Assembly: GCA_037576195.1 (NCBI GenBank)
Contig: CM075101.1
Coordinates: 1,922,001 to 1,986,000, forward strand
Reading direction: 5' to 3'
Source of the DNA: Phytoseiulus persimilis
Lineage: Eukaryota > Arthropoda > Arachnida > Mesostigmata > Phytoseiidae
Length of the DNA stretch: 64,000 bases
Of this stretch, positions 1 through 64,000 are shown piece after piece (position 1 is the stretch's first letter; every line of letters begins with the position of its first letter). Made by a program: the position numbers and the translations under genes. The notes under the pieces were generated by a model, which did not search any database, was not told the origin of the DNA, and saw nothing but the letters and a program-made list of their open reading frames with translations.

Positions 1-121
1 GATGGATTTGTGGCAGACCTGAATCTTGAAGTTGTCATCTGCGAGCTTGGAGACGGGGATCAGATTTCTCCTTAGCTTGGGAACATATAAGACTTCCTTC
101 AGTTGGATGGTGTGACGTTGG

Positions 122-1463
122 TTATTGTGCACAAATGTAACACAGACTGTTCCGATCCCAGGAGCGCTCAGGGTTCGGGATCCTCCCGATCTGACGAGCT
201 TGATGATATGGAGTGTAGTCTATCATATGATCTTTTGTGTTATTCATATGGAAGTTTGTTCCGCTATCAATGATGTACTCATTTTCTGATGTCATCATGT
301 GAGTCTCCACGGTACCGGCTTCGCAGTTCAAGGCTTCTGTGATGTGAGCACGGCCATAGTTTGCACTGGCCTGGGTTTGCTGTCCGCGGTTTGGTGGACG
401 CTTTCCTGTCCTTTTTGCTGACGACGACTGATGAGAACTACCAGAACCAGGTTGTGATTGAGTGCTGGGGTAATATTGGTTCTTGCTTTGATAAGGTCTA
501 ATGTTGTAGTTCTTCTTGGGAGCAGTACACTGAGATTTGATGTGTTCCTGACGACCACAGTTATAACATGTTGTTGTAGTAACTTTGCGACCGACGTTTG
601 TCCTCCTCTGGATTGTAATCTTGCGTCTGTGTCCTCCGTTTGACATACGCATTCGGGAAAACAGAGCTGTTACTTCGTTGGTGTCGAACTTGCCTCTCCT
701 GAGTGATTCGCTTTCAATTGCAAGTTTGAGGTGGGCAAATTATCTTCCTGAGTCTTCTCTGGCAGTGAATGCCTGTTTGAATGGTTCCCAGTTTGACGGA
801 AGTGATTCGAGAAGAATATTGATCTTGAGGTCATCTGGAGTTTGAACACCAAGTGCCTCTATAGGACTGATTATCTGGCTGAAGCGGAAGAGGTTCTCTG
901 ATGCTGTTTTGTTCTGCTGGTATTTGTATCCCATGAGTTTTGACAGAACCAAATGTTCAAGTCCACCATTGGATAATGTGAACTTTCCAGTCATTAGTCT
1001 CCACATTTCTGGAGCGTCAATCGTCATTGAGTTGTGAGAGAAGAGGGACACCGCGAGTGATGACTGCAGGGATGCAAAGACTGTGCATCGTGCCGCTCGA
1101 TTAACAGCAATGTATCTCTCCATCTGCTTCTTTCCCGCTGTTTTGTTCAGCTGGAAGTGGTGGTGCCGAATCGCCCATGGTGACGTCGAGTGCGTTAAGG
1201 TCCGCATCAAGAGCCGCTGATATGAGCATCTGCCACTCCTCATAGTTACTGCCATCTAACCTGAGCACCACGCCGTTGCGATTACGATGACGTGGCCCCA
1301 TGTTCAGATCATCTCCAATCCCGTCGTCGCTTAGCATGAGAATCATACTGCTTGTTTCGCCGATTCTTATAACCGATGAGCCTGGCCTTGGCTCGCCTAA
1401 ATCACTGTAGCCGTGGGAGCTTGCGGAAACTCCAAGTGTGGCCGGATTCTCTGCGGGATCCAT
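122..1463 (-). pseudogene. gag: copia gag-protease, frameshifted (family B)
   Basis: Relic of a copia polyprotein start, covering the capsid-like region, a zinc knuckle and the protease. Three open pieces in different frames (1463-1101, 1255-740 and 652-122) align in order with the intact family B gag at 37504. The N-terminus begins MDPAENPATL as in the intact copy. The nucleocapsid knuckle reads CYNCGRQEHIKSQC (CX2CX4HX4C), and the protease motif is IIDSGTNFHM with catalytic Asp followed by Ser-Gly. Frame changes near 1140 and 690, and a further break near 180, show it is not functional. Confidence 0.85.
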
Positions 1464-1601
1464 AGAACTTGTTGTGTATGCACCGGAATGTCACTTTTTG
1501 ATCACTTCAAAGTCACAATCAAGTCTACACAGAGTCACAAACTCATACATCGCACTATCTGATCAAGAATGTTCGCAGATTCAATCGTACTTGATAACGA
1601 A

Positions 1602-1933
1602 TGTTGGATATTTGGGCTCACTAGCTAGTCGGCGAACAGTCTCAATCTGAAAATGGGTTGAAGATCACGGCACAAAATAAACAGACAGAGTTTCGGTTAG
1701 AAACGTCTGGCTCCTCAGAGCTGGGTTTTATTAGGTCTGGTATATATACCCAGGGGAAAGTACTGCAACAGGTGGTAAGCAGATCCGAAGCTGGGTCGCG
1801 TTCGGATCTGTGTCAAGACATGCAGATGCAATACTCCGAAGTGTCGGAGGTGAACTTCGTGTTGATCTCCACCCCTGACCGTAATCACACTGACGGGTTT
1901 CAGATATCCGCAATATTGCTAAATAATGCATCA
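1602..1933 (-). repeat. 5' LTR of the left family B copia fragment
   Basis: A 332-bp LTR with terminal TG and CA. It is similar along its length to the family B LTRs at 27645 and 37643, but carries many more differences. The shared core includes TATATATACC and the AAATAATGCATCA end. Confidence 0.85.
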
Positions 1934-2152
1934 TAATCATCCGATTGCTCCGTATGCGTTATTGGAGTTCGCCACTGGCTGGAAAGACCCATCCAATGAG
2001 TGCGCAGGTGCCGGAGACACCAACTACAAAGAGCCGTCAATATTTCCTGTCATTCAGCTTGACTGCCCTCTCCTCCGACACAGTCGCCCCGTTAACGACC
2101 TCCCAATGACGCTTTGCTCACAGCCATGGGCGACCATGTGTTTAGAAAAAAA
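1934..2152. other. no recognisable gene
   Basis: About 220 bases between the copia LTR and the inverted-repeat element at 2153. I see no coding sequence or repeat here that matches anything else in the window. Confidence 0.5.
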
Positions 2153-2263
2153 TTGGGTGCTTTTCGGTTTGGCGCCCCGCGAGCTAAGCAGCCGAAAATG
2201 GCCAGTTATTCGAAGTCTCCACACGCCATCATAGCCGAGAAGTGGAGAGGATATGAAGAGAGG

Positions 2264-2639
2264 TGATAAGCCTTTTGGGCCTGGCTCTAGCTTCTTTGCG
2301 GCTGGATGAGAAGATCGGTGGCGCGTACAAGACTTGCCTAGAGACGACGGCTATCGAATGAAAACGACAATTCTGGTGGACAGAATGTTTGGCTCCCCCA
2401 ACACACTGAAGTTTTATTCCGGCTTTTATAGTCACTGACCGGGGAGAGTTACGGGCGAACACCGACGTTTGACGTCAGTCTACAGGCGTCCGATTTCTAT
2501 CTCAGTGATCTACAGTATCGCCTGTGCGCGGTTGATCATGCTCAGAGTTCACTGACGCTTCGCTTGCTCGAATGGCGTCTTCCCTGATTACCAAAACTGT
2601 GCCGACGACTGCTCTGGGTAAAACATCAAATACTCAACA
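2264..2639 (-). repeat. 3' LTR of the family A array
   Basis: 376-bp LTR, TGATAAGCC to CTCAACA on the plus strand. In the sense (minus) direction it holds a TATAAAAG box at 2423-2430 and an AATAAAA signal at 2412-2418, so both promoter and poly(A) signals are visible. A purine-rich tract (minus strand AGGAGGGAGC) adjoins it at about 2640-2649. It differs from the middle LTR at about one position. Confidence 0.93.
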
Positions 2640-2845
2640 GCTCCCTCCTACACAGAACGGTCGCTTGCTGAACATAGCCGGAACCTTCCGATGTGGGGAA
2701 CATTGCATGTGACATTACTCGGATGCGCGATTTCGCGATTACAGATCTCTTCAGCGGAAGCATCTATCGAACATGCAATGTGTAGAGACTTCACTAGATA
2801 CTTTATCAGTTCAATGGTTCGAATTCTATAGAGAAACTTCAAGCT

Positions 2846-2863
2846 GATGTCTGTCTAGACATC
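2846..2863. promoter_or_regulatory. inverted repeat upstream of antisense gene AS1
   Basis: A perfect 7-bp inverted repeat, GATGTCT-GTCT-AGACATC, lies about 90 bp before the AS1 TATA box and is repeated in the second copy near 10742. Such a palindrome could bind a dimeric regulator; this is inference from position only. Confidence 0.3.
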
Positions 2864-2934
2864 TTTGTCGCGAAATTTGCTTTCGATTGAAGTGACATAC
2901 GACCGTATCTTGAGACAAACTCTCGCCAAAATCG

Positions 2935-2943
2935 TATAAAAGG
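2935..2943 (+). promoter_or_regulatory. TATA box driving antisense gene AS1 (family A)
   Basis: TATAAAAGG on the plus strand, opposite to the retrotransposon's own direction, with the AS1 ATG 64 bp downstream of the T. An initiator-like TCACAC lies about 30 bp after the box, the usual spacing for RNA polymerase II. The same box occurs at 10831-10839 in the second copy. Confidence 0.65.
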
Positions 2944-2998
2944 GGTTGCTCTCGAGCACTCGATCGTCACACTCGTTGAGTTGTGACTTCGCCTTGCG

Positions 2999-3534
2999 AT
3001 GTCAGACAGGATGGAAAATCCACGCCGCCACCAAGTCGCTGTCATCGAGTTGACGCAAAACGAAGTCCTCGTGATCCTGAGGCGCTTACGCGCTCTTCTG
3101 GCCAGGATCAGAGAACGACCAGGGACGTTTTTTCTGGTTTCAGCCGCCATCATCGGAGCGATACAATGTCTCCGCATGTTGTTCGGTAAGTCCTTCAACC
3201 ATAAGTTACAAGTTACAATCACCGATCTGAACGACCGGATCGGACAGGTTTCACCCCCTTTTTTGAATTGGTGCCATTATCTAAAACAAGCGTTCCGTTT
3301 TTTTTTGTACCAGAACCAAGTGGGCTGCCGCCCTTGGTGCAGTTGGAGGAAATCCTCTGGGAGCAAGTCGACCTAGGTCGATACCTGTGTGAGAGGCTCA
3401 CCAACTACTGGGTGTGTCTGTCAAGGGAGACACGCAGGTGTCTTCTGTTGAGAGTGGAACGACCGGTGCCCCCCCCTGGCAGTGTGTTCGAGACCTGCCA
3501 GGGGGTTGCAAGTGTTCGTGGAGATCTGCGGTGA
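2999..3534 (+). CDS. AS1, antisense membrane protein, family A copy 1 (two exons)
   Basis: Encoded opposite to gag-pol, between pol and the 3' LTR. Exons 2999-3185 and 3314-3534 give about 135 residues. The intron 3186-3313 starts GTAAGT and ends TTTTTTTGTACCAG, phase 1. Layout by eye: a basic N-terminal stretch of about 43 residues, one hydrophobic segment at about 44-62, then a roughly 73-residue domain with four cysteines. The pattern YxCxR...WVC...ETxxC matches AS1 of family B, whose intron has the same phase and position. The T-tract length difference between the two array copies falls inside this intron, as expected if it is removed. A TATA box precedes it and AATAAA follows. The orientation looks type II (cytosolic N-terminus), which is inferred. 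Function unknown; an envelope-like role is a hypothesis. Confidence 0.72.
3186..3313 (+). other. phase-1 intron of AS1 (family A copy 1)
   Basis: Donor CG|GTAAGT and acceptor T9-GTACCAG|AA. The first exon is 187 nt, leaving one base of a split codon. Copy 2 of the array has ten Ts where this copy has nine. If the intron were not removed, that difference would shift the reading frame; with splicing the two proteins stay equal in length. Confidence 0.7.
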
Positions 3535-3557
3535 CCTCACCGTATATTTATGTCTTG

Positions 3558-3563
3558 AATAAA
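3558..3563 (+). terminator. poly(A) signal after AS1 (family A)
   Basis: AATAAA 24 bases after the AS1 stop codon, on the AS1 strand. It is repeated at 11455-11460 in copy 2. Confidence 0.55.
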
Positions 3564-3718
3564 CGTCTCTTTTACACATACTTTCTGGTATTTACTCGAT
3601 GAGTCTTGCTTCTCATGATGAGTTTAGCTGGGATCTTACTCATGACCATGAATCATTTATCCTCCTGGAGCATGTTTGAAAACATTGGAAAGGGGAGTGG
3701 GAGTCTTGACATCACTCG

Positions 3719-4973
3719 ATGAGCACTGATACATCGAGTGCCACTTCCAACCTTTCTTCCGCCTCTAGAGCTACTTTCTCTCGATCCGTACTCTCCACGA
3801 TGGAGCTCCAAGGGATCGATTATGAATGTTTCATTTCTCGTCAAAGTAGCGAGATGAATGTTCGATCATTTGTTCGGAACTCGCGCGCGGCCCGTGGTGT
3901 GGCGAACTACATGTTGTTTGTGATTGCCGTGTTGTCGGTCGTACTTGGAATTCTGGTCTACTCGGGTATGTTTCAGACGTCGTAGCATATCTTGATTACG
4001 TTTCCGTGAGAGCTGCATTCCAATTTTCCGTTACTCTCCTACAGTTTTCCTCGTAAGCTCCACTTCCACGAAGAGTGAGCGCATGGTTCGCGAGGCCATG
4101 CACCCGCGAAACGCCACGAAACCGCAGTCGGTCGGACTTCCGACAACGGCTGCAACGTCAAAACCGACATCGACCGTGAGGACCTCAACCATTCCGGAAT
4201 CTGTGAGATCCACAACGCCGACTCCAACAACACCAATGCATCGTACCTTCACTGAACAAGTGACTCGAGGGTATTTTCCAACCACGACCGTTCGCGCTGC
4301 CGGACATGGGGAACGTCGTCGAACAACGACTCGTCGTTGGGTTCCGAGTTCCACAACTCCAAGGAATACCCGTTTTTTCGGAACGACTCATCACTGGTAT
4401 GTCGAGCATACGACCGCCGGGCGACGTTCCTATCTCAGGCCGACTCAATCCATTTCATCATCAACTCCTTCTTCGCGGGTCACATCGTCGTTTCTCACGA
4501 CAGCAATTCCCACGGTATCATCTACAACCACCACTCGGTCTTCTTTGACCATTGCCGAGGGTGTTGTTGCCTCGGACCTGCCGCTTACGACAACAGCTCG
4601 GACCCTTCCTTCTACTTCCACAACCAGGCGTCTCACCTCTCCAAAGTCAATCGCGCATTCAATGACAACTGACGCCGCTTCCATATCGACTCTCTCGAGT
4701 TCGACTTCGGAAATGAGCACCGATTCGATTTCATCGACTTTGCCACCCAGGCGATTCGAATTGGATATCCGTGGATATCACTGTTACCAGTTGTCGTATG
4801 TGCGGACCTGCATCTACCGCAGGGATCGACGCTGTGTCGTCATCCCTCTGCACATTCCGACTCCAGATCGCTTGTCAGTTCGAAACTATGATCCAAGTAG
4901 TTTCGCTGCTTTTGGACAAGATGTATCCGAGATACAAAGGCTCTGTTCTAAATTTTCGATCTTCTCTGCTTGA
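3719..4973 (+). CDS. AS2, antisense mucin-like membrane protein, family A copy 1 (two exons)
   Basis: Second antisense gene. Exons 3719-3965 and 4045-4973 give about 391 residues. The 79-bp intron starts GTATGT and ends CTCCTACAG, phase 1, directly after a hydrophobic segment (residues about 64-82) that follows a Ser-rich N-terminus. The second exon codes a long Thr/Ser/Pro-rich, mucin-like stretch, probably O-glycosylated if it is extracellular. It ends with four cysteines in the pattern C...SYxRxC...DRRCV...IxxLC. The same C-terminal pattern ends AS2 of family B. A diverged relic (56792-57445) aligns over more than 500 nt without an indel, which supports coding. AATAAA lies six bases after the stop. 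Function unknown; a surface or envelope-like role is inferred. Confidence 0.74.
3966..4044 (+). other. phase-1 intron of AS2 (family A copy 1)
   Basis: Donor CGG|GTATGT, pyrimidine-rich acceptor TTACTCTCCTACAG. It joins an 88-codon frame ending in a membrane segment to the 296-codon Ser/Thr-rich frame; without splicing the first frame stops 20 bases into the intron. Phase and position relative to the membrane segment are the same as in AS1. Confidence 0.7.
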
Positions 4974-4979
4974 TCGACG

Positions 4980-4985
4980 AATAAA
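4980..4985 (+). terminator. poly(A) signal after AS2 (family A)
   Basis: AATAAA six bases past the AS2 stop; also at 12877-12882 in copy 2 and conserved in the relic near 57350. Confidence 0.55.
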
Positions 4986-5069
4986 GGTTCAAATCTTTGA
5001 ATTTGTAAATAGTGAGACGTGCGTTTTATTATTTGGGGAAAAGCGAGATTCACAAGAAAGAGTTATATC

Positions 5070-5582
5070 TCAAATCTCTTCGGTTGTCGGTCGGTATGGT
5101 CCATCCTCCTGTTCAAGAGGCGGATCAGGCAAGTGAGCGTATGAACGCGCTCGAATTCGTCTGATCCATCTCGTGAGAACGACCAATCCGGCGAGCACCG
5201 AGAACACGTTTGTAACCACAAAGTATATCGACAGGAATTTGAACTAATATCCAATCGTCCGATCAGGATCGGGAACCGGGGGCGATGGCGTCGACGGGTG
5301 CGTATGGTTCAAGTATGGAATCCAAACGTCTTCTCCTCCTACGGCAGTCCTATTCTTGATCAGGCATACAACTTCTCTTGACGCCAATCTGAGGCAGCTC
5401 GCTTCGAGCTCCACGCAGTCGCATGGAAAGTTGTTCTCGTTTGTTTGGGAAATCGTGCATGGCCAGTTCATCTTCTGGCAATCAATGTCGCAGTCGGAGT
5501 ATGTGAAGTACCCCAACGCCCTACTGGCCATCACGCAGACTATGATGAACGTGATCATCATCTTGATCTTGACGGTTTCCAT
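5070..5582 (-). pseudogene. S, sense cysteine-rich type I membrane protein with in-frame TAG, family A copy 1
   Basis: Sense-strand gene whose ATG (5582) lies inside the last codons of pol, in another frame. It encodes a hydrophobic signal-peptide-like N-terminus and a small ectodomain with many cysteines and an NHT glycosylation site. A TAG at 5244-5246 stops it after about 112 residues. The frame then stays open for 57 more codons, which encode a hydrophobic membrane segment and an acidic tail, ending at 5070. The family B protein (32641-33144) is homologous across the whole length without that stop, sharing YFxY, DC, PCT, FPxDC, LASxxVVC and GGxDxWI. The TAG may be a disabling mutation or a leaky stop releasing a soluble form. 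Annotated as pseudogene only because of the stop. Confidence 0.65.
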
Positions 5583-7287
5583 CTGCAAGTGATCCAAGTC
5601 TTTGGAACGTTTCCCTAGGCAGGCACTTCGTCAGAATATCAGCAACGTTCTGTGCTGTCGGGCAATAGTGGATTGTGACTTCTCCGCGCTGTAGTTTCTC
5701 TCGACAGTAGAAATGTCTCACCTCGATGTGCTTTGAGCGCTTGTGGAAGGATAGATTCTCAGCAAGAGCGATCGTCGACTGGTTGTCAACGAGCAACTTT
5801 GGTACGACTGGATGTCCAAGCTCTGCGAGTAAGCGCGCTGTCCAAATCGCGGTCTTGAGTGTCTCAGAGAGGGCCACAAGCTCCGCCTCCATTGAAGAGA
5901 GCGTCACGGACGCTTGGCGGTTGCTTGCCCAAGAAATGACTCCACCTCCGAACCGAATCAATGATCCGGTGATGCTCCGTCTCGTTTGCTCGTCGCCAGC
6001 GAAATCCGCATCGCTGAAACACTCGAGCAGCTCTGGACCGCTCCCCGTGTACCGGGGACCGAAAGTCTCGGTACCTTGGAGGTAGCGCAGCACTTTCAGT
6101 GCGAGATCCCAAAGACGTCTGGTGGGACGATCCAGGAACCTTGAAAGGTATCCTACCACGTAACCGAGGTCAAAACGCGTCGCAATCGTGAGGTACATCA
6201 AACCACCAACGATTGAACGATACGGCAGTTCTGGCTCGTCTTCGTCACTGGGATTCGACTTGTAGCTGTTGTCCATTGGGACTGCTGTTTCCTTGCATTT
6301 TGACATCTGGAATCTGTCTAGCAGTTCTTGGATATACTTTGATTGGTGGACACGAATGACGGAGTTGTCATCTGATGATTCGACATGTAGACCGAGAAAG
6401 AACTCTAACTTCCTGGAAGTGATTTCGAACTCCTTACCGAGGTTCTCGAGAAACTCCTGCACGACCTTCTGGTCAGATCCCGCCGTCAATCCATCGTCAA
6501 CGTACAGGGCAACCAAAATTCGTTTTGGGCCAATTGTGAAGTACACGCAAGGATCAGCTTGGCTCTGTGTGAGTCCAAGTCCTGTCAGAACCTGGTCGAT
6601 CTTCAGGTTCCAAGCCCTTGATGCCTGACGAAGCCCGTAGACCGCCTTCAAGAGTTTGCAGACTCGATTTGTTCCATCTTCGAACCCTTTTGGTTGGTTC
6701 GTGTAGATTTCTTCCGATAGTTCCGAGTGCAGAAATGCTGTCTTAACGTCGAATTGGTATAGCTTCAATTTCTCCCTGGCAGCTATTGATAGAATTGTTT
6801 TGATGGTATCGAACCTAGCTACAGGCGAGTAGAGCTCTGTGAAATCTATACCTGGACGTTGGCTGAATTCTTGAATGACCCATTTTGCACGGAACCTCTC
6901 GATGTTACCTAGGGCGTCTTTCTTTGCTTTGAAGATCCATCGATTCCCAACCGTGCGTTTGCCTCTCGGAAGTTCGGTGAGCTCCCAAACCTTGTGGAAA
7001 TCGAGCGACGCCATCTCCTCTGCCATTGCACTAAGCCACTGTTGGCTGTAATTGGACTTGTGAACATCTTCCATACATGTTGGTTCGTCAACCAAATTAT
7101 TTACACCGGTGCTTACTGTTTCGCTGACACACATCGCAACGTGTGCGCTGCCGGCCTGGTACCTCTCTGGGGGACGCAACTTGGATCGATCTCGTAGCTC
7201 GTATCTCCCGCGCCGTTCGTTGCGTTTTTCACTTTGGGCAGCCGCTCCTGTGGCGCCATGTCCTTCATTCGAGGATTCTCTTTCCGG
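5521..7287 (-). pseudogene. pol: copia reverse transcriptase-RNase H, family A copy 1
   Basis: C-terminal part of the A polyprotein. RT begins with the typical copia block NRWIFKAK and has YVDDG as catalytic motif. RNase H carries DADFAGD, and MEAELVALSE and the KRSKHIEVRHFY block are present. It follows the integrase part in the same frame after the TAG at 7288-7290. The end of the frame overlaps gene S by about 60 nt. Apart from the upstream TAG and the integrase insertion this half looks intact. Confidence 0.9.
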
Positions 7288-8018
7288 CTAGGGGCCCGCG
7301 GATGCTGCTTCTTTACTTGCTGATGCGTTCTCTCTGGTATCCGTTGACGGATTGGCTCCTTCGATCTGTTCTTCGCCGTTGCCTTCAGGCGCTTCTGCTT
7401 CGGCGGCATTCTCTGAGGTGACTCCTCCATCCAGCGGACTGGGAGTGCTCACTTTCACGTCCTTTGTCCTGACGATCTGTCTGGTCTCGGGATACCACAC
7501 ACGATAGCTGAGACCATCTTCGTCGATCCCGACAATGTAACCTGGGAATCCTCTGGTGTCCAACTTGTCCTTCTGCGGGGTGCGGTTGTAAAACTTGCAC
7601 TCGGTGCCAAATGCTCTGATGAGACTGATGTATGGTTTTCTCCTCATGATCATCTCGTACGGTGTCTTCCCGGTTGATTCGACAAACTTTACGCAATTCG
7701 TCGCGTGGGCGGAAAAGCTCACGGCTTCCGCCCAAAGGTACTTGGGCAGGCCACTGTCGATGAGCATGGTCCTTGCCAGGTCAAGCAACGATCGATTCAA
7801 ACGCTCACTTATACCATTAAGTTGGGGGGTAAAAGGAGGGGAGTAACTTACATCAGCTCCGATGGCACTCATGATCTCCTTCACTCTCTGATTTTTGAAC
7901 TCAGTTCCTTCATCAGAGTGGAGATGATACAGAGTGAAACCGCTTTGATTCTGGAACCATTTGACGAACTCCGCGATGTGGTCAGGCACTTGATCCTTTG
8001 ATTTCAAGAAGTACACTT
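7288..8018 (-). pseudogene. pol: copia integrase core, family A copy 1, ending at an in-frame TAG
   Basis: Continues the polyprotein frame on the 3' side of a 312-bp insertion. It contains the integrase DDE region with LHSDEGTEFKNQ and the FTPQLNGISERLNRSL block with the catalytic Glu, then a Pro/Glu/Ser-rich linker. The frame is closed by TAG at 7288-7290, after which the RT frame continues without shift. Both array copies share the TAG. Confidence 0.88.
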
Positions 8019-8330
8019 GTAATTTCGCGCCACTCAATTCTGGTGCGCCTCTACAGAGGGCGCACTGGAAGCTTGGAGAGACGTCTGCTCTCAACGTCAA
8101 TACGCGCTTGCGTGGCGGTCGATAGAGACCGGGAAATTGTGAACTCTAAAAATCGATTCTTCAATTCAAGGTATTTGGTGTTCCACTATCCCTTCTATCC
8201 TCCGGCTCTACTTCGTGCCCACTCCCACTGGGAACCGTGAATAAATTCTGATAAGATAACTTCAATTCAAGTGAGAATCGATCGAGTCCTTTCTGGCCAC
8301 CGAACCTGTAGAAGAGCAACTTATACACTT
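8012..8330. mobile_element. 305-bp insertion in integrase, 7-bp direct repeats (copy 1)
   Basis: Integrase continuity (RFRKVY to FLKSK) is interrupted here. The plus strand carries TACACTT at 8012-8018 and 8324-8330, flanking 305 bp that match no copia sequence. Removing one repeat plus the insert (312 nt) restores the integrase alignment in frame. The insert has no clear terminal inverted repeat or poly(A). It contains two copies of CTTGAATTGAAG. The identical insertion is at 15909-16227 in copy 2. Family unknown. Confidence 0.7.
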
Positions 8331-10071
8331 TTCGAAACCGAGCCATGTCGTCAGTCAGCTTGAGAAACAGATTCGCTCCTCCAAGAGATCTCTTGCGCAT
8401 AGCGCAGGTGTCCGCGTGTATGTACCCTTGTCTTGGAGCTACCACTTTCCCGGGTTTCGGCCTGTTGCTCGAACAATGCATCTTGCCTTGGGTACATACG
8501 TCACATTTCACGAAGTCATTGATTATCTCGTATCCTTCGCGGTTCAGCATTTTCCTGAGGGTCTTAACGTTGATGTGAGCGAACATTTCATGTACCGCTT
8601 TCAGACTTACTTTCTTCTTCAGTCCCGCAACGTTTCCCTCCTCTGGTTCACTTGCATGGAACACGAACAGTCCATTTTGTTGCTCAGCTTGAACTTCTAC
8701 GTTGTCTCGGAGTATGGTGATGGCTTCCTCAGTCACCAAAATGCGGAACTTCTCGTTAAGTAGCTTCGAAACTGAGATGAGATTTCTACGAAGCCTGGGT
8801 ACGTACAGAGCGTCCTTCAGACATAGCGTTGCGGTCTTGTTGTCGTTGTTCACTGGCACGATTGCGGTTCCTGACCCCTGTGCACTTAGGGTGTTGGATC
8901 CGCCGAGTGCGACCACTTGGTTGTCTTCGAACGGCTTGTAGTCCGTCATCCATTTCAGGCTGGTTAGCATGTGGTGGGTCGAGCCGCTATCAACAGCAAA
9001 TATCTCTTCAGCACTTGCCTGATTGACTTCGGCTTGCTGGCACTCCACGATCAGGGCTTCAGCAATGTTGGCTTGCGGCGGTAGTGTTCTCGATTGTCCT
9101 CTGCCTCTTCCTCTGCCTCGAAATCCGCCTCTGCGTTGATTCCCGCCTTGTCGGGGAAGTCTGCAGGCTGATTGCATGTGTCCTCTTTGATTGCAGTTGT
9201 AACATATCACTTCGGATGACTGCACAGATGTTCTTCGGAAGTTGGATCTTCTGGCGAAGTTTCTTCTCCTGAAGTGTTGATTCCTTGAGGGGTTGAATCG
9301 GGAGAACATCGCTGTGATCTCGTTGACGTCACTTTGGTTCCTTCGAATGGCTTCTCCTTCGATTATATCCGTCAGTGTGTCCAGATGTTTGTCAGAGTCC
9401 AGTCGGGTGCTCCATCCCTGTCGGAACGGTTCCCATGAACTTGGAAGCGCCTCTAGAAGTTTGGAGCACTGGACATCGTCTGGTAAGTTGATTCCAACTG
9501 TGTTGAGTTCGAAGATGACTTTCTTGTAAGCGAGGAGGTTATCGCCAACGGATAGTCCTGGCTGGTATTCGAACGTCATGAACTTCGACAGTGCCAGGCC
9601 CTTCCTTGTGCCTGTTGCACGCGTGAACTTGTTCTTGATTCGGCGCCATATCTCCTGTGCTGCTGTGTTATCTGCGTTGTCGAGGAATAATGATGTGGCG
9701 AGATTCGGGTGTATCGAGTTGATTAGCACGTACCTCGCAGCTCTGTTTCCGATGGTGTAGTTCTTCATTTGCGTTTTGCCCTCTGGTGTGTTTGCTTGAT
9801 CTGGGGCTGGTGGGTTGAGTTTCCCGATGGTTACAGGCCAGGCATACGGTTCTCCATCTAGTACGGATGGCATGACTGTGCGCCATGGTATGTAGTTCTT
9901 GCCGTCTAGTGCTAGGATGATGTTGGTTGCGACTCGTGGTCTTGGTCCACACACGATGGGATCTCCGGATGTGCTGGAGCTGGGTTCTGGATCAACTTCG
10001 GGACCGTCCAGTCCGTAGTGAACGAAGTCGTGGGGGCCTTGGGCATCTCTGGCGGATTGCTGTCTTGACAT
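8331..10071 (-). pseudogene. gag: copia gag-protease-integrase start, family A copy 1
   Basis: Starts at ATG 10071 (MSRQQSARDA). It contains a UBN2/copia gag region with WRRIKNKFT and LPSSWEPFRQ, one CX2CX4HX4C knuckle (CYNCNQRGHMQSAC), and an RG-rich stretch. Next come the protease (AVDSGSTHHML) and the pre-integrase zinc region with HxxxAHIN and CDVCTQGK. The frame is continuous until the insertion at 8330, where it runs on into foreign sequence and stops at 8161. I see no other break, so this gene was recently functional. Confidence 0.88.
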
Positions 10072-10142
10072 CGTGATGCTGAACTGTGACTTCCTTGATT
10101 CACCGATGTATACTTACGCCACCGACCCGCTCAACCGGAGTG

Positions 10143-10159
10143 TGTCGTGCTGATAACGC
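10143..10159 (-). other. primer binding site, family A, matching tRNA-Ile anticodon arm
   Basis: Next to the end of the middle LTR the plus strand reads TGTCGTGCTGATAACGC. As I recall the eukaryotic tRNA-Ile anticodon arm (GTGCTAATAACGC), this matches it except for the first anticodon base (GAT instead of AAT). The minus strand is therefore complementary to an internal tRNA segment, the half-tRNA priming mode known for Drosophila copia, which uses initiator tRNA-Met. The tRNA identity is an inference from memory. Confidence 0.6.
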
Positions 10160-10535
10160 TGATAAGCCTTTTGGGCCTGGCTCTAGCTTCTTTGCGGCTG
10201 GATGAGAAGATCGGTGGCGCGTACAAGACTTGCCTAGAGACGACGGCTATCGAATGAAAACGACAATTCTGGTGGAGAGAATGTTTGGCTCCCCCAACAC
10301 ACTGAAGTTTTATTCCGGCTTTTATAGTCACTGACCGGGGAGAGTTACGGGCGAACACCGACGTTTGACGTCAGTCTACAGGCGTCCGATTTCTATCTCA
10401 GTGATCTACAGTATCGCCTGTGCGCGGTTGATCATGCTCAGAGTTCACTGACGCTTCGCTTGCTCGAATGGCGTCTTCCCTGATTACCAAAACTGTGCCG
10501 ACGACTGCTCTGGGTAAAACATCAAATACTCAACA
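10160..10535 (-). repeat. middle LTR shared by the two family A units
   Basis: 376 bp, acting as 5' LTR for the left unit and 3' LTR for the right unit. Compared by eye it differs from the left LTR at about one base, and from the right LTR at about six positions including an insertion. Confidence 0.93.
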
Positions 10536-10894
10536 GCTCCCTCCTACACAGAACGGTCGCTTGCTGAACATAGCCGGAACCTTCCGATGTGGGGAACATT
10601 GCATGTGACATTACTCGGATGCGCGATTTCGCGATTACAGATCTCTTCAGCGGAAGCATCTATCGAACATGCAATGTGTAGAGACTTCACTAGATACTTT
10701 ATCAGTTCAATGGTTCGAATTCTATAGAGAAACTTCAAGCTGATGTCTGTCTAGACATCTTTGTCGCGAAATTTGCTTTCGATTGAAGTGACATACGACC
10801 GTATCTTGAGACAAACTCTCGCCAAAATCGTATAAAAGGGGTTGCTCTCGAGCACTCGATCGTCACACTCGTTGAGTTGTGACTTCGCCTTGCG

Positions 10895-11431
10895 ATGTCA
10901 GACAGGATGGAAAATCCACGCCGCCACCAAGTCGCTGTCATCGAGTTGACGCAAAACGAAGTCCTCGTGATCCTGAGGCGCTTACGCGCTCTTCTGGCCA
11001 GGATCAGAGAACGACCAGGGACGTTTTCTCTGGTTTCAGCCGCCATCATCGGAGCGATACAATGTCTCCGCATGTTGTTCGGTAAGTCCTTCAACCATAA
11101 GTTACAAGTTACAATCACCGATCTGAACGACCGGATCGGACAGGTTTCACCCCCTTTTTTGAATTGGTGCCATTATCTAAAACAAGCGTTCCGTTTTTTT
11201 TTTGTACCAGAACCAAGTGGGCTGCCGCCCTTGGTGCAGTTGGAGGAAATCCTCTGGGAGCAAGTCGACCTAGGTCGATACCTGTGTGAGAGGCTCACCA
11301 ACTACTGGGTGTGTCTGTCAAGGGAGACACGCAGGTGTCTTCTGTTGAGAGTGGAACGACCGGTGCCCCCCCCTGGCAGTGTGTTCGAGACCTGCCAGGG
11401 GGTTGCAAGTGTTCGTGGAGATCTGCGGTGA
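10895..11431 (+). CDS. AS1, antisense membrane protein, family A copy 2
   Basis: Second copy, exons 10895-11081 and 11211-11431, with an intron of 129 bp containing ten Ts before the acceptor. One amino-acid change (Phe to Ser) lies in the hydrophobic segment. Here the unspliced frame also happens to stay open because of the extra T, giving an alternative 178-residue product; in copy 1 that read-through frame is lost. The TATA box and AATAAA signals are retained. Confidence 0.7.
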   Translation: MSDRMENPRRHQVAVIELTQNEVLVILRRLRALLARIRERPGTFSLVSAAIIGAIQCLRMLFGKSFNHKLQVTITDLNDRIGQVSPPFLNWCHYLKQAFRFFFVPEPSGLPPLVQLEEILWEQVDLGRYLCERLTNYWVCLSRETRRCLLLRVERPVPPPGSVFETCQGVASVRGDLR

Positions 11432-11615
11432 CCTCACCGTATATTTATGTCTTGAATAAACGTCTCTTTTACACATACTTTCTGGTATTTACTCGATGAG
11501 TCTTGCTTCTCATGATGAGTTTAGCTGGGATCTTACTCATGACCATGAATCATTTATCCTCCTGGAGCATGTTTGAAAACATTGGAAAGGGGAGTGGGAG
11601 TCTTGACATCACTCG

Positions 11616-12870
11616 ATGAGCACTGATACATCGAGTGCCACTTCCAACCTTTCTTCCGCCTCTAGAGCTACTTTCTCTCGATCCGTACTCTCCACGATGG
11701 AGCTCCAAGGGATCGATTATGAATGTTTCATTTCTCGTCAAAGTAGCGAGATGAATGTTCGATCATTTGTTCGGAACTCGCGCGCGGCCCGTGGTGTGGC
11801 GAACTACATGTTGTTTGTGATTGCCGTGTTGTCGGTCGTACTTGGAATTCTGGTCTACTCGGGTATGTTTCAGACGTCGTAGCATATCTTGATTACGTTT
11901 CCGTGAGAGCTGCATTCCAATTTTCCGTTACTCTCCTACAGTTTTCCTCGTAAGCTCCACTTCCACGAAGAGTGAGCGCATGGTTCGCGAGGCCATGCAC
12001 CCGCGAAACGCCACGAAACCGCAGTCGGTCGGACTTCCGACAACGGCTGCAACGTCAAAACCGATATCGACCGTGAGGACCTCAACCATTCCGGAATCTG
12101 TGAGATCCACAACGCCGACTCCAACAACACCAATGCATCGTACCTTCACTGAACAAGTGACTCGAGGGTATTTTCCAACCACGACCGTTCGCGCTGCCGG
12201 ACATGGGGAACGTCGTCGAACAACGACTCGTCGTTGGGTTCCGAGTTCCACAACTCCAAGGAATACCCGTTTTTTCGGAACGACTCATCACTGGTATGTC
12301 GAGCATACGACCGCCGGGCGACGTTCCTATCTCAGGCCGACTCAATCCATTTCATCATCAACTCCTTCTTCGCGGGTCACATCGTCGTTTCTCACGACAG
12401 CAATTCCCACGGTATCATCTACAACCACCACTCGGTCTTCTTTGACCATTGCCGAGGGTGTTGTTGCCTCGGACCTGCCGCTTACGACAACAGCTCGGAC
12501 CCTTCCTTCTACTTCCACAACCAGGCGTCTCACCTCTCCAAAGTCAATCGCGCATTCAATGACAAATGACGCCGCTTCCATATCGACTCTCTCGAGTTCG
12601 ACTTCGGAAATGAGCACCGATTCGATTTCATCGACTTTGCCACCCAGGCGATTCGAATTGGATATCCGTGGATATCACTGTTACCAGTTGTCGTATGTGC
12701 GGACCTGCATCTACCGCAGGGATCGACGCTGTGTCGTCATCCCTCTGCACATTCCGACTCCAGATCGCTTGTCAGTTCGAAACTATGATCCAAGTAGTTT
12801 CGCTGCTTTTGGACAAGATGTATCCGAGATACAAAGGCTCTGTTCTAAATTTTCGATCTTCTCTGCTTGA
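11616..12870 (+). CDS. AS2, antisense mucin-like membrane protein, family A copy 2
   Basis: Exons 11616-11862 and 11942-12870, with the same intron and phase as copy 1. Two amino-acid differences from copy 1 are visible in the Ser/Thr-rich region (Thr to Ile, Thr to Asn), and the cysteine-rich C-terminus is unchanged. The frame is fully open. Confidence 0.72.
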
Positions 12871-12966
12871 TCGACGAATAAAGGTTCAAATCTTTGAATT
12901 TGTAAATAGTGAGACGTGCGTTTTATTATTTGGGGAAAAGCGAGATTCACAAGAAAGAGTTATATC

Positions 12967-13458
12967 TCAAATCTCTTCGGTTGTCGGTCGGTATGGTCCA
13001 TCCTCCTGTTCAAGAGGCGGATCAGGCAAGTGAGCGTATGAACGCGCTCGAATTCGTCTGATCCATCTCGTGAGAACGACCAATCCGGCGAGCACCGAGA
13101 ACACGTTTGTAACCACAAAGTATATCGACAGGAATTTGAACTAATATCCAATCGTCCGATCAGGATCGGGAACCGGGGGCGATGGCGTCGACGGGTGCGT
13201 ATGGTTCAAGTATGGAATCCAAACGTCTTCTCCTCCTACGGCAGTCCTATTCTTGATCAGGCATACAACTTCTCTTGACGCCAATCTGAGGCAGCTCGCT
13301 TCGAGCTCCACGCAGTCGCATGGAAAGTTGTTCTCGTTTGTTTGGGAAATCGTGCATGGCCAGTTCATCTTCTGGCAATCAATGTCGCAGTCGGAGTATG
13401 TGAAGTACCCCAACGCCCTACTGGCCATCACGCAGACTATGATGAACGTGATCATCAT
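12967..13458 (-). pseudogene. S, sense membrane protein with in-frame TAG, family A copy 2
   Basis: Same gene as at 5070-5582, with the same TAG (13141-13143) before the membrane segment. The first ATG of copy 1 is lost here by an ATG to ATT change, so the next in-frame ATG (13458, MMITF) is the likely start. The same base change creates a TGA in the overlapping pol frame. Confidence 0.6.
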
Positions 13459-13474
13459 CTTGATCTTGACGGTT

Positions 13475-15184
13475 TCAATCTGCAAGTGATCCAAGTCTTT
13501 GGAACGTTTCCCTAGGCAGGCACTTCGTCAGAATATCAGCAACGTTCTGTGCTGTCGGGCAATAGTGGATTGTGACTTCTCCGCGCTGTAGTTTCTCTCG
13601 ACAGTAGAAATGTCTCACCTCGATGTGCTTTGAGCGCTTGTGGAAGGATAGATTCTCAGCAAGAGCGATCGTCGACTGGTTGTCAACGAGCAACTTTGGT
13701 ACGACTGGATGTCCAAGCTCTGCGAGTAAGCGCGCTGTCCAAATCGCGGTCTTGAGTGTCTCAGAGAGGGCCACAAGCTCCGCCTCCATTGAAGAGAGCG
13801 TCACGGACGCTTGGCGGTTGCTTGCCCAAGAAATGACTCCACCTCCGAACCGAATCAATGATCCGGTGATGCTCCGTCTCGTTTGCTCGTCGCCAGCGAA
13901 ATCCGCATCGCTGAAACACTCGAGCAGCTCTGGACCGCTCCCCGTGTACCGGGGACCGAAAGTCTCGGTACCTTGGAGGTAGCGCAGCACTTTCAGTGCG
14001 AGATCCCAAAGACGTCTGGTGGGACGATCCAGGAACCTTGAAAGGTATCCTACCACGTAACCGAGGTCAAAACGCGTCGCAATCGTGAGGTACATCAAAC
14101 CACCAACGATTGAACGATACGGCAGTTCTGGCTCGTCTTCGTCACTGGGATTCGACTTGTAGCTGTTGTCCATTGGGACTGCTGTTTCCTTGCATTTTGA
14201 CATCTGGAATCTGTCTAGCAGTTCTTGGATATACTTTGATTGGTGGACACGAATGACGGAGTTGTCATCTGATGATTCGACATGTAGACCGAGAAAGAAC
14301 TCTAACTTCCTGGAAGTGATTTCGAACTCCTTACCGAGGTTCTCGAGAAACTCCTGCACGACCTTCTGGTCAGATCCCGCCGTCAATCCATCGTCAACGT
14401 ACAGGGCAACCAAAATTCGTTTTGGGCCAATTGTGAAGTACACGCAAGGATCAGCTTGGCTCTGTGTGAGTCCAAGTCCTGTCAGAACCTGGTCGATCTT
14501 CAGGTTCCAAGCCCTTGATGCCTGACGAAGCCCGTAGACCGCCTTCAAGAGTTTGCAGACTCGATTTGTTCCATCTTCGAACCCTTTTGGTTGGTTCGTG
14601 TAGATTTCTTCCGATAGTTCCGAGTGCAGAAATGCTGTCTTAACGTCGAATTGGTATAGCTTCAATTTCTCCCTGGCAGCTATTGATAGAATTGTTTTGA
14701 TGGTATCGAACCTAGCTACAGGCGAGTAGAGCTCTGTGAAATCTATACCTGGACGTTGGCTGAATTCTTGAATGACCCATTTTGCACGGAACCTCTCGAT
14801 GTTACCTAGGGCGTCTTTCTTTGCTTTGAAGATCCATCGATTCCCAACCGTGCGTTTGCCTCTCGGAAGTTCGGTGAGCTCCCAAACCTTGTGGAAATCG
14901 AGCGACGCCATCTCCTCTGCCATTGCACTAAGCCACTGTTGGCTGTAATTGGACTTGTGAACATCTTCCATACATGTTGGTTCGTCAACCAAATTATTTA
15001 CACCGGTGCTTACTGTTTCGCTGACACACATCGCAACGTGTGCGCTGCCGGCCTGGTACCTCTCTGGGGGACGCAACTTGGATCGATCTCGTAGCTCGTA
15101 TCTCCCGCGCCGTTCGTTGCGTTTTTCACTTTGGGCAGCCGCTCCTGTGGCGCCATGTCCTTCATTCGAGGATTCTCTTTCCGG
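13475..15184 (-). pseudogene. pol: copia reverse transcriptase-RNase H, family A copy 2
   Basis: Nearly identical to copy 1, with the YVDDG and DADFAGD motifs kept. It ends 19 codons earlier, at a TGA produced by one substitution in the overlap with gene S. The in-frame TAG linking it to integrase (15185-15187) is shared with copy 1. Confidence 0.88.
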
Positions 15185-15915
15185 CTAGGGGCCCGCGGAT
15201 GCTGCTTCTTTACTTGCTGATGCGTTCTCTCTGGTATCCGTTGACGGATTGGCTCCTTCGATCTGTTCTTCGCCGTTGCCTTCAGGCGCTTCTGCTTCGG
15301 CGGCATTCTCTGAGGTGACTCCTCCATCCAGCGGACTGGGAGTGCTCACTTTCACGTCCTTTGTCCTGACGATCTGTCTGGTCTCGGGATACCACACACG
15401 ATAGCTGAGACCATCTTCGTCGATCCCGACAATGTAACCTGGGAATCCTCAGGTGTCCAACTTGTCCTTCTGCGGGGTGCGGTTGTAAAACTTGCACTCG
15501 GTGCCAAATGCTCTGATGAGACTGATGTATGGTTTTCTCCTCATGATCATCTCGTACGGTGTCTTCCCGGTTGATTCGACAAACTTTACGCAATTCGTCG
15601 CGTGGGCGGAAAAGCTCACGGCTTCCGCCCAAAGGTACTTGGGCAGGCCACTGTCGATGAGCATGGTCCTTGCCAGGTCAAGCAACGATCGATTCAAACG
15701 CTCACTTATACCATTAAGTTGGGGGGTAAAAGGAGGGGAGTAACTTACATCAGCTCCGATGGCACTCATGATCTCCTTCACTCTCTGATTTTTGAACTCA
15801 GTTCCTTCATCAGAGTGGAGATGATACAGAGTGAAACCGCTTTGATTCTGGAACCATTTGACGAACTCCGCGATGTGGTCAGGCACTTGATCCTTTGATT
15901 TCAAGAAGTACACTT
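15185..15915 (-). pseudogene. pol: copia integrase core, family A copy 2, extra nonsense codon
   Basis: As copy 1, but with an additional Arg to TGA change at 15449-15451 that cuts the frame after the KDKLDT block. This private stop makes copy 2 more damaged than copy 1. Confidence 0.86.
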
Positions 15916-16227
15916 GTAATTTCGCGCCACTCAATTCTGGTGCGCCTCTACAGAGGGCGCACTGGAAGCTTGGAGAGACGTCTGCTCTCAACGTCAATAC
16001 GCGCTTGCGTGGCGGTCGATAGAGACCGGGAAATTGTGAACTCTAAAAATCGATTCTTCAATTCAAGGTATTTGGTGTTCCACTATCCCTTCTATCCTCC
16101 GGCTCTACTTCGTGCCCACTCCCACTGGGAACCGTGAATAAATTCTGATAAGATAACTTCAATTCAAGTGAGAATCGATCGAGTCCTTTCTGGCCACCGA
16201 ACCTGTAGAAGAGCAACTTATACACTT
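15909..16227. mobile_element. 305-bp insertion in integrase (copy 2)
   Basis: Same insertion, position and 7-bp repeats as in copy 1, so it predates the tandem duplication. Confidence 0.7.
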
Positions 16228-17968
16228 TTCGAAACCGAGCCATGTCGTCAGTCAGCTTGAGAAACAGATTCGCTCCTCCAAGAGATCTCTTGCGCATAGC
16301 GCAGGTGTCCGCGTGTATGTACCCTGGTCTTGGAGCTACCACTTTCCCGGGTTTCGGCCTGTTGCTCGAACAATGCATCTTGCCTTGGGTACATACGTCA
16401 CATTTCACGAAGTCATTGATTATCTCGTATCCTTCGCGGTTCAGCATTTTCCTGAGGGTCTTAACGTTGATGTGAGCGAACATTTCATGTACCGCTTTCA
16501 GACTTACTTTCTTCTTCAGTCCCGCAACGTTTCCCTCCACTGGTTCACTTGCATGGAACACGAACAGTCCATTTTGTTGCTCAGCTTGAACTTCTACGTT
16601 GTCTCGGAGTATGGTGATGGCTTTCTCAGTCACCAAAATGCGAAACTTCTCGTTAAGTAGCTTCGAAACTGAGATGAGATTTCTACGAAGCCTGGGTACG
16701 TACAGAGCGTCCTTCAGACATAGCGTTGCGGTCTTGTTGTCGTTGTTCACTGGCACGATTGCGGTTCCTGACCCCTGTGCACTTAGGGTGTTGGATCCGC
16801 CGAGTGCGACCACTTGGTTGTCTTCGAACGGCTTGTAGTCCGTCATCCATTTCAGGCTGGTTAGCATGTGGTGGGTCGAGCCGCTATCAACAGCAAATAT
16901 CTCTTCAGCACTTGCCTGATTGACTTCGGCTTGCTGGCACTCCACGATCAGGGCTTCAGCAATGTTGGCTTGCGGCGGTAGTGTTCTCGATTGTCCTCTG
17001 CCTCTTCCTCTGCCTCGAAATCCGCCTCTGCGTTGATTCCCGCCTTGTCGGGGAAGTCTGCAGGCTGATTGCATGTGTCCTCTTTGATTGCAGTTGTAAC
17101 ATATCACTTCGGATGACTGCACAGATGTTCTTCGGAAGTTGGATCTTCTGGCGAAGTTTCTTCTCCTGAAGTGTTGATTCCTTGAGGGGTTGAATCGGGA
17201 GAACATCGCTGTGATCTCGTTGACGTCACTTTGGTTCCTTCGAATGGCTTCTCCTTCGATTATATCCGTCAGTGTGTCCAGATGTTTGTCAGAGTCCAGT
17301 CGGGTGCTCCATCCCTGTCGGAACGGTTCCCATGAACTTGGAAGCGCCTCTAGAAGTTTGGAGCACTGGACATCGTCTGGTAAGTTGATTCCAACTGTGT
17401 TGAGTTCGAAGATGACTTTCTTGTAAGCGAGGAGGTTATCGCCAACGGATAGTCCTGGCTGGTATTCGAACGTCATGAACTTCGACAGTGCCAGGCCCTT
17501 CCTTGTGCCTGTTGCACGCGTGAACTTGTTCTTGATTCGGCGCCATATCTCCTGTGCTGCTGTGTTATCTGCGTTGTCGAGGAATAATGATGTGGCGAGA
17601 TTCGGGTGTATCGAGTTGATTAGCACGTACCTCGCAGCTCTGTTTCCGATGGTGTAGTTCTTCATTTGCGTTTTGCCCTCTGGTGTGTTTGCTTGATCTG
17701 GGGCTGGTGGGTTGAGTTTCCCGATGGTTACAGGCCAGGCATACGGTTCTCCATCTAGTACGGATGGCATGACTGTGCGCCATGGCATGTAGTTCTTGCC
17801 GTCTAGTGCTAGGATGATGTTGGTTGCGACTCGTGGTCTTGGTCCACACACGATGGGATCTCCGGATGTGCTGGAGCTGGGTTCTGGATCAACTTCGGGA
17901 CCGTCCAGTCCGTAGTGAACGAAGTCGTGGGGGCCTTGGGCATCTCTGGCGGATTGCTGTCTTGACAT
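16228..17968 (-). pseudogene. gag: copia gag-protease-integrase start, family A copy 2
   Basis: Same domains as copy 1 from ATG 17968: gag, one CCHC knuckle, RG-rich region, protease with DSGSTHHM, pre-integrase. Four amino-acid differences from copy 1 are visible (for example Ile to Met in NYxPWR). It is open up to the shared integrase insertion. Confidence 0.88.
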
Positions 17969-18039
17969 CGTGATGCTGAACTGTGACTTCCTTGATTCAC
18001 CGATGTATACTTACGCCACCGACCCGCTCAACCGGAGTG

Positions 18040-18056
18040 TGTCGTGCTGATAACGC
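18040..18056 (-). other. primer binding site, family A copy 2
   Basis: Same tRNA-Ile-like sequence as at 10143-10159, next to the right LTR. Confidence 0.6.
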
Positions 18057-18433
18057 TGATAAGCCTTTTGGGCCTGGCTCTAGCTTCTTTGCGGCTGGAT
18101 GAGAAGATCGGTGGCGCGTACAAGACTTGCCTAGAGACGACGGCTATTGAATGAAAACGACAATTCTGGTGGACAGAATGTTTGGCTCCCCCAACACACT
18201 GAAGTTTTATTCCGGCTTTTATAGTCACTGACCGGGGAGAGTTACACGGCGAACACCGACGTTTGAGGTCAGTCTACAGGCGTCCGATTTCTATCTCAGT
18301 GATCTACAGTATCGCCTGTGCGCGGTTGATCATGCTCAAAGTTCACTGACGCTTCGCTTGCTCGAATGGCGTCTTCCCTGATTAGCAAAACTGTGCCGAC
18401 GACTGCTCTGGGTAAAACATCAAATACTCAACA
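18057..18433 (-). repeat. 5' LTR of the family A array
   Basis: 377 bp with one inserted base and about five substitutions relative to the other two LTRs. Followed by the AGAGG target duplication. Confidence 0.93.
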
Positions 18434-18901
18434 AGAGGGTATGGCCAGAATCGAAACAAAGGGACGGCTGGCTCGGTCACCAGCGACGCCGAATGCGGAA
18501 GCTGAGTCGGATAGGATGGGAATCAGAATGGGATGGGGAAGACCGGGTTTGGGAAACGGCGAGGAGCCAGCAGGGTATTGAGCCACGAGAAGCGGATTCG
18601 CAAGACTCCAGGGAATGGTCAACGACAGCCGCGGTGCTGCATGAACCGCGAGCAGTCCTTCGTCCGTTCTGATTGCAAGTGCATGGCCAGGCAATGAACT
18701 CAGGCCAGCTCGCAAGAGTACGCTGCCAAATCGTGAATGTCGCCTGAAGCTCTTCTCTCGGCCTCGCTCCTCATCGCTTCTGGCAGCGGTAAGCATGTAA
18801 GATGGCTCAGCTCCGCTGCGCGTGTCGGCAGGCTGAGGCTGGTGGCGCGTTGTTTCTCGCCAGCTCAACTCGCCGGGCGCCAAACCGAATAGAACCAAAA
18901 A

Positions 18902-19483
18902 TTGGTTCTTGTCGGTTTGGCGGGTAGCGAGTAGCGAGTTGCTGCTAGCCGTAGCAGACGAAAGCGGCCCGCTGGCGTCGCGGAAAGCGAGACGAGGGAC
19001 TCGAACTGGCGAGCGCGCGGAGCCAAGCAAACAGACTGACAGCAAGTGGCCTGATGGCAATGCGGGGGGATTGAGTGAGGTTAGGTTTCTGGCGAGCGAG
19101 CGGAGCGACGCGAGCAGACTGACAGCAAGTGGCCTGATCGCAGTGCGGGGGGATTGGGTGAGGTTAGGTTCCTGGCGAGCGAGCGGAGCGACGCGAGCAG
19201 ACTGACAGCAAGTGGCCTGACGCCAGTGCGGGGGGCTGGGTAAGGTTGGGTTAGGTTCCTGGCGAGCGAGCGAAGCGACGCGAGCAGACTGACAGCAAGC
19301 GGCCTCAGGGCAGTGCGGGGGATTGGGTGAGACCCATACTTATTCTCCACGCAAAATCCAGTGCCTGGTAAGTCTCTTTGGAGTCCCTCTTCTCTCATTT
19401 CCCTCTCCCACTCGCCAACTCGGCATCCCGGCGTTTCGTGTTTTGTTGTTTTTATTCGAAACCCGCCCAACCAGAAAATACCG
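18902..19483 (+). mobile_element. inverted-repeat element carrying an 83-bp minisatellite
   Basis: The start reads TTGGTTCTTGTCGGTTTGGC and the reverse complement of the end reads TTTTCTGGTTGGGCGGGTTTC, a weak terminal inverted repeat. A related copy lies in reverse orientation at 63130-63622, with one repeat unit fewer. It abuts the right end of the element at 2153-18898, giving a palindromic junction (AGAACCAA-AAA-TTGGTTCT). No transposase gene is seen. Confidence 0.5.
19035..19330 (+). repeat. 83-bp tandem minisatellite, about four units
   Basis: Units begin ACTGACAGCAAGTGGCCTGA and contain GGCGAGCGAGCGGAGCGACG and AGGTTAGGTT. Two units are full length, one is slightly longer and the last is partial. 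The AGGTTAGG piece resembles arthropod telomere repeats but occurs once or twice per unit only. Confidence 0.8.
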
Positions 19484-21500
19484 AAAAATTTCCTACACCC
19501 CGCAGGCGGTAACAGACGGATTCATGAGAGAGGAGGAAAGCGAGGCGGCGCTTGTAGCTCGCGGCAACTCAGAAATTGAGGGTTCTTGAAAGAATGAGAT
19601 GGAATGGAACGTATAGACCTGAATTCGATTGACATAGACGCGCGGAATATCCGTTCTTTTCGCATGGCTCACTCTCAAGTTCCAGATATGATTCCTGAAA
19701 TCTTGAAAAGGGGAGGCGTGTTACTTTTATCTAGAAATTAGAGGACGCGGCATCATTCGAACATGCATTCCGATTCCCGTGGGATGTAATGGGGATCTCG
19801 CAGAGTTCATTTCCGCATTTAATCATCTCAGGCCCCAATGCCTTCGTCGAAAACACCGTGATTTTTTTGACAGTTTTGATGGCTACACGATGAGTGAAAT
19901 ACTCTCGAGTACCTCGGAGAGCCTAGATACACGATGTCTGCGACGACTACGAGAGTCCACAAGACCGTTTAGAGTGTCTCAAGAGTGTCTGAAGTACCGT
20001 CCACGAGAGTATGCGGTGCAAGTGTCAGGATTCCTTTAGCAAAACTGTTTGTTGCAATAGGAGAAGTGATTCGAGGCTCGAGTATCTATTTGGAATGCAT
20101 TTCAGAAACCTCGCCCAACCGGCAGATTGAATCTCTCTCGGATAGGGTAATTCCGAGGACATTCGGAAATCGAAGTCTTCTCCGTCCGCCAGCTTTCACG
20201 CAATCCGAAGCTACCCGGAGAAGCCTTCCTTCTGTCTTCTTCTCGACCATCCATGAGGAACTCATGTGATCCATCCACTCGAAGCGTCCAACTGGCCACT
20301 GACGTCCACAAGGAGTGGACGTCGGCTAGCCCTCATCATTGCTCCATAGAATATGACTCAAGCAACCGCTGTCCTCCCATGGCACCATTTCGAGAACGAT
20401 ACTCAGCCTTCCTGGATCCAGGATCGGTATATCGATGACTCCTCTTGGATCGATAGAGATTTTGGGATGCATGCCCACGGCGGTCGGCCCATTCAGCTCG
20501 TTCCTCGTCATGACTAATCTTAAGCATGTCTTGATCGCCCGTCATGAGTAGCGTGGCGGATATCTGCGAGAGCATTGCAATTTCCGGGAGAATTCTCGGG
20601 CAACAGTGGGACAGGGGAGCAACGCGTTCGCTGGTTTCGCGTGTGGAGGGAGCCCATCAAACTTTCACGCACTCCTTCGTTCCTTTCCCTGTTCCCGCGA
20701 TGAGTGAGGTCTCGACAAAATCGGCGAGAATATGGCTCGAGTGCCACGTGAGCTTCCAGAAAGTACCGACTCCCAGGGCTCACTGGCCAACGGAGAATCA
20801 CAGGCTGTGGCTCAAACGCAGGTCTGCCCTCATAGTTGACCCAGCATAACGAGCGCGCCGCATTGCGAGCCTCCCAGAGCAAGGCATGAGGAGCTCCCGC
20901 GATCACAATAGACACCAAGGACAGCTACTGTGTAACGCTCATTCGTCAAATAGCCCTGAGAGAGCTCTGGGACGCCGTCGGGAGCATCTTCCTTACCCTG
21001 CCCCTGATGCCTATCTGTTGAGATGCAACACGCGAAAGCGGATGCATCCGAATCTAGATTCAGCAGACTCGGTTCGTACTAGAACCCACGCCAATCGAGG
21101 CGCTAGAACAATCAACTCCTTCATCAGTGAACTCATGTTCACCAACATCCCCGGCTCAGAGCCGTGATTACTAACACCCTCGAAGTACTCCCCGAAGACT
21201 CGACCCAACAACTCTCACTCTCCCAATCACATCCCATATAACCATAAACCACATCCGGATAAACTACTGTTCATCTTTACGCCGTACGATCTTCTCCTTG
21301 CTACCGTATCAGTGTCCGCGAGGTGAAGCTGCCTGTGCACGGAGCCTTCTAGCTAGCAAGCCGCTAAAGACGAATTTCCTCTCCGACACGTTAACAGTAC
21401 CTTTGCGCCTGCGATCCTACGGTAAGTTTTACAGGATAGAACGCGGTGAGCAGTCATTTTTTTTCATCCCTACCACCGCCGCGGAGTCATCAAATTTCTC
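19484..21500. other. 2-kb stretch without recognisable gene
   Basis: Only short unsupported frames. Part of the right end may be the 5' LTR or leader of copia D, whose gag begins just after, but no second LTR copy survives to prove it. Confidence 0.4.
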
Positions 21501-21999
21501 ATGATATCACCAGCCGAAAGTGGTTCTTTCATCATCCTTGTACCCGATCAAGTGGACTTTGATACACCTTCACCAGTTCATTTTGAGGTAGAACAGCCAC
21601 GAGAATCCCCACAGCGTGCTGTGATGGCTAACAATGCCTCCACGAGCGCCGCGGAGCTTCCCAATTTGACAGCGGTTAATTTGGTAATTGCCGGCAAATA
21701 TTATTCGGCCTGGAAAACCTTCATCGACAGATTACTTTTCGCCGAAGATAAATGCTTCGAGGCTGCTCACGGCACTCTTCCCATTACCGATCCAGATTAC
21801 AAAGATGCTAACAATCTTGCGCGAAGCATTTTACTCAATTCGCTTGATATTTCGCTCATCCAGTTGAAATTCAACGATTCGATCTCCAAGGTTTCTGCTG
21901 CGAGCGCATGCGTCGCAATCACAGAAGAATTCGAGAACGTGACTGGTCAGCGACAACAAACCGCCATGAAAAACATTTCGACGTTCAAATTCGATTCAG
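21501..21999 (+). pseudogene. gag: copia D gag, N-terminal part
   Basis: UBN2-like copia gag with KYYSAWKTFIDRLLF and ARSILLNSLD, likely starting at ATG 21501 or 21625. The frame is cut by the BEL LTR in the middle of the gag core (after FKFDS) and resumes at 39797 with a QLVAEAINAG helix. A CCAL-type zinc knuckle is not seen in this piece. Confidence 0.75.
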
Positions 22000-22221
22000 T
22001 GTTACCGAACACTTGTGCTGCCGATTGGAGGCGATCGGCGGCCGGGGTTTCGTATGTCAATAAAGTCTCTCTCGTTCTGGTGGCCCCTCTCCACGAGCGC
22101 AAGACACACAGTCAGTAAGTGTGGAACCGCCAGAAACGAAGCTAAAAATCTACTACGGAGATCTCTTCATTGTTTCGTCGAATCTACCCAGTCCCAAGAG
22201 GGAGCTTACTAGTTGGTAACA
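22000..22221 (+). repeat. 5' LTR of BEL
   Basis: 222 bp, with perfect terminal inverted heptamers TGTTACC/GGTAACA and an AATAAA within GTCAATAAAGTC. Confidence 0.93.
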
Positions 22222-22234
22222 TGGTGTCAGAAAG
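22222..22234 (+). other. primer binding site of BEL
   Basis: TGGTGTCAGAAAG directly follows the LTR. The TGG start fits complementarity to a tRNA 3' CCA end; the tRNA is not identified. Confidence 0.6.
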
Positions 22235-22414
22235 TTTCTGAAAGGAATCCGCGCATTGAAGCTCGTATTTCTGCACCCTGACTCAGAGAAATCATCGAGA
22301 GGGTACGTCGACGTGTTGGACAACCTAAGCCTAACCGCGTGCCCTCAGTTCAATCCAAGCGAGCACGCTCAGCCGCAGCTCATTGCAAGTGCGGCCCTAT
22401 CGATAGCACAAACC

Positions 22415-23827
22415 ATGCCCGATCGAGCCGATAACAAAGACAGCGATCTGAACGCCGCAGGTCAAAGCGAACAGCAGTCGTCAGAGCCCGAGGCGTTGAT
22501 AGCAAGACAAGCTCTCGCCTACGTAAGGTCCAGAATTACAAGACTGGTGAATAGGACCAATCCTCTGCTGGATTCGGTCACGGATTCCATCGAGTCTGTC
22601 GAGGAGCTCGACCAACTAAGATCCCAATTCAGGGAAACACTTCATGACCTTCACGCGAAGCTGCAAGAGTACCTTAACGTCCATGCCGTCGCAGGCAACG
22701 AGCCCCTGATCGCACGCGAGTACGAAAAGCACGGTGACTACGTGGAGAGGGCAGAGGACTCACTGGCGAGACTCAGGCGGAGACGCAACGCGGTAGCCAG
22801 AGTGATCGAAGTTGAGGTTGACAACTCCTCTGACTCATCGCCGCGTGTGGCAACGGTGTTAGGATTCGTCACCCCCGCCCAGGAACAACTGGACTTCCAG
22901 AGTGAAACAGCAAATGGAAGCTTCCCCATGCTCGAGGACCAGCGTCACTACGACGAACAGGAATCGCCGGCCCAGGACGCAAGCCCAAGTTCACAGCAGG
23001 CGCAGTTATCTTCCCCGGGCCCGGAATACGGATCGTTTCGGCCTCAGCCGCAGCCATCGCAGGTCTGCTACATCTCCCAGGACCCCGCGACGAAGGTTCC
23101 CAAATTCTCCGGGGATCCGATCAAGTTTTCCGAATGGTGGCACCTATTTCACCATTACGTCGACTCCCAGCCACTTGAGACTACGGAAAAGTGCAGAATC
23201 TTCAAGAACTCGGTAGTCGGAAAGGCAGCCAGACTCATCTACCACCTACCGGTAAGCAGAGAATCTTATGAACTTGCCAAGAAAGTGATTAGTGATCGTT
23301 TTGGTGGGTCGACCAGAGCCCAAGATGCCCATCTTCAACAAATTCAGCGAATCTGTACCATGAGGGATTTGGACAGAAAAGATAAGTTCGCCGATTTCAT
23401 TTCCACTCTCAGCCAGCACGTTAGCTCTCTGGTAGAACTGGGGAACGAATACTCGGCGCTATTGGTCACGCTCTCTCCGACGATTCTCGCGGTTATCCCA
23501 GAGGGTAGCAGAATGAAATTCAATTCCTCGTGGAAGTCGCTGGAAAGCACAGGCATCTCTAAACTAAAAGCTCTTATGGAGTTCCTGGCCAATCAGGCCA
23601 ATCCGGGCTCATCGAGGAATCCAGGGAGCAGGCGAGATTCGTTCAAAACGGTTTCAAAACTCAAAATAACGCCGATCAAAGTCGTAGGGTTACCCCGCAG
23701 CAAAAAGGCAACAAAAACTTCCGAGACCCACAGTTTTCCTTTTCCGCGAATGTTCCCAAGCCAAGCTTCACTCGCATCTTCTGCGCCGCAAAAGATCATA
23801 GCAGTTTCAAATGCAGCAAAAGGATGA
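22415..23827 (+). pseudogene. gag: BEL gag (DUF1759-like)
   Basis: ATG at 22415 (MPDRADNKDS). A coiled, charged N-terminal half is followed by the gag core PKFSGDPIKFSEWW...FKNSVVGKAA...RFGGSTRAQDAHL, typical of BEL/Pao gag. After about 23640 the residues no longer fit the family, while the next frame carries the expected IFCAAKDHSSFKC knuckle leader. A one-base shift near there has therefore broken a once-continuous gag-pol frame. The 4-nt overlap with the following ATG is a consequence of this, not a designed junction. Confidence 0.82.
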
Positions 23828-26043
23828 CGGCGGAGGATCGAAGAATGCGGGTGCTAGATCAAAACGGCTGTCTCAGGTGTCTCAGACGTAATCACGATAC
23901 CCGAAACTGCACGGCAAAATGCGCGAACTGCTCATATTGCTCCGAGCGACATAACAGGCTGGATTGTCTAAAAAAAGAGCCGGAGATCGAGGTCGCTAGC
24001 ACGCAGGCAACTGTTTCCACTTCAGTGGCATCAGCCGGAGCCAACCAGGCCTCAGACACTCTGGTCCAGACGGCCTACGCATGGCTCGTCAATGGGAAGA
24101 AGAAGATTATTTGTAGGATTCTCCTCGATCCCGGTTCCCAGGTCTCCTTCATTTCAAAAAAGGTCGCTGACCTCTTAGAACTTCCAACAGTCGAATCGGG
24201 TCAGTTAGCCATTAACGGGGTGGCCGGTCAGAGGCTTAACGAGGAGCAGGTCGATACCGTCGCTCTCAAAATTCGTAGCAGATTCTCAGGCAGCGAAATC
24301 AGGATCAACGCTCTATCTGTCCCTATCTGCATTCAAGGCATTCTACCGAGAGCCTGGATTCCCAACGGTTTCAGCCCAGTGGCGGACTTCAAGGAGCCGG
24401 GTTTCCCGGATGAGATTGACTTGCTCATTGGTTCTGACTGGCTACACCTCGTTTACTCCGGGATGTACAGGATGATCGGCAAAATAACGGCAGTTCCGAC
24501 CAAGCTAGGGTGGGTATACTGGGGCAACGACTCGGCTAAAAGAGTTCAAGGCTCGGTGGTCACGTCGCTTGGAGTCATTGGAGTTGTCCCGAAAGTCCTC
24601 TCGCCGGTGCAGCAGAAGCTCAAGACTCCCGAGGAGCTGGACAACCTGGAGTTCCTCTGGGACTCCGAGTTCCTGGGGATTGAGCACCCGTCCCCGGACG
24701 ACTCGAGCAACTCAGAGCAGCAGATGCAGCTCCTCGCTCGCTCACCCATCGAACAGGATCCTGACGGCGGCTATTCAGTAAGCCTCCCATTCAAGAGCAA
24801 TCATGGAGCTCTGGGAGACAACCAAAAGTTGGCATACCATCGAACTGTTACCTTTCTCAAGAGCAACAAGGAAAGGCCAGAGGTGTTGAAGGCGATCGAT
24901 AAAGAGATTGGCGCGAACATCAATGCTGGTTTCGTGGAGCCAGCTGAGCCTCGCAGACCAGGCCAACCGGCTCACTTTCTTCCGTTGCTTGCGGTGGCCA
25001 AGAGATCATTCCAGCAGTCCGAGCTACCTAAGGTCAGAGTTGTCAAAGACGGGGGCGCCCGCAGTCCGGATCAAGCATCACTTAACGATGTCCTTGAAAA
25101 GGGCGCAAACTGTGTACCTGACATCCTGGCTGTTCTTTTGCATTTTCGTCGAAAGCCGATTGCCATCTGCGCCGACATAGAGAAAGCCTTCATGAGATTC
25201 CGCATCGCAAAGGAACACAAGACGTTCCTCAGATTCTACTGGGCACCCGGTCGAGCCGACAATCCCGACGCGCCTGTCAAAGAGTACTGGGCAACTGTGT
25301 TGGAGATCGGTCTTTCTTGTTCGACTTGGTTGCATTGCGCCGGCATCAAGTACCATCTGGATCTGCAAATGCAGAAGCACCCAGACAGGGAGCCTTTCTT
25401 GAGGGAGATTCAGCGTTCATTCTATGTAGACGACATTCCAACGGGAGCCGACACCATCCCCTATGCCAAAGAAGTTGTTGAAACTCTTATCGAGACTTTC
25501 GAAGCAGGCCACTTTCCGCTCAACAAATGGGCTACCAACAGCACCCAGCTGGGCGATTTCATCAAAACCAGGCAGGGGGCAGAAGTTCAGGTGGCTTCGG
25601 GGGAGGTTGAAACGAAGTTCCCGGGAATCCCTTGGGATTTGGGTGCCGATTCTCTTTGGATCAGAGTTCCCGAGACGATCCTCCGACTCACAGAGGGTAT
25701 CCCCACCAAACTAAAGCTCCTCCGAGGCCTAAGTCGAATTTACGACCCTCTTGGCATGATCTCCTGCATTTCCATCAACCTCAAGGTCCTCACACAAACC
25801 CTGTGGTCCAGGAAGATAGATTGGAAAGAGCCCCTAACTGGAGAGCTGGCGGATGCGTACCTCAGGGCAGTCTCAAATCTGGAACGCGCAGCGGACATTG
25901 CAGTCGACAGATGTCTCTTCCACTTTCCCGCGTCAGACTCCAGAAAGGAGCTTCATGTTTCCGCGGACGCCAGTCTCTTCGCGTACGGCTGCGTTGCGTA
26001 CGTCAGAGAATTGGTCCCCTCCCGCGCAGGGCAGTCTCGGTAA
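23824..26043 (+). pseudogene. pol: BEL zinc knuckle-protease-RT-RNase H part
   Basis: Contains CLRCLRRNHDTRNC (CX2CX4HX4C), aspartic protease LLDPGSQVSF, and RT with ADIEKAFMRF (motif A) and FYVDDIPTG (catalytic YVDD). RNase H begins with HVSADASLFAYG. The frame ends at 26043 because of a shift; the continuation VKFIMSKARVTPLKG is in the frame running to 26957. True coding starts upstream of the ATG at 23824. Confidence 0.9.
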
Positions 26044-27639
26044 AATTCATCATGTCGAAGGCAAGAGTTACTCCTCTGAAAGGGAAGTGGACCATTCCTC
26101 GTCTGGAAATGCTTGAGGCGGTTATGGCTTCGCGCATCAGCAAAAGGATCGCGGACAGCTTTGAAGCCCCCTTCAACCAAGTTTTTCTATATTCCGACGA
26201 CAGCTCGGTTCTGGGTTGGATTCGAGACGATCCAGGCAGATGGAAACCCTTCGTGGCGAACAGAATCCGAGAGATCCAGACACTCGCCCAGGCACATCAA
26301 TGGTCATACGTCGCCAGCTCGTCAAACCCGGCCGACCTCCTGAGCCGTGGGACCCCACTGGATTCAGAGGAGCTCCGCTCATTCTGGTTGCGTGGACCTA
26401 CCTGGCTCGTGTACAATGAGGAACCGGGTTTCCATGCCCTAAACCTACAGCCGATGGACAGAGAAGCGCTCCTGGAGCGGCGTGCTGCGGTGGTCTCGGC
26501 CGCCTCGGTTGCAACAACATCGATTGTTTTCGACCGCCATTTAGGTTCTTGGCCGAAGGTAGTCAGAGTCCTTGCCTACGCAATGAGATTCTCAAACAGG
26601 GCTTCCGGTCGGCCAGTTCCATCATCAGTATCCATCGACGCGGAAGAGTTTCAAAACGCAGAGATCAAGCTCATCAGGAACATTCAGTCTACTCACTTCC
26701 CAGCAGAGCTCCGCTCGAACAGAGAAGATCTGGGACTCACCAGTCGATTGGCTCAGCTAAACCCGTTCGTTGGTGAAGATGGTTTACTCAGGTGCAGGAG
26801 TAGACTGGAGAGGTCCTCGAATCTTTCATACAACGAGAAATTCCCAGCCATTCTGCCCGGAGATGAATTTCATGTCCAACTATACATCAGGTGGCTTCAC
26901 GGCGGCCGCTGTCTTCACGCTGGCGGCGTGGCCGCCGTTCTTCACCACTTGAGATGACGTTTCTTTGTGACATCAGCTCGGAGGGTCGTGAACAAAGCGC
27001 TTCATGGTTGCAAGGTATGCGTTCGGTTCCGAGCAAAACAGGCGTGCGAACCGATTCCGCCCCTGCCCGCTTTCCGAATCGAGGAGAGTCCACCGTTTTG
27101 TCTTGTAGCAGTTGATCATGCAGGCCCAGTTTACTTCAAGCATGCAGACGGCAGCCGCGCCAAAGCGTACATCTTGCTGTTTGTCTGCGCTGTGACCAGA
27201 GCGGTGCGTCTCGAGCTCACGTCGGACCTCTCCACGCACGAATTTCTCCTAGCTCTGCGGCGCTTTATCAGCAGAAATCCAGCTGTGACTAGAATAGTCT
27301 CGGACAACGCCCGAACTTTCAAGAAGGCCGACAGAGAAATCAATTTTTTGTTCGATTACGCCAGAACTCCGGAAACACAGGCCTTACTTTCGAGGAAAAG
27401 AATAACCTGGCAGTATTCAACGGAAAAAGCGCCTTTGTTCGGAGGCTTCTGGGAGCGGCTGGTGCAAACTATCAAGAGGCCTCTGAGAAAGGCTCTGGGC
27501 GTACACTGTGTGCCTTTTAGAGACCTAGAAACGCTTCTGTCGGAAATTGAAAAGATGGTGAATGATCGTCCGCTCTGCGCTGTGATCTCCGATCCCAGCG
27601 AGCCTCGCGCCCTGTCCCCGAGCGACCTAATGCATGGAT
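26044..27639 (+). pseudogene. pol: BEL RNase H end and integrase, interrupted by copia B
   Basis: RNase H continues (WTIPRLEMLEA, SSNPADLLSRG). An in-frame TGA at 26955-26957 precedes the integrase zinc domain. The catalytic core follows: VDHAGPVY, VSDNARTF and APLFGGFWERL supply the D, D and E. The frame is cut in LMHGYS by copia B at 27645. After B the same frame resumes at 37987 and continues to 38357. Confidence 0.88.
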
Positions 27640-27644
27640 ATTCG

Positions 27645-27983
27645 TGTTGGATATTTGGGCTCACTAGCTAGTTGGCGAACAGTCTCAATCTGAAAATGGG
27701 CTGAAGATCACGGCACAAAATAAACAGACAGAGTTTCGGTTAGAAACATCTAGCTCCTCAGAGCTGTGCTTTATCAGCTCTGGTATATATACCCAGGGGA
27801 AAGTACCGTAACAGGTGGTAAGCAGATCCGAAGCTGGGTTGCCTTCGGATCTGTGTCACGACATGCGAATGCAATTCTCCGAAGTGTCAGAGGTGAACTT
27901 CGTGTTCACCTCTACCTCTGACCACTGACCGTAATCACACTGACGGGTTTCAGATACCCGCAATATGGCTAAATAATGCATCA
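27645..27983 (-). repeat. 3' LTR of copia B
   Basis: 339 bp; in the sense direction starts TGATGCATTATT and ends CCAACA, with a TATATATACC core. Directly flanked inside by the polypurine tract at 27984-27992. Confidence 0.93.
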
Positions 27984-28075
27984 TCCCCCTTTAGACGAAA
28001 GCCGAGTGTTGATTACCTAGATTACATTCTACGTATCATGACTACCTGATATCTGTACAGTGTGTTTAACTTTAC

Positions 28076-28765
28076 CTATGACCACTCAAATTTGGGGGGT
28101 TCTGTCCAGTTGTTCGGAGGTGCGTCGCTCCTTCCCTCGTAAATGAATGAATCGAATCCAACATTTCTTCTGATGAAGCGTTTGAAGAAATCAACGCACT
28201 CCACTGGGGCAGGGCATCCCTCCCTTTTGTCTCTTCTGCTCCTGAACAAGAGCATGAAGTTGATGCGGTCAATCAACCACTGGATGATCAGTCCTCGTCC
28301 GATACACTGAATCGTCTTCTTGAAGATCCGGGATTCTCCTCCCCATCTTCGTTGGATTGATCTCTCCGATGGGAGAACTTCGTGGGTCACTGCCATGTAG
28401 AATGACAGCCCGTACAGGTACGCGTCGTAACCTGTGAGTGTGTCAGGTTTGAACTCATCCGTGAGTTCTGCCTCTGCAATCTTGGTTTTGAACCATTGTC
28501 TCAATGGTTCTGGCATGTCCTCTATCCCATGTGACAGAGCTCTCCGGTCGATGATGTTCCAGTTGTTAATATACTGGCCTCCAAGGAAAGTATTCGTATT
28601 CTTTCCTGATAGGTGAAGTGATGAGTCGATCTTACACTCACCAGATTCACATCTGCATGCCATGAGTCCGTCAAGATCGTTTACCTCTGGGAGGTGTGCG
28701 AAACGTAGTGCTAATTTGTTGTAGCGGATGCGGTGTGATGAGATGTCCAACTGGGGTGATGCCAT
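28076..28765 (-). CDS. gene X, unknown protein of copia B
   Basis: Open frame of about 229 residues from ATG 28765 (MASPQLDISS), on the sense strand between the 3' LTR and the AS1 promoter. I do not recognise a family. Visible features are a cysteine cluster CRCESGEC near residue 40, no obvious signal peptide, scattered charged residues, and a basic segment FRSRRDKREG. Family A has no counterpart; it has only about 360 bp at this place. Translation would need a spliced or internal transcript. A CTGTAG acceptor-like site lies just before the ATG. The intact length in an otherwise damaged element suggests a real gene, but there is no homology support. Confidence 0.5.
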   Translation of the reverse strand: MASPQLDISSHRIRYNKLALRFAHLPEVNDLDGLMACRCESGECKIDSSLHLSGKNTNTFLGGQYINNWNIIDRRALSHGIEDMPEPLRQWFKTKIAEAELTDEFKPDTLTGYDAYLYGLSFYMAVTHEVLPSERSIQRRWGGESRIFKKTIQCIGRGLIIQWLIDRINFMLLFRSRRDKREGCPAPVECVDFFKRFIRRNVGFDSFIYEGRSDAPPNNWTEPPKFEWS

Positions 28766-29341
28766 GATGAAGACTTTTCTACAGGTTTCAGAGCACAAAA
28801 TTCACTATGGAAGGTTGACGTCTTACTACCTCGAAGGTTTTCTTCAGTATGAGCTTGTCTTTGAACTTTTCTGCTTTATACGAACTGCCCTCTATGGGTC
28901 AAAGGCCGGGCTGTGGTGTGCCCCCTGAACGTGTTGTTCGGCTGTTCAAAGCATTCTTTATGTTCTCACGAGTGTTCGATACCGACGAGTAGGTACTAAC
29001 GCGAGACCGCTGTTTTCTATCTCTTTGAAAACAGCATCTTTGTTATTAGAGGCACTCGTGTATATGTTCTCTTGTTTTTCCGAGTCCGAGTCGCTCAAGT
29101 TCTAAGCACTCAATCCTCTCATCGATATTTCTACAGTAGATTTGTCTAAATAGTCTCGTTTATCGGAATTTTTCAGTCGAGAACTGCTTGTTCTGTTCCG
29201 ACATTGGAATCTAGGCTACTAATCATAACGAACGATTAGAGGGGGAAAGTCTAGACCCTTTATAACCAGTATCTGAGGTCATGAGGCCATTACAACTCCT
29301 CACGAACTCTGGTCAAACGCTCGTTTGGTCTCTACTGCATC
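28766..29341. promoter_or_regulatory. divergent intergenic region between gene X and AS1 (copia B)
   Basis: About 575 bp without a gene. A TATAA (TTTATAACC) at 29261-29265 lies 80 bp before the AS1 ATG, the same relative place as the TATAAAAGG of family A, though the match to a TATA box is weaker. Confidence 0.4.
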
Positions 29342-31006
29342 ATGGATCCGAACCAATTGCCGTACAGTGTCGTTCCATCACCATCACCACCGCCTCGCCT
29401 CAATCATCCTCCAGGTATTCAATCTCCCGTTCCAATGAACTACACTGGTTATCGTCTTCCGGTGCCAGTTAATGTTCATGGGGTTCCTATGCCTGTTCCT
29501 GTGACACCTGGTCAAATGATTGTTCACCCCAGCAACGATGGGAACGTTGTGACTGTGAACGTTCAGGAATCAGGACTCGTGTCTGAGTATGGGAAATTAC
29601 TCATGGATCGACTTGTTCAAATGGAGAATGCAGTCTCCATTTATCGAAGTGAAGCTCTCGCCATCCCCAATTCAAACATTGATATTGGAGTGCGTCATGA
29701 GGAAGTCAAAATTCTTTGCTCCAATCTCGACACCTATGCCGATAATTTCTCCAGTCTTCTTACTCAGCTCAATGCATTTGCTAAGTGTGTTCCCAAGACT
29801 GCCGCTCTTGATGAGGTCATCAAGTCCATGGGTCAAATTCATGATCAGGTACAGGACCAAGGATTGGCCATCAAAATGACTCGTACAAGTCATAGTGGAC
29901 TCTCTGATCGTCAAACTGAATTTGCGTCAAAAATGGCCACAATCGAACAGATTCAACTTGTCCATGAAATGATTGCCAGTGTCCGTACTGACGTTGCCAA
30001 GGTTGTAAGTCAGGTTGGAGTCATGTCCTCCAAAGATCGTTCTCCCGACTCATCCACCACGGGGAATGTTGATTCCCTGACGCGAAGCATTGCTGAATTG
30101 AGGGACAACATTCATCGTCTTGAGAACAAGATCATCACGGTCGATAAGTCAGCCAAGAAGCATTCTGAGATAAACTCAAGAAACATCAATGAGGCGCTTA
30201 CCAAGATTACACTCACCGAGTGCTCACTCAAGTCTCATGATGATGCCAGCAAGATGAACTGGGCAGCGAACTCGGGAAATCTCCAAGAAGTTCGCGATCA
30301 ACTCGCACGTAATAGTGCCGCCGTTGCCAACATCCTGGTGTCGCTGAACGAAATCTCAGCACATGTGGACCGAGTTTACACTATGTGTAATAACTTACAA
30401 ACGAACCAGTCATCGTTCGAAGAAGAGCATGAAGATATACCACCACCGCCGCCTGCTCGAAGGAGATTCTTGATCCGTCTATTTCAAGAACTTCTGAACT
30501 ATGTTCTCACATGCAGAGGGTTCTGCATTTTTCTCATTCTTCTATTGATTATGGGTATGTATTTCACCATTCTAGAACTATCAGTAATGAATTTCTAATG
30601 GGGTCTTATAAATTAAATCTCTTTCCTTCTAGTTGGAAGTATCTCCTTCGGCATTTACCGCATTCATCATGCCGGTGTTGTTGTGGTGACCTCCTCAGCA
30701 ATACCTGACCTCTCCGATGACGACTCAATCGTTTTCGCAAGTGATCCACCCCCAGTGATTCAGCAGCGTCCTGTGAACCGCACAGGACTCGTCAAGAAGT
30801 CCGATTCGGAAAATGTTGTGCTTCGCGACTATGGATGCAAACGTAACCCTCAGGTCTCTGGATGGATATGTATTCATGAGACCTCTAAGGCATGCTTGAG
30901 TGTTCCCGGCAATAAGCCAGTTACCCAAACAGTCCTGTGTACTCACACTATTGACAATAGTGTCTGTGGTGCTGGCAAGCCCACCACTGTTTGTAGTCGT
31001 GTTTGA
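29342..31006 (+). CDS. AS1, antisense coiled-coil membrane protein, copia B (two exons)
   Basis: Exons 29342-30554 and 30633-31006, about 528 residues. The 78-bp intron starts GTATGT and ends CTTTCCTTCTAG, phase 1. Order by eye: a Pro-rich start, then a long heptad-like region (residues about 75-355) rich in Leu, Asn, Lys and Glu. A PPPPPARRR stretch follows, then one hydrophobic segment at about 383-410, with the intron inside or just after it, and a C-terminal domain with seven cysteines. The pattern YxCxR...WIC...ETxxxCL matches family A AS1, and the intron has the same phase and place. The N-terminus is much longer than in family A. Likely a type II membrane protein able to oligomerise; the role is inferred only. 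Confidence 0.74.
30555..30632 (+). other. phase-1 intron of AS1 (copia B)
   Basis: GTATGT donor, TTTCCTTCTAG acceptor, 78 bp. The unspliced frame ends 44 bases in. Splicing joins ATG-G to TTGGAAGT and continues the frame into the cysteine-rich exon. Confidence 0.72.
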
Positions 31007-31278
31007 TTTTACGCCTGTGGTTAGGCGGTTTTTAATTCGAAACCTCAATCACTTTCAGACCGTCACTTGATCTTTGGAAGTCGACGTCTGTATCTTTTGA
31101 TGAGCTTGATTGTATTGGCAACGAAATAAATCAAAACATTGGCCTGGAGATACGGAATCTTGTATTTCTGTGTTTTCGTAACACACGATGGCTCCTCCCC
31201 CTTTTCTCTATAGTCGGTAATACTCTGTTTCGTTCTGGCAGTTACTGCCATTCATCGGCCTTCCAATCAGTCGTTAGG

Positions 31279-32589
31279 ATGCAGGTCCGCGTTTCAAACA
31301 GTGCGAGTATTGCTTTTCTATGTTCAGTTTCCATGTGTCTGTTGTTCATTTGGACAATCATCCTGCACATTGGAAAACCTGACTCAGTGTCCAAATCAGG
31401 AGCGAGTATAGTAACCTCTCTACTCTCCTCTAATGAGTCTTCTGAACCTGAGCGTGACTACATGAGGGTGACCATCGATTCATCATTCCGTTTTTCTTCT
31501 CCCAGTTCCGGTGTATCACCCACGGAACCCAACGCTGATGCCCAGGTTAGTGTGGGCACGACCAATGCTCCACCACATTCTGAACATCATGTACCATCTC
31601 CATCGCTCGCTCCATCTTCAATAGAGCCGTTCCGCACTGCCTCGACTCTGCATCCAACATTCAGAACTGAACTTTCAACAAGTGCACCTATATTTACGAC
31701 AAAGACCTCCGTCTTTCGTCCCTCCACCGCTCAACTCTTGATGGAGCTGAGGGAACGCTTGTTCACCGAGTCGGGTCAACAACCCGATCGCATTCCTGAT
31801 CGGTACCACCGATATCCAGTTCGGTCACAACGACCAATAATCCACGGTAGTCCTTTTTCTAAGCCTATGAGTGTGAGTGTCAAAGCTCCACCACTCATGT
31901 CATTTGAGAATGCTGTATCTTCAAATCAACATTTGTCTCAGCGTGGCCTGAATGGACAATCAAGAGTTTCTTCTAATTTTGACCTCCAAGGAAGTGATTC
32001 TAACTTATCATCAGTCAGAGTGAACCCGCGGACGGCTTCGAATTCTTCATCACCGTCATTGCATTCGTTCACAACGACCACTTCCTCAACCACTCGGAAA
32101 CCAATGAGCAAAGCCATGGCCTCAACAACTACCTCAACAACAACGACCACATCAAAACCAGCCAGCAAGCCATCAACATCCACCATGACCCAGGGGTCTT
32201 CATCCGAGAGCCTTTCTCTCAGTACCACGGTCTCACCAATTGCTGATGAGAGTCTTGTACAGAAAGTGGCTGCCTCTTCCACTGAGACATCATCAGCAGT
32301 GGTCCCCTCAGAGTACTCAACGCCTCGACCGACCACTACCAGTGTTCCGCCGCCTGAAGTTCTCCCCATGCTCTTCCACATACCTTCCAATAGGTATCAA
32401 TGTGAAATCATTTCATACAATCGACTATGCAGATCTATTGTAGACCGGACATGTGTTCTTGTGAAACGAATGACCAGACTCAATCATCATTTATCTGTTG
32501 TCCCATACAAGAAAGATGATCATGTCCTGGATGAGGAACATTCAAAGATTCTACAGGTCTGTGATGGTCATCGTAACTTCATTGCGTGA
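31279..32589 (+). CDS. AS2, antisense mucin-like membrane protein, copia B
   Basis: Single open frame of 436 residues from ATG 31279. A hydrophobic signal-anchor segment lies at about 8-32, followed by a long Ser/Thr/Pro-rich region with runs such as TTTSTTTTTSKPASKPS. The C-terminal roughly 85 residues contain four cysteines in the pattern CxxISYNRLCR...DRTCV...KILQVC. This C-terminus aligns with AS2 of family A (SYxRxC...DRRCV...IQRLC). Unlike family A no intron is evident. A surface glycoprotein is likely from composition; its partner and role are unknown. Confidence 0.75.
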   Translation: MQVRVSNSASIAFLCSVSMCLLFIWTIILHIGKPDSVSKSGASIVTSLLSSNESSEPERDYMRVTIDSSFRFSSPSSGVSPTEPNADAQVSVGTTNAPPHSEHHVPSPSLAPSSIEPFRTASTLHPTFRTELSTSAPIFTTKTSVFRPSTAQLLMELRERLFTESGQQPDRIPDRYHRYPVRSQRPIIHGSPFSKPMSVSVKAPPLMSFENAVSSNQHLSQRGLNGQSRVSSNFDLQGSDSNLSSVRVNPRTASNSSSPSLHSFTTTTSSTTRKPMSKAMASTTTSTTTTTSKPASKPSTSTMTQGSSSESLSLSTTVSPIADESLVQKVAASSTETSSAVVPSEYSTPRPTTTSVPPPEVLPMLFHIPSNRYQCEIISYNRLCRSIVDRTCVLVKRMTRLNHHLSVVPYKKDDHVLDEEHSKILQVCDGHRNFIA

Positions 32590-32640
32590 AAAGTAAATTT
32601 TCAATTTGAACAATGAGAGGGTCATTTATTTTACTATGAA

Positions 32641-33144
32641 TTAGATATTCATAACAGTTGAGCTGTATGGAGATTCAGGGCTTGGTTCCTCTCTCGAATC
32701 TGGTGGCTGTTCTGTTTCAAGCCGCTGATACGCACGTCGGCGTAAAGTCTGAGTTGTGCAAGCGAACAAGCTGTACATCACATGGAACAGTACAAGTACA
32801 GTCAACATGCCTGCATATAGATGAATGAAATCCAGTCCATTCGCTGGAGCTGGGACTGGCTGAGGTGGCCCGCTGTGGGTAAAGTTGTAATAGTCTATCC
32901 AGATGTCTGATCCACCCTGAACTTTTCCGTCTGGATGCATACACACAACCCCAGGTGATGCTAATTCCCTACATGCATCGTTCGAGTCAATGCAATCTAC
33001 CGGGAAAATTTCTGGATTACGTTCGTATAATGTGCATGGTTGTTTCAGTCGGATGCAGATGTGCGTGCAATCTTTAGCGTATTCGAAGTACGCGGCGACC
33101 TTGGTCGCCATCATGATTGTGATCATGAGCGTCTTCAGTTGCAT
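32641..33144 (-). CDS. S, sense cysteine-rich type I membrane protein, copia B
   Basis: About 167 residues from ATG 33144 (MQLKTLMITI), which lies inside the last part of the pol frame. It has a signal-peptide-like N-terminus and an ectodomain with about eight cysteines. Next are an NFT site, a Pro-rich stalk and a hydrophobic segment (AGMLTVLVLFHVMYSLF), then a polar tail with EEPSPESP. It is homologous throughout to the family A S gene, including DC, PCT, FPxDC, LASxxVVC and GGxDxWI. It converges with AS2, with 51 bp between their stop codons. Intact here, so family B may express it from a spliced or reinitiated message. Confidence 0.78.
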   Translation of the reverse strand: MQLKTLMITIMMATKVAAYFEYAKDCTHICIRLKQPCTLYERNPEIFPVDCIDSNDACRELASPGVVCMHPDGKVQGGSDIWIDYYNFTHSGPPQPVPAPANGLDFIHLYAGMLTVLVLFHVMYSLFACTTQTLRRRAYQRLETEQPPDSREEPSPESPYSSTVMNI

Positions 33145-33280
33145 CTTTTCTGTAACCGGCAAGATTTCGTAAGCGGACGAATTGAGTTTCTGGTAGGGCT
33201 TTCGTTCCCAAATCAGAGATATTCAATTCTGAAGGGCAATGGATTATCTTGAAATCTCCATTTTCAATCTTTTCTCTCAA
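33074..33280 (-). pseudogene. pol: copia B RNase H C-terminus, shifted frame
   Basis: Last part of pol (EKIENGDFKIIHCPSELNIS, then SDLGTKALPETQF), one frame off from the main RT frame. It places a one-base indel near 33280. This frame overlaps the start of gene S by about 70 nt, the same arrangement as in family A. Confidence 0.8.
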
Positions 33281-35664
33281 CCAGAACTCACGAGTTTGGA
33301 GCGTCGTGTTACCTGGTTCTCGGTGAGAAGCTGGATACAGGCGGTGTTGTCCACTCGTAGTATCGGTGTGATTGGATACCCAATCTCTCTGAGCAGCCTA
33401 GCTAGCCATAAGCATGACTTTCCCATTTCGCTACAGGCCAAGATTTCACTCTCCATTGAAGAGAGGGAAACACAGCTCTGGCGTCTGGATGACCAGATCA
33501 CGCCTGCTCCACCGATCATAATGAAAGATCCGCTGGTGCTTCTTCTTGTTGATCGACATCCACTCCAGTCAGCATCGCAGTATGCATTGATACCGTCTGA
33601 GATGTCTCCGGTATACATGGGTCCTAATGTTTTGGTGCCTGAGAGATATCTCAATACTCGAAGACCAATTTCCCAAAGATGCTTGGTTGGTGCTGCCAAG
33701 TAGCGCGATAGAAACCCAACCGAATAACTGATGTCTCCGCGGCAAGCCACCGAGGCGAACATCAATCCCCCTACTAATTCTCTGTACTTTAAGTTCAGAT
33801 CAATCTTTCCTTCAAATGCAGTTTTTGATGTTGCATCAATGGGGGTGGCAATGGTTTTACAGTTCTGCATTTGGAATCTATCGAGTAGCTCATTTATGTA
33901 CCGAGCTTGATTGATCCTGATTGTCCCTCTGTCTGGGGAAACAATGATTCTCAATCCCAAAAGAAACTCCAATTGCTTGGATGTCATTTCAAAGGTTTTC
34001 TCAAGTTCTTTTATGATCTCTTTGTTCAGTTGCTCGCTCTTTGAGGCTATAAGGCAATCATCTACATAGACGAGAACAAAGGCTCTTTTGGGGGGGTTTG
34101 AGAAGTACAGGCATGGATCTTGTGAACTTTGAGTGAGTTTGACTGCTTTCATTTTAAGCAAGGTGTCACTCAGCTTCTTGTTAAAACATCTTGAGGCCTG
34201 TGCAGTTCCATAGCATGCCTTCTTTAGTTCACAAATTCTCTTGGTTCCATCTCCGAACCCATCCGGTTGTCGCATATAGAGTTTGCGATCTAACGGAGCT
34301 GTCAGGAAGGCTGTGCAAACATCAGCCTGAACCAAGAAAAGCCTCTCACATGCCGAGATAGACAATATAGTTCTAATTGTCTCAAAACTCGCTGTGGGGC
34401 TGAATAGGCTTCCATATTCAATTCCAGGGCGCTGTTGACACCCTCGGACAACAAGACGAGCTTTCCTTTTGATAAGTTTTCCATCTTTATCCTTTTTTAA
34501 AGAAAATACCCATCTGTTTGACAGAACATGCTGTCCCGGAGCAGGGTCTACTAATCTATAGACCTCATTCGTTCTGAATGATTCAAGCTCTAATGCCATT
34601 GCAGCATACCATTCATTTTTGAATCTAGAGCGATTCACATCATTCAGGTTCAGTGGCACGCTGGCCTCTTGCTCCATAGAACTATTCAATGTAGATGGAA
34701 AACCACAGGAAGCAGCATTGGCTTCACCTGCTTGATATCTATCTGGTTTTCTCCTAATTCTCTTACTAGTTCTACTTCCCTCGGTTTGTCCTTCCGTCGC
34801 TGCCGGTACTCTATTTGATGAACTGCGCAGTCCGTATTCTTGGGCAGGCGGGCTCGTGATGACCGAATCTTGTTCGGGAGCTATACCAAGCTCTTTGTCC
34901 ACGAGGCGTTCGCTATCCTTTGTGACTCCAACACCTTCTTCATCATCGGTGGGGTCAGTTGGTTGTTGCTCCTCTTCATCTTCTGGTGGTTCTTCTGTGG
35001 TTGTTGGTTTGTCTTCTTTCGATGGTATCGGAGGAAATTTGTTCTTATCATCTTGTAGTGGTGCTGGTTCCTTCACTACGATGTCTGGGATACGATGCAC
35101 TTTGGTGGTTCCTTTTTCTAAGACGCGATAGCTGAGTCCGTCATCATCTATCCCTACGATTATACCAGGGATAGCTCTCTTATCCAGTTTGCCCTTTGTT
35201 GGATTGATGTTGTAGAACCAACAACGAGTGCCGAAACGACGTACCCTTCCTAGGTATGGTTTGTGACCAGTGATGATTTCGAAGGGTGTCTTCTCTTCTG
35301 GTGATATGATTTTGATGGTGTTGAGACAAAACGTACCAAATGAAACGGCCTCAGCCCAAGCTGCCTTGCTTAGGTCACTATCGATGATCATTGTCCTTGC
35401 AAGATCAAGAAGAGATCGATTCAGTCTCTCAGAAACCCCGTTATGCATCGGAGTCCGCGGAGCCGAATAAGAGTAGTCACAACCCGTTGAACGAAGGTAG
35501 GTCTGGAGCCTCTTATTCTGGAATTCGGATCCTCCATCTGAATGCAGGTGATATACCTGTTGTCCGGTTCTTGATTTAAACCACTTTGTGAAATCCACGA
35601 TTCGATCATAGACCTCTGTTTTATCACGGATGAAAGTACGTTTTTCTAAAACGACTCTTGTCAT
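33277..35664 (-). pseudogene. pol: copia B integrase-RT-RNase H
   Basis: Contains the integrase core (LHSDGGSEFQNKR; TPMHNGVSERLNRSLLD), the acidic linker, RT with NRWVFSLKKDK and VLVYVDDCLI, and RNase H with DADWSGC and MESEILACSE. The frame joins gag-protease by a one-base shift at about 35634, where an extra base in TACTTTCATCC differs from the C' copy (TACTTTCTCC). It ends by a second shift at 33280. Confidence 0.9.
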
Positions 35665-37504
35665 CAGTCAATGTGATAAAAGCAGTATGTCTACCATAAG
35701 AGGGTACGCTTACAAAGCATGTGTCGCTATGTATCCACCCGATACGAGGGGAAATCGAGCTTATGGGTTTCGATCGGAAACTTGCTCTATGCATCTTTCC
35801 TTTGATGCAACTGTCACAACTGACAAAATCGGGGATAACTTCATAGCCTTCTCTTTGTAACAATGCTTTGAGCCAACCAACGTTGATATGAGCGAAACTT
35901 CGGTGCATTTCCATAAGGCTGACCTTCTTCGGGCTCTCGACCTGATGTCCTTCAGGGATATCTTCGGCATACAACACGTATAATCCGTTTTTACGAGTTG
36001 CGTGTATATTGACTTTTCCTTGAGTCAATATGATGGATTTGCGGCAGACTTGAATCTTGAAGTTGTCATCTGCGAGCTTGGAGACGGAGATCAGATTTCT
36101 CCTTAGCTTGGGAACATACAGGACTTCCTTCAGTTGGATGGTGTGACGTTGGTTGTTGTGCACAAATGTCACACGGACTGTACCGAACCCAGGAGCGCTC
36201 AGGGTTCGGGATCCTCCCAATCTGATTTGACGAGCTTGATGATATGGAGTGTATTCTATCATATGATCTTTTGTGTTACTCATATGGAAGTTTGTTCCAC
36301 TATCAATGATGTACTCATTTTCTGATGTCATCATGTGAGTCTCCATGGTACCGGCTTCGCAGTTCAAGGCTTCTGTGATGTGAGCACGGCCATAGTTTGC
36401 ATTGGCCTGGGTTTGCTGCCTGCGGTTTGATGGACGCTTGCCTGTCCTTTTTGCTGACGACGACTGATGAGAACTACTCGAACCGGGTTGTGAATAGGTG
36501 CTGGAGTGATATTGGTTCTTGCCTTGATGAGGTCGGTTGTTGTAGTTCTTCTTGGGAGCAGTACACTGAGATTTGATGTGTCCCTGACGACCACAGTTAT
36601 AACATGTCGTTGTAGTAACTGTGCGACTGACGTTTGTCCTTCTCTGGATTGTACTCTTGCGTCTATGCCCTTTGTTTGACACACGCATTCGGGAATACAG
36701 AGCTGTTACCTCGTTGGTGTCGAACTTGCCTCTCCTGAGTGCTTCACTTTCAATTGCCAGTTTGAGGTGGGCAAATGATCTTCCTGAGTCCTCTCTGGCT
36801 GTGAATGCCTGTTTGAATGGTTCCCAGTTTGACGGAAGTGATTCAAGGAGAATGGTGATCTTAAGGTCATCTGGAGTTTGAACACCAAGTGCTTCAATAT
36901 GACTGGTTATCTGACTGAAGCGGAAGAGGTTCTCTGATGCTGTTTTGTTCTGCTGGTACTTGTATCCCATGAGTTTTGCTAGAGCCAACTGTTTAAGTCC
37001 ACCATTGGTTAATGAGAACTTTCCAGTAATTAGTCTCCACATTTCTGGAGCGTCGATCGTCAATGAGTTGTGAGCGAAGAGGGACACTGCAAGTGATGAC
37101 TGCAGGGATGAAAAGAGTGTGCATCGTGCCGCTCGATTCCCAGCGATGTATCTTTCCATCTGCTTCTTCCCCGCTGGTTTGTTTTGATCAACTGGTAGTG
37201 GTGGTGCCAGATTGCCCAAGGTGACGTCGAGTGCGAATGGGTCCGCATCAAGAGCAGCTGGTATAAGCACCTTCCACTCCTTGTAGTTACTGCCATCTAA
37301 CCTGAGCACCACGCCGTTGCGATTACGATGACGTGTGCCCATGTTCAGATCATCTCCAATGCCATCGTCGCTTTGCATGAGGTTCATACCGCTTGTTTCG
37401 CCGATTCTAATAACCGATGAGCCTGGTCTTGGGTCACCTAAATCACTGTAGCCGTGGGAGCTTGCGGAATCTTCAAGTGTGGCCGGATTCTCTGCGGGAT
37501 CCAT
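35635..37504 (-). pseudogene. gag: copia B gag-protease-integrase start
   Basis: Starts at ATG 37504 (MDPAENPATL). Gag core with RNRNGVVLRLDGSNYKEW and LPSSWEPFKQ is followed by the knuckle CYNCGRQGHIKSQC, protease IIDSGTNFHM and pre-integrase zinc region with CDSCIKGKMH. The coding frame is intact for about 620 codons until the single-base insertion in integrase, so gag-protease may still be made. Confidence 0.9.
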
Positions 37505-37628
37505 AGAACTTGTTGTGTATGCACCGGAATATCACTTTTTGATCACTTCAAAAGTCACAATCAAGTCTACACAGAGTCACACACTTATACACCGCACTAT
37601 CTGATCAAGAATGTTCGCAGATTCAATC

Positions 37629-37642
37629 GTGCTGATAACGAA
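37629..37642 (-). other. primer binding site of copia B (tRNA-Ile-like)
   Basis: The plus strand next to the LTR reads GTGCTGATAACGAA. The GTGCTGATAACG part equals the family A site, offset by two bases. Confidence 0.55.
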
Positions 37643-37981
37643 TGTTGGATATTTGGGCTCACTAGCTAGTTGGCGAACAGTCTCAATCTGAAAATGGGCT
37701 GAAGATCACGGCACAAAATAAACAGACAGAGTTTCGGTTAGAAACATCTAGCTCCTCAGAGCTGTGCTTTATTAGCTCTGGTATATATACCCAGGGGAAA
37801 GTACCGTAACAGGTGGTAAGCAGATCCGAAGCTGGGTTGCCTTCGGATCTGTGTCACGACATGCGAATGCAATTCTCCGAAGTGTCAGAGGTGAGCTTCG
37901 TGTTCACCTCTACCTCTGACCACTGACCGTAATCACACTGACGGGTTTCAGATACCCGCAATATGGCTAAATAATGCATCG
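37643..37981 (-). repeat. 5' LTR of copia B
   Basis: 339 bp, nearly identical to 27645-27983; flanked by target duplication ATTCG at 37982-37986. Confidence 0.93.
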
Positions 37982-37986
37982 ATTCG

Positions 37987-38357
37987 AGCGTCCCTCCCTT
38001 GCCCGAACCAAGGCAGTTCATTCGTGACTCGGTGGCTGCAACGGCGATTGTTGGCGGCATCAGCAGTCAGTTCTCCGAGGCTTCTGGAAGCGGTTCCAGA
38101 ATCAGTATATCCAGCTCCTTCGCTCAGCTAACTACCGCAAGCCGGTGGAAAGCAGACCGCTCAAAAATGGCGATGTGTGCATCCTGCACTCAACGGATGC
38201 CTCGCGGGCGTTCTGGCCACTCTTTGTGGTCGAGGATTTGCTCGGCGGGGAGAGATCTGACCGGCGTCAGAGATCGTGCGTGGTGCGCACGGCGGCAGGC
38301 CAGACCTTGCGAAGACTCATCAATTTGCTCTACTCGCTGGAGGTGTCGCAGTTTTAA
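37987..38357 (+). pseudogene. pol: BEL integrase C-terminus
   Basis: Continues BEL pol after the B insertion. Motifs RPLKNGDVCILHSTDASRAF and WPLFVVEDLLGG, then RSCVVRTAAG and LRRLINLL, are typical of the BEL integrase end. One in-frame stop lies early (after KAVHS). The final stop is at 38355-38357. Confidence 0.85.
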
Positions 38358-38752
38358 CACGGTTGCTATTCTACTCCCTCAGATAGGGGCATCAAAACTA
38401 AGGTCCAAAGAGGACTACGCACTCTTTCGTTTGTGGGCTCGTTTCGCTTGTTTCGTCCAGTGCAGTTCAATAGTGGCCCGGAATATATGTAGCATCACAA
38501 TGTCTGCTCCTCGGTTGGAGCCGCGAGAGGGGGAGTCGAGTTTCGAGAGGTGACCGACACGCCAAAACAGTTCGTCATTAATTCCGTCCAAAGAAAAAGA
38601 AAGCGAAACAGAAATACGCGGAGGCTGGCTGGCAGTGAGTTCGGCAAACTTCCTGGGGAGTTTCAGGTTTTGAATGGGCTGTGATGGGTTTATCCCCGTA
38701 TCAGAGTTTCTCTCAGGTGTGTGGTCGAGCTGCTTCTCAGCTCCGCCGGGAG
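38358..38752 (+). other. BEL 3' untranslated region
   Basis: 395 bp between the integrase stop and the 3' LTR with no supported gene. It ends in GCCGGGAG, a short purine-rich stretch before the LTR. Confidence 0.6.
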
Positions 38753-39791
38753 TGTTACCGAAGGTTATGCCTCAGATGCCAGAAACTCAGATGCCAGAAT
38801 GAAACCCTCCCCCGATTCCGGATAGATTCCCGCTAATTAGGCGGATTTGGGAGCATAGCGTCTTCGACGTCTGCAACAAGCGCGAATCATGCGGCAGACC
38901 CTCCTCCACACCGTACATAGGGTACACGCTGCATCGGACCCCCCGCGATTCATTGATGGTTTGCTGATGATGGGAATGAATGGATAGGACATTCGATGCA
39001 TGTCTCCAATCTCGATCAGCGTGGACGTTTGGGGACTCGAGCTGCGGGGAAATAGAAAAGCGATCCTTCGCGCATTCCGAGCGGTCGCAGCCACCTTCGC
39101 CGAAAGCTCGCTCAGCCTCAACTTGGCTCTTGGGCCGCTAGCTCGGCGATTCCTCACTCAATGCACGGAGTTAGGGAAGGAACTACCTTCCTTTCTACTC
39201 GTCGCTAGCGAATCATCACTGCCAGTGAAGGAGAGAGTGTAGGATTGAGGCGGGTCCGGAGACCCGCAATGAGGACGTCGTTGAGTTTCCCAAGTCGATC
39301 GACAATAATCACATGTCCGGGTGGTTCTCAAGCTTATCCTGTTGGCCCAAGGAGGGTAACGGAGGTTGCCTGTGCTAGAGCCATTGGAGCTTGAGCTTCT
39401 CCCATTGAGCTCCCCGGTTCTGCCTAACTTCGCTCCTCCCATTCGCGGCCTCCAATAACCCGCTAAATCAGCGGGGACCCATCCGGAGTCGGGAGAGTGT
39501 TTTATTCTGGCATCTGAGTTTCTGGCATCTGAGAGTCTGGCATCTGAGTTTCTGGAATCTGAGGCTACGTCTTACCGAACACTTGTGCTGCCGATTGGAG
39601 GCGATCGGCGGCCGGGGTTTCGTATGTCAATAAAGTCTCTCTCGTTCTGGTGGCCCCTCTCCACGAGCGTAAGACACACAGTCAGTAAGTGTGGAACCGC
39701 CAGAAACGAAGCTAAAAATCTACTACGGAGATCTCTTCATTGTTTCGTCAAATCTACCCAGTCCCAAGAGGGAGCTTACTAGTTGGTAACA
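38753..39791 (+). repeat. 3' LTR of BEL, split by a MITE
   Basis: The first ten bases TGTTACCGAA are at 38753-38762; the rest resumes at 39572 with TTACCGAACACTTG. The 809 bp between is a separate element. Confidence 0.82.
38763..39571. mobile_element. hAT-like MITE in the BEL LTR
   Basis: 809 bp flanked by the 8-bp duplication TTACCGAA (38755-38762 and 39572-39579), the length typical of hAT elements. The ends form an inverted repeat of roughly 90 bp built from the motif CTCAGATGCCAGAAA, in about two copies on the left and four on the right. No transposase. Short frames inside are not convincing genes. Confidence 0.75.
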
Positions 39792-39796
39792 TTCAG

Positions 39797-40181
39797 TGAA
39801 GACCCCATCCCAGAACGTTCTTCGTTTCCGACAGCTTGTGGCTGAGGCAATCAATGCCGGAGCGAAAACCAATGATACAATTCTCGTACCCTGCCTCCTC
39901 CAGGCACTACCTCAATGCTGGGTATTTCTCTAACAAACATGGGGGACCCAACCCGTCGAACAGCGAAACATAACTAATCTGTATGTCATGATTGAAAACG
40001 AGCAGACAAGACTCCTATAGGAAGCTCAAAGTGTGCGCATCAATACTCACAATAACCATGCCGTTTACTACTCCCAACTTCGAACGTTTCCCAACGCTCG
40101 ATCTTTCCAATCAAACCCCCGACTTTTCAACTCTAATCCTCGTTTCTACAACCCAAGACCGCGTCCCATGAATCAGATCAA
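39797..40181 (+). pseudogene. gag: copia D gag, middle part
   Basis: Resumes D gag after BEL with RFRQLVAEAINAGAKTNDTI and LLQALPQCW (compare LPSSW in other copia gags). It then becomes an Asn/Pro/Arg-rich segment. It has at least two in-frame stops and is cut by LINE 1 at 40182. Confidence 0.72.
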
Positions 40182-41504
40182 CATCGAAATAATCATAGTC
40201 AATGCCAAAGCGCTTGAGAAAGTCAACTGGATGCATATCGATGAACGTAGAGAAATCACAACAATGAGTGACCATAACTTTCTCAGAGTACAGATCGATA
40301 TCAACCGAGCAGCTCTCTCAACTCAGCCCCGCAAAGTGACGCTGACTGACCCCAAAAGAGCGAGCACACAAATCTGCGAAGAACTCCAACAAAAACGCGA
40401 GCAGGCAGCAACCACGTACAATCAACTGCGTGAATATATTCACGACAGCACAATAATGATCAGAGACCGACCAATGCCATTCTCTGAACGCCTCTCCGAA
40501 CTTGTGAAGATCCGAAAAATCAAAAACAAACAATGGAGAACAGCCCGCGCGTCTCAATCCGAACCCGACGGAATCAACGCCGAGGTAGACTACCGAGCAG
40601 CACAGCAAGGCGTGAGAGAGAGAAATTCTCTCCGCCCCGAGAAACGAGAGGTCGAGGATGTTTTGGCGGTTCGTAAACCGAGACAAACCGAGAAACGAGA
40701 GGGCCAGGATGTTTTGGCGGTTCGTAAGCCGAGACAAACCGAGGAAGAGCGGACCACCAAAGATCATCGACAACAACGGAGCAGCAGTACCAAACCCGCA
40801 TTGCCATCGACTTAGTAGAGGCAACACCTATAACACGGATAACCACAATCCGCACGACGATACCCAGCCCCACAGGAATCACCACCTGCGCTGAAGAAAT
40901 CTCGAGGATTCTCAGCAAGGTGAAACCAACCTCAAGCTGTTGGTTGGACGAAATTCCGGCCAAAATACTGGAGGAGCTGAACGAACATGGCATAGCCTAC
41001 ATCGAACAGCTCTTCAACGATATATTTGCCGGAAAACATGAGGTTCCAAATGACTGGAGAGCAAACAGAGTATCGATGATCGAAAAATCGAGCTCAAGGA
41101 AAACACAGCGAGAGAGTATCATGATCGACCGATCATGATATCACCAGTCCTATACCGAATCTTCGCGAGAATTCTAGCAAATAGAATCTCGCAATGGGCT
41201 GAAGACAATAGTCTGCTCGGAGAAATGCAAAATGGATTCCGAGCAAATCGCAGAGGCGATGACAACCTATTCATCCTGACCACAGCCATCGAGATGCCCA
41301 GAAAAACCAACACCGGACTGGTCTGCGACTTCCTAGACGCAACCAAAGCATTCGAACGGATCGACAGAAATCTACTATGGAGTATTCTGTCCGAGATGGG
41401 AATGAACATAAACTGGATAAACATGCTGTAAGACCTATACCCCTCCAACAGAACAAAAATCATAGAAGGGGAGCATACATCAGAGCGGATGGAAACAAGC
41501 CCCG
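40182..41504 (+). pseudogene. LINE 1 endonuclease end and RT start
   Basis: Endonuclease C-terminus with MSDHNFLRVQIDI (catalytic SDH). A linker holds a duplicated 19-residue segment around VLAVRKPRQTE. RT follows: CWLDEIPAKILEEL, MISPVLYRIFARILANRI and GLVCDFLDATKAFERIDR (motif A). Several stops and shifts. The other half begins at 49997. Confidence 0.75.
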
Positions 41505-41818
41505 ACTCGTGCCGACGATGCGAATGTGACCAGTCGCATTCCGCATCGCTCTGACTTCGAAAACCGTCAAATCAACGTATTCGACAAAATACACAGCCGA
41601 ACTACCCCAAACCGGTCCCCCGGAGGGTGAGTCACGTTTCCCGCCCAGTTTTGTGAGGCGGCACTCAAAATCACCGAACAAATCACACAACACACTGAAC
41701 AGACAGAGCCGGACCGTGAACAGACAACAAACACAAACAAGAGCTTCCGAACGAAACGTTCCAAATTCCCACACGGATCCCTACGGCAACTCGTAACTAA
41801 AAAACTATCAGATTCGAG

Positions 41819-43764
41819 ATGGATGGGGATACGGAGGGAAACCCCTTCGCCCCCAAGACGGCCTTGCCGCGCTCCCCACCAGCTATTAGCCAAAATCAAG
41901 AGATAGGTGAGCAAGTGGGAAACACAGACGAAACAGCCCAAAATATCGAAATGGAAACTGAAAATAGGGAGCCGGAAGAAGAACACGAATTCAAAACCCC
42001 GGAGAAGGAGAGCAAAAAGAGGAAGAAGCTCTCCTCCCCCCCAGAAGCCGAAACCTCACCAAAAACCGACAGTATCAGCGGAGAAATCGGTAGTCTACTA
42101 GAAGCAGCCAATAAACTCGAACACATGTGTAAATTACAATGCCCGAACACAAAGGTAGAAATTAAGATGGGAGCGAGCGATATCTGTCGCCAAATCAGAA
42201 AAATCAAGTCGATGAAAAAAGAGAGAGCACAAAGCATTGCGGAGGAATCGAATCGCCACGCCGATGCACACACTGAAGAGACCACACTACTCCACTCAGA
42301 AATAGATAGACTACAAAAAGAGTTAGAAACAACTAGGGAACAGTTAGACACCAGCAGAAACGAGAACCTAGCACTCAAAATCGCCCTCGATAGGAACAAA
42401 AGACTTCGGCACATTGATAGCAAGGAACTCTCCGACAAACTCAGCAGAATCGAAACCCCAGAAGACGTAGAACAGCTCCTCGAATACATCTGGCCCCCTA
42501 AAAGCTTCACAAAAGTCAAAAGCATCTTGAAAGCATTCTGGCCCCCTCCCCAAGTAGAATCCTCATCATCAACGAAGACAACAAAAAAGATATGGGTACA
42601 ATAAAACGCTTGGGCGCAATGTGCCCTAGAATCACAAAGAACTTCACGAAATGTAACAAGAAGAACAGGACCAGCGTGACTCTCAGACACGAAAACTCCG
42701 GATGATGAAGAAGAAACTCTCAGCATAATAGCCCACAAATTAGAAACATCATCCACCAAAGAAATAACCACAGCCCTAAAGAGAATCGTCAACGAACTAG
42801 AAAACCCGGACCAGCATCTCACAATTCACATCACGGAAGATATCAGCTCAGAACTAGCTACTAAGATCATTGAATGCTGTCTGAATCTCACAACCCATAA
42901 AGCGGACTTCTGCACAAAAGGCAGGTCCGGAAGGAAAACGAAAGGAAACTCAGAAGACAGGAACCTTATCATCAAGAAAACAGAGGGGAAAACATACGCC
43001 GATATGCTTAAGAATATAAAGGAATCAATAGGAGCAGCCCCAGCAGGACTCGACATACGGAGAATAACTGAAACAAAAGAGGGAGACATACTAATCAAAA
43101 CAAGGGAAGAACTCCAGGAGCATCGACCAACCTCACAGAACTTATCAGGAACAAAACGGGTTCAGAAGCTGAAATCCTCAGAGAAACTAAAAAGCTACTG
43201 ATAATACATGATCTGGATGGGGTCACGGACGAAAGAGAGATAGAAACTCGGATACGGGAACAAACTCAATGGGTTCAACCAATCAAAGTCTTCGAGCCGA
43301 AAAAATCCACCAACGGGAGCTGGAGCTCCAGGATCCTCCTGCCAAGGAGGACCGCTGAGACGCTCCTGAGGGGTAGGGGCATGAAAATCGGATGGAACTT
43401 CTGCAGGGTTACCGAAAAAATCACAGTCACACTATGCTTCAACTGCCTCAAACTCGGACACCTTGGCAAATACTGCAAAGAGCGACGATCGGAATATAAG
43501 AAATGCTACCGATGTACACTCAGGGAAAACCCGGGGGAGGAATGCACAGGACCCGCCAGATGCCTAGAATGCAACACACTGAATCACTTCAGCACATCCA
43601 GAGAATGCCCGGAATATAAGAAACTCATCGCCGAAAAGATCAAAGGGACCGAGGAAAAAAAGACGTGGGACACGACACGAGAAACCAAGACAGCACCATC
43701 AACAGACGACAATCGACGAGCAGCACCCCAAATACCAAGCCATGAACATGAACAAAAACAGTAA
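41819..43764 (+). pseudogene. LINE 2 ORF1 (gag-like)
   Basis: Begins at ATG 41819 with an acidic and coiled-coil-rich region (IDRLQKELETTREQLDTSRN). It is broken by stops and shifts between 42602 and 43381, and ends with zinc knuckles. The first reads CFNCLKLGHLGKYC; a second is degenerate, and a third reads CLECNTLNHFSTSREC. Such triple knuckles are typical of ORF1 in Jockey/R1-like elements. ORF2 starts 22 nt before its end. Confidence 0.78.
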
Positions 43765-46387
43765 TTTCAACAGAGTTCTGCAAATCAACCTCGATCGGAG
43801 CCGAACAGCACAAGACCTCGCAATACAAGTATGCTTGGAAAGGGAAATACATATCCTGACCGTCTCAGAGCCAAACATCGCAACACTCAACAACACTTGG
43901 ATAACTGACAAGAGTAACTCAGCAGCCCTAAAATTCATCAAAACAAGCTCACCATTTCACACAGGAAGAGGGGACGGCTTCGTGTGGGCCAGGTGGAACG
44001 ACACCGCCCTCTACAGTTGCTACCTCTCACCAAACACAACCCTCGAAACATTTCTGGATACACTTCACGACATATCTGTTAGCCTCCACAACCCACCGCC
44101 CAACACAAGAATAATAATCTCAGGGGACTTCAACTCAGCGTCTGCTGTCTGGGGCAGCGCGGACACAAACAGGAGAGGCCGACTCCTCTTCGAGTGGTGT
44201 GCAGCAAATGACCCCACGGTTGCAAACACCGGGGACAGACCGACTTTTGAAAGAGGGAACCAGAGATCACATATTGACGTCACATTCACAAACAACAGGG
44301 CAAGACACGCCATAAAAAACTGGTTCGTCCTCTCGGAGCCTAAGCGACCACAAATACATCAGATACGACATCACAGCGCGTGACCCACACAGAGCCAACA
44401 GAACAAAGAACCAGCGCTACAAACACAACTACAGAAACATAGACCCCGTTAAGTTCACGATGGAATTTGAAAAGCTTTCGAACGCCCAAGCGAACATCAC
44501 ACACACCGCTTGCAGGAAATCGAACATAAAGACACAAACACAAAACAGAGGAAGCTACTGGTGGAATGCAGAGGTTTCCGAAGCCCGGAGACTCTGCGCC
44601 AAGGCCCGAAGAGCGTACACCAGAGCAGACCCAACACACAGAGACTCGGAAAGAACGCTGTATGTCGAACAACGCAGCAAACTGAAAACAACGATACTCG
44701 AATCTAAAAAGAACACGTGGAAAAAACTCTGTGATGACATAGAAAAGTACCCCTGGAACACAGGATACAAAATCATAGCAGACAAACTCAGGCTCCCCAG
44801 AACTCAACTACCTGACGCACTCGTAAGAGACGCAATACACACACTTTTCCCCAGCGCATCCGAAAATCACAATGAATACAGGCACAGAAAACACGTTTTT
44901 CCCGAGATCACAGAGGGCGAGGTTGAGGACATCGCCGATGAAATCCCCTCGAACAAAGCCCCGGGGCAGGATGGTATACCCGCCAAAGCTACAAAACTGA
45001 TCATGAAAAAATTTCCGAAAATCTACTGCTCCCTCACCAACTCGCTTCTCAGAGACTCCATTTTCCCCGCCATATGGAAAACAGCAGAGGTTGTGCTTAT
45101 ACATAAGCCGGCAAAACCTATGGGGCTCCCAAACTCATACCGACCTATCTGCCTGCTGGGCACACTATCTAAATCATTCGAAAGAATAATATACAACCGT
45201 CTTACCGCCGAGCTGACAGAAAGAAACCTCTTACACGAAAATCAATACGGTTTCCGACGAGGAAAATCCACGACTACGGCAATCCAGAAAGTTCTCGAAG
45301 GCCCCCGACGGGAACTGACTAAATCGAGCCAAAATAGATACGTCCACCTTCTCATCCTTTTAGACCTAAAAAACGCATTTAATTCAGTCAGTTGGAACTC
45401 TCTAAAGGACAGTTTAACAGCACTCGATATCTCAGAATACCTCAAATCGATATTGATCAACTACCTGGAGGACAGGTGGGTCTCCTGCGGGAATACCGAG
45501 CACGAAATGACGGCCGGAATCCCCCAGGAGTCTACCATATACTGGGTCCGACATTATGGAACATTATGTACGATAACCTCTTCAGAATCTCTCTCCCTCA
45601 CGGATCCGAGCTCACCGGCTACGCAGATGATATCTGCCTCAGCATCAGAGGAGCGGATGAGGAGGAGTGCGAGAAAATCGCGAATGACTCCCTCGAAATC
45701 GTATCAGAATGGTTAACAGAGAGATGCCTCGAAATAGCTCCCTCTTAATCCGAAGCGATTTTCATCAGTAGAAAGCACAGAATCAAGGAAATATCTCTCA
45801 CCTGTGAAAATCAGCCCATCTGCGCTAGCAAAATCGTCAAATATCTAGGAGTTTACATTGACACTAAGCTCTCTTTCCTCCCCCACATTAAAAATATAAC
45901 CAGCAAAGCGAGCAGGATATCAAACCGCCTCTGCGCCCTCATGGCACGCACCTACGGAGCGGGAGAGGAGAAGAGGAAGACCCTCGCATCCGTAGCCTGG
46001 TCCATTATCAACTACGCCCACCCAATCTGGTACAGCAGCCTCACGAACAGAACCTACGTCAAAGAAATTCTCAGCTCTCAAAGAATAACCGCCCTGCGGA
46101 TAAGCAGGGCATATCGCACTGTCTCCACGGAGGCGGCACTGGTAATCTCAAGGTGTATACCCTGGCACCTGAGACTACGTTCACTAAACCACAGAGATAC
46201 AAACAGCACACAAACAAGCCGAGACCAGGAACTCGACTGCCTCGACTGGTGGCAGGAGACGTGGGACGCAAACACCGGTAAAGGACAGTGGACCAAAAAA
46301 CTTATCCCCAATTTAAAGACCTGGTATAATAGGACACACGGCGAACTTTCATACCATATCACACAAGCACTCACCGGACACGGCTGA
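43742..46387 (+). pseudogene. LINE 2 ORF2 (endonuclease-RT)
   Basis: Endonuclease with LQINLDRSRTAQDLA, SEPN, IISGDFNSAS and RSHIDVTF. RT in the next frame from about 44460 has NKAPGQDGIPAKA, SYRPICLL, LLDLKNAFNSVSW (motif A) and, after a shift near 45540, LTGYADDICLS (catalytic YADD). It continues to a C-terminal CVQC...HTIFRC zinc motif near 46440-46490. Frame changes near 44370, 45540 and 45747 inactivate it. Confidence 0.83.
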
Positions 46388-46789
46388 TTCCAAGCGTACC
46401 TTCATAAAATTGGCGAGAAAATCACACCAACATGCGTCCAGTGCACCTCCGGGGACGACGACACAGCAGAACACACCATTTTCAGATGTTCCGCATTCAG
46501 AGACCAATGACTGGCCTTCTTTACTCACTCCGATATCAGACCGGAAAACCTCATAGAACACATCACCGATAGCTCCGAGGCATGGGGCAGTTTCGATAAA
46601 TTCATGACAGAGGCACTCCAAATTAAAGAAAAATACGATATCCCTCTCACCACACAAAACCCAGTCAGTGGTACTACAATCCAACAGAACACAACAAACT
46701 GAGACCTCAGAGTCTCCAGGCTGGGTGCTGAGGAAAACCAGGGATACCGGCACCCGTCGAGGCAAAGAGGTTGGTTTTTAGTGAGTCTG

Positions 46790-47146
46790 TGTTGAAATAT
46801 CACTCCGTTTCTGGTATCTGAAACACGTCTTAGTTCGGACTGTCATTTTAGTGTATACGGGGACGGTAATACAGTACCGTGGGCGACAAGCCCTTACTGG
46901 GAGACACAGTACAGCAGTATCCCAGAATTGTATGTAACCCTGAGCCGAAGGCCATCCGCCTTCGGCTCATGCAAACCCACACTCTTTGTTGGGTATATAT
47001 ACACGCAATAAAGGCAATGCCCACGAGGAGCTAAGTAAGAGCAACAGACCCCTGTCTCTTAATTTCGTGCCGTGATCTTCCAGACCACAGACCGTACTTC
47101 CAGATCGGGTGTCCACCGGCTGAGCACAGTGGACTAAAATCCAACA
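46790..47146 (+). repeat. 5' LTR of copia C'
   Basis: 357 bp with TATATATACACGCAATAAAGG, giving a TATA-like core and AATAAA close together. It is followed by TTCGTTATTGCGCACGA, a diverged form of the tRNA-Ile-like site of family B. Confidence 0.9.
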
Positions 47147-47257
47147 TTCGTTATTGCGCACGATCGAATCTACGGACACGACGTCTCGGAAAGTACATTG
47201 TGAAAGTGTGTGACTCTCTAGTGAAGTGTCTCATCAGTGCACACACTGACATCGAAG

Positions 47258-48510
47258 ATGGACCCAATGGAGAGTCCCCGAGTACCGGAAGATTCCACCA
47301 GCTCCCACGGCTATAGTGACTTAGGTGACGACATGCAAGGACCCTCAAGAAGATACACCGACGGCCTGAAAGAAGACAACAAGGAGGATGTAGGCTTCAA
47401 CGCACTCGACATCGGGACAAAACATCGCAACACAGAACTCGTCGTCCTAAAGCTTGATGGCTCGAACTTTACAGCATGGAAAGTAATGATTTACGCAGCA
47501 TTGGATGCAGACCCGTACGCCCTCGATGTGACAACCGGAAAACTGATTCCACCTCCACCGGGAACAGACCCTAAGGAGGCGGCCATACAACAACAGAAGT
47601 ATGAGGCAGGAAACCGAGCGAGAAGATGCACCCTATTTGCATCAATCCAAACGGCCCTGGCGGTCTCCCTGTTCTCCGACAATGCAGCTGTCATCGAAGC
47701 CGCTGAAATGTGGAGACTGATTACTGAGAAGTTCAAAGCTACTAGCGGAGGACTGAAACAGTTGGCCCTCACCAAACTGATGGGCTACAAATATCAGCAA
47801 AACAAATCAGCCGGAGACAACCTGTTCCGCTTCAAACAGATTGCGGGACACAACGAGACATTAGGGATCAAGATCCCACAGGATATGAAGATCACCATAC
47901 TCCTGGCCAGCCTTCCGTCATCATGGGAACCTTTCAAACAAGCACCTTTCAAGGGCACGAAGCCCTTTCACAGCGAGGGAGGACTCAGGGAAATCTCTGA
48001 CTCATCTCATGGCGGCCATCGAGAGTGAAGCACTCCGACGCGGCAACCACGACGTGAATGAGGTAACGGCTCTGTTCTCCAAGCTCCATACTTCCTATGG
48101 AAGAAGACGCCGGAACCTACCATCGAGAGACCAGTGTCAATAGGACCACCACGAGCACCACCGAGAGGACCTGTTAAAACTGTGGACGATCAGGTCATCT
48201 GATTGCTCAGTGCCGGGCTCCTCGGCAGAACAAGAACCCAGGACAGGCTCAACGACAAACAACTCGTTCCAGAGCCAACCAGGGTGGACTACGACCATTC
48301 AACCGCCGACAAAAACAACGTCAGGCAAGTGCCAACCACACCCTAGTGCGTGCCATCGAAGCCCTCAACTGCGGGATAGCGGTGGCAGAATCACACTCTG
48401 TCACCATCGACAACCAGTATCTCGTTGACAGCGGATCCAACTTCCATATGACCCACAGCAGGGATAATATGATCAACTACACGCCTTACTCTCAGCCACG
48501 GTAGATCAGA
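47258..48510 (+). pseudogene. gag: copia C' gag-protease
   Basis: ATG 47258 (MDPMESPRVP). Intact gag core to LPSSWEPFKQ, then a frameshift near 47945, a damaged zinc knuckle (NCGRSGHLIAQC, first Cys codon altered nearby), and protease LVDSGSNFHMT near 48425 followed by a stop. Not functional. Confidence 0.83.
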
Positions 48511-49560
48511 CTAGGCGGTTCCAAGACTCTGAGCTCACCGGGTTATGGAACTGTTCGTCTTGGTCTCATGGTGGATGGAATTCCATGCACCATATTGCTG
48601 AGAGAGGTGCTGTACGTTCCAAGGCTACGCAACAACCTCCTGTCGGCTTCCAAACTCGCGGATGACGGTTTTGATATCAGTATCAAACCTGAGAAGATCA
48701 TCATCTCCCGCGATGGACACAGCATTTTTGCCAATGGTCTCTACATCATCTCTGCAAACTACATCGCGGAGGGAAACCAGGCCGAAGATGGAAAGAAGGT
48801 CAGCCTACTAGAAGTTCACCGAAATTTTGCCCACATCAACGTAGGATGGCTCAAGCCAATGTTAGAGAGAGAGGGCTATGAAGTGATCCCCGATTTTGTC
48901 AGCTGTGAGAGCTGTATCAAAGGAAAGATGCATCGAGCTAGCTACCGACAGAAGCCTAGCGATTCACTTGCCCCTCGCATCGGGTGGATCAGCAGTGATG
49001 TCTGCTTCATAAGCACGCCTTCTACGGATGACATACAGCCTTTCTCACATTGTCAGATAGCAAAAGCCATTTCCGAAAAACGTACTTTCTCCATAATAAA
49101 TCAGAAGTCTTCGAACGCATCCGTGACTTTCTCAAATGGTTCAAACTCAGAACGGGACAGCAGGTTTATCATTTCCACTCTGATGGGGGTTCTGAATTCA
49201 AGAACAGCAGAGTACAGTCACTCCTGAGGTCGACAGGTTGTGACTATTCGTACTCGGCTCCGAGGACCCCGCAGCATAATTCGATTTCGGAGAGATTAAA
49301 TCGAACGTTGCTGAACCTTGCTAGAACTATGATCATTGACAGTGAGTTACAAAAGCCTGTTTGGGCTGAGGCTGTGAATTTCGCGACATCAACAAACCCT
49401 CGCAGTCAAAAGAAGACAGTGATCCAACAACAGAAGATCTCAGTGAACCAACACCCGAAGATTCAAACAATTCGGGCACTGCAGAAGATGAAGAATGGAA
49501 CGGAGAAAGAAATGTGGATGAAGAATTAGGGGTAGCTGTTGATCATGAATCCAGCAACCC
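48511..49560 (+). pseudogene. pol: copia C' pre-integrase and truncated integrase
   Basis: Pre-integrase zinc region (HRNFAHIN, CESCIKGKMH) in one frame. The integrase core is in the next: FHSDGGSEFKNSR and TPQHNSISERLNRTLL. It stops in the linker, where the deletion to the LTR begins. Confidence 0.83.
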
Positions 49561-49904
49561 CTCCGTTTCTGGTATCTGAAACACGTCTTAGTTCAGACTG
49601 TCATTTTAGTGTATACGGGGATGGTAATACAGTACCGTGGGCGACAAGCCCTTACTGGGAGACACAGTACAGCAGTATCCCAGAATTGTATGTAACCCTG
49701 AGCCGAAGGCCATCCGCCTTCGGCTCATGCAAACCCACACTCTTTGTTGGGTATATATACACGCAATAAAGGCAATGCCCACGAGGAGCTAAGTAAGAGC
49801 AACAGACCCCTGTCTCTTCATTTCGTGCCGTGATCTTCCAGACCCCAGACCGTACTTCCAGATCGAGTGTCCACCGGCTGAGCACAGTGGACTAAAATCC
49901 AACA
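49561..49904 (+). repeat. 3' LTR of copia C', 5'-trimmed
   Basis: 344 bp, matches 46803-47146. Confidence 0.92.
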
Positions 49905-49998
49905 GTCTGCGAGTCTCACAGTACCCGCGCGCGAAGCATCGGCCGCGGGTCTGCATCATGCATTTTCCACCTCTGGAAAAAAAAAAAAAAAAAAAAAA

Positions 49999-51351
49999 GC
50001 CCCGGACTGAAACAGAGCTGCCCCCTCTCCAGCACCCTATCTATCCTCTACACATCGGAACTCGAGACCAGGCTCACGCAGAGTGGAGCAGGCTTCGAAG
50101 TCCGATCCGAGAAGTGGAGATGGGATCTGAGGGAAGAAGGCTCCTTCAACATCCCAGGTCCCCTCTCTGCCGATGACATAGTCCTGATGGCGAAATCCGC
50201 GAATGAGCTGAAGAAGCTACTGTCGATAACGGGCGAATTCGGTACTGAGAGAAAGCCTACCTTCAACCCCGCAAAGAGCGCCATGGTCATGTTCTCAAAA
50301 CTAAGCACTGGCGAACACGTCAGCCTAGGAATACAAGGACAACTCCTTCCACTCGTACACTAATACAAGTATCTTGGAATCACACTGTCTGACAGCAGAA
50401 GATACCTCGACAAACGGGAAGGTATCTGTCAGCAAGAAGCCACAACTGTCCTTCACAGAATGCACGCCACATCCATATGGAGCTTTATTAGATTCGAAAT
50501 CTCAAAAGCCCAATGGAAAGCGACCGCAGTCACCAAGCTTACATACAGTAACTCGGTGACAATCACGTCGAAGAAACTACAGGACCTGCTGGAAAAGACT
50601 CAACGCGATGCAGGCCGCTGGGCCCTAGGCATATCAGGCTACAAAGTAGCCAATGAAATCATGCTGGGAGAGCTTGGATGGTCCCTATTCGAAGCCAGGG
50701 AAGCTCAGAGCAAGCTCAGATACATGAAACGTATCCAACACATGCCAAACGAGAGATGGTCGAAATCTCTCCTGAACATGATGGAGATACTCGGAACACA
50801 GACCGAGCTCTGCACCCGAACGCAGACACTAAGTCACCAATACGGCTGTGACCGGATCGAGCCATCAATATCGAGTCAAGGAACACCAGCCCTTAACGCA
50901 TATAACTCACTGATAAACAAGAGAGTTAGAGAAATGCAAGAGCACAGCTGGAGGCGAGACATGCTTCTGAAAAACAGCCTGAGCCTATACCGTAAGGGAA
51001 AAACCTCCCCCGGTACATGTTCTCGCCTCTAAGGCAATCGAAGGGGGGATGCTCTACTAGCCCTAGCAAGAGCAGGAATGCTGCCAACTAGAAGACTTTC
51101 CGAACAACAGGGCATCAACACCTGCCCAAAATGCGGCACATGCGAAGAAACTGTACAACACCTAATCTTCGAATGTAATGACGCACATTACACAGACGAT
51201 GATTTCCTCAAAGCACTAGGTCTCCCGGAGGAAATGCAAGACCCATCGCTAGTGTACAAGACAAAGCTTGCCCTTAGAAAGGGAGAAAAGGAGACCAAAC
51301 GATCTTAAATGGAAGGCTGACCCGGACAGAATGCCAAGAGAGAGAAAGCCA
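49999..51351 (+). pseudogene. LINE 1 RT C-terminal half
   Basis: Resumes LINE 1 RT after LINE 2 in the SPGLKQSCPLS block (motif B). PLSADDIVLMAKS supplies the catalytic Asp pair, then the thumb (YKYLGITLSDS). A terminal zinc motif follows, CPKCGTCEETVQHLIFEC, at about 51125-51175. Stops at 50361 and 51030 break the frame. Confidence 0.78.
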
Positions 51352-51370
51352 AGATCAATAAACCCATACC

Positions 51371-53139
51371 AGATGAAAATTTTATTACCAATGTCTGGTA
51401 GTATGTGTATGTATGAGGATGCTACCTCTGTGGATCATGTACATCTCAACCAATCAAATTCGTCATATCGGGTACATTCATATAAATGATATTGGGAACA
51501 AGGGTTTCCACATAAAGAGCAGAGACAATCCTCCGCTGGCTCGTGTCTGTTCTCCTTTGAGCAGATCACGTGGTGAAAACCATGAGCCGCACCTCTTGTT
51601 ATCCGATGTCTGTTTCTATAACTGGGGTCCAGTTCTGTTTTCTTCTGGTACCATCGTTCAAGGTGTCGCTTGTACGTCGGGGTCTGCGGAAGTTCGTATT
51701 TCCTCATCAGTTCTTGCGTTAGAAGGGGCGCATCTGCTATGATGTAAACCAGTCTATCCTGTGTTGTGCGATGAAGGCAAAGGGCAGATTTCAGGAAACT
51801 CGCTTTCAGTTTATCGAAGAGTTCCATCTGTGTTTCTGTGATGTGTCTCCAAAATATTTGAATTCCGTATGAGGCTATCGGTGCTATCTTTAGTTCGAAT
51901 AGCGCCAATGCTGTGGATATCGATAACTCCTGAGGTCTACGAATGGCGTAGAACGCCAGTTTTGCTTTGTTGAGACGTTGCTTGACATGTCTCGCGAAAT
52001 TGATACCCCGACTAGTGATCTCTATTCCAAGGTAACAGAAGCTGTTCACCCTTTCGATAGTTATTCCTGACAGTTTGAAGATATCACTCTCGGCCGGGAG
52101 TCCTCCCCTCCCTACTCTCATGAATTTCGTCTTTGCAACATTGATTGTGAGTTTGTTGTCAGCCGAGTAATTTTGCAGGGTCTCCATTGCTTTTTGAAGC
52201 TGCCTGCGGCTACGTGAGTGAATGACGGCATCGTCTGCGTACAGAATCGTCGATACGAGGTCGTGTTTGCTGCTGATCAGTTTCGGTAGATCGCTAAGGA
52301 GTACCGAGAAAAACAATGGGCTGGAGTTTTCTCCCTGGGCAACTCCTGTAGTCTGTGCAAATTGCGGATGCTCTCCAACTCCGTCGTCGATCATTACTCC
52401 TCCTTCTTGTAGCATTTGGTGGATCAGTCTGAGCATTTTACTTGTTACCCCCGCTTCGGCGAGTTCCCTTAGGATGATGTCCCGCGCGGAAAGATCGAAA
52501 GCGGCCTTATAATCTATAAAAATGGCATATAGTGGCGCTTGCTTTGGCTCAATAGCTGTTTCGATCTTGTCCATGAGGGTTTCGCAAGCTAGGATTGTTG
52601 ATTTTCCTTCTCTGAATCCAAATTGCTCATTTGGGATGACTTCTTTGAAATCGAGGTATCTTGTCAATCTTTTGGTGACCAGAGCTGACAACAATTTTCC
52701 AAGGACGTTTCTCTTTGCTATCCCTCTCCAAGAGGATGGTTCCGTAGGGTTTCCTTTGCCTTTTGGGATAATGGTCAGGTCACAGTTCCTCCATTCTGGA
52801 GGTATTTCGCCACGCTCAAGGCATGCATTCAAGAGTGATGTGATGTGCGGGATGATCGCTCCGCTCTGTTGAAGGTGCTCGTTGAGAATCTGGTTGGGGC
52901 CTGGAGCTTTGCGTCTGGGCAAAAGTCGGATCGCATCGAACACCTCGGAGATCGACCATGTCGCTTCCATGAGTTCGGCCTCTGCCTGTTCTTCTTCTTC
53001 TCTGACCCAGGAGAACAGCTGTAGCTCTGTCGGGATCGTGTTTTCAGCGTTGAACAGCGTGGCGAAATGTTATGCCAGCTCATAGGAGGGAATTGGACAG
53101 TTCTGCCGGCTTTGATCTCTCCTAAGCCATTTGTATGCA
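51371..53139 (-). mobile_element. LINE 3, 5'-truncated non-LTR retrotransposon
   Basis: Minus strand; 14-bp duplication AATAAACCCATACC at 51357-51370 and 53140-53153. It begins inside RT. The 3' end has AATAAAATTTTCATCT and no long poly(A). Its target straddles the LINE 1 duplication, so it arrived after LINE 1. Confidence 0.85.
51435..52970 (-). pseudogene. LINE 3 reverse transcriptase
   Basis: Long open RT frame: RRKAPGPNQILNEHL, SSWRGIAKRNVLGKL, FGFREGKSTILACE, AIFIDYKAAFDLS (motif A), ILYADDAVIHS (catalytic), FCYLGIEI. The C-terminal zinc motif is CLCSLCGNPCSQYHLYEC. The frame is uninterrupted for about 511 codons, but the endonuclease is missing by 5' truncation, with one stop near 53070 upstream. 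Confidence 0.85.
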
Positions 53140-54452
53140 AATAAACCCATACCCACACAACCAATTCGATTCCTTTCGCCCTTCCTTCAACAACAACCAG
53201 AGATACAATAACTACCCACGATCAAACTCATTCAATTATAATCGACTCAACGCTCCCCGCCCGAACCAGTATCGAAACAATCAATACCAACCCAAACCCA
53301 TGCAAACACCCTCATACACAAACAACCCACGAGGTGCGACCAACCAACGCAGCCACAACAAATATCGAGGCTTCAGAGGACGCGGCGATTACCGAAACTA
53401 AACCCCGCGTGCACACCTCACTCAAATCGAAACGGGGCAATCAACCCTCTTCGAAGCTGAACAGTTCATGGAATCTACCTCAAACGAAATTGTTGAAGCA
53501 GAAAAATGGATCCCAGACTCCGGAAGCTCAAATCATTTTGCAATTCACTACAGCCTTCTTCAACTATGAAGAACTAGAAACTCCACTCATAATCAGGGTG
53601 GGCAACTCGGAAACGCTTCGAGCAATCAGTACAGGCACGATTCTGCTCGGGACTTATACGACCCTGGACCAGGCCATCATTTGCCTTGATCACGCTTCTT
53701 AAGCGCCCGGTCTCCGTCGGAACTTGGTCTCGATTTCCGCATTACTCAGCGACAGCTGGACTGTCATGACAAACCGGACTTCGCTCACCATATCCAAAAA
53801 TTCACATACTATCCCCGGGCACCTTGAACATGGTGTCTATGTTCTTAACGCTACACCAATCCTTCCACTCAATAGTCCACAAGTGTTCATCTCCCTCATT
53901 AACAGTAACCCGTCTCTACAAGAAGCCCATGAGGCATTCGGTCATATCAACAAAAACGCAATGCAGAAGCTACTTAGAAAGAACAAAATTCGGTTCAAAT
54001 CAGACAACGAGGAATGCGAATCATGCATCGAAGGAAAATGAATAGGACAAGTTACCATTCTAAACCTGGAACGATGAGGCCAACCTGACTAGGCCAACTG
54101 CTTCACCCTGACCTTTGTGGTCCTCTTCGGCCTTCCTTGGGAGGTCAGCGATATTTCTTGGACCTACACGAACAAACATCCCGATTCAATATTCTCCATT
54201 TACTAGAGGAAAAGAGTGGAACTCCGGAGCTCATCATCAAATATTTGGAATGGTTTAAAAACCGAACCGGCACCGATATCAAAGCATTATTCACTGATGG
54301 TGAAAGGGAATTTTGCAACTCAACATTAAGGAAAGCTCTTGATGATATAGGCGCAGAGCATATCGTCACGCCACCAATGGCTCACGAATCTAACGGCTTA
54401 GCGGAGAGAAACAATAAGACCATTCAAAAACTCGCTCGTACCATGCTCATTT
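53140..54452 (+). pseudogene. pol: copia D gag end, protease and integrase
   Basis: Asn/Arg-rich gag tail (FRGRGDYRN), then a protease site WIPDSGSSNHFA near 53510. The pre-integrase zinc region (HEAFGHIN, CESCIEGK) is at about 53930-54035, and the integrase core follows (LFTDGEREFCN; MAHESNGLAERNNKT). At least six frame breaks. Ends where the A-family LTR starts. Confidence 0.78.
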
Positions 54453-54538
54453 TGATGAGCCTTTTGGACCTGGCTCTAGCTTCTTTGCGGCTGGATGAGA
54501 AGATCGGTGGCGCGTACAAGACTTGCCTAGAGACGACG

Positions 54539-56791
54539 CACAGCGGTGCAATTGTCGGAAAATCATAACTTTTGAACGGCTGGACCGATTTTCCTGAATT
54601 TTCGCGAGCGACTTCTGAGTCCAGAGGAGCAACTTTTGAGCATATAACCAACTTCCAAACTCTCTCCAAAGGGGGCAAAATCGAAAAAAAAATGGAGAAT
54701 TCACGATTCCGGCCAAACGACTGGATTGATCTAGAATCGGCGAGAAGGGTTGGAAAGCTGGTGCGATCCCGCATTTTTTTCTCCATGAGGAAAATTTTCA
54801 ATGGGCCCTTCGTAAGGGAGGTTTAGACCGATTTTTAAAAATGCCCATAACTCCTCGGAAAATGCACTTTTTTCACCGGATAAAAAACGGAGGATGCGCG
54901 CAGTTTCTCGGGCTAGCTGATGCCGTCGATAAACCAATTACTTCTTCTCGGCAAATCGCTGTTATAACCTCATTTTGGTGAAAAAACGCATTTTTTTGGT
55001 TTTTCCTCCAAAATGGTCCACCCTTCAAAGCACCCAGGCTCGCACGCGGCTCTGAGGGGTGCGTCTGGTATCTCCGCACGTCATCCAGCTTACAAAGTTT
55101 GTGCCAAACCATTGTGGTTTTCAAAAATTTCGATATATGCCCCCAAGTGCCCTATTTCCGTCGAAATCGACCAAACGGTCAGTTTGACCACGAGTCTAAA
55201 ATCCGTGGAATCGATTTTATTGAATCATAACACCAGCATGAGATCGGAATCGAGCCAACAGTTTCAAATTTGCCGCTTCCCACCATTTTGGGATCCACGC
55301 GGCGCCAATAAAGGCAATAGCTTCCATAGGAAGTACATCACTCGGCACTCAGAAGTTTCCTCACATCATCCAGGATGTCAAGATCACTCAAGGGGAGATC
55401 CTTCCGGTAACTGTTCACGAGGGGATCCGCATGAACCATCAACCTCTGCATCACATCGCGATTCACGTTCTCACGGACGTCCTTGAACGAGAAATTTTCT
55501 CGGATGTTCTTGAAGAGCTTGTTCAATGCTTCCTGAGCTTCTTCACTGAGAGCACCTATGGGTTGGGTGCTATTCTCCACGATTGCCTGGCCGTGAATCA
55601 GTACCTTGTGCACTGTCACAGGCATGTAATACCACGGATAGCGCGTAACGAAAATATTCGCTGTGACGTGGCAGTACTCGCCGAACACCGCATCGTTCAA
55701 CTGGTGGCGAGAGTTGATTGCTTCCAAGATGATGTGGAGCCTATAGACCAAATCTGGGTCTAAGCCGGTTATCATAGCCGTCAAACCATGATTTCTGAAG
55801 AACTTGCGCGCCGTGTTGCCGTCATTGCTGGTGCCGCCGCCCGGTCGAACAACGGAAACAATCAAACCCAGTTCTTTCCTGAACTCATCCTGAATTTCCC
55901 GCAAGCGCTTGGTCCGCTGCGCTGCATTCTCCTTTTCGCAACGCCACTTTCTGAAGTCCTGGCTACATGCGATATTGACAAGGCACTCCATGAAATTCCT
56001 ATGGAAGCTATTGCCTATATTGGCGCCGCGTGGATCCCAAAATGGTGGGAAGCGGCAGATTTGAAACTGTTGGCTCGAGTCCGATCTCATGCTGGTGTTA
56101 TGACTCAATAAAATCGATTCCACGGATTTTAGACTCGTGCTCAAACTGACCGTTTGGTCCATTTCGACGGAAATAGGGCACTTGGGGGCATATATCGAAA
56201 TTTTCGAAAACCACAATGGTTTGGCGCAAATTTTGTGAACTGGATGACGTGCGGAGATACAAGACGCACACCTCAGAGCCACGTGCGAGCCTGGGTGCTT
56301 TGAAGGGTGGACCATTTTGGAGGAAAAACTGAAAAAAATGCGTTTTTTCACCAAAATGAGGTTATAACAGCGGTTTGCCGAGAAAAAGTAATTGGTTTAT
56401 CGACGGCATCAGCCAGCCCGAGAGATTGCGCGCATCCCCCGTTTTTTATCCGATGAAAAAAGTGCATTTTTCGAGGAGTTATGGGCATTTTTAAAAATCG
56501 GTCTAAACCTCCCTTACGAAGGGCCCGTTGAAAATTTTCCTCATGGGAAAGAAATGCGGAATCGCACCAGCTTTCCGACCCTTCTCGCCGATTTTAGATC
56601 AATCCAGTCGTTTGGCCGGAATCGTGAATTTTCCATTTTTTTTTTCGATTTCGCCCCCTTCGGAGAGAGTTTGGAAGTTGGTTATATGCTCAAAAGTTGC
56701 TCCTCTGGACTCAGAACTCGCTCGCGAAAATTCAGGGAAATCGGTCAAGCCGTTCAAAAGTTATGATTTTCCGACAATCCCGACCGCTGTG
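54539..56791. mobile_element. DNA element with about 795-bp terminal inverted repeats
   Basis: Left arm 54539-55331 and right arm 55997-56791 are inverted copies over their whole length with scattered differences, starting CACAGCGGT. Flanked by CGACG at 54534-54538 and 56792-56796. The 665-bp centre holds one gene on the minus strand. Foldback-like. Superfamily not assigned. Confidence 0.85.
55338..55991 (-). CDS. protein of unknown function carried by the long inverted-repeat element
   Basis: About 217 residues from ATG 55991, just inside the right arm. Features are a charged N-terminus and a block SNDGNTARKFFRNHGLTA, then TGLDPDLVYRLHIILEAI. YPWYYMPVTVHKVLIHG and PIGALSEEAQEALNK follow. 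I recall this pattern (NDGNTAR, YPWYxMPxTVHKxLIHG, SEEAxEAxNK) from uncharacterised proteins that occur in many copies in insect and other invertebrate genomes. It may be a transposase-related or passenger protein. No stop or frameshift is visible. The function is not known to me, and the family link is from memory. Confidence 0.6.
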   Translation of the reverse strand: MECLVNIACSQDFRKWRCEKENAAQRTKRLREIQDEFRKELGLIVSVVRPGGGTSNDGNTARKFFRNHGLTAMITGLDPDLVYRLHIILEAINSRHQLNDAVFGEYCHVTANIFVTRYPWYYMPVTVHKVLIHGQAIVENSTQPIGALSEEAQEALNKLFKNIRENFSFKDVRENVNRDVMQRLMVHADPLVNSYRKDLPLSDLDILDDVRKLLSAE

Positions 56792-57325
56792 CGACGTTCC
56801 TATCTCAGGCCGACTCAATCCATTTCACCTTCAACTCAATCTTCGCGGGTCACATCGTTGCTTCCACCGACGGCAATTCCCACGGTATCAACTACAACCA
56901 CCACTCGGTCTTCTTTGACCACAGCCGAGGGTGTTATTGCCTCGGACCTGCCGCTTACTACAACAACTCGGACTCTTCCTTCTACTTCCACAACCAGGCG
57001 TCTCACTTCTCCAAAGTCAATCGCGCATTCGACGACAACTGACGCCGCTTTCATATCGACTCTCTCGAGTTCGATTTCGGAAATGAGCACCGATTCGATT
57101 TCATCGACTTTGCCACCCAGGCGATTCGAATAGGATATACGTGGATATCACTGTCACCAGTTGTCGTATGTGCGGACCTGCATCTACCGCAGGGATCGAC
57201 GCTGTGTCGTCATTCCTCTGGACATTCCGACTCCAGATCGCTTGTCAGCTCGAAACTATTATCCAAGCAGTTTCGCTGTTTTTGGACAAGATGTATCCGA
57301 GATACGAAGGCTCTGTCATAAATTT
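56792..57325 (+). pseudogene. relic of AS2 second exon (family A)
   Basis: Aligns with 4422-4973 without an indel. About 30 substitutions; most keep the Ser/Thr-rich character, and all four C-terminal cysteines are retained. One TTG to TAG change creates a stop after the PPRRFE block. The first exon and the start of exon 2 are deleted. Confidence 0.75.
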
Positions 57326-57458
57326 TCGATCTTCTCCGCTTGATCGACGAATAAAGGTTCGAATCTTTGAATTTGTAAATAGTGAGACGTGCGTTTCATT
57401 ATTTGGGGAAAAAGCGAGATTCACAAGAAAGAGTTATATCTCAAACCAGCCGGCCGTG

Positions 57459-57476
57459 GGCCGACTGGGGTCGGCC
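57459..57476 (-). other. Helitron 3' terminal hairpin
   Basis: 7-bp perfect stem with a 4-base loop, nine bases from the CTGG terminus. A second GC hairpin (CCGCGC-GGA-GCGCGG) lies just upstream. Confidence 0.78.
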
Positions 57477-57662
57477 GCGCTCCGCGCGGTTGGTTCACGC
57501 CTGTTTGGACGGGTACATTTTTTCCCCTTCATTAAGTTAGTTTCGTTTTGATTCGGTCCACATAGTGCATTTTCAGCATGGTGGTTCGCTTGTGTTTCTC
57601 CATCTGAATTGTAATTCGTGAATGAAGAGAGTGATATCAGTTACGTAACGAATACGGTTTAT

Positions 57663-59530
57663 TCAGATGACGTTTCGCAGTACGATGTTTTTTAGAATGT
57701 TGTTCGGCGCTTCTATCTTCTGCTGGTTGGGGTGGCGAACTCTTGAAAATGCCACGTACAGTTGACCATGGCTGAAAACTTGACTTTCTAAAAACAGCCC
57801 GACTTTTGAGAAGGTTTGCCTTTGACTTTTGTTTATAGTCATCGCGAAAGCTAGCCGCACTGGGAATTGTCGTCGCTTTAAACGGAATGGGATCCGCGAG
57901 TCGCAATAGTTGTCGATCCGAGGTATGATGACGATATCGCCCCGCCTCACTCCAGCGGTGAATGTGCACCCAAGTGTGTATCAACCTAAACATTCGATTC
58001 TCAGCCTTGTACCGTTGCAAAGACCATGAGTGACATCCAGATTGCGTAACAACATTACAATGGCGCCTTTCTTTAGGTGCAACTCATGAGGAGGCATACC
58101 CGTGGGTGTTAGACTGTTGAGGTATTCTGTTGGGAAGAAAGATCTTTCTCCTTGGTTGTTTCCAACGGTTTCATCGATGCTTTTGTAGATCTGTTCCTCA
58201 GAGGCGTGATTCACAGAGAGCCGGTCGAGTATCCTTTGATTCAAATTGAAGACGTGTACATTCGTTGGTGCTAAGATTGCTTTTTCGGCCAATTCATCAA
58301 AGTTCCCGGGCTGTATTACAGATCCGTAAATTTCATCTATGATATCATTTTGGAACATCAGTTCCAAAGGAACGGTCACGTGGCCCTGGGCATTCCCGGA
58401 CTCCCCGTTTCCAATATGAAGAAGGAACTCTTGCCATGATGAGTCACTACCTCTTGAACGAATATTCTCAGTCAGTTCGAAAGTTTTGAAACTAAACCAC
58501 AGTCCCGATCGTGGAACGCAAGCTTCGAGGGTATCCGCTGCCGAACCTCGTTCAACGATCGGCAGTGTTTGGCAGAAATCCCCTCCTACGACAACAATGA
58601 GACCACCGAAAGGAAGGTCATTTTGGAAAATGTCTCGGAGAAGCGTATCAACTGCTTCGAACGCTACTTTAGGCACCATGGAAATTTCGTCCCAAATGAT
58701 GATGTCCAACTCCGCCAACTTTTTGACTTCTTTCTGTTGGCGGCTCATTGTTGATGTGCGACTATTGTCGTTGACGTTCAATTTGAATATTGAGCTCACG
58801 GTGCGACCGTTCGGTAACAGGTTTGCAGCTATTCCGGTCCAGGCAACGCGCAGTACGCGACGCCGTTCACCTACCGCGAGGTTACATATTGTGTTGTATA
58901 AATAGGTCTTTCCGGATCCACCGGGACCGTCGATGAAGGAGTAGCCCATTCTGGATTCCCTCAGAGCTCCGAGGATCTCGTCAGCTGCCTTTCTCTGATT
59001 TGGGTTCAAGTTCGCGTACATGAAAGCGCCTTCCAAAGAGTGTCGATCATGGTCAACGTCAGTTGTTTTGAGCTGTGGAACCTCGCATTGCGGAATTTGC
59101 ACTATGTTCTGGAATTGAACGCCGAGATTCGCCAATATTTCAGAAATGTCATGATACGCTAAAGCAGACGAAACTTCGGCTGAAAAGCCACGACGGAAGA
59201 AATCTTCAGCCAAAACGTTAGAAAAATCAATCCAGAGAGTTTGAATATCGCAAACTTCACAAAATGCGATGAGACATGCGAAGAAAACTCGCAAAACTTT
59301 CGGACTTTGGAAAGACGACGCTTCTTCGAGGCTGCTTCGGAAATAGGTGTCATCATTGAGAAGCCCTGCAGCTTTTGCAGCATCCATGAACGTGGGGTGA
59401 TATGTTCCGTTGATCGTTCCGGGATCTTCGAACGATTTGGGACTCTTGATGTTCAACAGAAGTATGCGAAGAGTATATATATACCGCTCCGTATCTCGAG
59501 GGGAAACTGTGTACATTCGCCCGATAATAC
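57663..59530 (-). pseudogene. Helitron Pif1-like helicase
   Basis: Begins in GRMYTVSPRDTERYIYTLRI, a conserved block of Helitron RepHel proteins. Then the helicase: IDGPGGSGKT (Walker A), IIWDEISMVP (Walker B), VVGGDFCQTLP, LTENIRS and GAIVMLLRNLD. A stop at about 57981 and a frame change separate the last block, [14 protein letters not shown]...[10 protein letters not shown], in the frame ending at 57663. The Gln-to-Arg change within NKSQRQT replaces the usual NKSQGQT. The N-terminal Rep nuclease is absent. Confidence 0.87.
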
Positions 59531-59730
59531 CTTAAGTAGTGACGAACTATAGGCAGGCTGTGTGAATACTAACTTCTTTATTGCTCGGGCATGACTATAT
59601 ACTGTCAGTACTCTCCCCCCCCCCCCGAAAAGTTCTTCCCTCCTGGGATAGAATTTAATCACGTTCTTGATGGCAGCCGTTTTCATTTCGGAACCGTCGA
59701 TGTAGGTGATTCTTTTCAGTAAACCTTGAA

Positions 59731-60741
59731 TCACCTGAATGGCTTCCACACGAAAGGACCACAAAACGTGATGTTCTGCTTACTACTACCCCGTCTAACG
59801 AGTACATAATCGCCAACCGTGACACGCGGAAGCTTAGCTCCATGGCGTCGACTGAAATTCCTAGCTTGTTTCGACCTACTTCCATCTTCCTTGGGTGCCG
59901 AGTCTCTCCTTTCTCTCAAACGTATAGAACTCCTGATTCCGAGACGATCGTCGGCAGGCAGATACGACGAATTCCCACTCAGGGCAAAACCAGGAGAGCA
60001 ACCAATCGTGCTACAGAAAGAGCGGTTGTGGTGTCTTATTGCGGCTTCCAGACAGCCTTTCCAGCCCTGACGATGTACTGGATACATTGAAATGAACATC
60101 TTCAAATCTCTAATCAGCCGTTCTGCCAAACCGTTAGATTTTTGGTTATATGGACTGCCAACGACGATTTCTATTCCTCGTCCCGCAGCCCATTCGTGCA
60201 ACCTTGTACTTTGAAACACCTTGGCATGGTCGGAAACGATCTTCTTCGTGTGGTCGAAAATTCTGTTGCTCAACAACGAATTAACCGCTTGCACGTTCTG
60301 GCCTCCGGCTCTAGCCGCCGCGAAACGTGTGTTCCGATCGACAGCGACCAAGAAAGCACGGGTGTGTGTACCCGGACCACTCTTTTCCGATAATTCTGCA
60401 AAATCGAGGTGAACCGTATGCATTGGAGGAACCTCGTTAGATCGTAAACACAACCTATCACCCCTCCGTCTGAACTTCGCCTTGCACAGTTGACAGGTTT
60501 TGCATGGCTTCACATACTCAGTTACTTCGTTTCGCAAATTCGGCCACGTGAACCGTTTTGAAACTTTCAAGTACGTCCTCCAGATACCATCGTGACCACC
60601 TGAATCAGGGCTGTCGTGGTATTCTTCAAGAATCTCCTTCCTCGAGCCTGGGGGCACGAAGTTTTTACTCGGCTGGGTTATGTTCACCCAAACACAGGAC
60701 GCGGTCCGATTCTTGTGGCAAACGAGACAAGGCGTCGGCAT
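59731..60741 (-). pseudogene. pol: gypsy integrase
   Basis: Zinc region HDSPDSGGHDG...CKTCQLCK, core with LDFAELSEKS, VSDHAKVFQS and YNQKSNGLAERLIRDL giving the D, D, E residues. The C-terminal domain has VTVGDYVLVRRG. Open for about 330 codons, joined upstream to RNase H by overlap of frames. Confidence 0.85.
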
Positions 60742-61551
60742 GGCCGATGGTCTTCCCTAGCCTGTGCACCACGACAAAATCCAACTCAGCCATCTTGTGA
60801 ATCCAGCGGGCCGTTCTCCCTTTAGTCTCTTCTGTGGTCAGAAGTTCCTTCAATGCACTGTGATCTGTGTGCAAGTAGAACTTCTGACCTTCCAAGTAGG
60901 TTCTGAAGTAATGCACTGCTTTCAAGACCGCCAACATCTCCTTTTCCGATGTTGAATAATTCCGTTCGGCCTTGCTAAACGTGTATGTATGATAACCGAT
61001 TGCTTGTTCCTTACCATTGAGATTCTGAGTAAGAACTGCTCCTGTTCCCACATCAGAGGCATCGGTTGTCAGAACAAATGGTTTCTCGAAATCCGGTGAA
61101 ATCAGTATCGGGTTTTCCGTGATTTTCGTTTTCAGGAAATCAAATGCCTCCTCATGTTCTGGACACCATTCAAACCTCGCATCTTTTAGAGCTTCGTCAA
61201 TGGTCTCGAAATCCTCGCGTAGTCTTCGATAAAAGCTCGGAAATGCCCACATAGACCCAGGGATTTTTGCACCTGTTTCACTGTTGTAGGTTCTCTTATG
61301 TTCCGGACCTTCTCGACAGATTCTTCCTTTGTTGACTTCGTGAAACCGTCAATGATTCGACCGAGAAATACAACCTTCGACTGGTTTAAGAGGGATTTCT
61401 CCAGGTTCACCTTCAATTCGGCTCGGTTGAGGCTTTCGAAAACACGATCGAGATGTGCTTGGTGATCTCTTTCACTTTTGGAGAAGATGATGATATCATC
61501 TATATACCACCTACAGTAACCCCGATGTACATTGAGTACTTCATCCATCAT
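60665..61551 (-). pseudogene. pol: gypsy RT end and RNase H
   Basis: RT catalytic CRWYIDDIIIFSKS and the thumb block LGRIIDGFTKS, then a frame change near 61240. RNase H follows with FVLTTDASDVGTGAVLTQ and FYLHTDHSALKELL. Confidence 0.85.
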
Positions 61552-62001
61552 CTTCCGGAAGTATTTTGGAGAATTTTTCCATCCTAAGGGATTGACGTTG
61601 TACTCGTAAGTTCCGAAATTAGTTACGAAGGCGGAAAACTTCTTCGTGTTTTCGGTTAGCGGCTGTTGCCAGAATCCTTTTAGAGGTCGATTGTCGAAAA
61701 AATCTTACAGCCTCCCGTCTCAGTGATGATTTCGTCTATATTCGGCAACGGCCAACTGATTAAATCAGTTTGTTCATTCACAAAGCGATAGTCTGTACTC
61801 ATTCTCCAGCTGTTATTTGGCTTGGGAACGAGCAGGACGGGACTTGCGAATGGCGACGTTGACTCCCTTATTATGCCATGTTCTTTTGAACTTCCTCAGT
61901 TCTTCTCTCACAAACTCTTGTTTCGCGCGTGAGATGGCATATGGCTTTCGCCTAATCGGTGTCTCGTTTGACAACGTGAAGGGAACCTCAAAGAATTTCA
62001 C
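61552..62001 (-). pseudogene. pol: gypsy RT N-terminal part
   Basis: PFTLSNETPIRRKPYAISRA is the usual RT entry block before the polymerase. Following text is in shifting frames (about 61560-61810). Confidence 0.7.
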
Positions 62002-62013
62002 CGGAGGCGGATA

Positions 62014-62394
62014 CTAGGACTTGCAGACTACGTTTGGAAATTGTCTCTTGATGTCTTCCATCGTCCTGACTGCGAACACTGAATGAGACTCTGTGAATTT
62101 CCCTGTGTTACCAAAAGAGATCTTGTCATCGAAGTGGAGATTCAGCCTCATCTCTCGCATGAGAGGTCGTGAAATGAGCATATCATAGGATGGATTGTCG
62201 ACGACAAGACAAGCCACTGATTTCTTGAAAGGCCCCAACTCCAATTCCACCGTGGCCCAATCATCCACGAGTGTGGCTTCGTTCTTCCAATCAAAAATTT
62301 TGACTTTCCTGCCTCGGAAAATGTGCTTCTCTATAACGATGGCTTTGTTCACAATAGGAATTGATGCTCCGGTATCGAGAATGACAGTAGTCAC
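62014..62394 (-). pseudogene. pol: gypsy aspartic protease
   Basis: VILDTGASIPIV is the active-site block (DTGA). VDDWATVELELG and YDMLISRPLM fit the retropepsin fold, where GxD or SxP closes the domain. It directly precedes RT with a stop between. Confidence 0.75.
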
Positions 62395-62489
62395 CTGACC
62401 GTTGACCAGAGCCTCCGTGTTAGCAATTGTCGTTGAGCATGAGAGGATGGTTTCTTTGATTGACTTCGGGGTAGAGACCTTACCCCCAT

Positions 62490-63116
62490 TTAATAGTTTG
62501 AATCGACAGATGGTGGAACTGAGCCCCTGTCTTGGTCTTTCTCTTCTACTTGTAACATGGAAGAATGTTTCGTTTTCTTGAAATTCCTTCCCTTCCAGGC
62601 TGCCTGACCTATAGCAGCGTCCTTCTTAGAGGTTGTATTTTCTGTTTTGAATCTTCCCCTGGGAAGACTCTTTTCGGAAACCCATCGCGGTCCATCTGTG
62701 CGAAACTCCCAAGTTTTCCGGAGCACCTGGCATTCACGATCCAGAAAATCGAAGATGTCTTCTAAATTCGCTTGAATGACATCGCCTGTTTCGTGCTCAA
62801 GGATGAACTTCTTCCGCAGTTCGGAAGGCAATGCTTCCTTCACGCCCAAAAGTACGAGAAATTCATACGATGATGCTGCAACTCCTAGCGCTTTCAACGC
62901 ATTTACTTTGCTCCAAACGACTTGACGAAGATTCTCCAATTGACGAAGACTGTTACAGTCATTCACCTTGCACGACTTGCTCACATCCCTCAAGGCGAGC
63001 ATGTGAGTCGTCTTGAGATCGTGAGCGGAGTCGTAATTGTTATGATCGGACAATCCTAGAATTGCGATCTTGGTCGGATTAAATACGGCATGGTTCGAGG
63101 CACAACTTGGCGGCAT
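62490..63116 (-). pseudogene. gag: gag-like protein of the gypsy element
   Basis: Likely start MPPSCASNHA at 63116; the open frame extends upstream into the inverted-repeat element. The block LRQVVWSKVNALKALG...LLGVKEALPSELRKKF resembles DUF1759-type gag. A zinc knuckle is not obvious in this frame. Confidence 0.6.
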
Positions 63117-63129
63117 TGGTGCTGCTTCC

Positions 63130-63622
63130 GGTATTTTTCGGTTAGGCGGGTTTCGAATAAAAACAACAAAACACGAAACGCCGGCATACCGAGTTGGCGA
63201 GTGGGAGAGCGAAATGAGAGAGGAGAGACTCCAAGGAGACTTACCAGGCACTGGATTTTGCGTAGAGAATAAGTATGGGTCTCACCCAATCCCCCGCACT
63301 GCCCTGAGGCCGCTTGCTGTCAGTCTGCTCGCGTCGCTTCGCTCGCTCGCCAGTTCCTAACCTAACCTCACCCAATCCCCCCGCACTGCGATCAGGCCAC
63401 TTGCTGTCAGTCTGCTCGCATCGCTCCGCTCGCTCGCCAGAAACGTAACCTAACCTCACTCAATCCCCCGCATTGCCATCAGGCCACTTGCTGTCAGTCT
63501 GTTTGCTTGGCTCCGCGCGCTCGCCAGTTCGAGCCCCTTGTCTCGCTTTCCGCGACGCCAGCGGGCCGCTTTCGTCTGCTACGGCTAGCAGCAACTCGCT
63601 ACCCGCCTAACCGACAAGAACC
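63130..63622 (-). mobile_element. inverted-repeat/minisatellite element, second copy
   Basis: Reverse-complement relative of 18902-19483, with about three 83-bp units (63285-63500) instead of four. Ends read GTATTTTTCGGTTAGGCGGG and, inverted, GGGTTCTTGTCGGTTAGGC. It interrupts or abuts the 5' end of the gypsy gag. Confidence 0.55.
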
Positions 63623-64000
63623 CTGCTTCCTTTCCTGCCTGTGGTTCGTCGGATGTGCGTCAAGTGTTCCGGACTATCTCACGGATGGATGCATCCGGGC
63701 GGTCGACGAGGTCTGGGTCGATGTAAACATGAGCAGGGTGCTGCACTGAAACCGTGCTTCTGGGGGCTATAAACTGGTAGCCATGGGAATGGGGTATGAA
63801 ATGGCTTCTTATGCGAGTGACGATGACGACATTCGGTGATCAGCTTCGGTTTCGTTCTTTGGAACTGTTGAGTTACGACTCGACCACGACTGAGGCCGAC
63901 CCTGAGAGATGTATATTTTCTTCCAGAATGTGATATAACGTGGTGGGTCAGGCCAGCGTAAGGAGACTGCTCCGCCTCATCACAAAATATGAGCTTCTCC
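63623..64000. other. no recognisable gene
   Basis: About 380 bp to the window end; may be the 5' part of the gypsy element, but no LTR match was found. Confidence 0.4.

What the first reader, a model, noticed from the sequence alone, without database searches (positions are those of the whole stretch)
2640..5582. Ambisense membrane-protein cassette in copia family A
Sequence: between pol and the 3' LTR lie one sense gene (S) and two plus-strand genes (AS1, AS2), all with one hydrophobic segment and cysteine-rich outer domains. Known: copia-type elements normally stop after RNase H, and plant Sireviruses have a single sense env-like ORF. I know of no animal copia lineage with antisense membrane genes. 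Inference: an envelope-like surface complex, meaning a copia lineage that became, or was, an enveloped infectious agent.
Basis: partly seen in the sequence, partly recalled or inferred. Interest (0 to 1): 0.95.

Follow-up and report, generated by a model that had tools for sequence, protein, structure and literature searches.

The report
Jumping gene with backward-coded surface proteins
A copia-type retrotransposon in what is probably a mite genome carries a matched set of membrane-protein genes, two of them written backwards and split by introns, and one of these is exchanged whole between otherwise near-identical copies, much as flu viruses exchange surface proteins.

Summary
Between pol and the 3' LTR of this copia family lie a sense gene S (type I-like membrane protein) and two antisense genes, AS1 and AS2 (type II-like). 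In this family both antisense genes have an intron and a C-x8-C-x7-C outer domain; profile comparison suggests they are paralogues. The module recurs in diverged families of the same genome: 69 of 70 S-AS2 neighbour relations are convergent, and each of nine sampled families shows at least one antisense frame with the motif. Splice sites persist where the AS1 intron is nearly unalignable. New: AS1 is an exchangeable cassette. Elements 99-100% identical in AS2 and S can carry AS1 of about 50% nucleotide identity; AS1 types have saturated synonymous sites; AS1 and flank trees reject each other. I read it as an envelope-like or cell-to-cell transfer module with AS1 as variable specificity part. 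The module is near certain; the function is inferred: no fusogen homologue, no transcripts, no relatives found outside this genome. In both window units S stops before its transmembrane segment and the AS1 tail is frameshifted; many other copies are open.

The parts
2264..2639 (-). 3' LTR of family A element, unit 1
   Evidence: repeat copies at 2264, 10160, 18057
2935..2941 (+). TATAAAA box, 64 nt before AS1 ATG; near the upstream edge of the exchanged cassette
   Evidence: sequence; TATAAAA/T found 406-473 nt before the exon-2 motif in 25 of 31 rows with the motif, duplicate loci of one element included
2999..3185 (+). AS1 exon 1: basic N-terminus plus transmembrane segment (type II topology by charge)
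   Evidence: ORF and hydropathy
3186..3313 (+). AS1 intron (GTAAGT ... T-rich tract, CAG)
   Evidence: splice sites
3314..3534 (+). AS1 exon 2: ectodomain with C-x8-C-x7-C; C-terminus frameshifted in the window units
3558..3563 (+). AATAAA after AS1
   Evidence: sequence
3719..3965 (+). AS2 exon 1: cytoplasmic N-terminus plus transmembrane segment
   Evidence: ORF and hydropathy; 35 matches in the genome
3966..4044 (+). AS2 intron (GTATGT ... CTACAG)
4045..4973 (+). AS2 exon 2: S/T-rich mucin-like stalk and C-terminal Cys domain
   Evidence: 55 matches in the genome; open in 17 of 22 copies; alignment A2
4980..4985 (+). AATAAA 6 nt after AS2 stop
5244..5582 (-). S: N-terminal hydrophobic (signal-peptide-like) segment and Cys-rich ectodomain; in this unit a stop precedes the transmembrane segment and tail found in other copies
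5521..7134 (-). copia pol, C-terminal part; S starts inside its end
10160..18433 (-). second unit of the tandem array (99.8% identical to 2264-10535) with the same module: AS1 from 10895, AS2 11616-12870, S about 13141-13479
27645..37980 (-). family B copia element, LTRs 27645-27982 and 37643-37980 (99.4% identical)
29342..30554 (+). family B AS1 exon 1: long coiled-coil-like N-part plus transmembrane segment
30633..31006 (+). family B AS1 exon 2: Cys ectodomain (C-x10-C-x7-C)
31279..32589 (+). family B AS2 (single exon): N-terminal hydrophobic anchor, S/T-rich stalk, C-x8-C-x7-C domain
32641..33144 (-). family B S, 167 aa, 34% identical to family A S

Best explanation
A lineage of copia retrotransposons carries a surface-protein module downstream of pol. 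SHOWN by sequence: S is a sense gene for a type I-like membrane protein; AS1 and AS2 are antisense, type II-like, share a C-x8-10-C-x7-C outer domain and are probably duplicates of one ancestral gene; gene order and convergent orientation are almost always kept across diverged families; AS1 has a consensus 5' splice site directly after the transmembrane exon in 5 of 6 families tested (in family A also AS2); the AS1 unit is exchanged whole between elements. INFERRED: AS1 and AS2 are made from their own promoters as spliced, polyadenylated mRNAs. Because they lie antisense, their introns are not recognised in the sense genomic RNA and so survive reverse transcription; a retroelement can keep intron-bearing genes most easily in this orientation. 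The three proteins act together at a membrane in an extracellular or cell-to-cell step: AS2 as mucin-like attachment stalk, S as small partner whose tail (YxxPhi, PYxxT) links to trafficking, AS1 as variable specificity part kept in many ancient alleles and swapped by template switching between co-packaged genomes. My confidence is about 0.97 that the module is real and has been under selection, about 0.5 that its role is envelope-like or cell-to-cell transfer.
For: Conserved open frames and genome-wide copies. S-AS2 convergent in 69 of 70 neighbour relations, AS1 5' of AS2 on the same strand in 67 of 69. AS1-AS2 profile match, probability 86, E 5e-6 for one comparison. Motif in window frames of 60 codons or more: 7 of 8 hits are AS genes; 20 mononucleotide shuffles gave 0-3 hits. 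Constraint: AS1 exon 2 dN/dS 0.16 in the 28 of 136 pairs where it could be computed; AS2 0.41 and 0.45; S 0.27; pol 0.24. 5' splice site in 25 of 31 rows although intron identity between most AS1 types is 21-41%. Cassette exchange: L015 vs L019, S and AS2 99-100%, AS1 exon 1 37%, exon 2 51%; edges near the TATA box and shortly before AS2 ATG; 65 of 75 pairs with flanks at least 93% identical have AS1 exon 2 below 75%, 2 at 75-90%, 8 at 90% or more; trees reject each other, AU p 1.9e-8 and 2.6e-67. S tail YxxPhi and PYxxT in 7 of 7 untruncated S; AS1 N-side charge +3 to +5 in the AS1 exons with a segment above threshold (5 of 6 families). S model ordered, block pLDDT 90-97 over residues 31-90.
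Against: No Pfam or PDB-sequence relative of S, AS1 or AS2, so no recognisable fusogen; S's ectodomain (about 85 aa) is small for one. No RNA evidence. Promoter evidence is thin: a TATA box in the 150 nt before family A AS1 only, none before the other seven antisense starts checked. dN/dS for AS2 is about that of short non-coding controls (0.44-0.82 in the 106-nt gap, 0.45-0.67 in the intron), and mirror frames also score low, so the open-frame counts carry the weight. The N-terminal segment of S passes my hydropathy threshold in 4 of 7 untruncated S only, no signal-peptide predictor was run, and AS2 topology is weakly marked by charge outside family A (N-side 0 to +1; no segment above threshold in L069). 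At least 23 of 93 AS2 places have no S match within 2.5 kb and were not inspected. No relatives outside this genome were found. Both window units are damaged in S and AS1. The L075/L076 clade shows one antisense gene only. Family B, L070 and L074 AS2 have no intron, so intron protection cannot explain the orientation of every antisense gene.
Confidence: 0.55

Rival explanations
1. The three membrane proteins are not for entry. They act inside or on the surface of the element's own host cell, for instance to exclude related elements or to blunt host silencing or immunity. AS1 alleles then mark exclusion groups kept by frequency-dependent selection.
For: Many old AS1 types in near-identical elements fit self/non-self recognition as well as receptor specificity; no fusogen homology.
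Against: S has N-x-S/T sites in 6 of 7 untruncated copies and a YxxPhi tail, and AS2 has a long S/T-rich stalk, which point outside the cell; three co-conserved membrane proteins are many for an exclusion factor.
Confidence: 0.25
2. S is a FAST-like cell-cell fusogen comparable to Drosophila sORF2; AS1 and AS2 are adhesion partners. The element passes capsids directly between cells and has no envelope.
For: S is small, single-pass near its C-end, with a net positive stretch right after the transmembrane segment (+1 to +5 over 15 residues); sORF2 precedent (PMC11952523, abstract and sections 8 and 10 read).
Against: S is 162-183 aa with an ordered ectodomain of about 85 aa rather than about 30, and no myristoylation start; sORF2-like genes there were all sense (PMC11952523, section 10).
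Confidence: 0.12
3. AS1/AS2 are captured host genes, or a separate DNA-level element, that merely ride in copia.
For: Introns and own poly(A) signals look like host genes. At least 23 of 93 AS2 places lack an S match within 2.5 kb; I did not inspect them, so a free-standing source is not excluded.
Against: Where S and AS2 are neighbours they keep order and spacing across diverged families, and both AS genes diversified with the element.
Confidence: 0.06
4. The antisense ORFs are by-products: antisense RNA for regulation, with frames open by chance.
For: Antisense transcripts without protein are known in some LTR elements (PMC7264820, passages read).
Against: AS2 open in one of six frames only, amino-acid conservation across saturated synonymous sites in AS1, conserved Cys spacing across families.
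Confidence: 0.02

Closest known systems
Plant Ty3/gypsy elements with antisense ORFs between pol and 3' LTR (Grande, RIRE2, Retand; PMC7264820, 12 of 19 passages seen; PMC11963269, 12 of 16 passages seen)
   Same: Conserved genes antisense to gag-pol in the same position; own promoter reported for Grande.
   Different: Plant elements with nuclear or putative DNA-binding (TRP28) proteins; here copia, probably animal, membrane proteins, two paralogues with introns. The word 'intron' has 0 occurrences in either text.
Sirevirus env-like ORF of plant copia elements (recalled)
   Same: Copia with an extra membrane-type gene downstream of pol.
   Different: Single sense ORF; no antisense genes.
sORF2 / FAST-like proteins of insect LTR elements (PMC11952523, abstract and sections 8, 10 read)
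   Same: Small single-pass membrane protein of an LTR element without classical Env; basic juxtamembrane region.
   Different: 63-107 aa, about 30-residue ectodomain, all sense, in Metaviridae; S is larger and has two antisense partners.
Bdelloid rotifer LTR elements with ORF3 env-like or small TM ORFs (PMC5408684, 12 of 18 passages seen)
   Same: Invertebrate LTR elements with extra Cys-containing membrane ORFs.
   Different: No antisense gene in the passages seen ('antisense' occurs once in the text, for small RNAs).
Paramyxo/pneumovirus type II attachment proteins (recalled)
   Same: AS2 architecture: N-terminal anchor, mucin-like stalk, compact Cys domain.
   Different: No sequence similarity found.

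Membership tests
Ty1/copia LTR retrotransposon | RVT_2 reverse transcriptase, copia gag and integrase before RT, between LTRs | tested here: met
   family B: RVT_2 E 8.7e-49, rve 5e-5 (below Pfam's cut-off), Retrotran_gag_2 2e-13; family A was not scanned with Pfam, but the 120 listed of 1155 pol relatives all carry PF07727; LTRs
Enveloped retrovirus / errantivirus-type element | env glycoprotein homologous to a known viral fusogen | tested here: not met
   no Pfam family above its cut-off for S, AS1, AS2; no PDB sequence match for AS1/AS2, only unrelated hits at E 0.67-0.73 for S; fold comparison could not be run
Enveloped retrovirus / errantivirus-type element | enveloped infectious particles | not testable with these tools
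   needs experiment
FAST / sORF2-like fusogen | small single-pass membrane protein with basic juxtamembrane region | tested here: met
   S: one segment near the C-end, net positive tail start
FAST / sORF2-like fusogen | ectodomain of about 30 residues; N-myristoylation motif in many members | tested here: not met
   S ectodomain about 85 residues; no MGxxxS/T start in the 8 aligned S proteins, one of them partial
Plant antisense-ORF elements (Tat/Retand) | antisense ORF between pol and 3' LTR | tested here: met
Plant antisense-ORF elements (Tat/Retand) | gypsy pol and TRP28-type antisense protein | tested here: not met
   copia RVT_2; no TRP28 in the Pfam scan
Sirevirus env-like copia | sense env-like ORF downstream of pol | tested here: met
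   S position and topology
Sirevirus env-like copia | RT phylogeny within the Sirevirus clade | not tested
   no RT tree was built; the genome-wide pol search did not complete

The most novel reading that the evidence does not exclude
An animal copia lineage that is in effect an ambisense surface-protein-bearing retroelement: two paralogous, intron-containing type II glycoprotein genes kept on the antisense strand, where introns survive retrotransposition, plus a sense type I partner, forming a multi-protein envelope or cell-transfer complex whose AS1 component exists as many ancient 'serotype-like' alleles reshuffled among genomes by recombination, as in antigenic shift.
Probability: 0.4. Interest if true: 0.95.

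Novelty: new variant of a known kind. Interest (0 to 1): 0.85.

Why it matters
It would be the first case known to me of an LTR element that uses both strands for a set of surface proteins, and a natural example of the antisense-intron trick otherwise known from engineered retrotransposition reporters (recalled). The cassette-like exchange of AS1 implies recombination between elements and long-term balancing selection on a transposon gene, which turns the question 'do transposons have serotypes, and against what?' into one that can be tested in a single genome with dozens of copies.

Tried and rejected
Rejected: chance ORFs; antisense RNA only; fast mutation as the cause of AS1 divergence (flanks 99-100% identical in one pair, AS1 identities nearly two-peaked). 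A spliced S mRNA was considered: CTTGCAG stands directly before S ATG in family A, but other families do not clearly keep it and it may be pol coding sequence; left open. I first took the L075 family to lack antisense genes (strict pattern); a looser pattern found one with a splice site after its transmembrane segment, a choice made after seeing the data; the looser pattern also hits S and other frames, so it is not specific alone.

Led nowhere: protein searches for S and the AS1 domain, no hit at E 0.01; viral contigs with family B AS2, none; arthropod telomere repeat pattern, 0 matches; papers (eight answered searches), none describing such an element in the listings seen. Not obtained: genome-wide pol search and hence an RT tree; fold comparison of the S model; structure of AS1/AS2.

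Host: 181 Mb assembly whose contigs C1-C4 are 28-55 Mb; the best-scoring named mite relative of pol is from the predatory mite Galendromus occidentalis (64% over 57% of the query); higher-scoring named hits at lower identity are from the worms Trichuris and Trichinella and a butterfly.
Full report
WHAT IS THERE. The window (G000:C1:1922001-1986000) is dense in transposable elements. Family A copia stands on the minus strand as a tandem array of three LTRs and two internal regions (2264-18433; units 99.8% identical). Between pol (end at 5521) and the 3' LTR lie S (minus, 5244-5582) and, on the plus strand, AS1 and AS2.

ANTISENSE GENE MODELS. AS1 starts at 2999, 64 nt after a TATAAAA box. Its first exon ends with the transmembrane segment, followed at once by a GTAAGT site; a T-rich tract ending in CAG precedes exon 2; an AATAAA lies at 3558. 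AS2 of family A has the same plan: exon 1 ends with the transmembrane segment, intron 3966-4044, exon 2 with an S/T-rich stalk and a Cys domain, AATAAA 6 nt after the stop. Between most AS1 types the intron is 21-41% identical (55-59% for L011 and L013 against L035; 74-97% within types), yet a GGTRAGT-like 5' site is found in 25 of 31 rows and pyrimidine-CAG sites recur (rows include duplicate loci of one element, and some rows are cut by the locus end). In other families a 5' site stands 1-4 nt after the transmembrane segment in AS1 of A, B, L070, L071 and L075, not in L069 (5 of 6); a 3' site passing my pyrimidine filter was seen in 4 of the 6 (not L069, L070). AS2 shows such a 5' site only in family A; B, L070 and L074 AS2 are open without an intron; L071 AS2 is unresolved.

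POLY(A) AND PROMOTER. An AATAAA/ATTAAA within 150 nt after the stop was seen for 9 of 13 antisense genes other than family A AS1, and for 4 of 8 S genes, against 95 of 2000 random 150-nt stretches of the window; for family A AS1 the scan found none in six copies. The window DNA shows AATAAA where the longer frames of other copies end, so the signal probably overlaps their stop codon (inference). A TATA box was seen before family A AS1 only, in 1 of 8 antisense starts, but there it recurs in 25 of 31 rows.

CONSERVATION. AS2 exon 1 has 35 matches in the genome, AS2 exon 2 55, AS1 40, S 150, which is the scoring limit; all are lower bounds. About 31 S matches are family A; most others are 27-49% identical. 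With family B queries AS2 has 68 and AS1 67 matches. Using 149 S, 93 AS2 and 80 AS1 places, 68 of 149 S have AS2 convergent within 2.5 kb; of 70 S-AS2 relations 69 are convergent, and 66 of the 68 gaps are 250-360 nt. 58 of 149 S have AS1 downstream and opposite within 6 kb (61 relations of that kind, 7 upstream-opposite, 2 downstream-same); 54 of 149 have both; AS1 is 5' of AS2 on the same strand in 67 of 69. AS2 was found beside 26 of the 31 best S matches, 29 of the next 36 and 13 of the 82 weakest; the weakest are too diverged from the AS queries used, or lack the genes. At least 23 of 93 AS2 places have no S match within 2.5 kb; not inspected.

DIVERGED FAMILIES READ DIRECTLY. Family B in the window and loci L069-L077 represent, with A, nine S-bearing groups as I sort them by S (27-34% identical to A's S where aligned; L072 was not in the alignment; L074/L077 and L075/L076 are the same groups; the distances among the others were not measured). 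All nine show at least one antisense frame with the Cys pattern: both genes in A, B, L069, L070, L071, L074; in decayed L072 AS1 by pattern and AS2; one gene in L073; one in L075/L076, the last seen only after I loosened the pattern. In the window 7 of 8 pattern hits in frames of 60 codons or more are AS genes; 20 mononucleotide shuffles gave 0-3 hits. AS1 and AS2 domain profiles match each other (hhalign probability 86, E 5.1e-6), so I take them as paralogues. AS1 of B and L071 share a 266-residue coiled-coil-like region at 27% identity, which family A AS1 lacks.

CONSTRAINT. Nei-Gojobori medians in the coding frame: AS2 exon 1 0.41 (21 copies), AS2 exon 2 0.45 (22), S 0.27 (21), pol end 0.24 (22). 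Against: short non-coding controls also fall below 1 (0.44-0.82, 0.45-0.67) and the mirror frame on the other strand is low, as expected. Frame openness separates them: AS2 exon 2 17 of 22 open, the other five frames 0 of 22 each; AS2 exon 1 15 of 21 against 0 of 21; S 17 of 21, with 8 of 21 in one other frame. AS1 exon 2 (17 copies of the 30 loci with the motif, chosen for a full-length end and to avoid duplicates, so their openness is not independent): median pN 0.27, pS 0.83, dN/dS 0.16 in the 28 of 136 pairs where it is computable; mirror frame 0.25.

THE EXCHANGED CASSETTE. Against the window copy, AS2 and S of most family A copies are 92-99% alike (L024 86% in one part; L029 and L035 65-91%), but AS1 falls far lower. 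L015 and L019, on different contigs, are 99-100% identical from AS2 through S and 37/41/51% in AS1 exon 1/intron/exon 2; their pol end is 96% and the stretch next to the LTR 91%. In the four pairs profiled identity drops within about 20-40 nt of the TATA box and returns shortly before AS2 ATG, more gradually in window-L011. Among 18 elements (153 pairs), 75 pairs have AS2 exon 2 and S at least 93% identical; AS1 exon 2 is below 75% in 65, 75-90% in 2, at least 90% in 8. At an 80% threshold 24 loci (23 elements) fall into 11 AS1 types. For 17 elements the AS1 tree and the AS2+S tree reject each other (AU p 1.9e-8 and 2.6e-67). AS1 types are therefore far older than the elements that now carry them and move as whole transcription units.

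PROTEINS. S (7 untruncated): 7-9 Cys, one transmembrane segment near the C-end, net positive tail with YxxPhi and PYxxT in 7 of 7, N-x-S/T in 6 of 7, an N-terminal segment above threshold in 4 of 7; no signal-peptide predictor was available. Its model has mean pLDDT 78, block means 90-97 over residues 31-90. AS1: a segment above threshold in A (two copies), B, L069 and L070 with N-side charge +3 to +5, so N-in, C-out; none above threshold in the L071 exon as given; L075 was not in that scan. AS2: clear in family A (+3), weaker elsewhere (0 to +1), none above threshold in L069. No known family.

MECHANISM. Shown: sequence features of the gene models, conservation, order, exchange. Inferred: expression, splicing, location, joint function. 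The antisense placement lets introns survive passage through sense RNA; it also gives the element separately controlled genes. Swapping of the AS1 unit is easiest to explain by template switching between two co-packaged RNAs at conserved flanks; DNA-level gene conversion is not excluded. Ancient alleles under amino-acid constraint suggest recognition of something that selects for rarity: a receptor set, host defence, or related elements.

COMPARISON. Antisense genes at this place are known in plant elements, where the proteins are nuclear or putatively DNA-binding (PMC7264820, PMC11963269; passages seen). Small membrane proteins in place of Env are known from insects, all sense (PMC11952523). 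Env-like ORF3s are known in rotifers (PMC5408684, passages). None of the eight answered paper searches listed an animal copia with antisense membrane genes; the library lacks most subscription journals.

CORRECTION TO A COUNT ABOVE. Where the best explanation says '5 of 6 families' for AS1 charge, the scan held six AS1 exons from five families (A twice, B, L069, L070, L071), five of the six exons with a segment above threshold.

Noticed in passing
window 28076-28765 (-): Extra sense-strand ORF (229 aa) between AS1 and the 3' LTR in family B, no Pfam match; L071:163-888 (-) has a 241-aa ORF in a similar place with only weak similarity (E 0.007).
   Followed up: partly
window 2264-18433: Tandem LTR-internal-LTR-internal-LTR array with 99.8% identical units that share the same damage in S and AS1, so the array probably formed after the damage.
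   Followed up: partly
window 54453-57445: Rearranged family A remnant with an inverted repeat of about 800 nt (54533-55338 / 55990-56797, 95% identical).
   Followed up: no
window 18904-19486 and 63126-63622: Inverted repeats of about 400 nt, 44 kb apart, with internal 83-87-nt tandem repeats, possibly the ends of a large element.
   Followed up: no
L075, L076 (minus strand, exon 2 at 2162-2563 in L075): An S-bearing clade with only one antisense gene recognised; may show the state before the AS1/AS2 duplication or a loss.
   Followed up: partly
window 40001-48000: Strong AT skew (0.40 and 0.26) over ORFs that look LINE-like by eye (no family search done).
   Followed up: no
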